In this document: positions 1 to 64,000 of the stretch, piece by piece | Layout: every line of letters starts with the position of its first letter | Position numbering within the stretch: the stretch's first letter is position 1 | Assembly: GCA_951394045.1 (NCBI GenBank) | Contig: OX595998.1 | Span: 310,001 to 374,000, forward strand | Direction of reading: 5' to 3' | Source of the DNA: Nitzschia sp. DOCU1 | Taxonomy: Eukaryota; Bacillariophyta; Bacillariophyceae; Bacillariales; Bacillariaceae | DNA length: 64,000 bases | Notes under the pieces: model-generated | Told to the model about the DNA's origin: nothing | Databases searched by the model: none | What the model saw: only the letters and a program-made list of their open reading frames with translations | Program-made: the position numbers and the translations under genes

Positions 1-1
1 C

Positions 2-540
2 ATGAGCGTCGACTACTCGTTAAATGCACCGGTGGTCCGTCAAGCCGCGACAGAATTGAGCGCTCCAGTTAAGGCGCAGCCCGGAAGCTTGGCAGAGGCT
101 TTGGGCATGAGCGTCGACTCATCAGCTAATGCCCCGGCGGTCCGTCATGTTGCAATGAGTGCTCCTGTGAAAGCACAACCTGGAAGCCTGGCGGCTGCAC
201 TTGGAATGAACGTCGATTCATCGGTCAATGTTCCGCCTGTTAGTCAAGGCAGCGCCCCAACTCCGACGAAAGCTCAGCCTGGAAGCTTGGCGGCTGCCTT
301 GGGCATGAGCGTCGACTATTCGTTAAATGCACCGGTGGTCCGTCAAGCCGCGACAGAATTAAGCGCCCCGGTTAAGGCGCAACCCGGAAGCTTGGCAGAG
401 GCTCTGGGCATCAGCGTTGACTCCTCAGTTAACGCTCCGGCTGTCCGTCATGTTGCAATGACACAGTCAACGAGTGCTCCTGTGAAAGCTCAACCTGGAA
501 GCTTGGCGGCTGCACTTGGAATGAACGTCGGTTCATCTTT
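2..540 (+). repeat. 303-bp intragenic tandem duplication
   Basis: The first ~63 bases of the gene reappear almost unchanged at 305-367, and similarity continues with more substitutions to about 540. The unit is 303 bp (101 codons) and keeps frame. It contains three PGSLA cores, so the array grew by copying multi-core blocks as well as single cores. Confidence 0.8.
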
Positions 541-2518
541 CAGTGGTCAGGCCGTCCAAGAAATTGTTGTAGCTACGCAGCCACAACATCCCAGTGCCCC
601 AATGCAAGCGCAACCTGGAAGTTTGGCGGCAGCATTGGGCATGAGCGTCGGCTCGTCTTTCAGTGCCCCAGTAGTCCGTCAGGCGCAGCCACAGCAGTCA
701 AGCTCCCCGATGAAAGCGCAGCCTGGAAGTTTGGCCGCCGCTCTGGGTGCTCTTGGTTTTAACATTGATTCTTCACCAAATGTTTCTGCGAGCCGTCAAG
801 GCGTTGTGGCTACGCAGCCCCCACAGCCGAGTGCGCCAATGAGCGCTCAACCTGGAAGTTTGGCGGCAGCCTTGGGTATGAGCGTTGATTCTTCATCCAA
901 TGCTCCGCCGGTACGCCAAACGGCGTTGCCAAGTGGCCCAACGAACCCTCAACCTGGAAGTCTTGCGGAGGCTTTGGGAATGAAGGTCGACTATTCTAGC
1001 CAGTCACCGCCGATTCGTCACGAAGATTCGACCGAGAAATTCGAAACTGGTGTGAACGCAATCACTTCTTCGAGGTCTACAGGCCCGTCGGAACCTATAA
1101 TGGATGATCGTGACGAGCAGGGAGCCGGCAATATCATGGAAGTACTGAGGCTGCGAGCTGCAACTACCCAAGCAAAGGCTGGTGGTGGAAGGTCTTCGGC
1201 TGACGAAGACAGCAGCGATGACGACAGCGAGGAAGGAAGCTACTCCTCCGACGATTCAGAAGAGGCCGAATACTCGGATGACGAGGAAGAGGAACCAGAC
1301 CAAACTAGTCGAAACATGGCACAGGCTGGAAGCTTGGCCGCGGCGCTTGGAATGAAGGTGGAGCAAGATTATACTCCAGAATTGCCTCCCGCATCTGTTC
1401 CATTCTCGCCCGCTGCCAAGTCTAGGTCGCTGTTTGGTGAGGTCTTCTCAAGTGTTGTCGCGAATCAAGCCAAAAAGTCCGTCCCCGCTGCCAAACAAAC
1501 TATTCCAGTTTCCAAGCCCCAAGCTGGAAGTCTTGCTGCCGCGTTGGGAATGGCCGTGGCTGACCCCATCAGGCCAGAGCAAGTTCAAAAGTCCGTTCCC
1601 GAGACCAAGCCAACTGCTTCTTCTTCTATTCCAGTTTCCAAGCCCCAAGCTGGAAGTCTTGCTGCCGCGTTGGGAATGGCCGTGGCCGACCCCATCATGC
1701 CAGAGCAAGTGCAAAAGGCTGTTCCCAAGACCAAGCCAACTGCTTCTCCTTCTATTCCAGTTTTTAAGCCTCAAGCTGGAAGTCTTGCTGCCGCATTGGG
1801 AATGTCCGTGACGGACCCCATGCCACATGTGCATGCGTCCGCTACTACTAGTACTACTATGAAGCAACAGACCCGAGATGCTGTTTCATCGCCGCCACAA
1901 CCCATGCGAACGACTGTGGATGACTCCAGTTTGGCATATACGGTTGGACCCACGTCGGAAACGGAAATCATGTTACGCGTCGAATTGGCAGCGGCAAGGG
2001 CCGAGGTCGCTGGCGCGACTGCCTATGGAAAAGCCTTGGAGAAGCAAGTGGCCCAAATGTCCCAGGCCTATGCAGAAAAGTTGGCCGAACTACAACAACA
2101 AATTGCTTCCTACGAGGCTGAAGTTGCCGAGAAATCGCGTGAGATTCAATGCCTGGAATCCGAAGTCAACGAAGAGCAGAATGCTCAAGATGCTCTGTGG
2201 GAACGACTCAATCAAACGACGGATCGTTTGGCACAAACTCGTGCCTTGATGGATGAGACGGATGCCATGTTGCAACAAGAATTTTCCGAGCTCCGTACCC
2301 TCAAGGAAGTATTTCTGGAGCGGTACAGTGACACTGGTTCTAGACTGTCCGAGTCTATCCATTCTACTTCTCGTAGTGTTGGAACTCCGAGTCGCCCCAC
2401 CTTGGGAACCCGGAACCTTCAAAAGAGTTTGGAACGTGAAGAAGACCGACGCCAATCGCTCAAGGCTCGGCTGCAAAAGCTTCGAGAATCCCAACAAGAA
2501 CCCACCAAGCCGTACTAA
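2..2518 (+). CDS. PGSLAAALG-repeat protein with C-terminal coiled coil (5' end probably outside window)
   Basis: Open frame of 838 codons beginning one base inside the window. The first ATG lies inside a repeat unit, so the true start is probably upstream. I count 13 copies of a core like AQPGSLAAALGM (variants AEALG and QAGS), spaced about 30-60 residues apart and linked by Ser/Pro/Val-rich segments. An acidic Ser/Asp/Glu run lies around residues 395-440. Residues ~652-778 are Ala/Glu/Gln-rich with heptad-like spacing and should form a coiled coil; the tail is basic. I recognise no catalytic domain and no membrane segment. The core could be a short amphipathic helix or linear binding motif acting as a multivalent scaffold; that is inference. 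A 303-bp block is duplicated inside the gene (copies start at 2 and 305). Confidence 0.8.
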   Translation: MSVDYSLNAPVVRQAATELSAPVKAQPGSLAEALGMSVDSSANAPAVRHVAMSAPVKAQPGSLAAALGMNVDSSVNVPPVSQGSAPTPTKAQPGSLAAALGMSVDYSLNAPVVRQAATELSAPVKAQPGSLAEALGISVDSSVNAPAVRHVAMTQSTSAPVKAQPGSLAAALGMNVGSSFSGQAVQEIVVATQPQHPSAPMQAQPGSLAAALGMSVGSSFSAPVVRQAQPQQSSSPMKAQPGSLAAALGALGFNIDSSPNVSASRQGVVATQPPQPSAPMSAQPGSLAAALGMSVDSSSNAPPVRQTALPSGPTNPQPGSLAEALGMKVDYSSQSPPIRHEDSTEKFETGVNAITSSRSTGPSEPIMDDRDEQGAGNIMEVLRLRAATTQAKAGGGRSSADEDSSDDDSEEGSYSSDDSEEAEYSDDEEEEPDQTSRNMAQAGSLAAALGMKVEQDYTPELPPASVPFSPAAKSRSLFGEVFSSVVANQAKKSVPAAKQTIPVSKPQAGSLAAALGMAVADPIRPEQVQKSVPETKPTASSSIPVSKPQAGSLAAALGMAVADPIMPEQVQKAVPKTKPTASPSIPVFKPQAGSLAAALGMSVTDPMPHVHASATTSTTMKQQTRDAVSSPPQPMRTTVDDSSLAYTVGPTSETEIMLRVELAAARAEVAGATAYGKALEKQVAQMSQAYAEKLAELQQQIASYEAEVAEKSREIQCLESEVNEEQNAQDALWERLNQTTDRLAQTRALMDETDAMLQQEFSELRTLKEVFLERYSDTGSRLSESIHSTSRSVGTPSRPTLGTRNLQKSLEREEDRRQSLKARLQKLRESQQEPTKPY

Positions 2519-3653
2519 ACAGGGCATGACAAGGGATGGGGGGAGAACTACTACTATTATTACGTTGGCGGCGAGATGTAACATGTCAGCAAACAACGCG
2601 GCGTCAACAACGAAGGAGGATTCATTCATCGACGAGGGAGAACATACTATTTGCAAGATTATTTTTATTATTTTATTTATCTGAATCGGATCCTGCCTCT
2701 CCAATTTCTGAAGCTACTAGCTACACCACCAATACTAATGCGTCGATACTATAAATTGGATGAACAAGACGTTCTTGGCTACTTCGTAGAACCGCGCGCC
2801 GCCCCTTTCGAGAGTCATGGTCCATTTCTACTAGTAGTAGTTGGATCGCTCCATTTCACCAGCATGCTACCGGTAGTTGCTCGGACGGGTACGATAGATC
2901 AAGCCACCTCCTCCTACTCCTTGTAGCTAGCTGCATCCTCTTTTGCTACTAGTAGTAGAGAGTTCCTGAATGAATGATAGCTACATAGCCAGTACTCTGT
3001 TCTCTATGTTCTCTATGTTCGGCGCCATGATTGATTCCAAGCTGTCCGCCAAGCATTAATAAAATTCTCTATGATAGTAATATGTACAGTTCTCTCTTTT
3101 GCCAACCAAATTGGTACCGGTAGTTAAGCCCTCATGAGTCACGATCAATCCACGAATTTTGTCTGAGCATTCATTGTGTTTCCCAATTTTGTGTGTCCTA
3201 CGACATTTTTGAATAGTGCCCTCACAATCTGGAAAGTCCCACGGCCTTCCATAATTCGTTCTTTCAATATTGGCTATCGAACTTCGCGCTTCGCGCGAAC
3301 TCGGATTCTTTATGATTCCTTCCATATCGGATGTCCGGCAAAAGTGACATTTCCATACTCCCTAGTACTCTGGCCATAATATTGCCCTAGCCGTTCGAAA
3401 CGTTTTTACCGGGATTGTTCTACCTAGCGCCACACACCGCCATATGGAAAGTATCTTTGGGGCGCTGCCGAGATATTACCAGCGTTGCTTTTAGCGGCAC
3501 TCTCTCTCATTCATTCATTCACTGGCCTGCTCTCATCTCGCGCAGTCGCACAAGCATATTGTTGTTGTTGTTGTTGGCTCTATTGATTGACTCGTTGCTG
3601 CCATTGGCAGCTTTTCATTATTATTATTATTATTGCATCTTGCTGGTTGTTGA
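2519..3653. other. intergenic region, no gene seen
   Basis: This is 1.1 kb between two plus-strand genes. It holds the 3' flank of the upstream gene and the promoter/5'UTR of the Lys/Ser-rich gene. I see no convincing coding potential. There are short ACTAGTAGTAG tracts, a TTG run near 3558-3575, a TTA run near 3618-3634, and one CTACCGGTAG palindrome at 2867. Confidence 0.6.
2867..2876. repeat. CTACCGGTAG palindrome, copy 1
   Basis: Exact 10-bp palindrome in intergenic DNA. Exact copies recur at 17836, 17931 and 27583, and near copies at about 3115 and 6947. Function unknown. Confidence 0.6.
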
Positions 3654-6600
3654 ATGACTAGTAGTACTACAGTAGCGACGACGACGACAAGAGCATCGCA
3701 AAGTACAGAAGCTGCTGAGAAGGAAAGTAATATGGCACCGAACCAACAAAAATGCGATCCACCTGGCGTAGTGGCAGCAGCTGCTACTACTTTGGATGAC
3801 TTTGTTCTTGCTGCAGCCGACAATAACGGCTTTGTTTTGGAAATGGAACATTGTGAAGTCTCACAACTCAGCGTACCAGCCGAATTGAAGGAGAAACGAA
3901 CGTCGAAACGCTCGTCGGATGCGAAGGAAGACAAAGACAAATCAAGACGCAGTTCGTCCAAGAAACGTTCCAGTTCCATCAAAAAGCGCATGAGCGACTT
4001 GGCAGATATTGACGAAGATGAACCCCTCCGGCCTTGTAGTGATTCGGCCTTGGGTAAGAAAACAAAGCGGAGTTCGAAAACCAATTTGGCATCGTCGGAA
4101 CACATTCCACGTCGTCGGACTAGCAAAAGCAAAAACAAAACAAAGCGACAGAGTGAAGAAGGAAAATTCGTAAAAGATGCTCTGGCAAATGTCTTGGGAA
4201 ATTTGGAGGATCATGATCATGATGATGATTTTGCTGGACTACTAGCTTCTCCGACTCGTCGCAAATCATCGTCCAAAGTGTTGAAACAGAAGAAGGAATC
4301 TTCCAAATCCAAACTTTTGGAGAATGTCACTTCTTCGCCCAAGCGGAAATCGAGCAAAGTCAAACCATCGGTAGAAGATTCGTCTCCAGGAACAACAACT
4401 GCCACGACTGCAAGTACAACGCCATCCAGCAAGTCGCCTACGAATACTACCAAACTCAAATCCAACAAATCCAAAAAGGCATTGCCCATGGAAGCCGAAC
4501 TAGACTTGGACTCGAGTGATGATTCGAGTGACGAACCAGAAGCAGCAAAGTCTCCCAAACGCAAATCTAGCAAATTGAAAAAAGACGATTCCAAAAAAGG
4601 ACTCGAATCATCCTCGCATCACAAGGTGGAACAAGTCAAGCGCAAATCAAGCAAACTCATGGCCAAACAAGAATCCAAATCCAAATTGAAAAAAGAATCG
4701 TCCAAGTCCAAAGTGGATACTACAGAAGAAGAAGAAGGAGAAGGCATTCCCACGTTGAAACGCAAAGACTCCTCACTCAAAAAATCATCGTCTAGCAAAA
4801 AGAAACTGGAAGAAAACGAACAAGGTTCCACGTTGAAACGCAAAGACTCACTCAAAAAGTCATCGTCTAGCAAAAAGAAACTGGAAGAAAACGAGGCTAC
4901 TGCAAGTCCCAAACGCAAATCGTCCTCCAAATTGAAAATCAAGGAATCTTCCAAATCCAAACTAGTGGTGGATAATGACAATGATGAAGAACAAAACGAG
5001 GCTACTGCAAGTCCCAAACGTAAATCGTCCTCCAAATTGACAACCAAGGAATCTTCCAAATCCAAATTGTTGGTGGATAATGACAATGATGAAGAAGAAA
5101 ACGAGGCTACTGCAAGTCCCAAACGTAAATCGTCCTCCAAATTGACAACCAAGGAATCTTCCAAATCCAAATTGGTGGTGGATGACGCTGCTCTTGTCCC
5201 GGATTCTCCAAAGCGCAAGTCATTGACCAAAGAACAAAAGTCACCCACTAAGCGCAAAACTTCCAAAGTTCTTTCGAATCAAAGTTCGGCATTGGAATTG
5301 CCACTTGTTACTCCAGAAGACGAGACTATTGTCGTGGAATCGACTAGTACATCCATTCAAGAACCAACGTTGATTCCTGAAACGAAACAAGAAGAACAAG
5401 TGACAATCACTACTTCTACGACTACGATTATGACTGAGCAATCTCCGGATACTACAAGTGAGACTGTCGGAGAGTCTTTAATGGGATTGAAAACCTCTTC
5501 CAAGGACGATATAGCTGTCGAGGAGCCGACATTGATTCCAGAAGAAGAAGTAGCAGCAAAAGACGTGGCGACCACTCCTACTACTATTGCAACGACGACT
5601 ACTACCACTATCGATGAGCCATCCCCGGATACGACAGCAAGTAGTAGCACTACTGACAAGGAATCTACAGACGCAAATGATAATGGGGTCGTGATTCCCA
5701 ACGAGAAGGAGGCAGTACAGGCCCAGGAGGATGACACGGAAACGCAAGATCAGGTGCCCCCAGTGCCACTTCCAAGTTCTACTACTACAGCAAACGACTC
5801 TGCGTCTGCTGCTAACCCGCCCTTGTCATCGTCTACTGGTACAGACGAAGAAGCTCCAACTGCTTTGGCTGCTCGCCCTGCATTAGCAGCCCTCTTGGGG
5901 GGTGCCGCCGGCAATGATGGCACTACAGCTGCTCCTGGTGGAGGCGGAGGCCGCAAGGGATTAAGTCGTCTCAATTTGTTTCAATCCAAAGTACGTCGTG
6001 TCATTATGATTCGACGATTGTTTGGCGGTAAAAATTTTGATCAATTGGCGGCGGGTGAAAAATCAGCCGACACCAAGAGCTATCGTCGATCGTCCATGAT
6101 AGCCTTGTCGGAACGCATGCCCCGCACCAAAGTGCAATTTGGATTGCATTTGGTAACAGTCCATGAAATTGAAGACTTGACTAAAAAGGATAGTACGTGG
6201 GGTGATATTTGGGATGATTTGTATTATGATGGCGATACCTTGGCGGAATTCAAATATGAAGCGTTTTTGGAACAATGTGAAATGGAAGAAAATGGTGGTA
6301 TGTCCATTTGGGATGAGGATGATGATGACGAGGACAATAATGTGGAAGAAGAAAGCAAGCGACCAGTCGATGACGACGATGAATCGGAGCCTGTTGTCGC
6401 TGCCGCCGAGACCAAAAAAGAATCGGAGCAAACTCCTGCTGCTGCTGTCCCTGCTACCACGAAATCATTGGCCTCTCTCATGGGTGGCGGTGGCCGAGGA
6501 TTGTCTCGTCTCCAACTCTTTCAATCCAAGGTAAAGAAAGTCATTCTTTTCAAACGCATGTTTGGTGGCAAAAATTTGGATCAATTGCATGCGGGTGAAT

Positions 6601-6857
6601 TAAATGCGGATTCTTCCAGTATGAAGCGTAGCAAGGAGGTCAAACGCCCCAAAGAAAATGCCCAGGTCCAATTTGCACTACAATTAGTGATTGTGCATGA
6701 AATTGAAGATTTGACGAAACGTACATCGAGTTGGGGCGATGTATGGGATGAGTTGTACTATGACGAAGAAACATTGGCCGAATTCAAGTATCAAGCCTTT
6801 TTGGAACAGTGTCAATTGGAAGAAAACGGTGGATTCGACTGGGATGACGAAGACTAG
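3654..6857 (+). CDS. Lys/Ser-rich disordered protein with duplicated C-terminal domain
   Basis: 1067 residues in a single open frame with an ATG start. Residues ~75-560 are dominated by SPKRKSSSK / TKESSKSKL motifs, including near-identical 36-residue units (about 4890-5200). Residues ~560-740 are Thr/Glu-rich and disordered. The C-terminus carries one domain twice (about 5950-6310 and 6480-6855). Each copy has GLSRLxLFQSKV, a basic hydrophobic stretch ending RxFGGKNxDQL, then VQFxLxLVxVHEIEDLT, WGDxWDxLYYD, and FKYxAFLEQC. I do not recognise this pair as a named family, although the W-D-x-Y-Y-x-x-x-x-L-x-x-F-K part resembles short motifs I recall from other diatom proteins. The Lys/Ser composition recalls silaffins, but the N-terminus (Thr/Ser/Ala, no hydrophobic core) is not a signal peptide. 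A nuclear or cytosolic role is therefore likelier than silica deposition. Confidence 0.82.
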   Translation: MTSSTTVATTTTRASQSTEAAEKESNMAPNQQKCDPPGVVAAAATTLDDFVLAAADNNGFVLEMEHCEVSQLSVPAELKEKRTSKRSSDAKEDKDKSRRSSSKKRSSSIKKRMSDLADIDEDEPLRPCSDSALGKKTKRSSKTNLASSEHIPRRRTSKSKNKTKRQSEEGKFVKDALANVLGNLEDHDHDDDFAGLLASPTRRKSSSKVLKQKKESSKSKLLENVTSSPKRKSSKVKPSVEDSSPGTTTATTASTTPSSKSPTNTTKLKSNKSKKALPMEAELDLDSSDDSSDEPEAAKSPKRKSSKLKKDDSKKGLESSSHHKVEQVKRKSSKLMAKQESKSKLKKESSKSKVDTTEEEEGEGIPTLKRKDSSLKKSSSSKKKLEENEQGSTLKRKDSLKKSSSSKKKLEENEATASPKRKSSSKLKIKESSKSKLVVDNDNDEEQNEATASPKRKSSSKLTTKESSKSKLLVDNDNDEEENEATASPKRKSSSKLTTKESSKSKLVVDDAALVPDSPKRKSLTKEQKSPTKRKTSKVLSNQSSALELPLVTPEDETIVVESTSTSIQEPTLIPETKQEEQVTITTSTTTIMTEQSPDTTSETVGESLMGLKTSSKDDIAVEEPTLIPEEEVAAKDVATTPTTIATTTTTTIDEPSPDTTASSSTTDKESTDANDNGVVIPNEKEAVQAQEDDTETQDQVPPVPLPSSTTTANDSASAANPPLSSSTGTDEEAPTALAARPALAALLGGAAGNDGTTAAPGGGGGRKGLSRLNLFQSKVRRVIMIRRLFGGKNFDQLAAGEKSADTKSYRRSSMIALSERMPRTKVQFGLHLVTVHEIEDLTKKDSTWGDIWDDLYYDGDTLAEFKYEAFLEQCEMEENGGMSIWDEDDDDEDNNVEEESKRPVDDDDESEPVVAAAETKKESEQTPAAAVPATTKSLASLMGGGGRGLSRLQLFQSKVKKVILFKRMFGGKNLDQLHAGELNADSSSMKRSKEVKRPKENAQVQFALQLVIVHEIEDLTKRTSSWGDVWDELYYDEETLAEFKYQAFLEQCQLEENGGFDWDDED
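4890..5200 (+). repeat. ~108-bp tandem repeats encoding SPKRKSSSK units
   Basis: Three consecutive near-identical in-frame units lie inside the Lys/Ser-rich gene. Each encodes NEATASPKRKSSSKL, then KESSKSKL and an acidic VDNDNDEE spacer. The third unit ends in a diverged spacer. Very low divergence suggests recent copying or gene conversion. Confidence 0.75.
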
Positions 6858-7523
6858 ATAGTCTAGTCCAAAGATCCAGACGATGATGTAAACTAGTAGT
6901 AAAATATCAAATCGATTTTCCAAACTAATCATGCCTCTCAAGCTAGCTACCGGTAACTATTGTAGTTGGACGATGGAATACTCGTAGTAGCTGAGCGCAT
7001 CGCGAACAACCAAACAAATCGAAGGAATCGTGACTGGTCGTCGTCCGTACGTCGCTCGTAGGAGTCATTTTGGATGTGGTCATTTTTGGCGCTACATTTA
7101 TTGTGTCACAGTCATGTCTGTAACGCATGCATCTAAGAAAATTTCGGCGGGCGAACCTGTGCGCGCCAATAAATAAATATGGATTTTGAAAACCTTTCAA
7201 ACGAAAGCGGCGAAGAAAGCAAAAGAATGAAGCCCCCCGATTGCGTGATGTCGTCTCGCGATTGTTATTCCACGTGCAGTCAAGCACGCACGAAAGCCCC
7301 AAAACGACAATAGATCACGAAACAGGCACCTCTATTATGCTCTCGGTAGAGCAATAGAATCTTCCTGCAGCTGTTGTTATTGTTGTTGCAGTCCCCATCC
7401 TTCCTTGCACATTGCGCAGCTGACTGGTAGCTAGCTAGCTAGTCTATACTACTTGTGGTGTCTTTGTAGCCGCATAAGGGATTCCGTTGCTTCTTCTTTT
7501 GCAGATTCACACATTAGCACAAC
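6858..7523. other. intergenic region upstream of the giant IQ gene
   Basis: 666 bp with no coding region I can support. It contains a CACGTG (G-box-like) hexamer near 7271, a near copy of the CTACCGGTAG palindrome at about 6947 and TTGTTATTG runs near 7375. It presumably holds the promoter of the downstream gene; no TATA element is clear. Confidence 0.5.
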
Positions 7524-10500
7524 ATGATGGCGGACGATGATGAAATGAGTCTGGACGATGCCAGTCAAGGTAGTTTGGCGGCTGGCTCGTTGGAAAATTC
7601 CACTACGAGTTTGGGATCGGTATTGGAAACTCGCATTCAACGTCGTCGACAAAATCAAGCAGCACAAGAAGAAGAAGAGAATGATGACGAAAAGCAAGGC
7701 AGCATGTCCGAAGGAGCTCGACGTGCGTTACGGCGACGACGCTTATTAGAAGCCAAACAAGCTGCCAAGGACATGCAGAATTATGGAGACGTGGATGCAA
7801 GCAAACTCCAGGCGATTGTACGCATTCAAGCAATCGTTCGAGGTTCTCTAGCCCGGGCCACGGTTTCGAAAATGATTGCTGCCATGATTATCGAATTACA
7901 AACTTCCATGGCTGCTATTGGTAGTGGGGGTGGTGTAGTCACGGAGGAAGAAGATGATGATGATGATTCATCGTCGAACCCTCCAGATGCAAAGAGTGTG
8001 GCAAGTTCGGCGGCTAGTTTGGATGAAGGGGCACTCGACGACTATTTGCAACAAGAATATGGAGGTGAACCCCAACCTCCTACAGTGGTGGGGGTTGTGG
8101 ACTCCAAACAGGAAACCATTGGGGAACTACAAGAACAAGAGCCGCTACTACGGGACCGTCCAGAATATGACAGGGCACCACCGGCTCGACAATCCAGTGG
8201 TTCGGGTATTTTTAATCGCATGAGCATGTATTTGAATTCCCCCAAGAAGAAAACAACCCCCAACAAAATGATACAAATTCAACGGGGAAGTGTACAAGCC
8301 GTCGCATCGAAATTTGCCAAACCTTCAGTGGACGAGACTACTACTACTGGAATACTACCTGGGGAACGAACCACCAAAGTTTGGAAGCCACCATCCAAAC
8401 CGGCAGCCGCACAACCCGTCAAGTTTGCCCCCATGCCATCTTCCTCATCATCTTCCTCTCCTAGGCCACCACCACTACCAGCTTCTACGGGCATGTCGAT
8501 TGCCGAACGAATTCAACAATACAAGAATCAAAAGCAAGAAATCAGCCACAAACAGCGTAAAAAATTAGAAGAAGAAGCACAAGCCCTCAAACAAAAAATC
8601 AACTTGGGAGAACGAATTGAAGAATATCAACAGAACAAACGACGAACTGAAATACCCAAATCTACAACTGTGGTGGTGGTGGATTCAGCAGATACTTTGG
8701 GAAATCGTATTCAACAATATCAAAAACAAGCGCTACAAGACGAACGTCCCATGATGCAAGATTCACCTGCAACACAAAGAAGAGCCACAACGACATGGAA
8801 GCCGCCATTAGCAGCAGCAACATCACGTGAATCTTGGACCAGTGGGGGTTCCTCGCACAGTCAATCCTTGCCCGTCACATCCTCGCGACATTCGATCGCT
8901 TCGGAATCTCCTACTACTACTACGAGAGGCAATATTACGTCGTGGAAGCAGCAACAGCAACAACAACAACAACGGGGAAGTTTTGTTTCGAATACACCCT
9001 CGTCGGCTGGTCGCATACCGGATTCGCCCTTGGCTGTGTGGAAAAAGCGAGAATCGGATGCTTCTTCAGCCGCCGCCGCTGCAGCACAATTCTTTTCCAG
9101 ACCATTGCCATTATCGTCATCGCATAGTGCAAGTCAACTTCCTACAGCCAGCAATGAGGATGATGACGACGACTATATGGATATCGAGGAGCCAGGCGAT
9201 GGAGTGGTACAAGAGGAAGAGGACAATGAAGAGTTGGCACATGACTATGAAGAATATTCGGGGGCAGTCCAGATGCAAGCTTTGGTTCGAGGCTTTTTGG
9301 TACGAAAACAGCAGCAAGCCATGCAACCCAGCATGACCTTTGCCGAGCGCCAGCGTGCCTTTTTGAATCCATCCTCCAACAAGGCAGAAGAGAAATCGCC
9401 TCGAGTGGTCGATGCGGCCGCTCAACAAAGTGCCCAAGCCAAACTAGCAGCTCGCCAACAACGAATGCATCGTTCGGCGACCAAGATTCAAGCCTTGGTA
9501 CGAGGATATTTAGTCCGCAGTGTGGATTTGGACGAAGTTTTATATGCAGTGGATATTTTGGAATACTACAAGACTTTGGGGCCGTTGCCAGGGGAAAATG
9601 AACGGTTTGTGGATTCGGAACTTGCCCATGAGACCCGTCAAGCATTGGCGGCCCGGCACATGATATTGTTCCAGGCAGCATCCAAAATTCAAGCCGTGGT
9701 ACGAGGCATGTTGATTCGAAAATTTGATTTACGCGCCATGACTCGTGTAGTGAATTATTTGCGCATTCATCAACAATTGAATGCTATGGATGACATGGAA
9801 GAAGACGAGTACTATTTTGGCGGCGGCGAGGATGAGGAAAATGAAGATCCCATTCCAGAACCCGATGTGGCCGACTTGGAAAAGGCTTTGAACATTTTGC
9901 AGGCCAACCAAGAGGCGCGTCAAGCTTCTTTGTCTACTACACACGCCACCGCAGGGCAAGTGCCAGAAAGTGTTCTTTCTTCTTTGCCGTCGCCTGGCAC
10001 TATCTTGGTTCCACAGCCGGTCAATGTCACGGAACTGCTTTCCACTTGGGATTGGTTGAAGGCCAAAGAGCAACAACAGGAACAAGAAATTCTACAGTAT
10101 GAAGACGAAGTCATGCACGATGGAGAGTTTGCGGTCCTTCCTGGTCAGAACGATGGGGAATTCGGTCTGTCAGGAGGTCCATTCCCGGGTGCCCAAGCAA
10201 GCGCCGGTGATCCACTTCTGTCGACAGGCTTAGCTGCCGCTGGTATTGAAACGGGCCCTCTGGGAGCTGATGGAGCTTATATTAGTGTGCCGCAACCGAG
10301 GGCTTCTCTTGGCAAGGGCGGTGTTGCGGACCGGTTCCTTCACTCGTTGGCTCAATCGTCCGTGGAAAGGGACGAAGGAAAGGACCCCATGGGTGGTGGC
10401 AGACCAGGTCCACTCACAGGTGGTCCAAATAGTGGAGGGGGTAGCATGTCGGATAGATTCTTACAGTCTGTCGGTCGCGCGTCGGCAGGTGACACGGTAT

Positions 10501-13500
10501 CTGAACCAACAATTTCATCCGTTGCTGTCCATAGGAGTGGTTTGAGAATGGAACCAGAGTCGGAGGCATCCGTGGGCACTGACCCTGCTTCTACTAGGGC
10601 CCCACATGCGACACTTCGGGACTCTCCATTTACTGCGTCAGCGGGCAGCTTGAGACCACGCGATGCAGGCGGTATTGCCTCTGGGACAAGAGAGCACTCT
10701 GGTAGTTCCATAGATGTCGACTCATCCTCCAATATTCCATCAATGAGATTGCGAAACTCACCCTTCCCCGCAGGAAGTCCGCTCCCCGGAGCAGAGTTGG
10801 TCGATGGCGCTGAAGAGGGAGAACTTTCTTCCAGAGTCCCTACGACTAAGTTACGAGACTCGCCATTTGGCTCCCAATCTGGTGACTTGGCCTCCAGACC
10901 TTCTCCGGCTGGCCACGACCAGGACCCTACTCAGGCTGTGTCCTCAGCAGCGAACAGCAGATCGGCTGCAGGCAGGATGGAGATGGACTCGTCACCCATG
11001 TTTCCATCTACTTCGGCCCCTTCAACTACGGGCTCCGACCCGCACAATGCTGTTACTTCCGCCGGTCCATCCCATGCACATAAAATGCAGCTAAGGGGCA
11101 CACCATTTGCAGAAGGTAGTGGTTCATCGTGGCCCAATGATGCCGCATCGGGGCCAATGGATGGAATGGTTCCGACCATACGGCCGTCCACGGCCCCAAG
11201 GACGGGCGATTTAGTGGCTTTCTACGGTTGGCTTCAAGAAAACGGCTTGACGGCATCAATTCTGTCGGATGCAGCTCGTGCTAATCTCAACGGGGTGACG
11301 GATCGGGCAACGACCGGTAGCGATGCCTTGACTCCGACTGCAAAAGACGGTAGCGACTCTTCAAATGTGGGACTTGGAGCTGCTCCGCCACCTCCAGGTG
11401 GTCCAACAAGCGAGGGCGAACATGTTGTTATTCGTGCCCAGCCGTCTGCAGAAGGAGATGAACTCGGTTCTTCTCGTGTTCAGCCATCTGGAGGAACAGA
11501 CGGCAAAGGAGTCAGTCTATCTGAAGGTGGCCACGGCGAGGCATCTATGATTGGAGGAGGCAGAGTCATGGACAAGGTTGACACATCAGATTCTTCGCCA
11601 CCTATCGCTTCCGAGCCTGTCGCGAGTACATCGGAAGAGAAAAGCGATCAATCAAGCGGTACTTCTACTTTCATGGATATTTTTCATCGAATTGAAACGT
11701 TGGCTAGCGTCGAGCAAGGATTCGATTCTTGGATTAACGATAATCAAGCCATGGTGAACAAGCTGAAGGAGATGGTTCGCACAGGAAAAGTCAATTTCGA
11801 TGAAATCTACGATCTTTGGAACTGGCTCGAGGCTAATGATTTTGATATGTCGAAATTCAAGCGAAGAGCGGTTGAATTGGGGCTCGTAGACAGCTCTTCG
11901 GTCGCGGCGGCCAATTCAGCGAGAGAAAGGAGAATGGCTGAGTTTTCGGCCAACAAACTAGGAGAGCTAGGACCATCAGGGGAGTCGTCCCTGCGTGCAA
12001 CCTTCAAGACCAACATTCAAAAGATTGAACGCAATGTAGAACAGCGGGGTTTTGTGCCTCCGACACATCGCGCGGACTATACTCCAGCGGGAAGTCGTGC
12101 TAACCTTCAGTACATCGATGAAGACCTCTCGGTGGCCTACAAACAGCAAGTGGCTGCCGGTAAGATCGACTCGACAAAATTGTTCCAAAAGGGTACTTCA
12201 ATTCAATCTGATTCTAGAGATGTCGGAGATGTCGCAACTCCAATGATCGAGTACATTAATGAAGACTTGTCTGACTTCTACCGTCCACAGGGCGGATCTA
12301 GAAAGATCGTTCGAAACCGAAATGGAGACATCATTTACCTCGACGAGGATCTTTCCAACGCTTATGGGGGAAAATTGATGAGTGGACCGCGACGTCATGA
12401 TGCCGAAACCAGAAATATTGGAGTTAGGTACTTGAATGAGGATTTGTCTGCCGCTGGTTACCGACGCAAGGCAGAGGCCGCCATAGCCGAGGGCAAGTCT
12501 GCAAGTGAAATCCAGTATCTCGACGAAGATCTTTCGGATGTTTACAAGCAACGGGAAGCTGCACGTCAGAAGGCAATCGCAGAGGGCAAGTCTGCAAGTG
12601 AAATCCAATATCTCGACGAAGACCTTTCGGATGTTTACAAGCGAAGAGAAGCTGCACGTCAGAAGGCAATCGCGGAGGGCAAGTCTGCTAGTGAAATCCA
12701 GTATCTCGACGAAGACCTTTCGGATGTTTACAAGCGAAGAGAAGCTGCACGTCAGAAAGCCATCGCAGAGGGCAAGTCTGGCAACGAAATTCAATATCTC
12801 GACGAAGACCTTTCGGCGGTTTACAAGCAAAGAGAAGCTGCACGCCAGAAAGCAATCGCAGAAGGCAGGTCTGCTAGTGGCATTAGGTACTTGAATGAGG
12901 ATTTGTCTGCCGCTGGTTACCGACGCAAGGCAGAGGCCGCCATAGCCGAGGGTAAGTCTGCAAGTGAAATCCAATATCTCGACGAAGATCTTTCGGATGT
13001 TTACAAGCAACGGGAAGCTGCACGTCAGAAGGCCATCGCAGAAGGCAAGTCTGCAAGTGAAATCCAATATCTCGACGAAGACCTTTCGGATGTTTACAAG
13101 CGAAGAGAAGCTGCACGTCAGAAGGCCATCGCAGAGGGCAAGTCTGCCAGCGAAATCCAGTATCTCGACGAAGACCTTTCGGATGTTTACAAGCGAAGAG
13201 AAGCTGCACGTCAGAAAGCCATCGCAGAAGGCAAGTCTGGCAACGAAATTCAATATCTCGACGAAGACCTTTCGGAGGTTTACAAGCAAAGAGAAGCTGC
13301 ACGCCAGAAAGCAATCGCAGAAGGCAGGTCTGCTAGTGGCATTAGGTACTTGAATGAGGATTTGTCTGCCGCTGGTTACCGACGCAAGGCAGAGGCCGCC
13401 ATAGCCGAGGGTAAGTCTGCAAGTGAAATCCAATATCTCGACGAAGATCCTTCGGATGTTTACAAGCAACGAGAAGCTGCACGTCAGAAGGCCATCGCAG

Positions 13501-16500
13501 AAGGCAAGTCTGCTAGCGAAATCCAATATCTCGACGAAGACCTTTCGGATGTTTACAGGCAAAGAGAAGCTGCACGTCAGAAGGCCATCGCAGAGGGCAA
13601 GTCTGCTAGCGAACTTGAATATCTCGATGAAGATCTGTCTGATGTTTACAAGCAACGAGAGGCTGCGCGAAAGTCGAGTATTGGAATTGCCAACAACCCT
13701 TTCAAACAGCGGGACGTTGCACGGTCTGCCGTGAAAGCTGCTGTAAAAGGGGCCGTGGATCACGGCAATGAAAACAGTCAAATTGAGTACCTGGGTGATG
13801 ACCTTTCTGGTGTTTACAAGAAAAAACCTTCGCTTGCTGCGATGGTCAACTATTATGGTTTCTCGAAGCAGCATGCGTCGGCCGTGACAGTCGTTGAAAA
13901 ACAACCTGCGAATTCATCCACTGGCGTCAACCCGAAAGCCGTGCCGATCGTCAGTAAGCCTTGGCTCATGAAACCTTCCAACAATAGTATGTTGAACACA
14001 CTCAAGTGGATGGACCAGCGCGGGGTGAACTTGGAAAATCCAACGGGTCCTTTCAACCAAGAATCTGATGAGCCTATTGAAGCCGATGAGTCCAGCGAGG
14101 AGGAGGAACAAGAAGAGGAAGAAACAGAAGTCGTAGCAGAACCATTGAAGAAACAGGATTTGACAAAAACAATGTCTTGGTTGATGAGTCACGGCTTTGT
14201 GAAGAAGACCCAGACGACTCCCATGAAAGATTCCGTTCCCGAACAATCCATGGAGTCGCTACCAGAAGGAGATGAAACTGAAAATGTAGCCGTTGAAGAA
14301 GAGACAGAACTGCTCAAGGGCCCTCCAAAGTCGAACGACATGTTTGGAGCTCTTGACTGGCTACATCAGCATGGTTTTGGAGCCAACAAAAGTGTCGCAG
14401 CTGCGGGTGGGTCGGCGCCAGAAGACGAGGCACCAAAGAAGGGGTCGGTTCCTGCTGGACCAACGGCCGAGGACGATGCCAAACTTTACGACTCCAAAAT
14501 CCTTCATTCCTTGTCCTGGCTGCAATCGCATGGCTTCCTTCTGGACAAGCCTGAAGGTCCCAAAGCGGACGGAGAACATGGCATACAGGCGGCAAATCAG
14601 GTCCAAGCTGCCCCTTCGGTAGATTCTATGATGGACGCACTTGATGAACTGGACAAAGAAGAAAGTGACGACGAGGATGTTGCGTCGCCAGACCAACTCC
14701 TAGTCAGACGAAGTAAGAAACCGTACAAAAAGAAGTCTTCGGTCGTTGAAATGGAAAATGCTTTGAATTGGCTCAAGTCCCGTGGCATCGCGGCGCCAAA
14801 GAAAAAGAAGTCAACCAAGAAGAAAAAGACCAAGTCCAAGAAAAGCAAGAACGCAGGGGACGCCGAAGAAGAACCGGACGTGAAAACGCAAAGCCGCCGC
14901 TCGTCAAAGAGTTCTCTCGTCGACGGAGGAGAGCACGATGCGAGTGTTGCCTCCAAAACGAAAAGAGGCGTCAGCTCGGCTGAGATGTCCAGCGCTCTGA
15001 ATTTCTTGGTAAAGAAGGGAATTGCAGTTCCCAAGGCTGCCGTGAGCAAGACATCGCACAAACCAAATAAATCATCGACGAAAAAGAGGAGCGATAAGGA
15101 TGTTTCAGCCAGTGACGCAGAAGCTCTTCTAAAGGAACTGAAGTCGGAGGATGCTGCAGCCACTTCAGGTCCAAATGCACCCGGAGTCCAAGAGACGGAA
15201 CTGGCCCTCAAATTTCTCAAGCTTCGAGAAACGAAGCAGAAAGCCAAGCCGTCAAAGGCTCCGTCGGTGGACGGCGTAGCTAGGGCCCTAAGCTTTCTCG
15301 GGAAACATTCGAAACCTCAACTGTCGAAACCGACAACCTCCAGTCCTGTACCATCACCAGCGACACCATCTGCTATCAAGGAACCGGAAAGCCCAACTAA
15401 ACAAAAGACAGACATATCCGAGTTCATGACGAAGTTTCACCAACGCGCTCAAGCTAAAGCGGCGGCCGCAGCAGGGATGGGTACAGGAGCAACAGCTCGG
15501 AACGACGACCAGGTCATTGCTGAGTTGGCCAGCGAGAGCGGCCGTCTGGAAACGGTTCCCACACCTCGAGCCGATGACCCTACAATGAAAAGCCCCACGA
15601 AGAAGAAAATAGACATTTCCAACTTCATGTCGCAATTCGACAAAAAAGCGAAGGCGGCTGCCCAAGCCTCCACGACGGAAAACGACGAGCCCGACACAGT
15701 ATCGCAGAGCAAGCCACCGGCAGATGACGGGCCGACCAAACGTACAAAAGGAAGAGTCGCGAAAGAAAAGAGGGTCGTTGAGAAGGGGCCGGAATCAGAT
15801 TCCGAATCAGAAGCTGTTACGGAAGACCAAAACGTTGATGGATCCAGTTCGAGCGATGGGCATAAGTCGCCGACGCGAGCTCAACCAAATACTGCAACAA
15901 CGAGCCCAATGAAGAAGAAAATAGACATCGGCGCCTTCATGTCACAATTCGATAAGAAGGCCAAGGCTGCCGCTACTGCTGCAGAGGGTTCGAAGGGCCT
16001 GGAAGGGTCCAAGTCAGACGATGCAAACGATGGACCGGCCAAGAAAACTAGAGGGAGAGTGTCCATCCAGAAACATGCTGGCGAAGGCCCCCAGGAAACA
16101 CAGGAATCGGTGTCTGACATGAATAAGGGTCTCAATTGGCTTAGTTCAAAGACATTCAAATCGCCCAAAGGGAAAACGCCTGGACGGGCCTCCATGACAT
16201 CGGCTTCAAACTCTTTCTCTCGAATTCCTTTGGATCTGAGCGATGATGACGATTCCTCCAATGACGATCCTATCAGTCAGCCGCTAACGCCAAGGGGGTC
16301 GAAGAAGAGCAAAAAATCAAAGAAGCCCAAGTCCAAGTCTTCTGAAGCAGTGGAAAAGGATGGGTCTCTTGCCCGCGACAAGTCGAAATCTCCAAAGTCC
16401 GGCAGGGCAAAGAAAGCATCCGATGACGATTTGATACGCAAGACCGCTGCGCTCCCGCTTTCTGAAGAAGTCGAAAAGGATAGTAGGAAGTCGAAATCTC

Positions 16501-17825
16501 CAAAGCCTGGCAGAGCAAAGAAATCATCCGACGACAATTTGGTACGCAAAGCCGCTGCACCGCCGCTATCTGAAGAAGTCGAAAGGGATGGAAGGCCGCC
16601 CCGTGGCGACAAGTCTGCATCACCAAAGCCCGGAAGAAAAAAGAAAGAGTCCGATGACGATTTGGTACGAACGTCTGCAAAACCGCCGCCGAAGCAGAAA
16701 TCCAAAGTTGAAATGGAGTACGACAACGCGCTCGCTTGGCTTGAAAATAATACCAACATGGACCTGGAGGACGCCATCTACTTCAAAAAACTGGACAATA
16801 TGTTGCCCAAGAAACCCGGCCAGACCATGGAACAACGAGCGCACGAGATGCAAAAGGCTTTGAAATGGATCAAGAACAAAGGCGTCTTTGATGCCAAAAA
16901 GCCAACACCAGTTCCTGTACCTGAGGAACCTCCCAAGACAAAGTCTCCTCCGCCTCCCCCCAAAAAAGAAGCTGACGACCTTGTACGCAAGTCGACCGCG
17001 CCTCCGCCCAAGCAAAAATCGCAAGCCGAAAAGGAAATCGGAAATGCCGTTGCTTGGCTCGAAAACAATACCGATATGGACCTGGAAGATGCCGTTTACT
17101 TTAAAAAGCTGGACAATATGTTGCCCAGGAAACCTGGTCAGAGTACAGAAGATCGGGCACGAGAGATGCAGAAAGCTCTCAAATGGGTCAAGAACAAGGG
17201 TGTTTTTGATGCGGGAAGTAAAACGAAAGAGGAAGAACCAGCTGTGCCTTCATCACCTGTGCCAACCAAGCCGGTCAAGGAAGTGGAAAAGTCGCCCAAA
17301 GCCCCTACCAAGGCGAGCAAATGGGACGTTGCCCGCAAGAATCTCGTAACTGCAGGTGACCTTGCCAAGCAAGCCAAAGCTCGAGAGAAGGCTGAACAAG
17401 AGGCTGCAAAGGACACAGATGCCGACAATGCACTTCGGTGGCTACAAAGTGGGGGCGCTTCCAATCTTCCAGACGCCACCACGTTTAAAAGGCTAGACAG
17501 CAAGATTCCCAAGAAGCCCGGCCAGTCGTTGGAAGAACGTGCCAATGAAATGGCGAAGGCACTCAAGTTTTTGCGCAAAAAGGACGACAAAATGCCCGCC
17601 ACCAAAAAAGGCGACAACGGGCCTTCGCCCGAGCGCGACTTTACCAATGCAATCGAATTCATTACTACAAAACAAGCCGGTGGGGATTTCATGGCCGTGG
17701 AAGATTCGGCTCATTTCAAAAAGCTTGACAATATGTTACCCCAAAAGGCAAATCAAACGCCCGAAGAACGAGCCAAAGAAATGGTCAAAATGCTTACCTG
17801 GATGCGAAAGAAAGGCAAAGCTTAG
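7524..17825 (+). CDS. giant IQ-motif repeat protein (3433 aa), putative calmodulin-binding scaffold
   Basis: Single uninterrupted 10.3-kb open frame; start at ATGATG (7524). Four IQ-type motifs are visible: residues ~93-115 (RIQAIVRGSLAR), ~580 (QMQALVRGFLVRK), ~650 (KIQALVRGYLVR) and ~717 (KIQAVVRGMLIRK). These normally bind calmodulin-like light chains. Residues ~325-410 carry three short helices of the form ERIQQYK / ERIEEYQ / NRIQQYQ. Residues ~1530-2100 are an array of ~31-residue YLDEDLSDVYK units. From ~2150 there are many ALxWLxxxGx helices (for example LDWLHQHGF, LNWLKSRGI), three PTKKKIDIS(N)FMSQFDKKAK-type segments, and four C-terminal modules with KKLDNMLPKKPGQ followed by an ALKW(I/V)KNKG helix. 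No motor, kinase or membrane segment is seen. A cytoskeletal or centrosomal scaffold regulated by calcium is plausible but is inference. Confidence 0.85.
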   Translation: MMADDDEMSLDDASQGSLAAGSLENSTTSLGSVLETRIQRRRQNQAAQEEEENDDEKQGSMSEGARRALRRRRLLEAKQAAKDMQNYGDVDASKLQAIVRIQAIVRGSLARATVSKMIAAMIIELQTSMAAIGSGGGVVTEEEDDDDDSSSNPPDAKSVASSAASLDEGALDDYLQQEYGGEPQPPTVVGVVDSKQETIGELQEQEPLLRDRPEYDRAPPARQSSGSGIFNRMSMYLNSPKKKTTPNKMIQIQRGSVQAVASKFAKPSVDETTTTGILPGERTTKVWKPPSKPAAAQPVKFAPMPSSSSSSSPRPPPLPASTGMSIAERIQQYKNQKQEISHKQRKKLEEEAQALKQKINLGERIEEYQQNKRRTEIPKSTTVVVVDSADTLGNRIQQYQKQALQDERPMMQDSPATQRRATTTWKPPLAAATSRESWTSGGSSHSQSLPVTSSRHSIASESPTTTTRGNITSWKQQQQQQQQRGSFVSNTPSSAGRIPDSPLAVWKKRESDASSAAAAAAQFFSRPLPLSSSHSASQLPTASNEDDDDDYMDIEEPGDGVVQEEEDNEELAHDYEEYSGAVQMQALVRGFLVRKQQQAMQPSMTFAERQRAFLNPSSNKAEEKSPRVVDAAAQQSAQAKLAARQQRMHRSATKIQALVRGYLVRSVDLDEVLYAVDILEYYKTLGPLPGENERFVDSELAHETRQALAARHMILFQAASKIQAVVRGMLIRKFDLRAMTRVVNYLRIHQQLNAMDDMEEDEYYFGGGEDEENEDPIPEPDVADLEKALNILQANQEARQASLSTTHATAGQVPESVLSSLPSPGTILVPQPVNVTELLSTWDWLKAKEQQQEQEILQYEDEVMHDGEFAVLPGQNDGEFGLSGGPFPGAQASAGDPLLSTGLAAAGIETGPLGADGAYISVPQPRASLGKGGVADRFLHSLAQSSVERDEGKDPMGGGRPGPLTGGPNSGGGSMSDRFLQSVGRASAGDTVSEPTISSVAVHRSGLRMEPESEASVGTDPASTRAPHATLRDSPFTASAGSLRPRDAGGIASGTREHSGSSIDVDSSSNIPSMRLRNSPFPAGSPLPGAELVDGAEEGELSSRVPTTKLRDSPFGSQSGDLASRPSPAGHDQDPTQAVSSAANSRSAAGRMEMDSSPMFPSTSAPSTTGSDPHNAVTSAGPSHAHKMQLRGTPFAEGSGSSWPNDAASGPMDGMVPTIRPSTAPRTGDLVAFYGWLQENGLTASILSDAARANLNGVTDRATTGSDALTPTAKDGSDSSNVGLGAAPPPPGGPTSEGEHVVIRAQPSAEGDELGSSRVQPSGGTDGKGVSLSEGGHGEASMIGGGRVMDKVDTSDSSPPIASEPVASTSEEKSDQSSGTSTFMDIFHRIETLASVEQGFDSWINDNQAMVNKLKEMVRTGKVNFDEIYDLWNWLEANDFDMSKFKRRAVELGLVDSSSVAAANSARERRMAEFSANKLGELGPSGESSLRATFKTNIQKIERNVEQRGFVPPTHRADYTPAGSRANLQYIDEDLSVAYKQQVAAGKIDSTKLFQKGTSIQSDSRDVGDVATPMIEYINEDLSDFYRPQGGSRKIVRNRNGDIIYLDEDLSNAYGGKLMSGPRRHDAETRNIGVRYLNEDLSAAGYRRKAEAAIAEGKSASEIQYLDEDLSDVYKQREAARQKAIAEGKSASEIQYLDEDLSDVYKRREAARQKAIAEGKSASEIQYLDEDLSDVYKRREAARQKAIAEGKSGNEIQYLDEDLSAVYKQREAARQKAIAEGRSASGIRYLNEDLSAAGYRRKAEAAIAEGKSASEIQYLDEDLSDVYKQREAARQKAIAEGKSASEIQYLDEDLSDVYKRREAARQKAIAEGKSASEIQYLDEDLSDVYKRREAARQKAIAEGKSGNEIQYLDEDLSEVYKQREAARQKAIAEGRSASGIRYLNEDLSAAGYRRKAEAAIAEGKSASEIQYLDEDPSDVYKQREAARQKAIAEGKSASEIQYLDEDLSDVYRQREAARQKAIAEGKSASELEYLDEDLSDVYKQREAARKSSIGIANNPFKQRDVARSAVKAAVKGAVDHGNENSQIEYLGDDLSGVYKKKPSLAAMVNYYGFSKQHASAVTVVEKQPANSSTGVNPKAVPIVSKPWLMKPSNNSMLNTLKWMDQRGVNLENPTGPFNQESDEPIEADESSEEEEQEEEETEVVAEPLKKQDLTKTMSWLMSHGFVKKTQTTPMKDSVPEQSMESLPEGDETENVAVEEETELLKGPPKSNDMFGALDWLHQHGFGANKSVAAAGGSAPEDEAPKKGSVPAGPTAEDDAKLYDSKILHSLSWLQSHGFLLDKPEGPKADGEHGIQAANQVQAAPSVDSMMDALDELDKEESDDEDVASPDQLLVRRSKKPYKKKSSVVEMENALNWLKSRGIAAPKKKKSTKKKKTKSKKSKNAGDAEEEPDVKTQSRRSSKSSLVDGGEHDASVASKTKRGVSSAEMSSALNFLVKKGIAVPKAAVSKTSHKPNKSSTKKRSDKDVSASDAEALLKELKSEDAAATSGPNAPGVQETELALKFLKLRETKQKAKPSKAPSVDGVARALSFLGKHSKPQLSKPTTSSPVPSPATPSAIKEPESPTKQKTDISEFMTKFHQRAQAKAAAAAGMGTGATARNDDQVIAELASESGRLETVPTPRADDPTMKSPTKKKIDISNFMSQFDKKAKAAAQASTTENDEPDTVSQSKPPADDGPTKRTKGRVAKEKRVVEKGPESDSESEAVTEDQNVDGSSSSDGHKSPTRAQPNTATTSPMKKKIDIGAFMSQFDKKAKAAATAAEGSKGLEGSKSDDANDGPAKKTRGRVSIQKHAGEGPQETQESVSDMNKGLNWLSSKTFKSPKGKTPGRASMTSASNSFSRIPLDLSDDDDSSNDDPISQPLTPRGSKKSKKSKKPKSKSSEAVEKDGSLARDKSKSPKSGRAKKASDDDLIRKTAALPLSEEVEKDSRKSKSPKPGRAKKSSDDNLVRKAAAPPLSEEVERDGRPPRGDKSASPKPGRKKKESDDDLVRTSAKPPPKQKSKVEMEYDNALAWLENNTNMDLEDAIYFKKLDNMLPKKPGQTMEQRAHEMQKALKWIKNKGVFDAKKPTPVPVPEEPPKTKSPPPPPKKEADDLVRKSTAPPPKQKSQAEKEIGNAVAWLENNTDMDLEDAVYFKKLDNMLPRKPGQSTEDRAREMQKALKWVKNKGVFDAGSKTKEEEPAVPSSPVPTKPVKEVEKSPKAPTKASKWDVARKNLVTAGDLAKQAKAREKAEQEAAKDTDADNALRWLQSGGASNLPDATTFKRLDSKIPKKPGQSLEERANEMAKALKFLRKKDDKMPATKKGDNGPSPERDFTNAIEFITTKQAGGDFMAVEDSAHFKKLDNMLPQKANQTPEERAKEMVKMLTWMRKKGKA
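12427..13650 (+). repeat. higher-order tandem repeat: 93-bp units nested in 459-bp blocks
   Basis: The basic unit is 93 bp (31 codons; YLDEDLSDVYK, then a basic EAARQKAIAEGKSASEIQ helix). Units are grouped into 459-bp blocks that each open with a variant YLNEDLSAAGYRRK unit. Block starts at 12427, 12886 and 13345 are exactly 459 bp apart, and the third block is cut short. Several stretches are identical between blocks, implying recent block duplication. Confidence 0.9.
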
Positions 17826-17835
17826 ACCACGATGT

Positions 17836-17845
17836 CTACCGGTAG
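17836..17845. repeat. CTACCGGTAG palindrome, copy 2
   Basis: Exact 10-bp palindrome 11 bases after the stop codon of the giant IQ gene. It pairs with a second copy 95 bp further on. Confidence 0.6.
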
Positions 17846-17930
17846 TAGAATTCTAAATAATAGAAGTTAATGGGGGATGAAGCAATGCACGTGTATTGGG
17901 GTCGACTACCTACTAGAGTATTAAGCTCGA

Positions 17931-17940
17931 CTACCGGTAG
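17931..17940. repeat. CTACCGGTAG palindrome, copy 3
   Basis: Exact copy of the same palindrome in the same intergenic gap as copy 2. Confidence 0.6.
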
Positions 17941-18407
17941 AGGAGTGATTGCATACCTACAGTACCTATTGCCCCGTTTTCGTGCGCCGTGATGCTCCTT
18001 CGCCTATCGAAGTCCGACGGTCACACAGTCCCAATGATAGTGGTGGTCCGAAAATATGAGATGCCAAAGTGTACATCTGACGCATGTGGCCGAATGATCT
18101 AAATGTCTAAAGCACGTAAGATGCTCTGTAAGATTGTACCGAGTGCATACTCCTGCAATAGGATAGCGACTTGCGTACACGTGGGTTCGGGTTTTTGGAC
18201 ATGCTACCGACGAAGTTGCTACCTCACCGCCCGCGCCGGCATGCCTTCGCCAGCTGGGGGCGCCAAATGCCGACGGGGTGGTACTATTTGGTTGTTTGAC
18301 GCACAGGTCCGCAAAAACGCAAGAAGCATCCTTCAAGTATTAGTAGCCTTTCCATTTCTCTTCTCACAACATTTCTCTTTGAACACATACTTACTCTATC
18401 TTCTACC

Positions 18408-19631
18408 ATGGCGCCTGAATTGCACCACCACCATCGTCATCATCCTTTGGAGCAGGAGGCGGCGGCGGCGACGACGGCGGCTAGTAGCGATGAATCGTCT
18501 TCTCGCAGAAAAACGCAAGCGTTGAATCCTCCACCAGTAGTACTAGAAGAGGTACCTACACAACACCCAAGGAAACGAAGTCGGTGGGGAGAGCGTATCA
18601 TTACACCGTCATTACCACGCCTTGCGGAGCAAGGTAAAACAAATTGTGAGGATGTGTCTTTTCGATGGCCTCCCGTCTTTGAGACTTGTGGGGGACAATA
18701 CGTGTTGGATCCCAAATCCAACTTGTTTTACGACACCGTGAGTGATTTCTTTTATGATTGCAACTCCAAGTTGTATTACAGCAATCAAAAGAAAATGTAT
18801 TTTCGTCTGGTAGTGGACTCACCTGTATCAGGGGGTGCAACACGATCCCACTTTGAAAAAGTGGCTGCATGGGATACTACCGCGGAAGAAAACTCTTCAT
18901 CTTCTTGTGTTGCTGCTCCAAGAGAAGTGGAGAGGCGCATGTCAGCATCTGGTGCTAGTAGTACGGATAGTGTTGCGGTGGACAGGCTTCGTTCCTCTTG
19001 CTCTCCCAGAAGGAAATCCAATGACAATAACAAGAACAAGATTCAGATTTGTATCCGAACTACTTCCATGAGCCGAAGGAGCCAATCCAGGGATCGTCGT
19101 AGCCAGTCACCACAAGGCAAAAGCGAAGAAACAACTAGTTATTTCGATCGAAAAGCAGTAAAACGTAACAGACACAACCAATTTGTGGACCACCACCAGC
19201 AGGATGCGTTCAAGTTTCATGATCGGCAGCAGCAGTTGCATCATCCCCACCCATTCTCGTTGGAATCTGTCATGTTGCAACATTCTCGAGCATTGGACAT
19301 GACCTTGTTGCGCATGAATTCAAATCACGACAACAACATTATCGCATCCACCCACGGTTCGTCGCGTCAAGATGTCCAAATACTCTTGAACATGTCCCAC
19401 AATGCATCGCAGGAGCTTGCCGCTGGTTCTCAACTACAATCCTCCGAAGACGAATCGACAAAAAGTGCCAGCCCGCCTAGGACGACGACGACAACAACAA
19501 TGACTGCCGCAAATGGCCCACCGATCTGTCTAGTGTGTCGCCGAAAGTTTGTCTCAATGGCACAACTCCAACGACATGAGGAACAATCCGAGCTGCACAA
19601 GACCAATCTACTCAGGCTGGTAGCCAAATGA
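18408..19631 (+). CDS. OCRE domain plus C2H2 zinc-finger protein (RBM5/RBM10-like splicing factor fragment architecture)
   Basis: 407 residues; the ATG sits in a good context (ACCATGG). Residues ~95-130 carry an OCRE-type aromatic repeat (YVLDPKSNLFYD, FFYDCNSKLYYS, KKMYF), a tyrosine-rich motif known from RBM5, RBM10 and plant SUA, where it contacts spliceosomal SmN/B tails. The C-terminus has a C2H2 finger with CLVC, then RKFVSMAQLQRHEEQS and LHK, closely matching the second finger of the RBM5 family. The middle is Ser/Arg/His-rich with SRRSQSRDRRSQS, an SR-like segment. RRM domains and the G-patch, usual in RBM5/10, are absent within this frame. A nuclear splicing role is likely from family knowledge. 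The protein may be a minimal diatom form, or further exons may have been missed. Confidence 0.82.
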   Translation: MAPELHHHHRHHPLEQEAAAATTAASSDESSSRRKTQALNPPPVVLEEVPTQHPRKRSRWGERIITPSLPRLAEQGKTNCEDVSFRWPPVFETCGGQYVLDPKSNLFYDTVSDFFYDCNSKLYYSNQKKMYFRLVVDSPVSGGATRSHFEKVAAWDTTAEENSSSSCVAAPREVERRMSASGASSTDSVAVDRLRSSCSPRRKSNDNNKNKIQICIRTTSMSRRSQSRDRRSQSPQGKSEETTSYFDRKAVKRNRHNQFVDHHQQDAFKFHDRQQQLHHPHPFSLESVMLQHSRALDMTLLRMNSNHDNNIIASTHGSSRQDVQILLNMSHNASQELAAGSQLQSSEDESTKSASPPRTTTTTTMTAANGPPICLVCRRKFVSMAQLQRHEEQSELHKTNLLRLVAK

Positions 19632-20298
19632 AGAACAAGGGGGCCCATATCTAGTTTTGCTTGTTCTTACTAGTACTAGTTTTTCTCCTTGTGCCTTCTC
19701 TTTTGTGGCCCTCACTCTAGGTCTACTTTCCAAAAACTGGGTAGAGATAGTGCAGACTTCTTGCAAGGAACCCAAGAACGGGACGTTCCATGAACTATTA
19801 TGTATACGACTCATGCGTGTAGAGATAGCTGGTGCCGAGAAAGATCGTTGTCATTAATGATACACACTGTTGACGATGTCAGTAGTTGGGACGTTGAAGA
19901 ATGCAACCACCCAATGAACCATGGTCATGTCGGGGCTTGCCTTTTCCTAATTTGGCGGGTTACTAGCTACGTACTGTGCAGCAGGTGGGGAAGATTCGCA
20001 CGCGCGACGACGACGACACTATCGCCTGCAGAAATGGCCGGTAGTACTTCTGCTGATTCTACCAGGACTACAAGCGACGATTATCAAAGTTTCGTGGGCA
20101 CTCAACAAAATTCTTGCTGCCTGGCAAAGGCGACACGGTCATGAGATTTTCATCTACTACTCTCATATGTTATTCTACAAAAGGCAGAAGTCCCTTACTA
20201 AAGAAATTCCGGTGAGACGAAGAAGGACGGCCAGTGATCAATAGCAGCAGGATCAATAAACAGGAGGGATTGAGCAGAAACATAAACTGATGGCAATG
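19632..20298. other. intergenic region between convergent genes, contains dispersed repeat copy A
   Basis: 667 bp between the OCRE gene and the 3' end of the minus-strand glycosyltransferase gene. Bases 19685-19830 are a copy of a repeat also present at 23191 and 23420. The remainder shows nothing I can support as a gene. Confidence 0.55.
19685..19830 (+). repeat. dispersed direct repeat, copy A
   Basis: About 146 bp starting CTCCTTGTGCCTTCTCTTTT and ending GAGATAGCT. It matches 23191-23356 along its length with small indels (shared blocks include GTAGAGATAGTGCAG, GGAACCCAAGAACG and TATGTATACGACTCAT). No coding content or terminal repeats seen. Confidence 0.75.
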
Positions 20299-22200
20299 TC
20301 AGCGCGAATAATGGACTGCGAACCAGAGGAATTTTCCAATTTTTTCGTTGCCATTTTGAACCTGCGAAAGAACAGCTTTCATGCCTTGACGACTAATGGT
20401 GAAAGGATGATTCCCACGAGACCCATGCTTGGTACAATCCCAGGGCTCAATTGTGTCCATGCCGTTCTTGTTAAGTAGGGGCATCGCAGGGTCGGACTGC
20501 CACTGAAACATATTCCAGGATTGGCCCTTCTTCTTGGTGAGAATGTCCAATTGATTGGCCCACTCGGCCGCAAACAATCTTGGAATAAAGTTTGTGGTGT
20601 TTGGAACAATGAGTGCCGCATCATGGCCGGCCGTATAGGCTTCTTGGATTGCCATGACACCAGCTAGTGTTTCCGACAAGAAGCTCAAAGTTTCATTCCC
20701 GCCGCCGTCTTTGACGACACGTGTGAAATTTTGCAGATTGGCCAGCTCTAACTCTGTTTCGTTCCAAAAGGATAAGGTCCCATTGGCAATCATTTCTGAT
20801 ATTGTGACAAGGTCGATCAATGGAATCTCGACAAAAGTGGTTGGACTATCCTTTGGGTCCCGAGAATCCATGATCGATGATTGCTTTGCAATGTGCTGGC
20901 TTCCTGCGATCTTATAGATGTGGAGCTTTCTCCCGCTGGTCGTGGGGCGGTCCCATATCATCTTGTCCCGATCCTGATTCATCATGGGAGCTCGGTAGCT
21001 ATACTTTGCCAGATCGGCGTGAATATCGAGTTCCCCGCGGTCGTAGGGCTTACACTTGAGCGGGTGGATCAACGAAGCCGTTCCGAAATTGCGAATCTTA
21101 TGCGGCGTGACGGCTATGCCAAATCGATTCACGCCTACTTTGGTAGGATCCATGGGACGAATGGTCATGTTATTCAAAATGGCAAACTGAGCCGGGACCG
21201 CCTCGTGATGCCCATAAATCAGCCCCCCTTCTAATTCTGGAAGTATTCGTTTGGCGTATCGTTTGGAGACTCGAGTCAGCATATACCCAATCTGGAGTGG
21301 TGCTATAGCTCGGCAGGACCCACCGGGAAAGCGACACCGCCGAAAGCGCCCCCATATCCCCCTTTGGTGCAAGAGAGTTATCGGAACTAGATCTGAAACG
21401 TGGTCTCGGGCCTCATCTTGAAACAGTTCAATCCATGGTCCCGTGTACCATACGTCATTCTCTATGAGCCAGACAAAGTCGTACTTTTCTGCCTGGGGCC
21501 CTGCCACGAACCGAAGAAAGCTACTTTTACTGGTCCCCGCAACGGCATCATCGAAGCCCTCGATGAACCCCGTGGTCGATTGTTCTACGAGCTGCACAGT
21601 TCCAGGAAGACTCCGAATGTTGGACAAGCTCATGTTACGAGCTTGCTCGTCGAGCTTGGAATGAGCATGGGAGATCCAAATGTCCACGCCAGGAGTCGTT
21701 TCAATCAAGTGCTTCAAACGGGCTCGTTCACATTCGGTTAGAACCCCCTTGTAGGTGACAAAGATAGCTGTTTTTTTAAGTCGATCTTTGATCACTTGAG
21801 GCAATGCTTCGTAGTAGGATCGAATACCGAAAGAATCGGTGCTGTTCTTTGGATCCGTCGTCGGAACGCCGGTCAATGGAAGACGCTCCCTCTCCAGCTG
21901 GGTGTGCTCACTGCTGACTGCTTCTTCTTTTCCTTCTTCTCGGTGGCCAGTGGTGGTGCTGATATTCTTGTTAGTCATGCTGAGGCCGCCACCGCCGCTG
22001 CTGTCACCAGCGAAAGAAAGTTCCAAATAATCCTTCGTCCTCACGTCCGAATAATCCTTCCAACTCACGCCGAACATGCCATGGGCACATACAAAAAAGA
22101 CTATCAGGACGAAAAATTTTACAGAACGCCTGATGAGGTTCTTGGGAGCAGAAGCGGGGGAGGGGTCCTCCTCTGTCTTGGAGGACGATGATATCATCAT
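20299..22200 (-). CDS. type II membrane glycosyltransferase-like protein with a second, GT25-like C-terminal module
   Basis: 633 residues; start chosen at the first ATG (ATGATGATATCA). A short basic cytosolic N-terminus precedes one hydrophobic anchor (~29-45, FFVLIVFFVCAHGMFG), as in Golgi type II transferases. The main domain (~130-390) has TAIFVTYKG, DIWISHAHS, then an acidic FVWLIENDVWYTGPW block in the place of a DXD site, and GRFRRCRFPGGSC. The C-terminal part (~510-630) resembles GT25/LPS-type transferases in its MAIQEAYTAGHDAALIV segment, but the residues where GT25 enzymes have EDD read PNTTN. This second module is therefore probably not catalytic. Several NxT/NxS sequons fit a lumenal location. 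Sugar donor and acceptor cannot be told. Confidence 0.75.
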   Translation of the reverse strand: MMISSSSKTEEDPSPASAPKNLIRRSVKFFVLIVFFVCAHGMFGVSWKDYSDVRTKDYLELSFAGDSSGGGGLSMTNKNISTTTGHREEGKEEAVSSEHTQLERERLPLTGVPTTDPKNSTDSFGIRSYYEALPQVIKDRLKKTAIFVTYKGVLTECERARLKHLIETTPGVDIWISHAHSKLDEQARNMSLSNIRSLPGTVQLVEQSTTGFIEGFDDAVAGTSKSSFLRFVAGPQAEKYDFVWLIENDVWYTGPWIELFQDEARDHVSDLVPITLLHQRGIWGRFRRCRFPGGSCRAIAPLQIGYMLTRVSKRYAKRILPELEGGLIYGHHEAVPAQFAILNNMTIRPMDPTKVGVNRFGIAVTPHKIRNFGTASLIHPLKCKPYDRGELDIHADLAKYSYRAPMMNQDRDKMIWDRPTTSGRKLHIYKIAGSQHIAKQSSIMDSRDPKDSPTTFVEIPLIDLVTISEMIANGTLSFWNETELELANLQNFTRVVKDGGGNETLSFLSETLAGVMAIQEAYTAGHDAALIVPNTTNFIPRLFAAEWANQLDILTKKKGQSWNMFQWQSDPAMPLLNKNGMDTIEPWDCTKHGSRGNHPFTISRQGMKAVLSQVQNGNEKIGKFLWFAVHYSR

Positions 22201-22336
22201 TGTGCTTACTACTAGTAATCAATTTCTTGTAATCTTGTTGCCTTGAACGAGAGGAAATGTCCCAAAGTCTTCTTGCCGCAGTGGATTTCATTGCAAAGAC
22301 TGCTCGCATATCATACAAGGAACGAAGCGCCAAGAG

Positions 22337-22947
22337 GATTACATAGAACCCCCCGTCCAGACTGGACTCATAACCCAAATCCCAGATCCACCCCCCCCTC
22401 TTTTTCCGAACCCATTTGACCCCTTTTCCCCCTCGTATTCAAATTTTTCAAATCGTTCCACCAGGCTTGCCCGGCTCGCCCATCATTGCCACCAATGCCA
22501 ACAATTGCTTCTTTCCTTTGTTCACAATGGTATTGATTCTCTACCTAGGTTGCAGTTGTGACAAGAAGAATGGCAACAACAAGTGGACCTTGTGCTAACC
22601 GCCCCCAACTGCACTTTTGGCGGTGTCGCGCAAAGCAACCACCAATGTCCCGACTGCGGCAAGAACATCCATGCTCCCTGTGGCGATGAAACTGATGATC
22701 TACATCTCGTGTTGTGTCCTCCATGCAAGACAAAGCGTCAACCGGTCATAGTTAATGAAGTTGTCCATACTAGTCACCATCCAGCACCAGCTCCCAACCT
22801 TCAATGTCGAGCAGCAGCCGGTAGTGCCCCCACCATCCACCAAAACAACAATGTTATGGAAGCTCATCAGCAAGCTCCGTCCGTCCGTCACCAGACGGTC
22901 CAAAAGGGTTATGAGTCCAGTCTGGACGTGGGGTTCTATACGTAATC
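22337..22947. mobile_element. 611-bp terminal-inverted-repeat element carrying a zinc-ribbon-like ORF fragment
   Basis: Bases 22337-22376 and 22906-22947 are inverted copies of each other over about 40 bp, differing by one 2-base indel and one or two substitutions. Both include GTCCAGACTGGACTCATAAC (or its complement) and both outer ends begin GATTAC. The size and long near-perfect ends fit a non-autonomous DNA transposon (MITE-like). No clear target-site duplication flanks it. Inside, an open frame encodes a Cys/His cluster (see separate entry). The left end lies only ~137 bp upstream of the start codon of the minus-strand glycosyltransferase gene, so it sits in that gene's promoter or 5'UTR. 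Confidence 0.75.
22562..22945 (+). pseudogene. zinc-ribbon-like ORF fragment inside the TIR element
   Basis: Open frame with no ATG (first possible near-cognate start GTG at 22583). It contains the pattern C-x13-CPDCGKNIHAPCG followed by C-x2-C, resembling a treble-clef or zinc-ribbon of the sort often found attached to transposases. The frame then runs through a His/Pro-rich linker into the right terminal repeat. It is most likely a remnant or captured exon of an autonomous parent element and unlikely to be a working gene on its own. Confidence 0.45.
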
Positions 22948-23190
22948 AGGACACCCGGTAGGTACTGCCTACGGTAGTTCTTACATCATGATCGGGTAGA
23001 GGTACAATAACAGTCGGCATTCTTGTTCATTCACGAACACAAAGAGGGCATATCAGCATTCATTCACCACTGTCTAACAGGGCACATGATGGGGGGCATG
23101 TCTCATCCTTGTTTTCATCCGATAGGAATTGGGGTTTCGCCACCACCATCCGAACTTTCTGCAAAGAAGCATGGGAAGTCCTAATTTTAG

Positions 23191-23356
23191 CTCCTTTTGC
23201 CTTCTCTTTTGAAGCCCTCACTCTCTAGTAAGTCTTTGTTCCAAAAACTAACTAGTAGAGTAGGTAGAGATAGTGCAGCCTTCTTGCCAGGAACCCAAGA
23301 ACGACGGGACATTCCATGAACTTTTATGTATACGACTCATACGTGCGGAGATAGCT
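23191..23356 (+). repeat. dispersed direct repeat, copy B
   Basis: About 166 bp in the same orientation as copy A at 19685-19830. It is longer by several small insertions, for example around 23222-23260. Confidence 0.75.
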
Positions 23357-23419
23357 ATATCCCCGATATTCCAATAGCTAATTCTGCTGGTTCTTCCATC
23401 TACAATAAAAGTTTCTTTC

Positions 23420-23556
23420 TCCTCCTTGGCCGCTCTCTCTCTCTCTCTCTCTTCTGAGCCCCTACTACATCGTTCAAGGAACTACCAGCTACTGCATATC
23501 CCATACGCGTAACTCGCCACTCAACGAACCACTATGTATGGGACTAGTGCGTAAAG
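23420..23556 (+). repeat. dispersed direct repeat, copy C (degraded)
   Basis: A weaker third copy immediately after copy B. It keeps CTCCTTGGC, a CCCTACTACAT segment, CAAGGAACTA and GAACCACTATGTATGGGACT, in the same order as in A and B. A CT microsatellite has expanded within it. Confidence 0.5.
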
Positions 23557-23745
23557 CAATTGGTAACTCTCCAAGATAACGGTTGTAATACCGTTAGCCA
23601 AAATGATGCCGCCGTTGGCCCGGCCGACGCGCGCCCATTTCACCGTTTCCCTGGCGGAATCCTTTCTTTTTCTGCATAAACTTGTTGATTTTAGCTATCG
23701 ATATCCCCTCTCTACTACTTTGTCTGTTTGGCACATGCACAAACC

Positions 23746-24759
23746 ATGAAGCGTCTCGCTACGAAACAGATGATGACAACGACCACGTTGTTGTTCCTTG
23801 CAGTGTGTCTTCTCTGGCGATCCACCCGCGTGGCACGACCATCGGTGCTGGCATCGGTGCTAGTGTACGACGAGGACGAGTCGGCAGCAACGACGACCAT
23901 ACCGACATCACCAGCACCAGCACCACTACTCAACACCACACGAGTGCTATTTTTAGTCATGGGACAAGCGAGGTATTTCGAAACGTGGCTCCACACCCTC
24001 CAAACCTTGACGAATGTTCGTGTTACAACGACGTTATTGTATGGATCCTATGACTGTGAGGTCGTGAATGTCACTTGTAGCGACGCCTGTCACACGCGTT
24101 TTATACCCAACACGACGTGGACCCAAGGTCGCAATGAACTCGCGGCTCAAGCCTTGTTGTTGGAACACTACGCTCACCAACGGTTTGACTATTGGATCTT
24201 TTTGGACGACGACGTCGAGATGCACTGTGACTACGAAAATTGTTGGAACGTCTTTTTGGAGCATCTACTAGAACTACCACCCCACGTCACGACCTTGACG
24301 GCCACGCATCGCTGGCCCGCCTCGGAGCAGTGGACTACCACGGCCAAACCCGATGCCATGCTGGCGGCCATGCCACGGTATGCTGTCGAGTACATGTTGC
24401 CCTATGTTTCCATCAAGCAAGGACGATCACAATGGCTCAGTCAAGGGGTTTGGAGTTGCATTATGCAGATGTGCTTTACGCCCGTATTGTTTGCGCCTTC
24501 TTTGTTTTTGACAAACGGAGACCATCGCCCTTACACAAGAGAAAACTTTCATGTCGTATTGATTTTTCAAACCGCTCTCGAATATCAAGCGTACTTGCCA
24601 GAACTGGCACCGCAGTGTTTGAGGAAAACATATGGACAATATAGTGATCTCGAGGTGTATGATAATCAAACGCTACCGAAAAAAACGTGTCAGGGTCCTC
24701 TGGTACGACGATTTCATGATTGGCAACGTGATATATTTCAAAAAGCAGGAATACAATAG
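23746..24759 (+). CDS. type II membrane glycosyltransferase-like protein with DDD motif
   Basis: The frame is open from a TTG at 23728, but the first ATG is 23746 (MKRLATKQMM), giving 337 residues. A hydrophobic anchor (MTTTTLLFLAVCLLW, ~10-24) follows a short basic N-terminus, giving Golgi type II topology. The folded part starts VLFLVMGQARYFETW. Further on, FDYWIFLDDDVEMHCD supplies a metal/nucleotide-sugar-binding DXD-type triad typical of GT-A transferases. Several Cys residues and NxT sequons suit the secretory lumen. I cannot assign it to a numbered CAZy family. It is separate in sequence from the neighbouring 633-residue protein, so this is not a simple tandem duplicate. Confidence 0.75.
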   Translation: MKRLATKQMMTTTTLLFLAVCLLWRSTRVARPSVLASVLVYDEDESAATTTIPTSPAPAPLLNTTRVLFLVMGQARYFETWLHTLQTLTNVRVTTTLLYGSYDCEVVNVTCSDACHTRFIPNTTWTQGRNELAAQALLLEHYAHQRFDYWIFLDDDVEMHCDYENCWNVFLEHLLELPPHVTTLTATHRWPASEQWTTTAKPDAMLAAMPRYAVEYMLPYVSIKQGRSQWLSQGVWSCIMQMCFTPVLFAPSLFLTNGDHRPYTRENFHVVLIFQTALEYQAYLPELAPQCLRKTYGQYSDLEVYDNQTLPKKTCQGPLVRRFHDWQRDIFQKAGIQ

Positions 24760-25400
24760 TCAGAAGATTATCAAGTCGCAAGAATAGCTCTACGACTATT
24801 TGAACGCGCGACGACTAAATCATACTACAACATAAGAGTTTTCTTTGCTACCCTCCTCTTGTCCATCATTGGAATCTAGGTAGATAGATGGAGCATTCTT
24901 ATTAATATCTCTAATAGCAGTACCTACCGATATAACAAAGTCCTACTATTAGCTTGCACTCCAGATAACTAGCTACATTGGACTAGAAGGACAACAGAGA
25001 AAGCACTGTCGACGATGGTAGGGGTGGCTACTTGTAGTACTGCCACACCTAAAACTACGAGCTACAATAGTTAGTAAGTGTAATGGAAGTAAATAAGAAA
25101 TTGTTATTAGAATAACGAAGTTGTCTATGTACCAAGAAAGTGCTTCGTTTGGAAAAGATGATGGGAGACGACCCCACAAAAGTATAGTAGTTAGCAAAGC
25201 TGGCAGCCATTAGCAGAAAGCGAAGATATATAAACAAACGCCCTGCTCTTCGTTGGCAGGCAGACAGGCAATGATGAGGCACGGGCATCATCATCGTGGC
25301 TGAAATCAGCCGTTTGTATGTACATGGGACTTTTTACAATAATGGCAGTAATGGAACATAGTAGAAATAGTAGTAGTAGGCTAGCTTGCTAGCAAACTGA
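24760..25400. other. intergenic region between convergent genes, no gene seen
   Basis: 641 AT-richer bases between the plus-strand transferase and the 3' end of the PAS gene. It holds only short open frames in all directions and several CTACTATTAG / GTAGTAG tracts. Confidence 0.5.
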
Positions 25401-26843
25401 CTACCCAATCGTTCCATATACTTGATGAAGGTGAGGATTGTGCTGAACGTCCTTGTTGGTACTACTGGCATTGCCGGTAGCAGCAGCCACGAAGCTACTC
25501 TCGACGTGGATAGTAGTAGGAATAGTCCCATGTAGCTTGACCAAGAGGTGAGAAATGCCACCTCTTGGATTACGATGCTTGTCGGTGACGGGGACCACTT
25601 GGAATTGGCAGGCTTTGTTATTCGATAACAGAAAGTTGCCTTGCATCATCCCAGTAGTACTGTCATCCTTGACGATGCGCTCGGGGGAAATTTGAAGCAG
25701 TGTCTCGACCGGTTTGCCAACAAAGGGAGTACTCGAGGTCTCACCCGACAAGTTGCAAAAGGCCTTGTTGGCATGAACCACACAAAAGGGCGGAGTTGCC
25801 AGAGTCACAAGTCTATGGCAGTGACAAGCAGCGGAATTGTGAGTTAGTACAAGAAGAGACAAGCAATCACAACCATGGAAAACGCGGCGAGCATAGTAAT
25901 ATACTTACTGAGCATCAGAAGTCAATGCAAGAGCGTCCTTAAGCTCAACGCCATATCCCAACGGTTGAATAGAGGGCGGAACCACGAGAAGACCCAAGTC
26001 GGGATCGTTGACGACTTCCCATCCATGGACACCCGACGATGGGGAGTGACGATCTCCTTCTGCTCCTCCCAACGCGGGAATCGTTCGAGCCAACGCCTGC
26101 CCCATCCATGGACCGGACAAGGTAAAGGGAATGGAGGGAATCGAGAAGGTGTTTTCCTGTAACGCCAATGAGCGAGGCGAGAGAGGCTTCTTTACTTCGT
26201 GTTCTTCCGAAAGGGTTCCAGCCGAAACGTGCTTGACCGAGCTGACATCAATGATTCTTGCTTTCTTGACGGGGCGTGGCGCAAATTCCTCTCGAAAAGC
26301 ATTCTCACGAGTAGTGGCTTCGGTTTCGGTGTTGTCATTCAAAAGGTCGATAATTTCACGGGCTTCTTCCCACAGATCCGAAGTAGGTCTCTCAAATTTG
26401 CCATTGACAGTGTCGCGGGCACGAAAGGCTTCATAGGCTTCTTCTCTTCGCAGGGCATCGATTGCCCGTTTCAAGAGGTGTTGCTTTTGCTGTAGAAAGG
26501 AGATTTCATTTTCGATGGAGGAATCGTCTGGGTCTTCTTCCGGGCTCTCTTCATCGGCTTTGGTAGTGTTGGATTCCGAAGAGTCCGCCGCCGAGGAGCC
26601 TTCTTCCCCGCTCAACGAGGACGACGAGTCACTGCCAGTGGCCTGCAGTTCAAAGTCGTCTACGAAGGCTTCGTTATCCGAAGAGTATCCCCCGGTGCTG
26701 CTTGTGGCGTCTCCGTCCGTGCTGCTCTTGACGCTGTTGCTGACATCAACATTGATGAACTTCATAAGACGTTCCGCCGACGCTTCAACCGCTTCATCGC
26801 GGGCCCCTTCGGCACTGGAAGTAGGATTAGAATAAGACACCAT
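25401..26843 (-). CDS. PAS-domain protein, two exons
   Basis: Join of 25909-26843 and 25401-25812 on the minus strand, 448 residues. Intron 25813-25908 (96 bp) has donor GTAAGTAT, branch-like TACTAAC and acceptor CATAG. The join gives an uninterrupted SDAQLVTLATPPFCVVHANK and so completes a PAS fold: APPFxVVHANKAFxNLSG, then GKPVETLLQ, then QFQVVPV, with a His/Asn-rich tail. PAS domains sense ligands, redox or light through a bound cofactor; the cofactor cannot be told here. The N-terminal half is acidic and Ser-rich (~50-115), with a helix ENEISFLQQKQHLLKRAIDALRREE at ~125-150 that might dimerise. No bZIP basic region, kinase or cyclase is attached. Start chosen at the ATG of MVSYSNP; an in-frame ATG at 26996 would add 51 residues that look like 5'UTR. 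Confidence 0.8.
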
Positions 26844-27314
26844 GGTATGATGATGATAGATAGATTTGGTTTGATGCTGGGATCGATTGATAGCGAGAGA
26901 GTAGAGAGCAATAGATGGGTCGGGCAAGTTTATGCGGGAGAGGACGGGATTGCTGTTTCGTGTGATGTCCAAAGAAGCCATTCGGCAATTTGGCATCGCG
27001 AAACAACATGTTAAATAAAAGGATGACGCCGTTGAGCGTTGCGTTTTTCTACATAACGATAGTTTAGATATGACGCATCATATATGCCTGGAATGATGTT
27101 GTCATTCCTTGTCAGCCGTTCTTTAGCCACTCAGATCATCTTAACAAATGACGCGTTAAAACGCAATATCGCTCGAACCATCTCAATTCACACAGGTCCA
27201 TGTGTACACCGACAGCCTTCTTAGCGTTATTATCAAAGTCGTATGACGGATGGACAGGACGAGTTGCGCTATCATCGTCTCGAGTGCGTCGTTTTGAATC
27301 AGTGTCTCAGTGAT

Positions 27315-27322
27315 TGACGTCA
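27315..27322. promoter_or_regulatory. CRE-like TGACGTCA palindrome
   Basis: Perfect 8-bp bZIP/CREB-type palindrome about 470 bp upstream of the PAS gene start. In diatoms, TGACGT-type elements are known in CO2/cAMP-responsive promoters. Whether this copy works is unknown. Confidence 0.35.
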
Positions 27323-27582
27323 TTCAAGACCGACATCACAGGTACCGGAAGGCCAAACGATACCCCCTGTAAGCTTCGCATCAGGATCACCAAGAACACA
27401 CCAAATTCAGTGTGAGAAACTGTGCCCGCCGACATTTGGACGCCGATGAATTCCAATATGTAGCGTTCACAAAGGAATAGGGATCGTTAATTAAACAATC
27501 CACCTGACACAACAAATCGTCTCTGTCGTCATTTTACGCACTCACTTTTTTCTCGTCGAGCAATGCGTGCGCACTTTCCCCG

Positions 27583-27592
27583 CTACCGGTAG
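27583..27592. repeat. CTACCGGTAG palindrome, copy 4
   Basis: Exact intergenic copy of the 10-bp palindrome. Confidence 0.6.
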
Positions 27593-28079
27593 TTTGATAA
27601 GAGAACAACTATTAATACATAACTACTGTATCTTGGACGATCGAAAAAGATCAATCTCTTCGCTCGCCGAATAGGTCATTCTGACGAGCCATCAGACTCG
27701 TTTGATTATCTTTAGCAGTCGGGGAAGATCATCAGCGCTAGACTGGTGCACGTCTACAGCAGACGAGGGCCATCTAGTAGCCACCGTCATCAAGGATTGC
27801 TATTACCGGCAGCTTGCAATGAGAAAGTTGGTGAATAATGACGGGTGACAGTGGTGATTCAACTTGTCAGCCAGTCTTGCATCGTCCACCAAGGAGAACA
27901 ATACGAGAAAATTAGAAGCATTGGACTACTATTCTGGTGGTCGCAACGCTTTGAAAAGCAATGTTGGTGCCCCGCTTCTGATGAATACACCACCAGCTAC
28001 AACTATGAGGACGCCGTAGGCCCTCTACGCTAGATAGTGAGTATTGCTAGTTGCGCTTACATTCAACAACCAACAAGCT

Positions 28080-28900
28080 TCACTGCTTGACACCCGCAGC
28101 ATCGTCGCCAATACCCATCACCACTTCTTTGTCACGATAATCCGACAAAGGCACTAGTTTCCACAGTCCTTCATGCTGAACAAGTATCCATCCCAAGGAT
28201 AGTATGACACATTGCGATATCCAGTAAAGAGCTCCCAGTCGTGTCTGTAGGCCGTGTCATTGGTTAGGACGATACACAATAGTCATCAGTGCTGCCTTCA
28301 TTGAAAATCGCAAACAAAATCATTTTTTCAATACAAAGTCATCCTGTTTATAACGCTGAAGTAGCTGAACCGTTGCTTGTAACCTTCCAAGTCACTCTTC
28401 CCGCCCATCAGAGTCCTCCCAACAGGGCACCACGTCGGGGTTCTGTGAGGGTTCTTCCTCTCATTCCCAATGGATTTTCTGCAAATTAAGTTCGGAAACA
28501 GCGAATTGTCCTCATTATCGTCTGTCACCAACCAGCCCTAGTGCACAAGCCAAGCCCCAGTCGCGTTGCTGCATACATTCCAGTCTCATCTGCCACCACA
28601 GGAAGTTCGTGCAGCGTCTATCATTGCTTCAAAGAATCGGCGACTACTTATGTCCGGCCGCAAGGCGCCAAAAGTAGTTCTTGTACAAGGGCCACCCATA
28701 GTTATCAAACAGCGAGCCAACCTCTTGCGTTAATAGGCTGGATTCCGAGCTCAAAACCAACAAATCTCTTCCGTACGTGGTCCATCATTGGAAATCTCGG
28801 GACACGGTGGCTCAGTGCACTTGCACGTCCAGCTAAGGAAACAGGAGGTGTCAAACATGTCGGCGGCGGTCTGGGCTTACGCTACGTAGCAATAGTGGCA
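28080..28900 (-). pseudogene. decayed copy of the membrane EGF-like gene located at 33015-35361
   Basis: Reading the minus strand in shifting frames gives segments matching the C-terminal half of the intact gene in the same order. Near 28800 there is TEPPCPEISNDGPRT (intact: TEPPCPEISYDRRT). Near 28670 there is FDNYGWPLYKNYFW. Near 28310 there is DFVC. At ~28275-28170 there is LCIVLTNDTAYRHDWELFTG then YRNVSYYPWDGYLF (intact: CIVTNETAYNDEWELSTG, then YCNCSEYWDGPL). The end reads GIGDDAAGVKQ-stop (intact: GTCVDDDGILQ-stop). Stops and frameshifts break it many times, and most of the Cys residues that define the EGF-like parts are lost. Orientation is opposite to the intact copy, ~5 kb away. Homology to the N-terminal half is not evident; it may extend faintly to ~29100. 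Confidence 0.8.
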
Positions 28901-29500
28901 TGAAGAAGAAGAGGCATGGCTCCAAAGATCGGTAGGCCGAAAGAAGATGTAATCCGAAAGCCCAAGGACAAACTTTTGTTTTTTGGTTGTCGGCATCTCT
29001 CGCTGTCGGAGCGAAGCAACGGCGGTTTCAGCCATCTGTCTACTGGTATATGAATGGACGATACTTACGCAGATACGGGCATTTTTAAAGGGATAATGGT
29101 TGTCTTTGACAATTCCACGTCCGCGTTGGGCCCGAATGGGCACATTACCATTTGGGCCTTTATATATGCTCATCAATCATGGCACGTTCGAAATCGGGCT
29201 TCGGTTGTCCTTCATATCTATTGGGCCTTTTCCGTTTTCTTCGGTGTAACGAAGAAGCCCCCGAAAAAGTCGTGGACCACGACGTAATATTTTGAAGATG
29301 TTCTTGCGTCCCAAGAACCCTTCGGTGGAACTCGGGCAATTGAACTTTTTTGAAGGGCTATATCACATTGGTCGTGAAAGACTTTGCTCTTCTTGAGGAA
29401 GCATTGTGCCTCATCCCGCTTTCTTCAACGCGGTGCAACGAGTCTCTACCATCCCCCGTCTCATAAAATCGGAAACTAATATACCAACATCAATCAAACA
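28901..29500. other. intergenic region upstream of the secreted Cys-rich gene
   Basis: 600 bp with small open frames only. The part nearest 28900 may be further remnant of the decayed membrane-protein copy. The part before 29500 should hold the promoter of the secreted protein gene. No clear core element seen. Confidence 0.45.
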
Positions 29501-32479
29501 ATGAAGTTGCTGGCAACGATTGTCGCGACAGCTTGGTTGTCACCTTTGGCTCAGGCTGCGCAGCCGTCTTCCTCGGTCCCAGCTGATTGTCTTCTGCGTG
29601 GTGGAAACGACTGCGAGAACCAGGATGGCAAGTGCGTTAAGGTCAAAGGAAAGTGCTACCCCGTGAATGGTGCAGGAGAGGAGGGAGCTTCGTGCATGTC
29701 CACCCTCACCACCACCGCCAGCAGCGGTAAGGACTTGGTCTATACCGAAGTCTATGGATTCGGATGCGCCTCTGGCCTTACCTGCGACGTTGCGGGTGCG
29801 GAGAACGCCAACATGGTTGATATCAACATCACTGGTGTTTGCCAGCCCGAGGAATGTATCGGCAAGAAGGTTCCCGGCAACTGCAACGGTAATGATCCCA
29901 CCAATCCAGATTGCGTTGCTGCGACCGAGCGTGTTACCATCTGCCACCGAACTTGCTCTGCCAAGAACCCCTGGGTCCGCATCACCATTGATGAGGATGC
30001 TTGGGATGGCGAAGGCTGCGGCCACAAGCTTCAACACGATATCCGTGACGAGTGCGCGAACAAGGCCCCATGGACTGAGTGGGGTGTCAACCGCAAGGAC
30101 TACTTGATCAAGAGGCATGGAACTCGTGCCCAAGTTGCTAATGCCTTGGGTAATGACACTGCCGCGATCAAGGCTTACTGGAGACAGTGGGAGCCGGCTT
30201 GTCCCTACGTCCGCAACGGTGCCTGTTGCGACTGGACTTCTACCGAGAACCCTTGCTGTGGTGAACCCAACCCTCAGCCAATCATTCCTACTGTCGACAT
30301 TGAAAAGTATGCCGGTCCACCCGGAACGTGCGGTGTGGACATGACCAAGCAAGCAGATTATATCTACACTCTCCCTACTCCCACGTCTGAATGGGCCTAC
30401 TGCTACGTGTTCAAAGTCCCTGACACGAGCGACGAGTGTCTGATCAACATGAAGTTCAACGATCCTTCCGCAGGAGGTATCGATGGTTGGAAGAATCTGC
30501 CCAACTCTACCATGTGCCCAGGTGATCGTGAGGTTTACGTGGAGGGGCCGAAAAACCCTGGGTCGCTGACTCCTCAAGGTTGCGGATCTGCGGTTGTTAA
30601 GGGAACTGGTGACCTCTCTCGAACGGAAGCCACGGACTCTGATTGCGCTGGAGTCGCAGCAACCCCGGTTCCACAAGTTACCATCAAGAAGTTTGGTGGT
30701 CCTCCAGGCTCTTGCCCTGTTGACATGGATCCTCCTCCTCATGCCCACGAGATCGACGCTCTGAAGCTGGGTCTTCAAGACCTGTCTTACACAACGGAGT
30801 ATGACTGGAAGTTTCAGTTCTGCTACGTCATGACGAACGTTGGCAATGAGTGCCTTCTTTCGGCTAACATGACGGACCTTGCCCTCAATGGAGCCCCCAC
30901 CGGCGGCTTAGTCGATTTCTCCGGAAAATGGTGCCCCGGTGAGACGAAAGTCATCAGCGGCCCCGACTCTACTTCCGATGCCGATGGCGAGCCCTCTGTG
31001 CCGGCCCGGGTCTGTGGTGTGGGTGAGACGTCAAATAAAGGTGTCTGCTCCGAGGATGGCGCTGCGATCTCTACGCCCCTAATGACACCAGAAGTCATTA
31101 TCACTAAGTATGGGGGTCCTCATGACTCGTGCCCTGTTAACATGACTCCTTCGAAAACTAATCCTACAAAAGAGAAGATCCCAGAACTAGGAACTGGTCT
31201 TCAAGACATCTCTTACTACACCGGTGACAGCTGGGAGTTTCAGTTCTGTTACGTCATGACGAACATTGGCAATGAGTGCCTTCTTTTGGCCTCCATGACG
31301 GACTCTGCCCTCAATGGAACCCCCCCCGGCGGCAAAGTCGATCTCTCCGGAAAGTGGTGCCCCGGTGAGTCTATTGTTGTCGGTGGCCCCCCTTCTACTT
31401 CCGATAATGATGGTGAGCCCTCTGTGAGTGCCGAGGTCTGTGCTACGGGTGAGATGTCAAACATGAAAGTCTGCTCCCAGGATGCTGTTGTGATCTCTAC
31501 GCCGTCAAAGAATCCTTCAGTGAGCATCACCAAGTTTGCTGGTCCTCTAGGCTCGTGCCCTGTTGACATGAAGAATGAGGATGGTACGGTTCCTCATGCC
31601 CACGAGATCGCAACAAAGGGACTGGGTCTTGAAGATGTCTCTTACTACGCTGCAGACTATAAGTTTGAGTACTGCTACGTCCTGGAGAACACTGGGGATG
31701 AGTGCCTCCTTTCGGCCTCCATGACCGATGCTGCTCCCAAGGGATCTGGCTACACTCTCCCCGAAAAGTGGTGCCCCGGCGAGACTGTTATCGTCCAAGG
31801 CCCCGAATCTACCTCTGGTCCTGGCGGTGAGCCCAGTGACCTTGCCAAGGTCTGTGGTATCGGGATGCACACCAGTAAGGAGGTGTGCGATGAGGACCCG
31901 GCGGCGGTCACTACGCCCTCGACCTGTCCTTTTGACATGTCCAACCCAGGCAGTGGCTATTGCAAGGGTCAGAATGGTGTACTTCCCGTCCAAGTCCTTG
32001 GTGCTGACAAGAAGCCCAGCGATATTGATATCATTTACGGCATCAGCTCCTCGGATGGAGGCAAGTCTGTCACTTTCTCTGTGGACAATCCGTTTACTGC
32101 GGCGATGAAGATGTATGTCCAGTACCACGCTCCTTCCGTCACGGTCGGCGATGGCTGGCGTGAGGCGTGCGATGATGCTAGCGTCGGTGAGTGTGGTGAT
32201 ATGAATCCTATCACTGCGGATTGTCTGTACGGTGATGGAAAGCCCTACACTCTTGTCCAGGTCTTCTTCTGGGATGAAAGTGGCGAGACGTCGATCTTTG
32301 GCAAGGATGTCATGGTCGATGAATGTTGCGATAACAAGCCGCCCGTGGATGCGGCTGGAGCCGTCGCGCAATACTCGTTCCTCATTCGCTGCGAGTGCCC
32401 CATGGAGTCTCGAAGACTAGGTCAGCCCAATGATGTCATGGATGTTGAAGCTATCCTTGCTCTCTTTGAGAAGAAATAA
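29501..32479 (+). CDS. secreted Cys-rich repeat protein with four CPVDM-type domains
   Basis: 992 residues in a single frame. A clear signal peptide (MKLLATIVATAWLSPLAQA, cut before AQPSS) points to the secretory pathway; there is no C-terminal anchor. Residues ~145-185 contain VTICHRTCS, KNPWVRITIDEDAW, then GCGHKLQHD, a short domain known from diverse secreted proteins of bacteria and algae. Four homologous domains follow (starting ~265, ~390, ~530, ~670), each with KxxGPxGxCPVDM, YxxxxxWxFxYCYV, TNxGNECLLxAxMTD, KWCPGE and VCxxG. The N-G-x-E-C-L-L-x-A-x-M-T-D part recalls DUF11-like beta-sandwich surface repeats. The tail (~810-992) is a different Cys-containing domain. Cell-wall, mucilage or adhesive surface protein is the likeliest class; this is inference. 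Confidence 0.8.
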   Translation: MKLLATIVATAWLSPLAQAAQPSSSVPADCLLRGGNDCENQDGKCVKVKGKCYPVNGAGEEGASCMSTLTTTASSGKDLVYTEVYGFGCASGLTCDVAGAENANMVDINITGVCQPEECIGKKVPGNCNGNDPTNPDCVAATERVTICHRTCSAKNPWVRITIDEDAWDGEGCGHKLQHDIRDECANKAPWTEWGVNRKDYLIKRHGTRAQVANALGNDTAAIKAYWRQWEPACPYVRNGACCDWTSTENPCCGEPNPQPIIPTVDIEKYAGPPGTCGVDMTKQADYIYTLPTPTSEWAYCYVFKVPDTSDECLINMKFNDPSAGGIDGWKNLPNSTMCPGDREVYVEGPKNPGSLTPQGCGSAVVKGTGDLSRTEATDSDCAGVAATPVPQVTIKKFGGPPGSCPVDMDPPPHAHEIDALKLGLQDLSYTTEYDWKFQFCYVMTNVGNECLLSANMTDLALNGAPTGGLVDFSGKWCPGETKVISGPDSTSDADGEPSVPARVCGVGETSNKGVCSEDGAAISTPLMTPEVIITKYGGPHDSCPVNMTPSKTNPTKEKIPELGTGLQDISYYTGDSWEFQFCYVMTNIGNECLLLASMTDSALNGTPPGGKVDLSGKWCPGESIVVGGPPSTSDNDGEPSVSAEVCATGEMSNMKVCSQDAVVISTPSKNPSVSITKFAGPLGSCPVDMKNEDGTVPHAHEIATKGLGLEDVSYYAADYKFEYCYVLENTGDECLLSASMTDAAPKGSGYTLPEKWCPGETVIVQGPESTSGPGGEPSDLAKVCGIGMHTSKEVCDEDPAAVTTPSTCPFDMSNPGSGYCKGQNGVLPVQVLGADKKPSDIDIIYGISSSDGGKSVTFSVDNPFTAAMKMYVQYHAPSVTVGDGWREACDDASVGECGDMNPITADCLYGDGKPYTLVQVFFWDESGETSIFGKDVMVDECCDNKPPVDAAGAVAQYSFLIRCECPMESRRLGQPNDVMDVEAILALFEKK
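30660..31900 (+). repeat. ~427-bp tandem repeats in the secreted protein gene
   Basis: Homologous positions (GTCTTCAAGA / GTCTTGAAGA) fall at 30771, 31197 and 31626, so the period is 426-429 bp. The first two of these are nearly identical over stretches such as the CTACGTCATGACGAAC block, indicating recent duplication. Confidence 0.8.
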
Positions 32480-33014
32480 ACACGGGAAACGCGCACTGCT
32501 ACGATATAGAACTGTATAATACCGACATAGATATTTTCAATACACTGAATGCACTTGTGTTTGTAGTCTTTTTTATCTTCATCAATTAGGCTACAATCGC
32601 AACAGTCCATATCTTAAGTTAGTATCGTTCTCTGTTTTGTTTGTTTGCCCCGAGGGATGATAGGAGCAATGGAATCGGGGCATTTGTGTCCGACAAAGTT
32701 CGAAATGCAACGGGGGGGGGGGGCGCGCTAGTAGTTTGTTAAAAGCTACTGTACTGTTTAATAGCCAGCGTCTGCATGCACCAAATGCAACGGCCGCCAT
32801 AAAAAAGAGTCATTTGGGCCAAAGCCGGCGCGATGTCGCCTGCCTGTCATTGCCTAATAAGTACAAAAAAGCATCGCAAGACAAAAATGGCACGAACAGA
32901 ATTTCCATTTCGCCAAAGGTGGGAATGTGGGAATGTGGCATCACATGTCTCCTTTCTCGCTCGGCTTGTTGCAACACTAAGTTACCATCCTTATTGTTTT
33001 AACCAAACAGAAAG
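32480..33014. other. intergenic region with poly-G tract
   Basis: 535 bp holding the 3' flank of the secreted protein gene and the 5' flank of the membrane EGF-like gene. It includes a run of 12 G at 32712-32723 followed by GCGCGC. No gene seen. Confidence 0.5.
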
Positions 33015-35361
33015 ATGATGACTACGGAAATCGCCGACAATGAAGCGGTGTCTGCGCTAGATAAATCTGACAATAGTAGCGAGAAGAAGCACGACAAGAA
33101 GAGCAAAAAGCATGACCGTGACGATCGTCATCATCATCACAGGCGCGAATCGTCCTCTAGCAAACGTGAGGAGCGCCGTCACAGTCACAAGGAAGAATCG
33201 TCCTCCAGGAGACATAGTCATCGCGACAGTGACAACAAACATGATGGCGGCCACCACCACGGAGACAGCCACTCCACTTCATCCCCCAAAGATCCTGCTG
33301 CGACAGTGGAAAAACCTACTGATGACACGGCAAAGTTTCAGGATTCATGGAAAGTCAATGCCGTACCAGGCGTGAAAGAGTCGCCGGCAGTCGCCAAACA
33401 ACAACAGCCACTCGAGATTACGTCCAAGTCACTCGACGACGACGACAAGCCAGACGATAATCCCGATATATCGGCCACTCTGACCGAAAATGTCTATAGT
33501 TTGATGTATGTTTCCGACATGGCAAGTTCGGCCTTTTGGACGGCCATTTTCTTTTGTTTGTTTCAAACCACAATCTTGGGATTGGTGCTTTCGGATCTCA
33601 TCAATATCAGCAACTCGGGTAACTTTTTCAGTGTACCGCCCGATGTCCCTGTTCAAGTACGAATCGCTGGTATTTTGGGAATTATCCTGAGTATGCCACT
33701 CTTTGGCGACTTGCTAGATGCTGTGGAAAAGTTTACGGAAGGATACAATCCTCTACTAGCTCTAAGGCAAAATCCAAATGCAACTCGATGGTACGTAAAA
33801 GACACACAATGCGCCATTTTGCTGTTTGGGATCCCATCACTCTCACACCCTCGTTTTGTTGCAATCACTTGCGCGTACTCAAAGCAAATGGTGCTTGGCC
33901 TTTAGCCTACAATTCCTAGCGGGCGGACTGATGGTATTTGTTATCTTTATTTTGGTCTTGCAAGCAACGTCGGTCATTGGAATGTTTTTGAACTTTGCGG
34001 CCTTGCATTTCATTTCCACGATTGATGACTTGTTTTTCGGGTTGGCCGCCCGAGGCTACTTTTCCGAAAGTATTCAAAAGGCGGCCGAAGAAGTTCCAGT
34101 CCATTTAACGCCCAACCCCAAGGGATTGTGCTTGCGTCGCACCATCTATGTGTTATTGACTGGAGTCATGCTCGCAGGATACTCGTATATCATGTCCAAT
34201 CAACCGACGGCATACTTGTGTCAACGTCTTCAAGTGCAATTTGGGGATGCTTTCTATAGTTCCTTGCCACTGTTTTCAGGAATCTTTGTGTTAACCGAAG
34301 ATCAACGACTGGATGGTCGAGTCGTCTATCATGATGAAATCACGGGACAATCCTTCTTTCGTTACTGTAAGGATGAACAAGCATGGGTCTTTTCGGAAGG
34401 TGTGGACATTGAAGATCCACAAGTGTGTGGCAGTGCCTACTTTATATCCAAAAGTGCCTCCACGGCTGGATATGATATCTTACAAGTCGATCCCTCCAGC
34501 TGGCAAACCACCAAGAGTATCAACAACAATTTTTTATATCCCGTCGAATGGTTTTCTATTAGGTGTGCGGATTGTGATGATTCTAATTGTGGTGGTACTT
34601 GTGTCGAAAATGTGTGTGTTTGCGGTGACAAATTGTTTGGAGAAAGCTGTCAGTTTACCGAACCACCTTGTCCGGAGATTTCCTATGATCGACGTACCAG
34701 TGACTTTTTTGGAGACGACGAGTTTTATAGTTCCGATTTCTTTTTATTGACCAACGACGATGGATCGCCCTTTACCGTGTACAACAAGCCTGTGTACTAC
34801 TACTACTTTTCCGAGGACCAAGTCGCCGATTTGCTCGTGAGCAATGGTCGACGCTACTTTCTGACGACTTATTATCCGCAAAATGAGGTGGCAAGTGAGG
34901 TGGATATGCAAATTAGTCTGCTACAGTACTTTGATGGCTGGCATGGCTATTATGATTGGTTAGCCCCGGATGCCGACGGCAAGCCAAACCCTGGCATAAA
35001 CCTTTTGGCCCCACCAACCTATATCAGCGATCCCATGGACGTGCGTACGGCTACCGATCAATTTTCGCCTCTGGGCATGGCATGGACTCGGGTCAATTTA
35101 AATGTCAATGACGCGTTAGAAACGGCCTTTCGACCAGGACCTCCGGTGGATACAGTCTTTGTGTGTACCATTTGTTCGATCTTTACAAATTGTGTCCACG
35201 ATTCCTGTATCGTCACCAATGAGACGGCCTACAATGACGAGTGGGAGTTATCGACCGGGTACTGCAACTGTTCCGAATACTGGGATGGACCCTTGTGCGA
35301 AGCAGACTCGGAGTGTGCTGTACTCGGCACTTGTGTTGATGACGATGGTATTTTGCAGTAA
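33015..35361 (+). CDS. multi-pass membrane protein with EGF-like Cys-rich C-terminal region, two exons
   Basis: Join of 33015-33790 and 33906-35361, 743 residues. Intron 33791-33905 (115 bp) has GTACGT and TTTAG ends. The codon split across it becomes TGC, giving NATRCLQFLAGG and joining two hydrophobic regions into one membrane domain. The N-terminus (~20-95) is charged and His-rich (clusters such as DRHHHHRR and DGGHHHGD). About four membrane spans follow: AFWTAIFFCLFQTTILGL, IAGILGIILSMPLFG, GGLMVFVIFILVLQAT and YVLLTGVMLAGYSYIM. The region from ~477 has an EGF-like pattern (CADCDDSNCGGTC, CVCGDKLFGESC) and the C-terminus another Cys cluster (CNCSEYWDGPLC). It is probably a surface or endomembrane protein with the Cys-rich part outside; family not recognised. 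A decayed inverted copy lies at 28080-28900. Confidence 0.78.
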
Positions 35362-35639
35362 CAAATGGGAAGACGCTCAATGATGGAGTCGCCAGTGTTG
35401 TGCGTGGTAGGAACTACCGATCAGTATTTAAAACTCGGACACATGCATTCATTCCAGGTAGCTTGTAGAGAGTAGTTTGATTCCAGCTGCGTTCGGCAAA
35501 CTCACAAGTGCCAATACTGTAGAGCTAAATGGAGGATAGAATAGATAGTATACAACATCATCACCTAGCATAGTTTTACTACTTCGAGGAGCTCACCCTT
35601 TTGTCAGCCGAAGTATAACTGTCCCTCTCTAGTAGTCGT

Positions 35640-38600
35640 CTATTGTAATTTGGCCTCGCTCTTTTTCTTTTTTGGCTTGGAGAAGGCATCGGCACCCCCG
35701 TCGTCCTTTTTCTTCTTCTTGCTGGTCTTTTTAGCTTTGTCAACTCCATCTTCACTGCTGCCGCTCTTTTTGGCACTACTGCCACTCGACAATTTGGACG
35801 TTTTGGATGATTTAGACTCGGTGTCACCCTCCTTTTCCTTCTTTTTAACCTTCTTTTTGGCCTTGGATTCTTCTACTCCTTTACCCTTGCCGACAGAAGG
35901 CGGCGCCGCTTCCTCGTCATCATTCGAAGGCTTTTGAAACGTAATTTTGCGGGACGACTTCTTGTCGCCCGAAGTAGACTTGGTGTTTGTGCTGTCCTTG
36001 GTACTTTTGCTTGCAATTGAGGCTGCCGGGGTTGGTGATGCACCCGGCGAACCCTTGGCCCACCACTTCTTTTTGAGTGTCGGATTGCCATTATTGGAAG
36101 AACGGTTGGGGGATGCTGTCATGGACTTGAGAGGAGACTTTGGATCCGGCGCTACAAAAGTCCTTGACTTTGCTGCAGGGGTGGCACTCTCTTCCGATGA
36201 CGCGCTTGAATCTTCCTCTTCGAGATCGTCTGGAATGGGCGGGGGGCGTTTTGAAAGTGCCACATCCATTGTCGGAAGCGCACGAAACGAAAACTTAAAT
36301 TTGGAGCTGTGGGGAGTTTCAGGTTCAGGTTCAAGTTCTTCCAAAACAATCACGTTCTTGTGGCGAATTCCATGGTCTCGGAGCGTCTTTTTATCACTCA
36401 ATACTACGCCTTGGTAGGAAAGACGTTGCTGGTCTTTGGGGATGGATTTAAGTATCAAAATTTCATGTTTCAACTTGGACAATGCATCGTTTGGATGTAC
36501 ATTCGTAATCTCAAATGGAACTCCTGTTTCATCCATGATGGAAATCCGAAAGTGTTCCAAAGCAATAGTTTCTTCATGGCGAATCTGATAATCGCCCAAG
36601 GTCTTGCCATCATGTAGTTCCTCTCCACCTAGGACTAAGACTTGCTCCTCGCCACAGACATGGCCGATGTCCGTGAGAACCTGCTTGAGCTTTCGAATTG
36701 TAAAATCTCTTTCAACCTCTAAAGAAATGGTGGAACCTTCTGGAACATCAATAAAGACACGCATCGGTTCCAGTTGAAGCGTTGCTCTCTGTCCGATTCC
36801 TTGTGTCTCAAAATTGGCATCTTCGAGCAGGGGCTTTCCTTGAAATGACAAGTGTTGACATTCAATCGGGATGGATCGTTCTTTGAGAATCCTTTCTCGC
36901 AAATCATCCACATATTCCGTCGGATCCGACTCAACGACAAACTTGTCACGACCGTTCCAATGCTTGATGATTAAGTGCAGCTTTGGCTTGTCATCTTTAC
37001 CAGACGCAGCCATTAGATTCGCCATGAATGAAATCTTGCGACGAGGCGCTTGGCGATCTGACTCATCGGGAGCTTCTTCCAAGATGAGAATCGCCCGGTG
37101 GCCAATGCCTTCATCTTCCAACGTTTTGTTTTTTGCAAGTTGTTTCCCTTGGTAGGAAAGACGCTGCTTCGATTTGGGCACGTGTCGCAACCGTAGAATC
37201 TCGGCATGAACTGTTTCGACGGTGTCGTCGGGCAGAATTTCCGACAGTTGAAAAACGTCACCTTGCCAGTGCATGACAGATACAATGAATTCTTCCATGG
37301 TCATTTCATCCAAATGTTCTACTCCGCATTCCTCCAGGGTCTTGGAATCTATCATCTCCTCGCCTCCAAACATGATTCTTTGAACATTGACCGAAACGCC
37401 GGTATCTCGAAGGATTTTCTTTTTCAAGGCGCGAATTGTATCATCCAATTCTACTTTCAACGATAATGTTTTACCAGATGGAGTTTTCACTTTGATTCGC
37501 ATGGGTTCCAGAACTAGCGTCGCGCCGGTACCGATTCCCTGATCTCGCAAGGGCTCCGTATCACTTACTTCTTTTCCCTGGAATGTCATTCTTTGTTGGC
37601 CAATCGGAATCTTGGTGTTGGCGAAAATCGTTTCCTTGACATCATCGATGTAGTCAGCTTGCTCCGCTTTGATTTCATAAACGTCTCCATTCCAGTGTTG
37701 AACCAACAATTCGATACTCGAGGCCAAGAGGGCGGCATGGAGAGGGCCGTCTCCAAAGGCCATGACCTTGTCCGAGTCGGGAATGGCAATCGACTTCTCG
37801 CGGTTGCCTTCCAAAACCAAGACAGAATTATTTTGGACTAGTTGCTGCCGCAAAGTTCGTTTGGCATCCATACGCTTTCCGTTGAACGAGATGGTTTCTC
37901 TAGTCAAGCGAATATCTTGTGTTCTTGCGATTCGTTCCTTCAATTGATCCACCGTTTCCCCCAGCGGCACGCCGTCTAGAACAAATCGATCTCCATTCCA
38001 GTGAAGTATGGTTAGTTGGACCAAGCCGGAATCCAAAGTTTCATCGTTATCGAAGAAGAAGATGCGTTTTTTCCAATCCGGCAACACCGGCCAGATCTCG
38101 GACTCGTCAGACTTAAATTTCTGGGTCTTGAAGGTTTTGCTGGGAACCATCTTTTCACTTTCGGGAAGGGCCAGGTCGATATCCGCTGGGTCTTCCAATA
38201 CCAGCGCAGATCGGTGCCGGATTTTTTGATCCTCAAGGGTCTCTTCATTGCTCACAAAAACGCCATCAAATTTGAGGCGCTGCAAATATGTTGGCAAATC
38301 GGTTTCTTCCTCAATTTTCGCCTTGAGGTCACCGCCTGTGCTCGACGGTTTCAGCCTTCGAATCGCTATGGAATCACCATACCAATTCATGACAGAGACC
38401 TTAAAGAGTTCCATGGAGAGTTTATCGCCGTGTTTTACGCCACACTCGGACAGAGTTTGTTGGTCAGTAAATTCGATAGAACCCGACATGATGCACTGGA
38501 CATCGACAGGGGTCTTAGTCATTTTGAAAACCATTTTCTTCAAAGTGGCGATTGCATCGCCAAGGTTAACCACCAAGGACAGCTCAGATCCGCCGGGATC

Positions 38601-41600
38601 CGTCACGGTTATCTGCATGGGCTCCAAGACCAGCACGGAAAATGGAATGATGCCGAGTTCCTTGAGAGTAGCATCTTCTCGTACAGGCTCCCCGTTAAAT
38701 GAAAGAAATTGCTGGTCGTCCGTGATTTTGAATTTCTTGGATATCTTTCCTTTGACGTCCCCAATGTATTCCGACGTCTCCACGTCAAGCGTGATCGTTT
38801 GGCCGTCCCAGTGTTTTACCCGTATTTGCATGGTGCGGACCTCCAACTGAACGCCAGCCTCAAAACCTTGCTTTACGAGAGGTTTATCCTCGTCCAAATC
38901 TTGAAAATTGTCCAGAAAGAACTGTCTAGCTGCCTTCTTGGCCTTGGGCTCTGATATTTGTTCCTCGACGACCCTATCAATATCTTTCATGGTCGTAGTG
39001 GGCAACAATTCTACCTTGATCCTTTTCATACCGGGAACTTCGATTTGGACACTTGGTGGTTCCACGCTAAGTACAGTCCCTTGGCGAATTTCCGGGTCGG
39101 CATCCAAAAAGACTTCCTCCTCGTCAACATCGTCAAAATCCAAGTCTCCCATCGTGAAGCCTCCAACGAACAGGCCTGTCTTTTCTCGCAATTTCTTTTT
39201 GACTTCTTTAACCGTCTCCTCTGGGTCAATAACAAGGACAAACAATCTACCCTCGCGGCTTCTAAAGGTCACTTCGGAAGCATTCGTTTCAAGAGGACGG
39301 AGCTTTGTCACTGACCCTTCTTTCAGTTCCGTCTTGGAAAATTGCACCTCTTCATCCAATTCATTGCCTCCTGCATCCATGAAGAAGACCCGGGCCGTAC
39401 TTCCTTTAGCCAGGCCAACTTGTTCCTCGATCATTTCCTTGACGTCTGCAATCGTCTGTGTCGGCAACACGGCGAGTTTGAATTTCTCTTTTTTGGGTTC
39501 CTGTACTTCAAGTTCGGATGGGTCATCAGGATCAATAAAGAGGACAAAGGACCTACCACCAGCTTTAAATGGGATTTCAATTTTTTGGGGCTCTCGCAGC
39601 TCGAAGGTTTCCCCAAGCTTAAAGCCGCTTTCAGCGATATAAGTGTCATCATCCAACTCAGGGCCTTGGCGATCCAGAAAGAAAATCCTTTGTTTTGCCT
39701 TTGGCTTCCCGGTCTTTTCTTGGATGTTATCCTTCAAGTCTCCAATAGTGTGACAAGGCAGAATCGACAAACGAATGCGATCTTCATTGAGCAGAGCAAT
39801 TTCCACGGCCTTTGGATCTACAGTCAGGACGTCCCCCTTGGAGACACGCGACAGATCAAAGTCCTCGTCGATTTCTTCGCCGTCGGGTAGACACACGCGC
39901 AAATCTTTAGCTGGCACACCAGTGATTCGTGACAACTCGGATTTGAGATGTTCTGGTTTGTCGGGATCAATAATGAGATTCCATGACCTGCCACCTGGGC
40001 CTCGAACCTCGATTTCAGGCTTTTCGGGGGGTCGGAGCTGAAGTGCCGTGCCGTTCTTGATGCCCGCCTTGAAAACAGGGGCATTGTCATCCAAGGGTTG
40101 ATCTCCGTCGAAGAAGAAGACACGATTTCGAGCTTGGGGGGATCCGGTCGCCTCTGCCACCATGTCCTTCAAATCGGAAACAGTATGCTGGGGCATGAGC
40201 TTGAAGAGCTGTTTCTTGCCTCCAGCCAACTCCACCTCGCATTTCGGTGGATCCAAGAAAAATGTTCTTCCAGGCCGCGGGCGTTCCAAATCAGGCAATT
40301 CAATTCCATCCTCATCCACCAATCGCAAATGTTGAATAGGAAAACCACTTGGTTTGACAAGCTTCCTTTTAATATCCTGGACGGTGTCATCTGGGTCAAT
40401 GATCAATGTAAAGTTTCGTGAGTGAAGGCCCTCCGGAATCTCGACCTTTACTTCCGATGGCACGGCGCATAATCGAGTGCCGTGCGCTACGCTCGTTTGG
40501 AAGATTGGAGTGTCGTCGCCTACAAGCTCGTCGTCTTGGTCCATGAAAAATATTCGCGTTTTGTGCCTCGGTATTCCACTTTCTTCGGCAATCTTCGATT
40601 TTATGTCACCAATGGTATCCCCAGGCTTGATTGGCACAGTGATATGCCGCCCGTCACATTCCACGTCCAATTTCGGCAAATCCAAACGAAAACATCTTCC
40701 AGGCCGCGGGCGTTCCAAATCTGGTGCCTCAATGCCTTCATCGTCCAGCAAGCGAATGTGCTTGAGGGGAATCCCACTGGTTTTCACAAGTTTTTTCTTG
40801 ATATCTCCCAGGGTGTCGTCCGGGTCAATCACCAGCGTAAAGCTCCTTCCATTGGGGCCGTCAAAGGGAAAGTCAATGGTAACTTCGGGTGGGCCTCGAA
40901 CTTGCAACTGTGTTCCATGCCCAAGACGGGTCTGGAAGATAGGCGTGTCATCGCCCTCCAACTCATTCTCGGTATCCATAAAAAAGACTCGGCTCTTCCC
41001 CATTGGCACTGCTTCAGCTATTCGGTCTTTGACATCCCTTACGGTATCCCCGGGCTTGATTGGTACAGTAATATGCCGCCCGTCAAATTCCACGTCCAAT
41101 TTTGGCAAATCCAAATGAAAAGATCTTCCAGGCCGCGGGCGTTCCAAATCTGGTGCCTCAATGCCTTCATCGTCCACTAAGCGAATGTGACGCATAGGAA
41201 ATCCACTCGGCTTGGCAATTTTCCGTTTGATATCTTGAATTGTATCGTCCGGATCAATCACCAGCGTAAAGCTCCTTCCATTGGGGCCGTCAAAGGGCAA
41301 GTCAATGGTAACTTCCGGTGCTTCTCGAAACACCAAGGGCGTTCCATGTTCCAGGAGCGTATTAGACACTGGTGTTTCATCACTTGGCAATTCCTTGTCG
41401 TCGTCCATAACAAAGCAACGTGTCTTGTGCAGTGGAATCCCGGTCTCGTCGGCTATTCGATCCAACAGGTCTTTTATCGTATCCTTGGGCAAGATGTCGA
41501 CATGTTGGGGATCGTTTCCTGGAACTTGAACTACAACGTGCGGTGATGCAATTTGATAAGTCTGGCCTTTTTTGGGTTTTTCGTCATCGTCTGGCTCGTC

Positions 41601-43808
41601 ACCTTTGTCGTCAACGAGCCTTAATTGTCGGATCGGAATACCGGTTGGTTTGGACGCTTTGCGTTTGATATCTTGAATAGTATCCTCAGGGTCGATAAGA
41701 AGGTGAAAATCGCGACCTGTGGGTGGCCGAATCGAGAGTTGGCCGGGATCAGGCATGTCTTGAATGGAGTAAGTTGCGCCGGGAACAGGTATCGTCGAGT
41801 CGTCCAACGGTTCCCCCGTATCATCATTGACCAGCTGAAATTTCCGCGGCGGCCGATTAATCTTTTTAGCAACTTGGTCCTTGAACGATGGAAAATCAAA
41901 CTTTTCAGGATCGACTCGGAGTGGAAACTTTTTCCCCTTTGGTGGTTGGACATGGACATTGCCTGGCTTGGATAGTGGCTTGGGTGGAGACGCCGCCTTC
42001 GAAGGTGGCGGCTGCACAACGATTGGCTCGTCGTCAGGTAGTTGATCCAACGGCATGTTTTTGTCCATTGGTGCGTTGCGCTGCCACAATTGTTCTAAGT
42101 CCGGTGGATCAGGCAATCCGTTGGCCTGTTGAATGTAGTTTGGCAAGGTTGACACAGGATCACAAGGGTTCGTATCAATAGGAAATTTTTCGCCGTTTGG
42201 AAATTCGATCACGATTTGTTTGGCTTCCAAATGCAAGATTGATTTGTGCTTGACGTTGGAATCCCCCAACGTTTTTGAATTCTTGACCGGCTTCTTCTTG
42301 AAGGTCAAGGTTTGGGATTTGACGGGAATTTTTCGAAGTTGATATATTTGTTGTTTGACATTCAACATTTTATGGGACGGCACTACCTGAAGTTGAAATT
42401 TGTCATTATCCCAATCTTGAACAATAAAGATAATCATTTGCTCGTTGCTTGGGGGAGGTGATGGTGAAGCGATTGATTTTGACTTTTTGGCTGGAGGCGG
42501 CTTGCCTTGTTCGCTATCATCTCGCATCGTCAGGGTGTCCAAATGTTTCACTCCACATTGCTGTAAGGTTGCCTTATCGTCTTTTAGTTCGTTCGCATGA
42601 AAAAAGAGTCGTTGTTCGGCAACCGGTATGCGAATTCGGTTCTTAACCTTTGTCTTGACTGAAAGAATCGTATCCTCAGGTTCTACTTCCAACTCGACTG
42701 TTGGTCCCTCCAACGGTTCCACAAAAATAACCATACGCGCCAAATCCAGTACATCCCGATGCTTAACTTTGTATTTCGAAATCGTTGCCGAATCGTCACT
42801 CATGGGCAATCGTTTGAAAAAGAGACGCATTTCTTCGACTGACATTGCGACATTCGGTCCAGCCATTTTCTTCACGTCTACAACCAATTCATCAGGATCC
42901 ACCTCAAATTTGAATTTTTTGCCCTTGTGTGTGCGCACAAAGATCTCCATGGGACCTAGATCAATAGTGTCCCCATTCCGAATCCCCGATCCAACGACAG
43001 TCTTGACGTCTTGTAACGGCGTCCCTTCAAAGGAGAGTCGTTGATCGTCGATTGGAATTCCCTTTTCTTTTAGAACCTGTTCTTTGCAGTACGAAATTTT
43101 GTTTCCCGGGATGACTTTTATTGGAAAGACTACACCCTTGACAGTTCGTACATTAACGGTCCATTTTCCGGCCGAATCCCCCGCCGCATCCTTTTTTGAT
43201 TTTTTGCCTCTGGAAATTTCGTCATTATGACCCAGTATTTTCCATGCTCCGCCCACGCTATGCTTTTCAGCCCGTCCGATTTGACCTGAAACTTTTAGAA
43301 ATCCGGCTGTGCCATCATCCAAGGCTGACATATCCCGTTTGAGCACGGGATGAATCCATAAACCCTGCAAGGTGACATCGGACGGAACTTTACCCCCGGG
43401 GGGAATGATGACGAGATCTTTCGGCTGGGGTGGTTTCCTCGGACGCAACATAGCGCCTCCCTTTAACATTTTCATTTCCACAGACGAAGTCAATCCCCAG
43501 GCCCCTTGTAAAGGATTATTTCGTAAAACGCATTCTTCGACCTCCTTTTCGTCGTCGTCGTAGAACAACCACAATTCGGCAACTTCCTTGGTGCGCTTGA
43601 ACTTATCCAACTGATACTTGGCCGACCACACCGCGCATTGTTCTTTGGATGAATCAAAGTCGCCGCAATCATGAGGATGCACCCACACACTCCACTTGTG
43701 CTCGGGAATATACATGGTCGAACGCAGCGCACCGACTTCGAAGTCATTAGCATCGACGACTCCCCTCCCCACGCCGCTAGTACCCGTAGTCGAACGCTTT
43801 TTCGACAT
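35640..43808 (-). CDS. giant protein of about 30 tandem divergent ubiquitin-like domains (2722 aa)
   Basis: Single 8.2-kb frame, ATG at 43808. Residues 1-215 are a unique N-terminal region (HKWSVWVHPHDCGD, LWLFYDDDE, NPLQGAWGL). Residues ~215-2495 divide into about 30 units of ~70-76 residues with the ubiquitin-like pattern: beta strand (MxIxV), xGxxxxLxV, D/E-x-T-I-x-D-(V/L)-K-x-K-(I/L), GIPxxxQRLxFxGxxL, D-x-x-T-L-x-x-x-G-(I/V)-x-x-G-x-x-L-x-L. Units are back to back with little linker, as in polyubiquitin, but highly diverged from each other. None ends in the Gly-Gly needed for conjugation, so it should act as a fixed multi-UBL scaffold and not be processed to modifiers. The tail (~2500-2722) is disordered, Ser/Lys-rich, with lysine runs near the end (KKKKKDD) that could be nuclear signals. 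Possible partners are proteasome, Cdc48/p97 or UBL-binding adaptors; this is inference. Confidence 0.85.
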   Translation of the reverse strand: MSKKRSTTGTSGVGRGVVDANDFEVGALRSTMYIPEHKWSVWVHPHDCGDFDSSKEQCAVWSAKYQLDKFKRTKEVAELWLFYDDDEKEVEECVLRNNPLQGAWGLTSSVEMKMLKGGAMLRPRKPPQPKDLVIIPPGGKVPSDVTLQGLWIHPVLKRDMSALDDGTAGFLKVSGQIGRAEKHSVGGAWKILGHNDEISRGKKSKKDAAGDSAGKWTVNVRTVKGVVFPIKVIPGNKISYCKEQVLKEKGIPIDDQRLSFEGTPLQDVKTVVGSGIRNGDTIDLGPMEIFVRTHKGKKFKFEVDPDELVVDVKKMAGPNVAMSVEEMRLFFKRLPMSDDSATISKYKVKHRDVLDLARMVIFVEPLEGPTVELEVEPEDTILSVKTKVKNRIRIPVAEQRLFFHANELKDDKATLQQCGVKHLDTLTMRDDSEQGKPPPAKKSKSIASPSPPPSNEQMIIFIVQDWDNDKFQLQVVPSHKMLNVKQQIYQLRKIPVKSQTLTFKKKPVKNSKTLGDSNVKHKSILHLEAKQIVIEFPNGEKFPIDTNPCDPVSTLPNYIQQANGLPDPPDLEQLWQRNAPMDKNMPLDQLPDDEPIVVQPPPSKAASPPKPLSKPGNVHVQPPKGKKFPLRVDPEKFDFPSFKDQVAKKINRPPRKFQLVNDDTGEPLDDSTIPVPGATYSIQDMPDPGQLSIRPPTGRDFHLLIDPEDTIQDIKRKASKPTGIPIRQLRLVDDKGDEPDDDEKPKKGQTYQIASPHVVVQVPGNDPQHVDILPKDTIKDLLDRIADETGIPLHKTRCFVMDDDKELPSDETPVSNTLLEHGTPLVFREAPEVTIDLPFDGPNGRSFTLVIDPDDTIQDIKRKIAKPSGFPMRHIRLVDDEGIEAPDLERPRPGRSFHLDLPKLDVEFDGRHITVPIKPGDTVRDVKDRIAEAVPMGKSRVFFMDTENELEGDDTPIFQTRLGHGTQLQVRGPPEVTIDFPFDGPNGRSFTLVIDPDDTLGDIKKKLVKTSGIPLKHIRLLDDEGIEAPDLERPRPGRCFRLDLPKLDVECDGRHITVPIKPGDTIGDIKSKIAEESGIPRHKTRIFFMDQDDELVGDDTPIFQTSVAHGTRLCAVPSEVKVEIPEGLHSRNFTLIIDPDDTVQDIKRKLVKPSGFPIQHLRLVDEDGIELPDLERPRPGRTFFLDPPKCEVELAGGKKQLFKLMPQHTVSDLKDMVAEATGSPQARNRVFFFDGDQPLDDNAPVFKAGIKNGTALQLRPPEKPEIEVRGPGGRSWNLIIDPDKPEHLKSELSRITGVPAKDLRVCLPDGEEIDEDFDLSRVSKGDVLTVDPKAVEIALLNEDRIRLSILPCHTIGDLKDNIQEKTGKPKAKQRIFFLDRQGPELDDDTYIAESGFKLGETFELREPQKIEIPFKAGGRSFVLFIDPDDPSELEVQEPKKEKFKLAVLPTQTIADVKEMIEEQVGLAKGSTARVFFMDAGGNELDEEVQFSKTELKEGSVTKLRPLETNASEVTFRSREGRLFVLVIDPEETVKEVKKKLREKTGLFVGGFTMGDLDFDDVDEEEVFLDADPEIRQGTVLSVEPPSVQIEVPGMKRIKVELLPTTTMKDIDRVVEEQISEPKAKKAARQFFLDNFQDLDEDKPLVKQGFEAGVQLEVRTMQIRVKHWDGQTITLDVETSEYIGDVKGKISKKFKITDDQQFLSFNGEPVREDATLKELGIIPFSVLVLEPMQITVTDPGGSELSLVVNLGDAIATLKKMVFKMTKTPVDVQCIMSGSIEFTDQQTLSECGVKHGDKLSMELFKVSVMNWYGDSIAIRRLKPSSTGGDLKAKIEEETDLPTYLQRLKFDGVFVSNEETLEDQKIRHRSALVLEDPADIDLALPESEKMVPSKTFKTQKFKSDESEIWPVLPDWKKRIFFFDNDETLDSGLVQLTILHWNGDRFVLDGVPLGETVDQLKERIARTQDIRLTRETISFNGKRMDAKRTLRQQLVQNNSVLVLEGNREKSIAIPDSDKVMAFGDGPLHAALLASSIELLVQHWNGDVYEIKAEQADYIDDVKETIFANTKIPIGQQRMTFQGKEVSDTEPLRDQGIGTGATLVLEPMRIKVKTPSGKTLSLKVELDDTIRALKKKILRDTGVSVNVQRIMFGGEEMIDSKTLEECGVEHLDEMTMEEFIVSVMHWQGDVFQLSEILPDDTVETVHAEILRLRHVPKSKQRLSYQGKQLAKNKTLEDEGIGHRAILILEEAPDESDRQAPRRKISFMANLMAASGKDDKPKLHLIIKHWNGRDKFVVESDPTEYVDDLRERILKERSIPIECQHLSFQGKPLLEDANFETQGIGQRATLQLEPMRVFIDVPEGSTISLEVERDFTIRKLKQVLTDIGHVCGEEQVLVLGGEELHDGKTLGDYQIRHEETIALEHFRISIMDETGVPFEITNVHPNDALSKLKHEILILKSIPKDQQRLSYQGVVLSDKKTLRDHGIRHKNVIVLEELEPEPETPHSSKFKFSFRALPTMDVALSKRPPPIPDDLEEEDSSASSEESATPAAKSRTFVAPDPKSPLKSMTASPNRSSNNGNPTLKKKWWAKGSPGASPTPAASIASKSTKDSTNTKSTSGDKKSSRKITFQKPSNDDEEAAPPSVGKGKGVEESKAKKKVKKKEKEGDTESKSSKTSKLSSGSSAKKSGSSEDGVDKAKKTSKKKKKDDGGADAFSKPKKKKSEAKLQ
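36330..43165 (-). repeat. tandem ubiquitin-like array arranged as dyads then triads
   Basis: Protein-level repeats within the 2722-residue gene. Central units alternate between an A type (GRSFTLVIDPDDT, RLVDDEGIEAPDLERPRPGR) and a B type (GRHITVPIKPGDT, RxFFMDxxxEL, DDTPIFQT), about 142 residues per dyad. Near the C-terminus the order becomes a three-unit cycle: HWNGD-type, MRIKV-type, then VMHWQGD-type. It occurs three times, with one extra HWNGD unit. Confidence 0.8.
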
Positions 43809-44283
43809 GATAGTGGCGCTAGAGAAAAGATCGACGAGCTACTGGGGTAGTTCACCAGAGATGTGGTAGACGTATCGACAACAGCAACGTTATCAGATAC
43901 CAGCGAGAGTGAAATGATGCGAGCAGTGGTTCCATCCATGATCGGCATCATTTTCTAGTAGAGAGTAGGAAATGCTCAGTCAGTCAACTGGAGTCATTTT
44001 TTTGTTTGTTCTTGGCAGTCATTGATGACGTGCGATTACGGAACTCCGCATGATAAGTATCTATGTGAGTACATAGCACCAAGTAATTTTGGTGCGATTA
44101 CTACCTGTGCGATCATATTGCCCTCATCGACTGTTAACGATTGCGCGTCTCGTCGCAAGCCCATTGCTCTGTGTTGTACTATAGCGCGTTAACGCAATGT
44201 AAGTTTTCCTGGGTGGGAGCTCTTGAGCACTTTGCAATTTCGTTGAATTTTGTCTATTTATAGGCCCGCTCTCATGGTGGATT
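43809..44283. other. intergenic region between two giant minus-strand genes
   Basis: 475 bp carrying the 5' flank of the ubiquitin-like array gene and the 3' flank of the BSD protein gene. There is a TGACGTG hexamer-type site near 44029 and a duplicated GGTGCGATTACTAC / GTGCGATTAC motif. No gene seen. Confidence 0.5.
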
Positions 44284-47200
44284 TCATGCCTGCTTTGCTT
44301 CTGGCAACAACAGTTTGTGCGCCAGGGCTTTCACACGCTGGCGCTTTTCTTCTCGTTCCTCGAACGTCAAGCGAGTCGACTTGGAGTAGCCATCATGCGC
44401 GGCCTGATGCCCACCGTCCTGTCGCAGCTCCTCAGAAACCTGCATCGGCGAAGAATCCGGTAGTTCATGACCCTGAGAAGTTCTTTGCCCCATTGCGCTT
44501 CTAGCGGCCTCCTCCGCTCGTTCTCGTGCGTCTTGCTCTCGAGCAAGCGTCTGATCAAGACCTGAGATGAGATTTTGTGCGTTCTCCTCGGCCATAGACT
44601 GTTTTTGATCTTCCGAAGCCCGACGATAATCCTCATTGTCGAACTGTACCCGTGCTTGGTCTTCTGCTTGCTGTCGGAGCAGATATTCATGTTCGAGTCT
44701 TATTTCTTCGTCCTGGGACTGTTGGATGGCCTCTTCCTCGGCATTGGCCTGAGCCCGCGCTTCGGATTCCAAGCGAGCTGGTTCGTCGTCAGCTTTCATG
44801 CGGGCTTCTACCTCCGCTTCGCCGGGTCCAACCTGCGTCAGATCGGCGTATTCTGACTCGTTGCCCTCGTCTTCTGACTTCTTGGGTAATTCGAGAAACG
44901 AGAAAGCTTCCAACGCCTGCTCCGGCGCAGCGGGCTGATCCGATTCGGTGTTTTGCTGGCTGCCTGACACTGCCTCAGGAAGCGATTCGGCTACGGGAGT
45001 TTGAGATTTGTCTTCTATCACAGGCGAGCGAAGAGGGTCAGACTGTTCTTCCAGTGCAAACTCGTCGTCCGAGCCACTTTGATCAGTTATTGAGCTCATT
45101 TTGGCGTCGACAATCTTTCTTTGACTGGAGAGGGAAACGTCGATGTCATCGCTCAATTCTTCGCCCAAACCTTCTCTTAACAATCGCATTTGTTTTTCTT
45201 TTTCTTCCTCCAAAGAGAGACCCATATTCGGTATTGATCTCGAAAAAGATTCGCGTAGCTTCGTCAACAAATTAGGCATGCTGCCACCCGTATTTTTCCT
45301 AGAATCGGCGTCCATCTTTAGAGACACCATATCCAACTCTTCGTAGTCTTCCATCTTCTGCACAACGTCAACGCTACTCAAAGCAGATTCAGAGTTGTTT
45401 GGGGCTTCATCTGCAAGATTTGGCGCCGTAAGATGGGCCTTCGCTTGCCGAATGAGCAACTCTTGTGTAGCCGCTTGAACGTCCATCACATCATCAAGAT
45501 CGATGTCCATCTCTTTCAATTTATCCCTGATCAAATTCTTGGTAGCGTCTCGCTCCAAATCCAATGTCTTGTGCAGCGTATTCGGGGAAAATATGGCTTC
45601 CGACAATAATTTAAGCATATCTGCAGACTTTCCTGCGTCAGGTCCACCAGAAGTCTTGCCTTGACTACTGTCTACTGAAGCATCAATTGATCTCGTTTGG
45701 CGCAACGAGCTTTCAACGGCCTGTTTCAATAGCCGTTGTTGCGTTTCCCCTTGGTATACGAGGGCCTCCTCCAAATCAGGATCCATCTCCCGCATCTTCT
45801 CTCGGAGAATTCGCTTCTTTTCTTCTTTCTCTGTATCTAAAGATGACTTGGGTGTACTTTGGCCGAAGAACAAGTTCGAAAAACTCCGTACGCCACTATT
45901 AACCTTGGAGGTTGATTGCTTAGACTGAGCTCCAACTGAAGACGGGCTTACGTTTTCAGTTGCTTTTTCGCTCGCAACCGTGCCGGATGGGACGTCACCG
46001 ACGTCGAATTCGCCTTTTGGGGTCTGGGGGGCTAGGTTTGACGGCGACGAAGTTAGAGTGGTGGTAATCTTGGAATCCTCCAGTACTCCTCCGCACAGAG
46101 CAGGAGAGTTGTTGGTGGGTGCTTCTAGCTTCCTTTGGTCTTTAGTTTTGATGATTTCTCCAATCTTAGTCATTGTCGCGGGCGACAGAATCGAGTTTGA
46201 AAGATAAGCAAGGAGTGATGCCTTGTCAGGAGCGAGTGGTGTCTGGCCGCTGGTGGCTTCATCTGAAGCAGATATATTGCCTGGGCTAGGCAAGGTGGGG
46301 GCATTTTCTTCTTTAGTGTCAGTGAGTTTGCCACGTTGAGGCTCTCCGCTCGGTCCAACCATTTCATTGCTTGATTTTGACGATGGAATTGCGGTTGAGT
46401 CCCCTAAAAGACTGGGTTCTGCCAACTTTTCAGTGGGAGACATGACGCCAGATGGGTCTGTACTTTCAACTGTAGACGGGGCGGTCTCCAGCGTTTTACC
46501 TTGGATGGTGTCATCCTGTTGGGCGCACGCATCATTAGGTTCATTATTGTCGTTTTTCTCGGAATCTTGGCCCGTGGACGAGTTATCGTTCTTCATTTTC
46601 TCCTTTGCACGGGCTTTCAAGGCAGCCAATGCTTCAAAAGGCGCTGGGCCCTTTGGGCCGTCAAAGAGCTCGCCACTACCTATCGAATCACCATCATTGT
46701 CATGTTCCAAGATCGGCTGATGTAATTTGGCCAGGTGGTCGCCCTTGGACGGATCCCCGCCCTTCAGACGCGACTTCTCTGCGGCCTCAGCTTGTTCACG
46801 GGCCTTGATTGCAGCGGCCAAAAGAGGCTTATCTGGTGGTGGCCCCCTAGGAGCATCGAACAACGAACCTAAACCTAAGGAATCGTCGTCGCTCAACGTT
46901 GATTCGATCGGTTGATTAAGTTTGGCCAGATGATCGCCCTTAGTCGGATCGCGACTTTGCTTCGCCTCTGCCTTTTCCCGCGCCCTGATAGCTGCTGCCA
47001 AAAGCGGCTTCTCTGGAGGTGCACCCTTGGGAGTGTCAAAGAGCTGCCCGAAACCCAAAGAGTCGTCGTCGCTAAGATAACCCGAAAGGGGCTGGTTCAG
47101 GTTTGCAAGGTGGAGCCCTTTCGTAGCGGTAGTATTTGTGGCACCAGCATCATCCAGGCAGGTTGGATCTTCCTCTCGTGATTCGTCAAGGTCGGCGTTT

Positions 47201-50200
47201 CCCCCACTCGCCAATGAATCGTCCTCTTCGGCTCCATCAAGTTCGTCCAAAGGGACCAATTCGGATTCTACTACCACAACCTCCTCTAATGCTGGGGGCG
47301 GCCCGGAGTCTACTTTCAGTTTCGCATCTGCCTCTGCCTTTTCCCGGGCTTTGATAGCTGCTGCCAAAAGCGGCTTCTCTGGAGGTGCACCCTTGGGAGT
47401 GTCAAAGAGCTGCCCGAAACCCAAAGAGTCGTCGTCGCTAAGATAACCCGAAAGGGGCTGGTTCAGGTTTGCAAGGTGGAGCCCTTTCGTAGCGGTAGTA
47501 TTTGTGGCACCAGCATCATCCAGGCAGGTTGGATCTTCCTCTCGTGATTCGTCAAGGTCGGCGTTTCCCCCACTCGCCAATGAATCGTCCTCTTGGGCGC
47601 CATCGACTTCGTCCAACGGGGCCAATTCTGACTCTACTACCACAACCTCCTCTAATGCTGGGGGCGGCCCGGAGTCTACTTTCAGTTTCGCATCTGCCTC
47701 TGCCTTTTCCCTGGCTTTGATAGCTGCTGCCAATAGTGGCTTCTCTGGAGGTGCACCCTTGGGAGTGTCAAAGAGCTGTCCGAAACCCAAAGAGTCGTCG
47801 TCGCTAAGATAACCCGAAAGGGGCTGGTTCAGGTTTACAAGGTGGAGACCCGTGGCGGTAGAAGCTTCGGTCATTTCCGCGGATTCTTGGCGAGTGTCCT
47901 CGCGATGCGATTCGGAGTCATCCTTAATAATACCGTCACTCTCATCTGATTTTCCTGAAATTGCATCCAAATCATTATTTTCGTCTAGAACCACTGAGAC
48001 GATTTCGTTCTCTTGAGCGAAGGTTGGTTCGTCTTCGGAAGGCTCGTCTTTCACAGCTTGGAGCCCCGCTGCCTCGGTCACGGCAGCCTTCTCTTCAACT
48101 TCGGCGGTTTCACCCTGGGCTTGAGATACATTCTGAGTATCAGCGGCCTCCACTGTAGCTATCATACTAGCAGCAGGTGCAACGACCTCTTGTTCAACGT
48201 GGACGATAGCTGTAGTCTCCGGTTCCGCCTGGACTATGACCACCTCGGCAGCCGCTTGGTCGGGTTGCATTTGAGCTGCATCAGCTGCATCCTGTTTGGT
48301 TTTGATACGGGCGGCCTCTTGGTCTTCTTGCATCTGAGTCGCTTCAGCGGCCGCCTGTTCCGCTTTGATAACTGTAGCCTCCTGTTCCAATAGAACGATG
48401 GCCGCCTCGGCAGGCACTTCTTCAGATTGCATCTTAGCTGCTTCAGCAGCATCTTGCTGGGCTTCTTGCTCGGCCTGAATTTGAGCTGCGTCTGCGGCAT
48501 CCGGTTCGGCCTCTTTCAAACGGGCGGCCTCCTGCTCAGATTGGACTCTGAACGCCTCGGCCGACTCTTGACCTAATTGCACCTGATATGCTGCAGCATC
48601 CTGCTCGGCTTCGATACGGGCAGCCACATGTTGCACCACCTCGGCCGCTTCTTGCTCCGCTTGTATTTGAGCTGCTTCAGCGGCCGCCGGCTCCGCTTTG
48701 ATATGGGCAGCCTCCTGTTCCGCTTGGACTCTGACCGCCTTGGCAGCTTCTTGCTCGGTTTGCATTTGAACTAATTTAGCGGCCGCCTGTTCCGCTTGCG
48801 CCCTGACCGCCTCGGCAGCGTCTTGCTCGGCTTGTATTTGAGCTGCTTCGGCGGCCACCTGTTCCGCTTGCACTCTGGCCGCCTCGGCAGGCTCTTCTGC
48901 GGCATCCTGTTCGGCCATGAAACTGGCGGTCTCCTGTTCCGCTTTGACGCGGGCAGCCACCTGTTCCGCTTGCACTCTGGCCGCTTCGGCTTGAATTTGA
49001 GCTGCTTCTGTGGCCACCCGTTCCGCTTGGACTCTGGCCGCCTCGGCAGCTTCTCGCTCGGCTTTGATGCGGGCAGCCTCCTGTTCCACTTGGACCCTGG
49101 CTGCCTCGGCAGCGTCTTGGTCGGCTTGCTTTTGAGCTGCTTCAGCAGCCGCCTGTTCTGCTTTGATACGGGGAGCCTCCTGTGTTTCTTCATTTTGTTT
49201 CTCGGCTTCCGACGATGCAGCCGCTGCTGTTCTTGGCTGGGAAGTGGATGACGATTCCACACCGTCCTCCTCTTGTTCCAAATCCAAAGTAGCAGTGATA
49301 GGCATGGCTTTTTTGGCCGCTCCTGGTGATGGTGATTTGGGTATCCAACTTTTGCGGGGTGATTTTGACGGAGACCCCAACCATTCGTCGGGCCTGGTGG
49401 AAGCATCCTTGGCCCATTTGGCTCCCGTTTGTTTGCTGGCGCGACGTGGACTGACTGGCGCATGCTCTAGGGATCCTGGTAAAAAATCGGATGGTCGTTC
49501 CTTGGCAGCTTCATTACTGGCCAGTGTCGCCTTGAAAAAATCTACGTTCTGATCAGTGGGAGGTGGTGCTGGTACTGGGGCTTCTACTACTTTGGTTTCG
49601 TCGGGACTTGTCGTCGTCGTAGTACTGGTGGGTTCGTCCCTCACCGCCGGTACGGCTTCGGTTGCTTGTTGTTTGGCGGCTTCTGCCGCTTGTTCATTAG
49701 CCACGGTTTCTCGTGCCTTTTGAGCGTTCCTTTTGAGAACAGCCATGTACATGGGGTTGATATCTTGCGCCGACTTTACTGGAGTTTTGGGAGAACCGAG
49801 TTCTGTCTCCTGACTTCGTCTCTTCAATATTTTGCTTCGATCGTAGACGGTAGAAGAAGAAGAAGATGATGACTGTTTTTCGGGCGTCAATAGTGACGAC
49901 GCTGCTGAATGGACGGCGGGCACTTTTTTGGAGGGCAGTGCGTAAACTCGCGACTTTGTTTCCTCGTGTTGTTCAGTGAGTTGTTCAACCAGCTTTGTGA
50001 AATCCTCCCTCGGCAGTTGCTCCAGATCCTTGACTATGCGTTGTTTGTCGCATCTCCAGCCGTAGCGCAGCCAGAAGTCTTTGGAAGAAACCTGATCAGG
50101 CACCAGAAAGTCGTGGTACGTTTTGACGACCGGGAACTGCCTCAAGATGTCCGCTTGCTTGGATTCGTCCCAGTGCTTTTTGAAATCAAAGAGGTAGTCG

Positions 50201-50373
50201 CTGAGTTGCGCCGCCTTTTCCTTGGAGAGTTGCGCGGGAAGAGGCATGTCTTGCAGATAGGTTTCCTTCTTGGATTGAAGCTCGTGCAATTCCTTGTTAG
50301 CGACGGTTTTCAACTGCGACCAAACATGAAGCCATTTGTTTTTCGGGTTACTACCGCTGCCGGTGGAAGACAT
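44284..50373 (-). CDS. BSD-domain protein with Ala/Glu/Gln coiled coil and duplicated acidic blocks (2029 aa)
   Basis: Single 6.1-kb frame, ATG at 50373. The N-terminus (~65-115) matches the BSD fold: LFDFKKHWDESKQ, VKTYHDFLVPDQVS, then the hallmark DFWLRYGWR. BSD domains occur in TFIIH p62, synapse-associated SYAP1 and DOS2-like proteins. With no other p62 features, a SYAP1/DOS2-like membrane-trafficking or signalling role is the closer parallel. Residues ~390-720 are an Ala/Glu/Gln-rich array (AEAARVQAEQEAARIKAE) predicted to be a long helix or coiled coil. Residues ~830-1200 hold three or more copies of LNQPLSGYLSDDDSLGFGQ with LFDTPKGAPPEKPLLAAAIKA. Later, FSNLFFGQS, EEKKRILREKMREMDPDLEEAL and similar REKLKEMDxDLDD helices recur three times. 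The C-terminus is again Glu/Ala-rich coiled coil. Overall this looks like an elongated scaffold; function unknown. Confidence 0.82.
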   Translation of the reverse strand: MSSTGSGSNPKNKWLHVWSQLKTVANKELHELQSKKETYLQDMPLPAQLSKEKAAQLSDYLFDFKKHWDESKQADILRQFPVVKTYHDFLVPDQVSSKDFWLRYGWRCDKQRIVKDLEQLPREDFTKLVEQLTEQHEETKSRVYALPSKKVPAVHSAASSLLTPEKQSSSSSSSTVYDRSKILKRRSQETELGSPKTPVKSAQDINPMYMAVLKRNAQKARETVANEQAAEAAKQQATEAVPAVRDEPTSTTTTTSPDETKVVEAPVPAPPPTDQNVDFFKATLASNEAAKERPSDFLPGSLEHAPVSPRRASKQTGAKWAKDASTRPDEWLGSPSKSPRKSWIPKSPSPGAAKKAMPITATLDLEQEEDGVESSSTSQPRTAAAASSEAEKQNEETQEAPRIKAEQAAAEAAQKQADQDAAEAARVQVEQEAARIKAEREAAEAARVQAERVATEAAQIQAEAARVQAEQVAARVKAEQETASFMAEQDAAEEPAEAARVQAEQVAAEAAQIQAEQDAAEAVRAQAEQAAAKLVQMQTEQEAAKAVRVQAEQEAAHIKAEPAAAEAAQIQAEQEAAEVVQHVAARIEAEQDAAAYQVQLGQESAEAFRVQSEQEAARLKEAEPDAADAAQIQAEQEAQQDAAEAAKMQSEEVPAEAAIVLLEQEATVIKAEQAAAEATQMQEDQEAARIKTKQDAADAAQMQPDQAAAEVVIVQAEPETTAIVHVEQEVVAPAASMIATVEAADTQNVSQAQGETAEVEEKAAVTEAAGLQAVKDEPSEDEPTFAQENEIVSVVLDENNDLDAISGKSDESDGIIKDDSESHREDTRQESAEMTEASTATGLHLVNLNQPLSGYLSDDDSLGFGQLFDTPKGAPPEKPLLAAAIKAREKAEADAKLKVDSGPPPALEEVVVVESELAPLDEVDGAQEDDSLASGGNADLDESREEDPTCLDDAGATNTTATKGLHLANLNQPLSGYLSDDDSLGFGQLFDTPKGAPPEKPLLAAAIKAREKAEADAKLKVDSGPPPALEEVVVVESELVPLDELDGAEEDDSLASGGNADLDESREEDPTCLDDAGATNTTATKGLHLANLNQPLSGYLSDDDSLGFGQLFDTPKGAPPEKPLLAAAIRAREKAEAKQSRDPTKGDHLAKLNQPIESTLSDDDSLGLGSLFDAPRGPPPDKPLLAAAIKAREQAEAAEKSRLKGGDPSKGDHLAKLHQPILEHDNDGDSIGSGELFDGPKGPAPFEALAALKARAKEKMKNDNSSTGQDSEKNDNNEPNDACAQQDDTIQGKTLETAPSTVESTDPSGVMSPTEKLAEPSLLGDSTAIPSSKSSNEMVGPSGEPQRGKLTDTKEENAPTLPSPGNISASDEATSGQTPLAPDKASLLAYLSNSILSPATMTKIGEIIKTKDQRKLEAPTNNSPALCGGVLEDSKITTTLTSSPSNLAPQTPKGEFDVGDVPSGTVASEKATENVSPSSVGAQSKQSTSKVNSGVRSFSNLFFGQSTPKSSLDTEKEEKKRILREKMREMDPDLEEALVYQGETQQRLLKQAVESSLRQTRSIDASVDSSQGKTSGGPDAGKSADMLKLLSEAIFSPNTLHKTLDLERDATKNLIRDKLKEMDIDLDDVMDVQAATQELLIRQAKAHLTAPNLADEAPNNSESALSSVDVVQKMEDYEELDMVSLKMDADSRKNTGGSMPNLLTKLRESFSRSIPNMGLSLEEEKEKQMRLLREGLGEELSDDIDVSLSSQRKIVDAKMSSITDQSGSDDEFALEEQSDPLRSPVIEDKSQTPVAESLPEAVSGSQQNTESDQPAAPEQALEAFSFLELPKKSEDEGNESEYADLTQVGPGEAEVEARMKADDEPARLESEARAQANAEEEAIQQSQDEEIRLEHEYLLRQQAEDQARVQFDNEDYRRASEDQKQSMAEENAQNLISGLDQTLAREQDARERAEEAARSAMGQRTSQGHELPDSSPMQVSEELRQDGGHQAAHDGYSKSTRLTFEEREEKRQRVKALAHKLLLPEAKQA
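46985..47860 (-). repeat. 366-bp tandem repeats in the BSD protein gene
   Basis: Two nearly identical 366-bp copies (122 codons) start at equivalent points 47136 and 47502; a third copy begins around 46985 but is truncated. They encode SDDDSLGFGQLFDTPKGAPP and a conserved acidic linker. Differences are a handful of bases, so the duplication is recent. Confidence 0.85.
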
Positions 50374-50856
50374 GATGATTGACAGGGTAGTGGTCCATTA
50401 GATGCCATACCACGCTACCACAAATGTAACTTTCACATGTCCAGGCCTCTGGCTCATGGTCATCGGACTGCATGGTTTTTGGATCTTGACACGCTCGTTT
50501 TTCGGCGAAGTAGGGACGAAGAATGACCGAATGTTCGACTCATAGGACTAATGCCTTTGTGACGAAGAAAGGAAGTGGTGGTATCATGGTAGCATTCACG
50601 TTCCTTGGTTCTGCGTTGCTGGCTTTGGGACCTGTTGTGTAGAGAGAGAGTAAGGAGTAGAAGCTATGGTAGGAATACTGGCAGAATGATATGGCTATCA
50701 TTACTATGGTACTGCTTTCTCTCTTATAGTTGGTGGCTCTAGATAGTAGTATGGTTGTCGTTCTCGTTCTCGTTACAGCAGCACCAGTACTTGTAGTTTG
50801 CTTTTTTTTTGGCAGAAACGTTGCTGTTTCCTTGTGGTAACTTCCACACAACAAGT
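50374..50856. other. intergenic region upstream of the BSD gene
   Basis: 483 bp combining the promoter of the minus-strand BSD gene and the 3' flank of the FKBP gene. There are TCGTTCTCGTTCTCGTT-type short repeats near 50755. No gene seen. Confidence 0.5.
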
Positions 50857-51556
50857 TTAGTCGTCGCCAATCAATTCAATCAATTCCGGTTCCTTGCCTG
50901 GCAAACCAACAACTTCGACTTCAAAAGTAATGACTGCATCGGCAGGAATTCGTGGTTTTCCAGCACTGGCGGGGCGTCCTTTCTTTCCAAAGGCCAAGTC
51001 CCCCTAAAAATAAAAGCAGAGTACAAAGACGCGCAAGTGAGCCATTGTGGTCTCACCAAACACCATGACAATGAATATTGCAGTTTGATGCACGTACCGG
51101 AATGGTCAATTTCCAACGATCTCCCACGCGCATGAGTGGGAGTGTGGTTTCCACCCCTTTCAACAATCCCCCCGATCCCAATCGCGTGTAATACGGTTCC
51201 GGCGTGTCAAAGATATCATCAATCTTGTTGTCTCCTGCGAATGCCGCAAATCGAATGGCAATCAATTCACCAATTTCCGGTTTGGGTCCATCTCCCGCCT
51301 TGACCACTTGATAAGTCACACCGCTCGGAAGGGTTTCCACCGCGGCGGCCACGGCGAGGGATGGCGAAAGGAGAGTTGCGACAACGCCGGTGCCCAATGT
51401 TTTCAACACGTTCTGGCGAGAAATACCACCAAAGTTGTGATGGTTGTTATTGTTGGTGGCAGTGCTAGGAGTTGTCCATGCCGAAGCAGCATGCGTCGAA
51501 AGGCAGGCCAAGATGGCCACTAGCGTAGTACTAGCAGATGAGATGGAGACTCGCAT
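50857..51556 (-). CDS. FKBP-type peptidyl-prolyl isomerase, plastid (thylakoid lumen) targeted, two exons
   Basis: Join of 51098-51556 and 50857-51003 on the minus strand, 201 residues. The 94-bp intron has GTACGTG and TTTTTAG ends and splits the FKBP fold at TIP / GDLAFGKKG. The joined protein has GVTYQVVKAGDG, IRFAAFAG, GLLKGVETTLPLMRVGDRWKLTIP, LAFGKKGRP and RIPADAVITFEVEVVGL, the standard FKBP order, but several active-site aromatics are replaced. The N-terminus reads MRVSISSASTTLVAILACLS followed by ASA-W, the diatom bipartite presequence. A second hydrophobic stretch after SRQNVLKTLG (TGVVATLLSPSLAVAAA) fits a lumenal transfer signal. Start chosen at 51556 because it begins the signal peptide; the frame is open 30 codons further up. 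It probably folds or assembles photosynthetic proteins in the lumen. It is divergent from the helicase gene. Confidence 0.85.
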
Positions 51557-51981
51557 GATCGATCGATCGATTGATTGAATGAATGAATGGCGTGAAATTG
51601 TGTGCCGACTCTTAACGTGTCTGTATGACATCGAGCCTGATGACATGGTGGTCGGTGGTGGTCACAACTCCATGGTTCGCAACAACAACGCAACATGACA
51701 ACTCATTCCGATTTGACACCAAAAGATCGGGCAATTTGGCCCACCACGTACGCGTTTGACTCATTGGAACATCGGGGTAAGAGTGCATCAGTACTTTCAT
51801 ACGTCATCCACATGGGTATTGTATGACTCACTAAATTGACTTATGTACATATATATATTGAAATCATTTCGTACAATGGCCAGACTGCTGCCCCCGACCG
51901 TCTCCAACCAACCAAAGTTGAAAAGGTTTCCCGCCTTGCAGATTTTGTTTTCGTTTTCTTCCATTAATCGATTTTTCAGCC
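51557..51981. promoter_or_regulatory. shared divergent promoter region (FKBP / DDX24-like)
   Basis: 425 bp between the divergent starts of the FKBP and helicase genes. It includes a GATCGATCGATCGATTGATTG tract (51558-51578) next to the FKBP start, ATTGAATGAATGAATGG, and a TATATATATTG stretch near 51852. Any bidirectional promoter activity is inferred from layout alone. Confidence 0.45.
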
Positions 51982-54900
51982 ATGGGATCATCCTCTGACA
52001 AACAAAAGGCGGGCACCAAACGTCCCAGGGTGGGTGCACCATCCGCATGCTGGAAACCCGTGAACGTCTCGCTGGACGGCGGCGACGTCGATGGTGAGGA
52101 CGACACTTCGCCCCACCTAGCGACCGCCAAGACCAAGAATCACTACGACAACGAGAAACTCGCCGCCAGTGCGGCCAGTGATTTGCCCGTGCAGCCCGGC
52201 GAAGATGTCGCCATGTTTTATGGACTGGAAGTCTTGGATGGGAGTCAATATCAGGTCGTGGGAGATGGCAAGAACAAGAGGTTGAAACTCGTCGAGGAAG
52301 CAGCAACAGACGACGTAGGACGCGAGGTGAACGAGTCGACGACGAGGGACCCGCCGCCGAAATCCAAAAAGTCAAAAAAGAAAAAGTCAAAATCCTCACA
52401 GCCCGATGATGTGGCCGCGCCTACTTCTTCTGCTGTCACTAACAGTCAAGGCACTCCAGAGTCCACTGCGCCTTTGGCCGAGAAGGCGACAGGCACTACT
52501 ATCACTGAAGAGGAGGTGCTTCAAGTGCAGCAACAGTGGAGCAAGGCGACGGGAGGCTGCATGCTGCATGCCCGGCTCGCACAATCCCTCGCCAGACTAG
52601 GATTTTACGAACCGACTCCCATTCAAGCTGCGACGCTTTCGGCCAGCATCCTTGGGAGACGCAATTTAGTCGGTGCGGCACCTACAGGGTCGGGCAAGAC
52701 GTTGGCATTTTTACTGCCCATTCTCCAATCAGTATTGGATCAACATACTGCTACTAATACTACTACCAATAGCAAGTTCTTGCGGGCCTTGATTATTACT
52801 CCAACTCGCGAACTGGCGACACAAATTCATGCCGAGTGTGAAAAACTCATGCCAAATCAAGCGGTGACACTGGTGGGCGGAATTGCTCAGGTCAAGCAGC
52901 AGCGCTTGCTAGCTACCAAACGACCTCCCATTGTTGTTGGAACACCCGGCCGATTATGGGCAATGGTAAGTAACCCAGACTGACAACCCAAGCAAACAAT
53001 ACTAGTGGTCCGGGAAGACAGTTATTCGCCATGACTTGGCATAGTCCAACCACCGTTGGACGAGGAACGATACTCCATATTATATTTGCACGTCAGTCAG
53101 AGACCCACAACAATGGCACAAACCAAAGATAACACGACCTTACTCACCATTATGTTCCTTCTCTTCCTTATACCAGATTTCATCCGCGGAACAAGACCAT
53201 GTAAAAGATTTGTCACAATTACAGTTTTTGGTATTAGACGAGGCCGATCGTCTGACGCAAGATCATGCCTTTCCACAATTATTGAAATTGCTGGAGCGGA
53301 TTCACCAAGCCAATCCGGGAGATGACCAAGACAATGACGACGAAGACGACGACGATGACTCGGAGGGTGATGAGGATGATGACCGACTTTTGGGCTTGCC
53401 GGGAATTCGGGGAGAAGCAAAACTGACAATGTTGACTCCAGAGGTACTCGAACAAATCCAGCGACAGCGACAGACGACGACAAGGCCAGAACAACGAGAA
53501 CTGACTGAAAAGGAATATGAAGAAAATATGGCCAAGGAAAATGACGAGGGGGACGAGCAAGGCTCTGATCAAGACTTTGGCGATGGCGGGGGAGACGCTG
53601 ACGAGGTTCCTCTTCCTCGAGTTCATCGACAAACCTTCATTTTTTCAGCCACCTTGACACTTCCTTTTACATCTACCAAAACTTCCTCCAAACCGAAGAA
53701 GACAAAACGCAAAATTCCATTGGAAGGAGGACTGGCAGAAATTTTGGAGAAGGCTCATGCCATGGGCGAGACTAAAGTCGTGGACATTTGTAATGCATCA
53801 TCCTCACAGTCTTCCTCCACCAAGCATGTCACCAACTCGTCTAAATTTCAACTGCCACCGGGCTTACGCTTGGAACAGATCCAATGCACGCAACGGCACA
53901 AGGACTCGCACTTGTATGCTTACTTGATGACAACCCAGCAAGGAGCGTCGGGTCCTTCTTTAGTCTTTTGCAATTCAATTGCGGCGGTAAGGCGGGTGGG
54001 AACTACGCTCCAGACTTTGGGCTTATCTGTTCGCATACTCCATGCGCACTTGCAACAGGTGAGTTGTGAATTTTTGTAGGAGCTGTACTTTCAAATTGTG
54101 GCGGGCGCTGAGGAAAACCATAACGTTTCCCGAAGGTGAAGGGCCAAAAGGGTCCGAATCGATCGTGTGGGCTTTTTTGTGAACAATCTCTGAGCCAGGC
54201 TTGTGTATATTCGCTGGCGTCGGAAGATTGCTGTAAAGGCCCATGTATTCTCACTTTTGTCCGTGTGCCTCCCTGCAGAGAGCTCGTTTCAAGGCTGTGG
54301 AATCTCTTCATGCACAATCTCGGGCCGTGGTCGTGTGCACGGACGTGGCAGCTCGTGGATTGGATATTCCAAGTGTGGCAAACGTTATTCACTTCGACGT
54401 GGCCCGGGCGGTGGATACGTTTGTGCATCGGGCTGGAAGAACAGCGGTACGTGTCGCGTTTAGATATGAAGTTGTCTGTTTTGACGAGGATGATATTATC
54501 AGGTTGTTCGGACTAGAGTCTCCTATCATTCGGGGTTAGTAGCTTGAATTTGAGGAGAATACTTGATCCCTTGGCTGTCAGAGTCAAAATATGAAATTTT
54601 GTTTGTTTGCCATTCACATTTTGCCCGTTTGTGACTAACAAAATACTTCTCCAATTGTATAGCGCGGGATGGGTCACGGAGCCGTAGGTACCAGTTTGTC
54701 CCTGATTTCTCCAGCCGAAGACAAGGCACAGGCTAAAATTGTGCAAGCTCTTCAAGCTCGATTCGGCAAAGTCTTGCTGGACGGAAGGCTCCTAAAGTCG
54801 GCTCAAGAACGAGTCAATCTCGCATCCAAAGTAGTCGCTGCGTCAGAAAAGGAACATAAGGCTCACTCAAGCCAACAATGGTTTTTAGAACAGGCCAAAC

Positions 54901-55166
54901 AAGCTGAATTGGAGTTGGATGAGGACTTGTTGCAAGCGGAAGAGAATGCTGATGACGAAAATGAACGACGGCAGGCTCAGTGTGCGAGAGTTCGCCTTGC
55001 ACAACTCTTGGCGCAACCCATGACTACACAACGCTATGGAAAGTTTCTTTCTACGAATAGTGCAGCAATGCAAGACAAAATCAATGCTTGGGCGGTGATG
55101 CCTACGACAACTTCTTCTGGGATTGAGAACAAGAAACGAAAAGGGCACCAGAGCACATCTCTGTAG
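51982..55166 (+). CDS. ATP-dependent DEAD-box RNA helicase, DDX24/Mak5 family, four exons
   Basis: Exons 51982-52965, 53177-54058, 54279-54446 and 54663-55166, 845 residues; the introns (211, 220 and 216 bp) are all phase 0. Motifs in order: Q motif GFYEPTPIQ, Walker [29 protein letters not shown] (in [10 protein letters not shown]), SAT ([10 protein letters not shown]), VFCNS, ARGLDIP and HRAGRTAR. The last motif is completed only when exons 3 and 4 are joined. The long acidic insert between DEAD and SAT and the N-terminal [14 protein letters not shown] segment are typical of DDX24/Mak5, a nucleolar factor for 60S ribosomal subunit assembly. The N-terminus is basic ([13 protein letters not shown]), fitting nuclear import. 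The C-terminal end has a helical tail ending [11 protein letters not shown]. Confidence 0.9.
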
Positions 55167-55331
55167 AAGGAGTAGAAGCGAGTAAAGCACATTCTCTGTA
55201 TTAGTTTGCATTTGGGGCTCTACCTAGATAGTCGAAAACCCATTGCGATGAGCGCTGTCTTGACCTTTCGTTTCGGTTTCTGTCTTCTTGGCCAGTCACA
55301 CGGAAGAGCAAAACACTCGGCATTATAACAT

Positions 55332-57290
55332 TTATGCATTCGTTTCGTCAGGGCAACCGTTATCCCATCGGAACTCGTTGTATCCCAGTGCTGTGGCTGC
55401 AGCCTGTTCGGTTTCAGTCAATTCGCCCCATTCCTTGAAGGCGGAAGCAGGCCACAAACTAGAATCGGTAGCATCCCAACTGGGTTGTTGGTACCCCAAG
55501 CTCATGATGGCCCACACTAGCTCGTAGGGAATGTTCTCCCAGGCCCATGATTCCACCACTTGACAGGTAACTGCGGGGAACATTTCGGCATTCCAACTTG
55601 CTTCGTCATAAAACAAGACGACCGCGGCCTGTTTTTCGTAAAGTGTCAACTGACTCCAAAAGGATACGGAGGCGGGAGTGGAACCCCCAGAATCCCAAAT
55701 AGTCTCATCATATCCCAGTACGCCAACAGCAGTTTTCACCTTAGGGGGCAAGTCCACCCAACTAAACTTGTCGTAATAGCCCGGAAAAGGGATGAATGTT
55801 GGGCTGTTGCTGGGCGCGGACGATGCCGAGGGACTAGGACTGGGTGCTGGCGAAATAGTCGGCGAGGGAGATGGCCCAGGAGTGGGTGACTCTGATGGAT
55901 CTCCAGTCGGAACTGTAGAGGGACGGTCGGTCGGGCTAGCAGAAGGGGATGCGGATGGACTGGCAGCTGGACTTGCCGAGGGCATGCCGCTCGGTTCGTC
56001 CGACGACTCCGTATTGCTGGAAGGAGGTGAATCTGTCGGCTCCAAAGACACCGAAGGATGGGACGACGGTAAGCCAGTAGGACTTGTCGAGGAAGTGCTT
56101 GTAGGTGAGGGTGTTGCGACAGTGGCAGATACTGGTGCACTTCCCATCACAATATTGACCGTCACAGGCGCATTGAGGCCAGCAAGGGAGGCTGAGGGCG
56201 TGGGCGTCCCTAAGGTGGATGAAGGAGACACAGTCGCGCCTTGTGTGGGTGATCCAGTACTAGTAGAGTTTGTCCCCGTGTTTGAATTGGTGCTTGTCGC
56301 CGTCGGCGATAAAGTAAGATCTGTGGTAGGTGATACGGTAGGGCTTATGGTGGGAGCACGAGTGCCGACCACGGGGCTTCGAGTAGGACTTGGAGTTGGT
56401 GATGTGGTCGGCGTCGGTGGCTTCGTGGGGCTAGAAGTTGGTTCCCGAACGTCATGAAAATAGGCTCCGATCACTTGATCATCGGTTGAACAAAGGACAA
56501 CAGTTGAATCAACATCCCCCGGAATCAAGAAAATGACCACTCCTCCGTCGCTGTCTGATGGGATAAGCTCTCCATTGGGGGGAGGACACGAAAGGTCAGT
56601 TAACTCGACAAGCCGTCTTCTTCTTCTTTCATCTTCTGTTACAAGGAAGACATCCGTATCTGCTGGAATGGTAACCTGGAGAGTAATATCATCCTCAGAG
56701 CTAGAAGAAAAGGAAGTCTCAAGAATCGGTGCTTCTGCTGTTGCCGTTGAAAAATCAGCAAACAAAGTTGCGTCCACTTCTTCCTCATCAGAGGAGGAGG
56801 AGGAGGAGGACGACGAACTAGACTTTGTGCTTTTCGAGCTTTTTTTACTTTTTGATGACTTGGAAGAGGAGGAAGTATCATCGTCGTCGTCGTCATCATC
56901 ATCATCATCTCCACCTTTCCCCTTTTTGGAGGATTTGGTATTTTTCTGGTCATCGTCGACCGAAGCGGGTGTGGGGGCAGCTGTGGGATCGCCGGCATCA
57001 TCCTCAACTTTCTTGCCATCCTCGGTTTTCTTGCCGGTAGATAACTTGCCAGATGCTGCACTGCTACTCTTCAGACGACGGCCCAAAGGTTTTCGGCCCG
57101 TTTTGTCTGCAAGATTTCGAATCAACTGAAGAGGATCCGTCCCAAACAACGGGTCTACAATTGCATCGTTCTTTTGTTCACCGGTATTAGAAATCTGAAC
57201 ATTGCGCGCATCCACTGAGTATCGTGATGAGTAGTGAACCAGCCACCAGAGGCCAATGGCTTTGTACAAAGTTGGAATTCCAAACGTCAT
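55332..57290 (-). CDS. secretory Pro/Ser/Thr-rich protein with C-terminal LGYxxxxW repeats
   Basis: The frame opens at a TTG (57302), but the first ATG is 57290 (MTFGIPTLYK), giving 652 residues. The N-terminus has a moderately hydrophobic stretch (AIGLWWLVHYSS) compatible with a signal peptide or anchor. Then comes a basic Ser/Lys segment with a run of 11 Asp and a poly-Ser block. The middle (~290-500) is a PTxSPT / SPSASP stalk of the kind that is O-glycosylated in algal wall proteins. The C-terminal ~140 residues contain three related units: VKTAVGVLGYDETIWD, QAAVVLFYDEASWN and AAATALGYNEFRWD, with a fourth weaker one (VWAIMSLGYQQPSWD). This tail recurs in diatom secreted proteins as far as I know, but I know no function for it. 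Likely cell-surface or extracellular. Confidence 0.78.
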   Translation of the reverse strand: MTFGIPTLYKAIGLWWLVHYSSRYSVDARNVQISNTGEQKNDAIVDPLFGTDPLQLIRNLADKTGRKPLGRRLKSSSAASGKLSTGKKTEDGKKVEDDAGDPTAAPTPASVDDDQKNTKSSKKGKGGDDDDDDDDDDDTSSSSKSSKSKKSSKSTKSSSSSSSSSSSDEEEVDATLFADFSTATAEAPILETSFSSSSEDDITLQVTIPADTDVFLVTEDERRRRRLVELTDLSCPPPNGELIPSDSDGGVVIFLIPGDVDSTVVLCSTDDQVIGAYFHDVREPTSSPTKPPTPTTSPTPSPTRSPVVGTRAPTISPTVSPTTDLTLSPTATSTNSNTGTNSTSTGSPTQGATVSPSSTLGTPTPSASLAGLNAPVTVNIVMGSAPVSATVATPSPTSTSSTSPTGLPSSHPSVSLEPTDSPPSSNTESSDEPSGMPSASPAASPSASPSASPTDRPSTVPTGDPSESPTPGPSPSPTISPAPSPSPSASSAPSNSPTFIPFPGYYDKFSWVDLPPKVKTAVGVLGYDETIWDSGGSTPASVSFWSQLTLYEKQAAVVLFYDEASWNAEMFPAVTCQVVESWAWENIPYELVWAIMSLGYQQPSWDATDSSLWPASAFKEWGELTETEQAAATALGYNEFRWDNGCPDETNA

Positions 57291-58177
57291 GGTGGTGTGC
57301 AAATTGTAATTTTGATTCCAAGTAGTGGAGAGTTACGCTTTCAGATGTTTGTCCAAAAGTGGACGTACCGTACCGTTGGACGAAAATTTCCCACTCCGAG
57401 AGCCCCGCCCGGCGTGCAAGGTGTGCGCCCAACGCATCGAATTATAGGTTGTACCTGGTACGTCTGTACGTCTGCCGTTGCCTTGTGATTGATTCGATTC
57501 ATTCAGAGGACAAAAAATGGGGAAAGTCGTGATAATACGACGGATCCGACCCAACTTAGTCGGTCGTATTTCCCGCGATGCTCTGCGGCACAAAAAGGGG
57601 ACTGGGAGCACTGACTGTCGCCCACGATATGATGCATTACTATTGTAGCTGTGCGCTCACACGATGAGCTTCTTCTGGCTCCAATGCTGACTTTCAGAAC
57701 GCCCTGTTCTGGCAGAGTCATTCCTATATTGCTGATTGAGAGTATTGGATCCTTGGCCGGGCGAAACTTGACCATCTAGTACACGACCAGTTTTAGGAAA
57801 GATTCTAGCTGCAATATCTCCCTGAGTTGGGTCCTACGCTTGTTGCGTTTCGCTCCTATGATAAAAGCAGAGCCTCGATGACGACCCGAGATGCGAATTG
57901 TATGCATCCACCAATCGTTGAGCTCCATTAGGAGGCAAATGAGTAGAGGATCCAAGAGCTTCCATTTTTTGATAGGCACAATCATAACGGAAGTTCCTGC
58001 ATGGCCGCAGTAGCACTACAATTCTTTATTTTGCGCAAAAGTGTACCGGTATCACCATCGCTAGCATGATTCACCTTCCTTCGCCACCAACTAACAGGCA
58101 AATTGATAACGTAGATACTAGGAGTGTAACACAACATTGCAAATGCATTGATGGGCTAGGATAGTAATTAGCTTCTA
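57291..58177. other. intergenic region, no confirmed gene
   Basis: 887 bp between two minus-strand genes. Two minus-strand open stretches (57776-57985 and 57503-57775) are in the same frame and separated by a single stop. I see no recognisable motif and leave them uncalled. Confidence 0.45.
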
Positions 58178-61100
58178 TTATGCCATCCTTGCGCCTTCAG
58201 AGTGCAGTTGAGGCTGGGGTTTCAACATCATACTCTTCAACTTCTTCCCCGTGCTTTGCAGGGGCTGCAAAAAGATTCCGGATATATCTCCCGTCGTTTC
58301 CAAGAACCGATTCCACGATTGATTTTCCAACGTTTGCTGTCTTCCCAACTTGATTTGCTGGGCATCAATCGAGGCATCCGCAATATCATCAATGGAGTAT
58401 CCGGCCGCCAACAGCAAAATAGCGCGATTGCTCACGCTAATTAACAATTTGCGTCGACGGCGGCGGCGGGGACGGGCTTGTTCGTAGGCGTTGACGCTAA
58501 ATCGGGATTCTTTCTGGGGATGCCAGTCAATTGTGACGGGTGCACCTGATGTTACCGCGGGATTGTCTCCCAAGATGATAGGGAACTCAGTGATGACCAA
58601 ATTACCAAAGCGAACTCGTTTGGGAATGTCATCCATACTGGCCCAGGCAGAGCCGGGTGCTTTGAGACAACCCTTCAAACCTCGTGTAGCGGTGGAAGTC
58701 GCATTTGGAGCTGTAACTACACTATTCTTGATGACAGAGATTGACGAGTTGGACTTTTTTGTAGAGGGAAGCAACTTGGGCTTGAGAGCTTTCTTCGTTT
58801 TGGGCTTCGCTGGTGCTGTTGCTTCTTTTGATGTCTTTTTGTTGGCAATACTGCTGGAAGTAGTCGATGCTGGTGGCGTCTCAGCGGCGGGGACCGGCGT
58901 GGGGTCCACCGCTGGAATTCCCACAATCGACGTTCGCCGCGATCGTCGCACGTGCTTTCGCGGTGCGGCATCTTCGTCATCCGATCCATTGACCGAGCTG
59001 GAATCTTCAAATGCCGCACTATTTGCAAAACTGGAACTGTCATTGTAGCTGTTTCCCACGCTAACACCGCCGCTGCCACCGTCGATTGTCATTTTTTCTT
59101 GGGAAGGTCTCTGCTGCGCCAACAAGTACGACGACAGCGACGGTCCGCGCTTGTTGTTTTTGTTTTTCTTGTAGGAAGGAGGCAACTTGGGTGGCGATTT
59201 AGGTTTCTTTTGTCCTTGCAGCTGCGGCTCGCTTCCGAATTCCCCTTCTGAGTTCTCACTCTCCACACTTGACATTGAGTCTCGTCTCGTCGCACTGTTG
59301 TTGGAAATATCCTTGTACCACGTCTTTTTGATATGCCCCGAATCATCTTCCAATGGTTGCGACTTACGGTTCGCGTCCTCCGTGCGTTTGATGCAGTGGC
59401 CCGAATCATCTTCCAATTCATGGTGTCGCCCCACCAAGCTTCGTCGTGGCGGTACCTTTGGTATGCTGTTGTTGTTGCCTACGCCCGATGCCGAGAAAGA
59501 TCGTGGAAGAGGTGGTCGCTTGGAGTGAATTTTGTCGTCGTCATCATCCTCACTGTCGCTATCATCCATTGGAACGGTTCGCCTTCCGTATCTTCCACTG
59601 TCTTCCAGATTTTCCGAGTAATTATCGTCCCCTCGTTTCGGTGTTGGTTCATCATCACTATCCGTTTCAGTGTCAATATCTTCGTCACGTTTCCCCTGGT
59701 GCTTGCGAGCCGCCGCCGCTGCTGCTGGACCTGCCCCTCCACCTTCCTCTGAATCATCCGGCTGCATTAGACGACTGGTGGAATCCGTGTTTTGTTCTAA
59801 CGAATATTTGGTCACTGAACCTCGTCGTTGATAACTTTTGCGTCTACTGCTGTTTTTGGATAGATCAAAACTGGCCGATGAAGAGAGAGGTGGCATAGAT
59901 ACAACCGAGGCGTTATCATCGGTATTGTATCCATAAAGGTCATCTTCTGTCGAACCGGAGTCTGGCTGCATTGATCGACTAGATGAATCCGTTTTTTGTT
60001 CCAAGGAATATTTTGTAACCGACCCCCGCCGTTGATAACTTTTGCGTCTGTTGTTGTTTTTGGATGGATCAAAACTGGCCGATGATGAAATGGGAGGCAT
60101 GGAGACAACCGAGGCGTTATCGTCGGTGTTGTATCCATAAAGATCAACCTCTGACGAAGAGAAGTCGGGTTGCACTGATCGATTAGAAGAACCTGATTCT
60201 TGTTCCAATGAATATTTTGTAACCGACCCCCGCCGTTGATAACTTTTGCGTCTACTGCTGTTTTTGGATGGATCAAAACTGGCCGATGAGGACATGGGGG
60301 GCATGGAGACGACCGAGGCGTTATCATCAGTATTGTATCCATAATCCACGTCGTCATCATCGCTTTCTGCTGATGGATGAGGAAATGGCTTGCGGGCGCT
60401 TTCTTCGAGTGAAAACTTGGTAACAGATCCCCGACGTTGATAGCGTGGCGGTTTTCGATGATGCTGATTGTGTGAAGAGTCGAATCCCGCCGACGACGAA
60501 AGCGGCGGCATGGACACAACCGACGAGGCATCGTCAGTGTTGTACCCGTAGTCTTCCTCCCCATGATGCGAACACGGCTGCATCGTTCCCACCTCTGCCA
60601 CGGGCTTATGCCGTGTCACGCTTCCCCTTCGCAGATATCTGGAGTGCGCCGCCGTAGCAGCATTGGACGACGCCGTGAGTGGTGGATGGGCATGCCCCGA
60701 AGAGCGGCGCTTCTGCGCCAGCTTCGCAGCGGCATCCGCTCTAGACGCACTTGCGTGTGTGTCGCTGGCATAGCTGTCACTGGCGTATCCATAGAGGTCC
60801 ATATCTTCTTGCGAACACATTGCTGCCGCTGAGGTCTCGCCCAGCGGCTTGTGCCCCTGATCCTGTTCGGCTGCATCTGCATCATCTGCATGTGACGACG
60901 TCGACGTCGGTTGCATGCCGCCCACATTAGGTTGCAAGTGGTGCTTCGTGACGCTTCCCCGCCTCAGGTACCGATCGCTGGTTATCGATGGTCGCCTTCG
61001 GGCATCGTCGGCTGCAGCTGCTGCAGCAAACTGCTCGAGATCGTCGTCGCCGTCCATGACGTCCAACATTGCCAGCGACTTCAGCACGGAGTTCCGCCGC

Positions 61101-61375
61101 TGATCTCTCTGCGAAGGGACTCGCGGTGCGGTAGCCCGCTTCGCTAGTTTCGACTTCATGTCCGCACTGACGGAGATCTTGAGGAAACTGCCTGTGCCAC
61201 TTTTCTTATCGTCCGGCGAAGACGACGATTTGGCTTTCTCGTCATCGTCGCTGCTTATCACGATGTCGGGGTCGTCGTCGCAATCCTCCATTCTACGTAA
61301 TCGACTCGAGCGTCTCTTGCTCTCGTCAATAGATGGGGCGACTCCCACTCGAGCCGATGGAAGACCCATGCTCAT
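58178..61375 (-). CDS. protein with RRGSVTK phosphosite-like repeat array and C-terminal LGDNPAV domain
   Basis: The frame is open from 61549 but has no ATG until 61375 (MSMGLPSARVG), giving 1065 residues. An upstream exon or a non-ATG start cannot be excluded. Residues ~75-500 contain seven RR(G/N)SV units, most as YQRRGSVTKYSLEQ and four paired with YGYNTDDNASVVSMPP. R-R-x-S is the consensus for PKA/PKG-type kinases. The middle is Ser/Asp-rich and disordered. Near the C-terminus are KRVRFGNLVITEFPIILGD, NPAV, and TIDWHP, then RRRRRRK and two helices (RAILLLAAGYSIDDIADASI). The FGxxxxxEFPxxLGDNPAVxxGxPxxxxW block is a motif I recall from many diatom proteins of unknown function. No enzyme domain. 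Possible phosphorylation-controlled scaffold; inference. Confidence 0.75.
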   Translation of the reverse strand: MSMGLPSARVGVAPSIDESKRRSSRLRRMEDCDDDPDIVISSDDDEKAKSSSSPDDKKSGTGSFLKISVSADMKSKLAKRATAPRVPSQRDQRRNSVLKSLAMLDVMDGDDDLEQFAAAAAADDARRRPSITSDRYLRRGSVTKHHLQPNVGGMQPTSTSSHADDADAAEQDQGHKPLGETSAAAMCSQEDMDLYGYASDSYASDTHASASRADAAAKLAQKRRSSGHAHPPLTASSNAATAAHSRYLRRGSVTRHKPVAEVGTMQPCSHHGEEDYGYNTDDASSVVSMPPLSSSAGFDSSHNQHHRKPPRYQRRGSVTKFSLEESARKPFPHPSAESDDDDVDYGYNTDDNASVVSMPPMSSSASFDPSKNSSRRKSYQRRGSVTKYSLEQESGSSNRSVQPDFSSSEVDLYGYNTDDNASVVSMPPISSSASFDPSKNNNRRKSYQRRGSVTKYSLEQKTDSSSRSMQPDSGSTEDDLYGYNTDDNASVVSMPPLSSSASFDLSKNSSRRKSYQRRGSVTKYSLEQNTDSTSRLMQPDDSEEGGGAGPAAAAAARKHQGKRDEDIDTETDSDDEPTPKRGDDNYSENLEDSGRYGRRTVPMDDSDSEDDDDDKIHSKRPPLPRSFSASGVGNNNSIPKVPPRRSLVGRHHELEDDSGHCIKRTEDANRKSQPLEDDSGHIKKTWYKDISNNSATRRDSMSSVESENSEGEFGSEPQLQGQKKPKSPPKLPPSYKKNKNNKRGPSLSSYLLAQQRPSQEKMTIDGGSGGVSVGNSYNDSSSFANSAAFEDSSSVNGSDDEDAAPRKHVRRSRRTSIVGIPAVDPTPVPAAETPPASTTSSSIANKKTSKEATAPAKPKTKKALKPKLLPSTKKSNSSISVIKNSVVTAPNATSTATRGLKGCLKAPGSAWASMDDIPKRVRFGNLVITEFPIILGDNPAVTSGAPVTIDWHPQKESRFSVNAYEQARPRRRRRRKLLISVSNRAILLLAAGYSIDDIADASIDAQQIKLGRQQTLENQSWNRFLETTGDISGIFLQPLQSTGKKLKSMMLKPQPQLHSEGARMA
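59760..61150 (-). repeat. array of RRGSVTK / YGYNTDD repeats
   Basis: Protein repeats of ~50-60 residues in the preceding gene. The three copies nearest the C-terminus (between about 59780 and 60270) are closest in sequence, with near-identical coding of SSASFDPSKN, SYQRRGSVTKYSLEQ and the DNASVV segment. Confidence 0.75.
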
Positions 61376-62486
61376 GTTCTTGTAGCATTCGATGTTGAGT
61401 TTGTTTATTTGTTGCTGATCCTGGCCATGGGGGCTGAGAGATGCAGCATGCCTCTCCGCCAACTCGCCGTCGGAGGCAGCCCTTCTTTTGTCTGGCTGCT
61501 TCCCTCTCAAGGCAAGGCCCGATAGCGAATTCAGAAGGTGGTGTCGCGTTCACGTCACTACGAAAGGGCCTGTCTCCGAAAAACAGAAGGGCTTTCCGAC
61601 ACGCTTAAATGACCTTATGTGCAACCAACAGAAAATCACGAACAGGATTCTTTAACACCTGGAACCCAACAATTATTGGCCATGTTGCACTTTGAGATTT
61701 GCAAGCCGTGTGGGCTTGTAAGATATGATTCAAAGTCATTCGGGGACGATGCGAGAAGGATCCGGAAGAAGAGAGAACGCAGGACGGTCGCTGCCGATTT
61801 ATTCCACGTCGTAACATACTAATGGAGTGTTCCTACCGTAGTACCAGGTAGAAACTACCTAGTAGGAATGAGAGTATGTACGTATGCTACGTATGCTCAG
61901 ATTAGCAATTTCAACATTCTGTATTGCCCTTCGTACCACCATCAATTTTGAAATGGTCTTATTTAAGGGAATTCTCAGGAAGGAAAATGACCACAATTCA
62001 TGGAACATTCTTGCCCTTCCCCTTCGAGTTATCCAAAGTCACAATGACTCTGATTTCTCAATGAAAATATGTCTCGGCTTTTTTATAATAAGTCGTCAAT
62101 GATATATGCCTTTCGGACGAAGCCACGTTTGGCTGTTCGGTTTGTTGCATGCAGAAACCGAAAGAGTGTCCTGCTCCTCCGTAGAAAAGCTACAAAAGCC
62201 CACGTCGACGATGCGATAGGATATAATATGCCATCAATTTCCTTCATGCCACATCGGGAGCGATGCCATCAAAAGCGTAGCCAATCATTCCGCGATCATG
62301 AAATGTGATGAATGTATCACGACACACCGAATGGCTAAAGCGCAAAGAGTGAGAGGTGACGGCAAAGGTCTGCGCCCCACTTTTCCTTTTGCTGCTATCA
62401 GCGTTTGACGCAGGTTTTCATAGTACACCTCCTCTCTTCCTCAATAGATCTTTCCGCCCTGTTCCTGACGCATCATCAGCAGCAGT
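61376..62486. other. divergent intergenic region, no gene seen
   Basis: 1.1 kb between the minus-strand RRGSV-repeat gene and the plus-strand ATPase. The first ~170 bp could be extra coding sequence or 5'UTR of the former. It also has GTAGTACCAGGTAGAAACTACC, an imperfect inverted repeat, near 61840. No supported gene. Confidence 0.45.
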
Positions 62487-64000
62487 ATGCACGCCCCTTT
62501 ATCGCTATTCAATTCCAACCATTGCCACGGTCGAGAGACCGAGAAGAAAGCTCTAAATGAGTATTTCGACAAGAGTCAGACTGCAGGAATCTATGTCACC
62601 GTTCAAGGCAAAGCGGGTAGTGGCAAGAAGAAGCTTGTCACATCCAAACCTTGGGAGAAGGGAGCCGGAGAGAGTTCTACCTTTTTCGTCTCCACGACGT
62701 TTTGTCAAGCCCAATCCTCTCAAGCGTTTTCTGCAATAACGCAGGGGATGAACGACTTGTGCGAAGAATGGGCAAACGCCCCCAACGGAGTTGAACAGAT
62801 GCAAGAGTTCTGCAGCAACGAGTCACAGGATGATGAGATTCTTCAGCAGTTTCTGCCTAGTCTTTTCTCGATTGGCAAAAGTAGAACCTTGCGCCCATTT
62901 CATGATTCAGTCGGTGGGTCGGTGCTAAGCGCGCCGTCCTTCCAAGTACCGACTGATCATTGGCGTGGTTTTGAGCGTCTGCGAACGTTGCTTTACAAAC
63001 TCTTACGCTTCATGAGCCGAGAACAGTCCAAAGTGATTGTCTTCTTGTTCAATGACTTGCAATGGGCTGACGCGAATAGTGTGGAATTGATAGGCTTTTT
63101 GGTCGATGAGAACATACCCGGTCTCTTATTGATTTCGACCTACCAGACCGAAGATGTCGAAGCTCCACTACTAGAGCCCCTGCACCAGCAGCATGCTGTT
63201 ATTGAACACTTGCACCAGCTGCACCTTTCGGAACGAGCGGAGGGTCGTGTCTTCAGCATGGCTCTTGAAGACTTCACAATAGACGAGCTCAACAGTATAT
63301 TTGCCAAGCTGACGCAGCGGCCCCCCGAAGAGACCCTTCCGCTGGTGCAAGTCATTCGAGATAAGACGGGAGGCAATCCACTCTTTGTGGAGCAGTTCCT
63401 GAAACTCTTACAACGGCAGGGTCTACTGACGTTTTCGTTCGCCACTCTGCAGTGGGACTGGAAGAAACCTTCGGAAATTAGGCAGGCAACATCAATTGTG
63501 TCGAACGAAGTGGCCGAAATGGTCGCTTCCTGTATGCGAAAGCTGAACCAACAAGTTCAAGAAGTCCTCAAGTTAGCCTCGTGCCTCGGGTCGCGATTCC
63601 CCGTACTGCTTCTTCAACAATATTTTCGGCTAAACGATGTTTTTATCAGGGTCGAAGATGCTCTTCATGAACTTGCGCTGAATGATATAATTCAAAAGGG
63701 TGGGAACAACGATGACGTCTCTGCCGAGTTTTATCAGTTCACGCACCACAAAATTCAAGAAGCTGCAGACTCGCTCTTTGATGGGGCGGAAGACCGCGAT
63801 GAAATGAGGTTGGAGCTCGGCAAGCTCCTGTTGAACATGATAAACCATGATGGACCTGCGACGTCCCCCGAACTCTGTGGTCTCCGACGCGACTACTTGG
63901 TCTATCTGGCCGTCGACCAGTTGAATCGAGTGCCAAGTATTTTGCTCTTTGAGGCCGGAGAAAACATGCGAGTTGATCTTGCTGAACTTAATCTTCAAGC
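62487..64000 (+). CDS. STAND/AAA-type ATPase (MalT/PknK-like), 3' end outside window
   Basis: Frame open from a stop at 62466 to the window end without a stop; the first ATG is 62487, giving at least 504 residues. The early HGRETEKKALNEYF matches the start of AAA_16/STAND modules. The P-loop at residues 41-48 reads GKAGSGKK, with Lys where Ser/Thr normally binds magnesium. The Walker B region (~183-195) is VIVFLFNDLQWAD, with Asn for the first of the usual two Asp. TGGNPLFVEQFLKLL (~294) is the conserved GNPxFxxE signature. A winged-helix-like part follows (NQQVQEVLKLASCLGSRF, FxHxKIQEAADSL). In diatoms such modules usually precede kinase, cyclase or histidine-kinase domains, which would lie beyond 64000. 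Because of the two altered residues, ATP hydrolysis may be weak or lost. Confidence 0.82.
   Translation, partial: MHAPLSLFNSNHCHGRETEKKALNEYFDKSQTAGIYVTVQGKAGSGKKKLVTSKPWEKGAGESSTFFVSTTFCQAQSSQAFSAITQGMNDLCEEWANAPNGVEQMQEFCSNESQDDEILQQFLPSLFSIGKSRTLRPFHDSVGGSVLSAPSFQVPTDHWRGFERLRTLLYKLLRFMSREQSKVIVFLFNDLQWADANSVELIGFLVDENIPGLLLISTYQTEDVEAPLLEPLHQQHAVIEHLHQLHLSERAEGRVFSMALEDFTIDELNSIFAKLTQRPPEETLPLVQVIRDKTGGNPLFVEQFLKLLQRQGLLTFSFATLQWDWKKPSEIRQATSIVSNEVAEMVASCMRKLNQQVQEVLKLASCLGSRFPVLLLQQYFRLNDVFIRVEDALHELALNDIIQKGGNNDDVSAEFYQFTHHKIQEAADSLFDGAEDRDEMRLELGKLLLNMINHDGPATSPELCGLRRDYLVYLAVDQLNRVPSILLFEAGENMRVDLAELNLQ

Follow-up and report, generated by a model that had tools for sequence, protein, structure and literature searches.

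A diatom gene encoding 29 ubiquitin-like units in tandem appears to belong to a little-noticed family of giant proteins

What kind of protein is specified by a diatom reading frame in which some thirty ubiquitin-like (UBL) units follow one another, and how far is it still connected with ubiquitin signalling? The gene lies on contig C14 of the 52-Mb, 63-contig genome of Nitzschia sp. DOCU1, and is called C14 here. It occupies positions 35640..43808 of the minus strand in the window (the whole 64,000-nucleotide stretch analysed) and forms one uninterrupted ATG-to-stop open reading frame (ORF) of 2,722 aa plus stop, free of internal stops, in agreement with the single gene proposed in the initial annotation. 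Given a stop frequency of about 5% per codon, a random frame would reach this length with a chance of about 1e-61. Eight other ORFs of the window, compared with Pfam, gave BSD and IQ matches only. The BSD domain is found in the neighbouring 2,037-aa stop-to-stop frame (44284-50397, minus strand), which also contains a 366-bp tandem repeat (46964-47847; 2.4 copies, 96%); the IQ motif is found in a 3,435-aa open frame (7518-17825, plus strand) with about 13 copies of a 93-bp repeat inside it (12480-13666).

The Pfam ubiquitin family (PF00240) matches the C14 protein with an E-value of 2.6e-219 over 24 stretches. An iterated hidden Markov model (HMM), grown in four rounds from the genome's own ubiquitin unit, detects 29 UBL units of 20.6-70.6 bits between residues 216 and 2490 (2,275 aa), and since this model was partly trained on C14 units, some circularity attaches to the five units beyond Pfam's 24. 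These figures bear out the earlier estimate of about 2280 residues and 30 units. Shuffled versions of the protein (200 shuffled by single residues and 200 by five-residue blocks, 400 in all) gave no domain above 15 bits, the maximum being 12.4. Abutting units recur every 66-76 residues in the middle of the protein and every 71-72 residues in the N-terminal block and in the C-terminal ABC triplets described below; in polyubiquitin the period is 76. Gaps between units measure one residue in 15 of 28 cases, six or fewer in 22, and 22-57 residues in six. The units are diverged, with a mean pairwise identity of 26.4% and a highest value of 82%, and a DNA-level tandem repeat search (score of at least 80) found no array in the gene. 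Across the C14 units the fold core is hydrophobic in 371 of 377 cells, compared with 362 of 1,350 for the surface (two homologues, P0048 and P0049, were omitted from the sets used for such counting).

AF2 models of two segments together span 17 of the 29 units. In the first segment all four units show a ubiquitin-type fold (pLDDT 88-96 in ten-residue blocks), and a structure search with this model returned a clear ubiquitin fold for unit 4. The second model is shallow (6 sequences) and of lower confidence; 13 alpha1 helices are seen in it for 13 units, with pLDDT of 50-70 in much of units 15-19. The pTM values of the two segments, 0.42 and 0.31, leave the domain arrangement undefined by the models. 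Within the modelled units, the protein is predicted to be built of ubiquitin-fold (beta-grasp UBL) domains, which is what the initial annotation expected structure prediction to reveal.

A row of ubiquitin folds in one ORF recalls polyubiquitin, and the same genome contains true ubiquitin genes, namely a polyubiquitin gene on C15 (L032) and fusions at C7, at C3:583 kb and on C10. The C15 polyubiquitin consists of identical 76-aa units joined head to tail, each ending in Gly-Gly. The C14 units, in contrast, are neither near-identical nor 76 residues long throughout, averaging 26% identity and lying mostly 71-72 aa apart, and none of the 29 ends in Gly-Gly, as had been noted from the start; a lone GG near one of the 29 unit ends belongs, by eye, to the hairpin of the next unit. 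That C14 might be a diverged polyubiquitin precursor cut into monomers is suggested by its tandem ubiquitin-fold units, yet the lack of Gly-Gly ends, the shortened period, the low identity and the presence of a normal polyubiquitin gene make this reading barely credible.

Other ubiquitin ORFs of the genome were also observed. At L034 (G000:C10:1096000-1099000), ORF 1298-2002 fuses a ubiquitin unit to a nickel superoxide dismutase (Sod_Ni, E 8.1e-30). At L031 (G000:C3:1871000-1875000), ORF 1372-2532 encodes two ubiquitin units with LRGG ends behind a hydrophobic leader, and in these units K48 and K63 are, by eye, replaced; this ORF resembles diatom plastid (symbiont) ubiquitin. K48 loss in diatoms is mentioned in a passage of PMC5487736.

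An uncleaved chain of ubiquitin folds could be a multivalent platform on which ubiquitin receptors and the shuttle factors of the proteasome dock, or a decoy for them, and both the high multiplicity and the clear ubiquitin fold of unit 4 would suit such a role. The surface for it, however, has largely been lost. Position 8 is aliphatic in 3 of 28 C14 units and position 44 in 7 of 29, with no unit of the 29 aliphatic at both; Pro or Trp occupies position 8 in 20 of the 29. Of the two lysines, K48 persists in 6 of 29 units, K63 in 2 of 26. These counts concern two positions of the L8-I44-V70 patch, position 70 being outside the HMM and uncounted. Among paralogue units, 0 of 75 are aliphatic at both 8 and 44; the homologues P0002-P0032 offer the platform slightly more, with 10 of 448 units. 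C14 lacks, at positions 8 and 44, the hydrophobic patch of shuttle-type receptor-binding UBLs, and the loss of this patch makes the docking of ordinary ubiquitin receptors on the C14 protein unlikely. A platform or decoy for such receptors is accordingly given a low probability. Of the non-cleavable UBL rod that the initial annotation put forward as a possible docking platform or filament, the uncleavable rod is supported, by the missing Gly-Gly ends, mostly abutting units and UBL folds wherever modelled, and the docking of ordinary ubiquitin receptors is not supported.

Known proteins with rows of UBLs resemble C14 only in part. USP7/HAUSP carries five UBLs attached to a deubiquitinase. Its C-terminal array (PDB 2ylm) is, like C14, an uncleaved row of diverged UBLs, and matches the C14 model in Foldseek (E 3.1e-12), but C14 has 29 UBLs and no protease catalytic family in its Pfam output: the USP catalytic (UCH) family is absent among the 22 Pfam families listed for the protein, and USP7_C2 and USP47_C match it, but under their Pfam cut-offs. 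ISG15 and FAT10 have Gly-Gly ends and are conjugated. Together with OASL they share with C14 tandem UBLs without internal cleavage, and both ISG15 and chicken OASL (7sbi) were Foldseek matches to the C14 model; they have two UBLs, compared with 29, and the C14 protein ends in KSEAKLQ, with no Gly-Gly for conjugation in the manner of UBL modifiers of the ISG15/FAT10 type. Bacterial polyUbl proteins likewise hold tandem UBLs in one chain, but only two or three, and are encoded in operons alongside JAB/E1 partners (Iyer et al. 2006, PMC1779556).

The UBL array is preceded by a tryptophan-rich N-terminal domain (43338..43715, minus strand, as are all parts of the gene given below), for which residues 32-157 are ordered in the AF2 model and residues 27-209 are covered by the profile match. 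The model is beta-rich, with pLDDT of 66-91 in ten-residue blocks. The domain is present in 42 of 49 homologues and also in the paralogues on C9, C11 and C16, and ten of its residues are invariant over 19 aligned rows (V43, W61, W80, G102, G105, P137, G149, W151, P154 and W189). As to the alignments, A4 used 9 of 12 pieces, those of P0007, P0009 and P0020 being omitted, and P0008, P0014, P0021 and P0026 are contained in A1 and absent from A2. Sequence comparison of the domain with Pfam and PDB gave no convincing match, and structure searches with the whole model, N-domain and UBLs together, were filled by ubiquitin matches. Three candidates, CBM_25 (E 0.045 in one of nine members), ribosomal L35Ae (0.11 in one of nine members) and uS7 (E 1.2), were considered and found unconvincing.

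The array itself can be divided into blocks. Units 1-4 (42225..43163; residues 216-528) make up a conserved N-terminal anchor block. The middle block of units 5-17 (39297..42221; residues 530-1504) differs in unit number among homologues and includes the alternating D/E doublets of units 7-14 (40032..41741; residues 690-1259), some of them recently copied. In the 25-residue gap between units 16 and 17 lies an apparent remnant of a D-type unit, reduced, as read from the sequence, to the first hairpin (39519..39593; residues 1406-1430). Units 18-19 (38835..39278; residues 1511-1658) are in-order reciprocal best hits in P0002, P0003, P0004 and P0005. The C-terminal part then begins with triplet T0 of abutting A, B and C units (units 20-22; 38193..38831; residues 1660-1872; AF2 pLDDT about 76-88), followed by a linker of 57 aa (38022..38192; residues 1873-1929; pLDDT below 50) that contains the conserved motif IWPVLPDWKKRIFFFD (38049-38096), by the X unit (unit 23; 37809..38021; residues 1930-2000), and by the ABC triplets T1 (units 24-26; 37077..37715; residues 2032-2244) and T2 (units 27-29; 36339..36977; residues 2278-2490), which are preceded by linkers of 31 and 33 residues, respectively. 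Because its pLDDT is below 50, which predicts disorder, the IFFFD linker, which resembles strand beta3 of E-type units and had been considered a half-UBL, is regarded as a linear motif. The protein closes with a Lys/Ser-rich tail (35643..36338; residues 2491-2722; 20% Lys), presumed disordered, that includes runs of KKKKK and KKKK.

C14 is not alone in its genome or among diatoms. At least five further multi-UBL genes are found in the same genome, on C4 (24 units), C5 (18), C9 (17), C11 (11) and C16 (5 in the first open frame). The C16 frame (L028, G000:C16:1024000-1028500) breaks within unit 5, and ubiquitin matches resume about 110 bp further on, the interruption being an intron or a break. 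The C11 and C5 paralogues (L027 and L029) share, by eye, a similar C-terminal tail, PEY.V....W...F..K followed by K.VGKR.K, a possible second end motif judging from its sequence. Three protein database searches returned at least 49 homologous proteins (P0002-P0050), a lower bound since in two of the searches scoring was confined to about 8,000 candidates, those with the most words in common; one alignment search loses true members, having missed P0002, P0005 and P0007-P0009. All 49 have at least four UBL units by HMM, and some as many as 31. The latter number belongs to P0007 and P0008, Nitzschia inconspicua entries named 'ubiquitin family protein' (2,822 and 2,818 aa), which have a similar N-domain but are only 25% identical to C14 and lack the motif linker; a functional account of them was looked for and not found. 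P0050 (1,611 aa) combines four UBL units with VWA and SH2 domains. Other homologues are named 'ubiquitin' (N. inconspicua) or hypothetical protein (Bacillariaceae sp.), and among JGI entries 'ubiquitin C' (the source name of the multi-UBL proteins P0016, P0017, P0019 and P0025), 'Ubiquitin family' or 'hypothetical protein'.

The organism names seen among the homologues are N. inconspicua and Bacillariaceae sp. only, and it is not established that the family is diatom-specific. Queries with the single protein, which reach close relatives only, gave one pattern-match stretch in IMG/VR viral contigs and nine in GTDB bacterial and archaeal genomes, none of them confirmed by tblastn. The initial annotation knew of no described protein with this architecture; this holds for publications, with no description found in the open-licence PMC literature, but not for the databases, where the homologues and paralogues above are present. 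The word ubiquitin occurs 0 times in the main text of the N. inconspicua genome paper and 0 times in the Pleurosigma genome paper.

Comparison within this family indicates which parts of the protein are held constant. Eleven C14 units (1-3, 18-21 and 23-26) are in-order reciprocal best hits with P0002 and also with P0003. By percent identity, all 11 are closer to their counterpart in P0002 than to any unit of their own protein; in P0003 nine are closer and two tie. Unit 22 has no reciprocal best hit in this comparison, and units 27-29 have no counterpart because P0002 and P0003 possess one triplet fewer. The motif linker is found in 24 proteins including C14, 19 recognised by pattern and five by a variant motif (RRIFIFD, NRIFIFD, RFFIFD or RTFIFD) in a gap of 55-57 residues; these five, P0039, P0042, P0043, P0045 and P0047, have 7, 4, 7, 4 and 4 units past the linker, respectively. 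C14 itself combines all four features of the C14 type, namely the N-domain (present in 21 of the 24), conserved UBL ends, the motif linker and a number of post-linker units equal to 1+3n. P0007-P0009 have no motif linker and follow the order of end, middle and end only loosely. Lys-rich tails occur in many C14-type homologues, and the tails of P0002, P0003 and P0006 are only 3-5 aa long.

The middle, by contrast, is variable. Among the 14 proteins (C14 and 13 homologues) that have the N-domain and at least four units past the motif, the number of units before it ranges from 12 to 22. The C14 doublets include lineage-specific copies: units 9 and 11 are 82% identical, and units 10 and 12 are 68% identical. 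Units two apart are more alike than adjacent ones in C14 (35 vs 29%), C9 (69 vs 40), C11 (38 vs 32), C5 (68 vs 65) and C4 (68 vs 32), and with this excess in all five genes tested, periodicity in steps of two units is a common trait of the family, if a weak one in C5. Between the first and second of the copied doublets (units 9-10 vs 11-12), dN/dS is 0.19 over 142 codons, which shows the copies to be constrained by purifying selection.

The C-terminal part grows by a different step. Past the linker there are four units in nine proteins, seven in 11 and ten in two, so that 22 of the 24 fit 1+3n, although these proteins are related and the 22 cases cannot be taken as independent. The other two, P0048 and P0049, have two units past the linker, are without a tail and look truncated. 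In a tree built on 47 of 49 triplets, taken from 17 of the 19 pattern-found proteins (the pieces of P0048 and P0049 being omitted by length), T0, T1 and T2 group largely by position. Well-supported branches nevertheless require the T2 label to have changed at least five times, the two later triplets of P0006 group together (98/95), and T2 of C14 is placed away from most T2s, within a group of weak support. Gain, loss or copying of entire triplets has therefore happened repeatedly. Repeat growth of a largely neutral kind, without a function that depends on length or valence, would account for the differing numbers of pre-motif units and for the identical units inside the paralogues C9, C5 and C4; it is less easily reconciled with purifying selection between the doublets, with conserved ends and motif, and with C-terminal growth by triplets only, and it is held to be improbable.

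A further regularity concerns the junctions. In the 24 C14-type proteins, His occurs at position 63 in 194 of 276 units with a tight preceding junction and in 36 of 190 with a loose one; the remaining proteins, own paralogues included, give 157 of 284 and 11 of 79, and C14 alone gives 10 of 15 and 2 of 11. No such association is seen in the five own paralogues taken alone (19 of 68 and 1 of 6). As the units counted are not independent of one another, the conserved His63 is no more than a hint of an inter-domain contact.

The reading preferred here, at a probability of roughly 0.45, is that C14 is an unprocessed chain of 29 UBLs that serves as a spacer and scaffold, cytoplasmic or nuclear, with specific binding ends. 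At one end, the tryptophan-rich N-domain and units 1-4 would bind; at the other, the ABC triplets, the motif-bearing linkers and the Lys-rich tail. The D/E doublets of the middle would set the reach of the chain, the number of ABC triplets would set how many copies of a partner are docked, with the linker motif as a putative docking site, and both reach and valence would evolve by block duplication. A location in cytoplasm or nucleus is suggested by hydropathy, which gives no signal peptide (maximum 0.37 in the first 60 residues) and no membrane stretch (the top 19-residue mean, 1.55, falls inside the UBL array). The chain may be extended and stiff like a rod. A UBL domain is about 3.5-4 nm long, by which the chain would come near 100 nm; against such stiffness, hinges would be expected at the linkers of 22-57 aa.

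A nuclear or nucleic-acid variant of this scaffold is a serious one, in view of the Lys-rich tail and of P0003. The same rod would then serve as a chromatin scaffold in the nucleus or nucleolus, held to nucleic acid through its Lys-rich tail with the KKKKK and KKKK runs and, in the relative P0003, through an N-terminal SAP domain that scores marginally (24.8 bits against a Pfam cut-off of 23.9). Yet P0002 has a sub-threshold SAP-like match only, SAP is absent from the Pfam list of the C14 protein, a Lys-rich tail is no specific mark of a nuclear protein, and an unrelated gene carries a Lys/Ser-rich tail of similar kind; a chromatin scaffold in particular is considered unlikely, if less so than the receptor platform or neutral growth. 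The unrelated gene in question (L035, G000:C4:3609500-3618500) has unrelated repeats, and its tail DNA is 70% identical to that of C14 over about 230 bp, as if a tail module were shared by the two, although low complexity may explain part of the likeness.

Participation in patterning of the silica wall would tie C14 to a ubiquitin homologue with affinity for silica that was reported earlier from Navicula pelliculosa. Ubiquitin has been placed along the wall and inside the nanopores of that species (PMC11554505, citing Hazelaar et al. 2003), with a role in valve pore formation (PMC3478156, citing the same work), and an 8.5 kDa diatom wall protein is described as homologous to ubiquitin in a statement of PMC3338455, whose reference number for it does not match Hazelaar et al. 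in the reference list. The host genome has 18 silicon transporter matches, in a search whose control matched one of 14 genomes, under the cut-off, and 'ubiquitin C' as a database name of multi-UBL proteins means that 'ubiquitin' transcripts may include them. An 8.5 kDa homologue, however, is far below the C14 protein of about 300 kDa, and C14 lacks by hydropathy the signal peptide expected of silica-wall proteins of the silaffin/cingulin type. Owing to these two points the silica link is kept as a lead, and a very doubtful one. At G000:C2:4805391-4809131, two of the silicon transporter matches lie each in a 1,274-aa open frame, possibly a tandem or fused transporter gene.

To return to the end-anchored spacer, a wider and more speculative version, rated as a distinctly less probable claim, would place C14 in a titin-like diatom class of giant UBL rods, with at least six genes in this genome. 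Conserved docking ends would enclose an amplifiable spacer; reach would grow in steps of two domains and valence in steps of three, the three-domain blocks being separated by linkers of which one bears a conserved docking motif, and the ubiquitin fold would have become a mechanical brick detached from ubiquitin signalling. Engineered ubiquitin chains are used in force spectroscopy. For ubiquitin the value 230±34 and for K48-linked ubiquitin the value 85±20 are given in a table of PMC2759523; we take both to be unfolding forces in pN, with end-to-end pulling in the former case. From the fold alone, it is suggested that a natural UBL chain joined N to C would be pulled end to end.

On this evidence, C14 seems to belong to a little-noticed family of giant UBL proteins that appear to grow by blocks of two or three domains. 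The familiar multi-UBL proteins have, to our knowledge, two to five UBLs. Diatom genes annotated as 'ubiquitin' in expression studies may in fact be giant multi-UBL genes and not ubiquitin. Growth by blocks, with doublets in the middle and triplets at the end, amounts to a natural experiment in which the gain of length and valence by repeat proteins can be followed. A family with up to 31 UBLs would be nature's equivalent of the engineered ubiquitin chains and an example of the ubiquitin fold in use as a structural brick.
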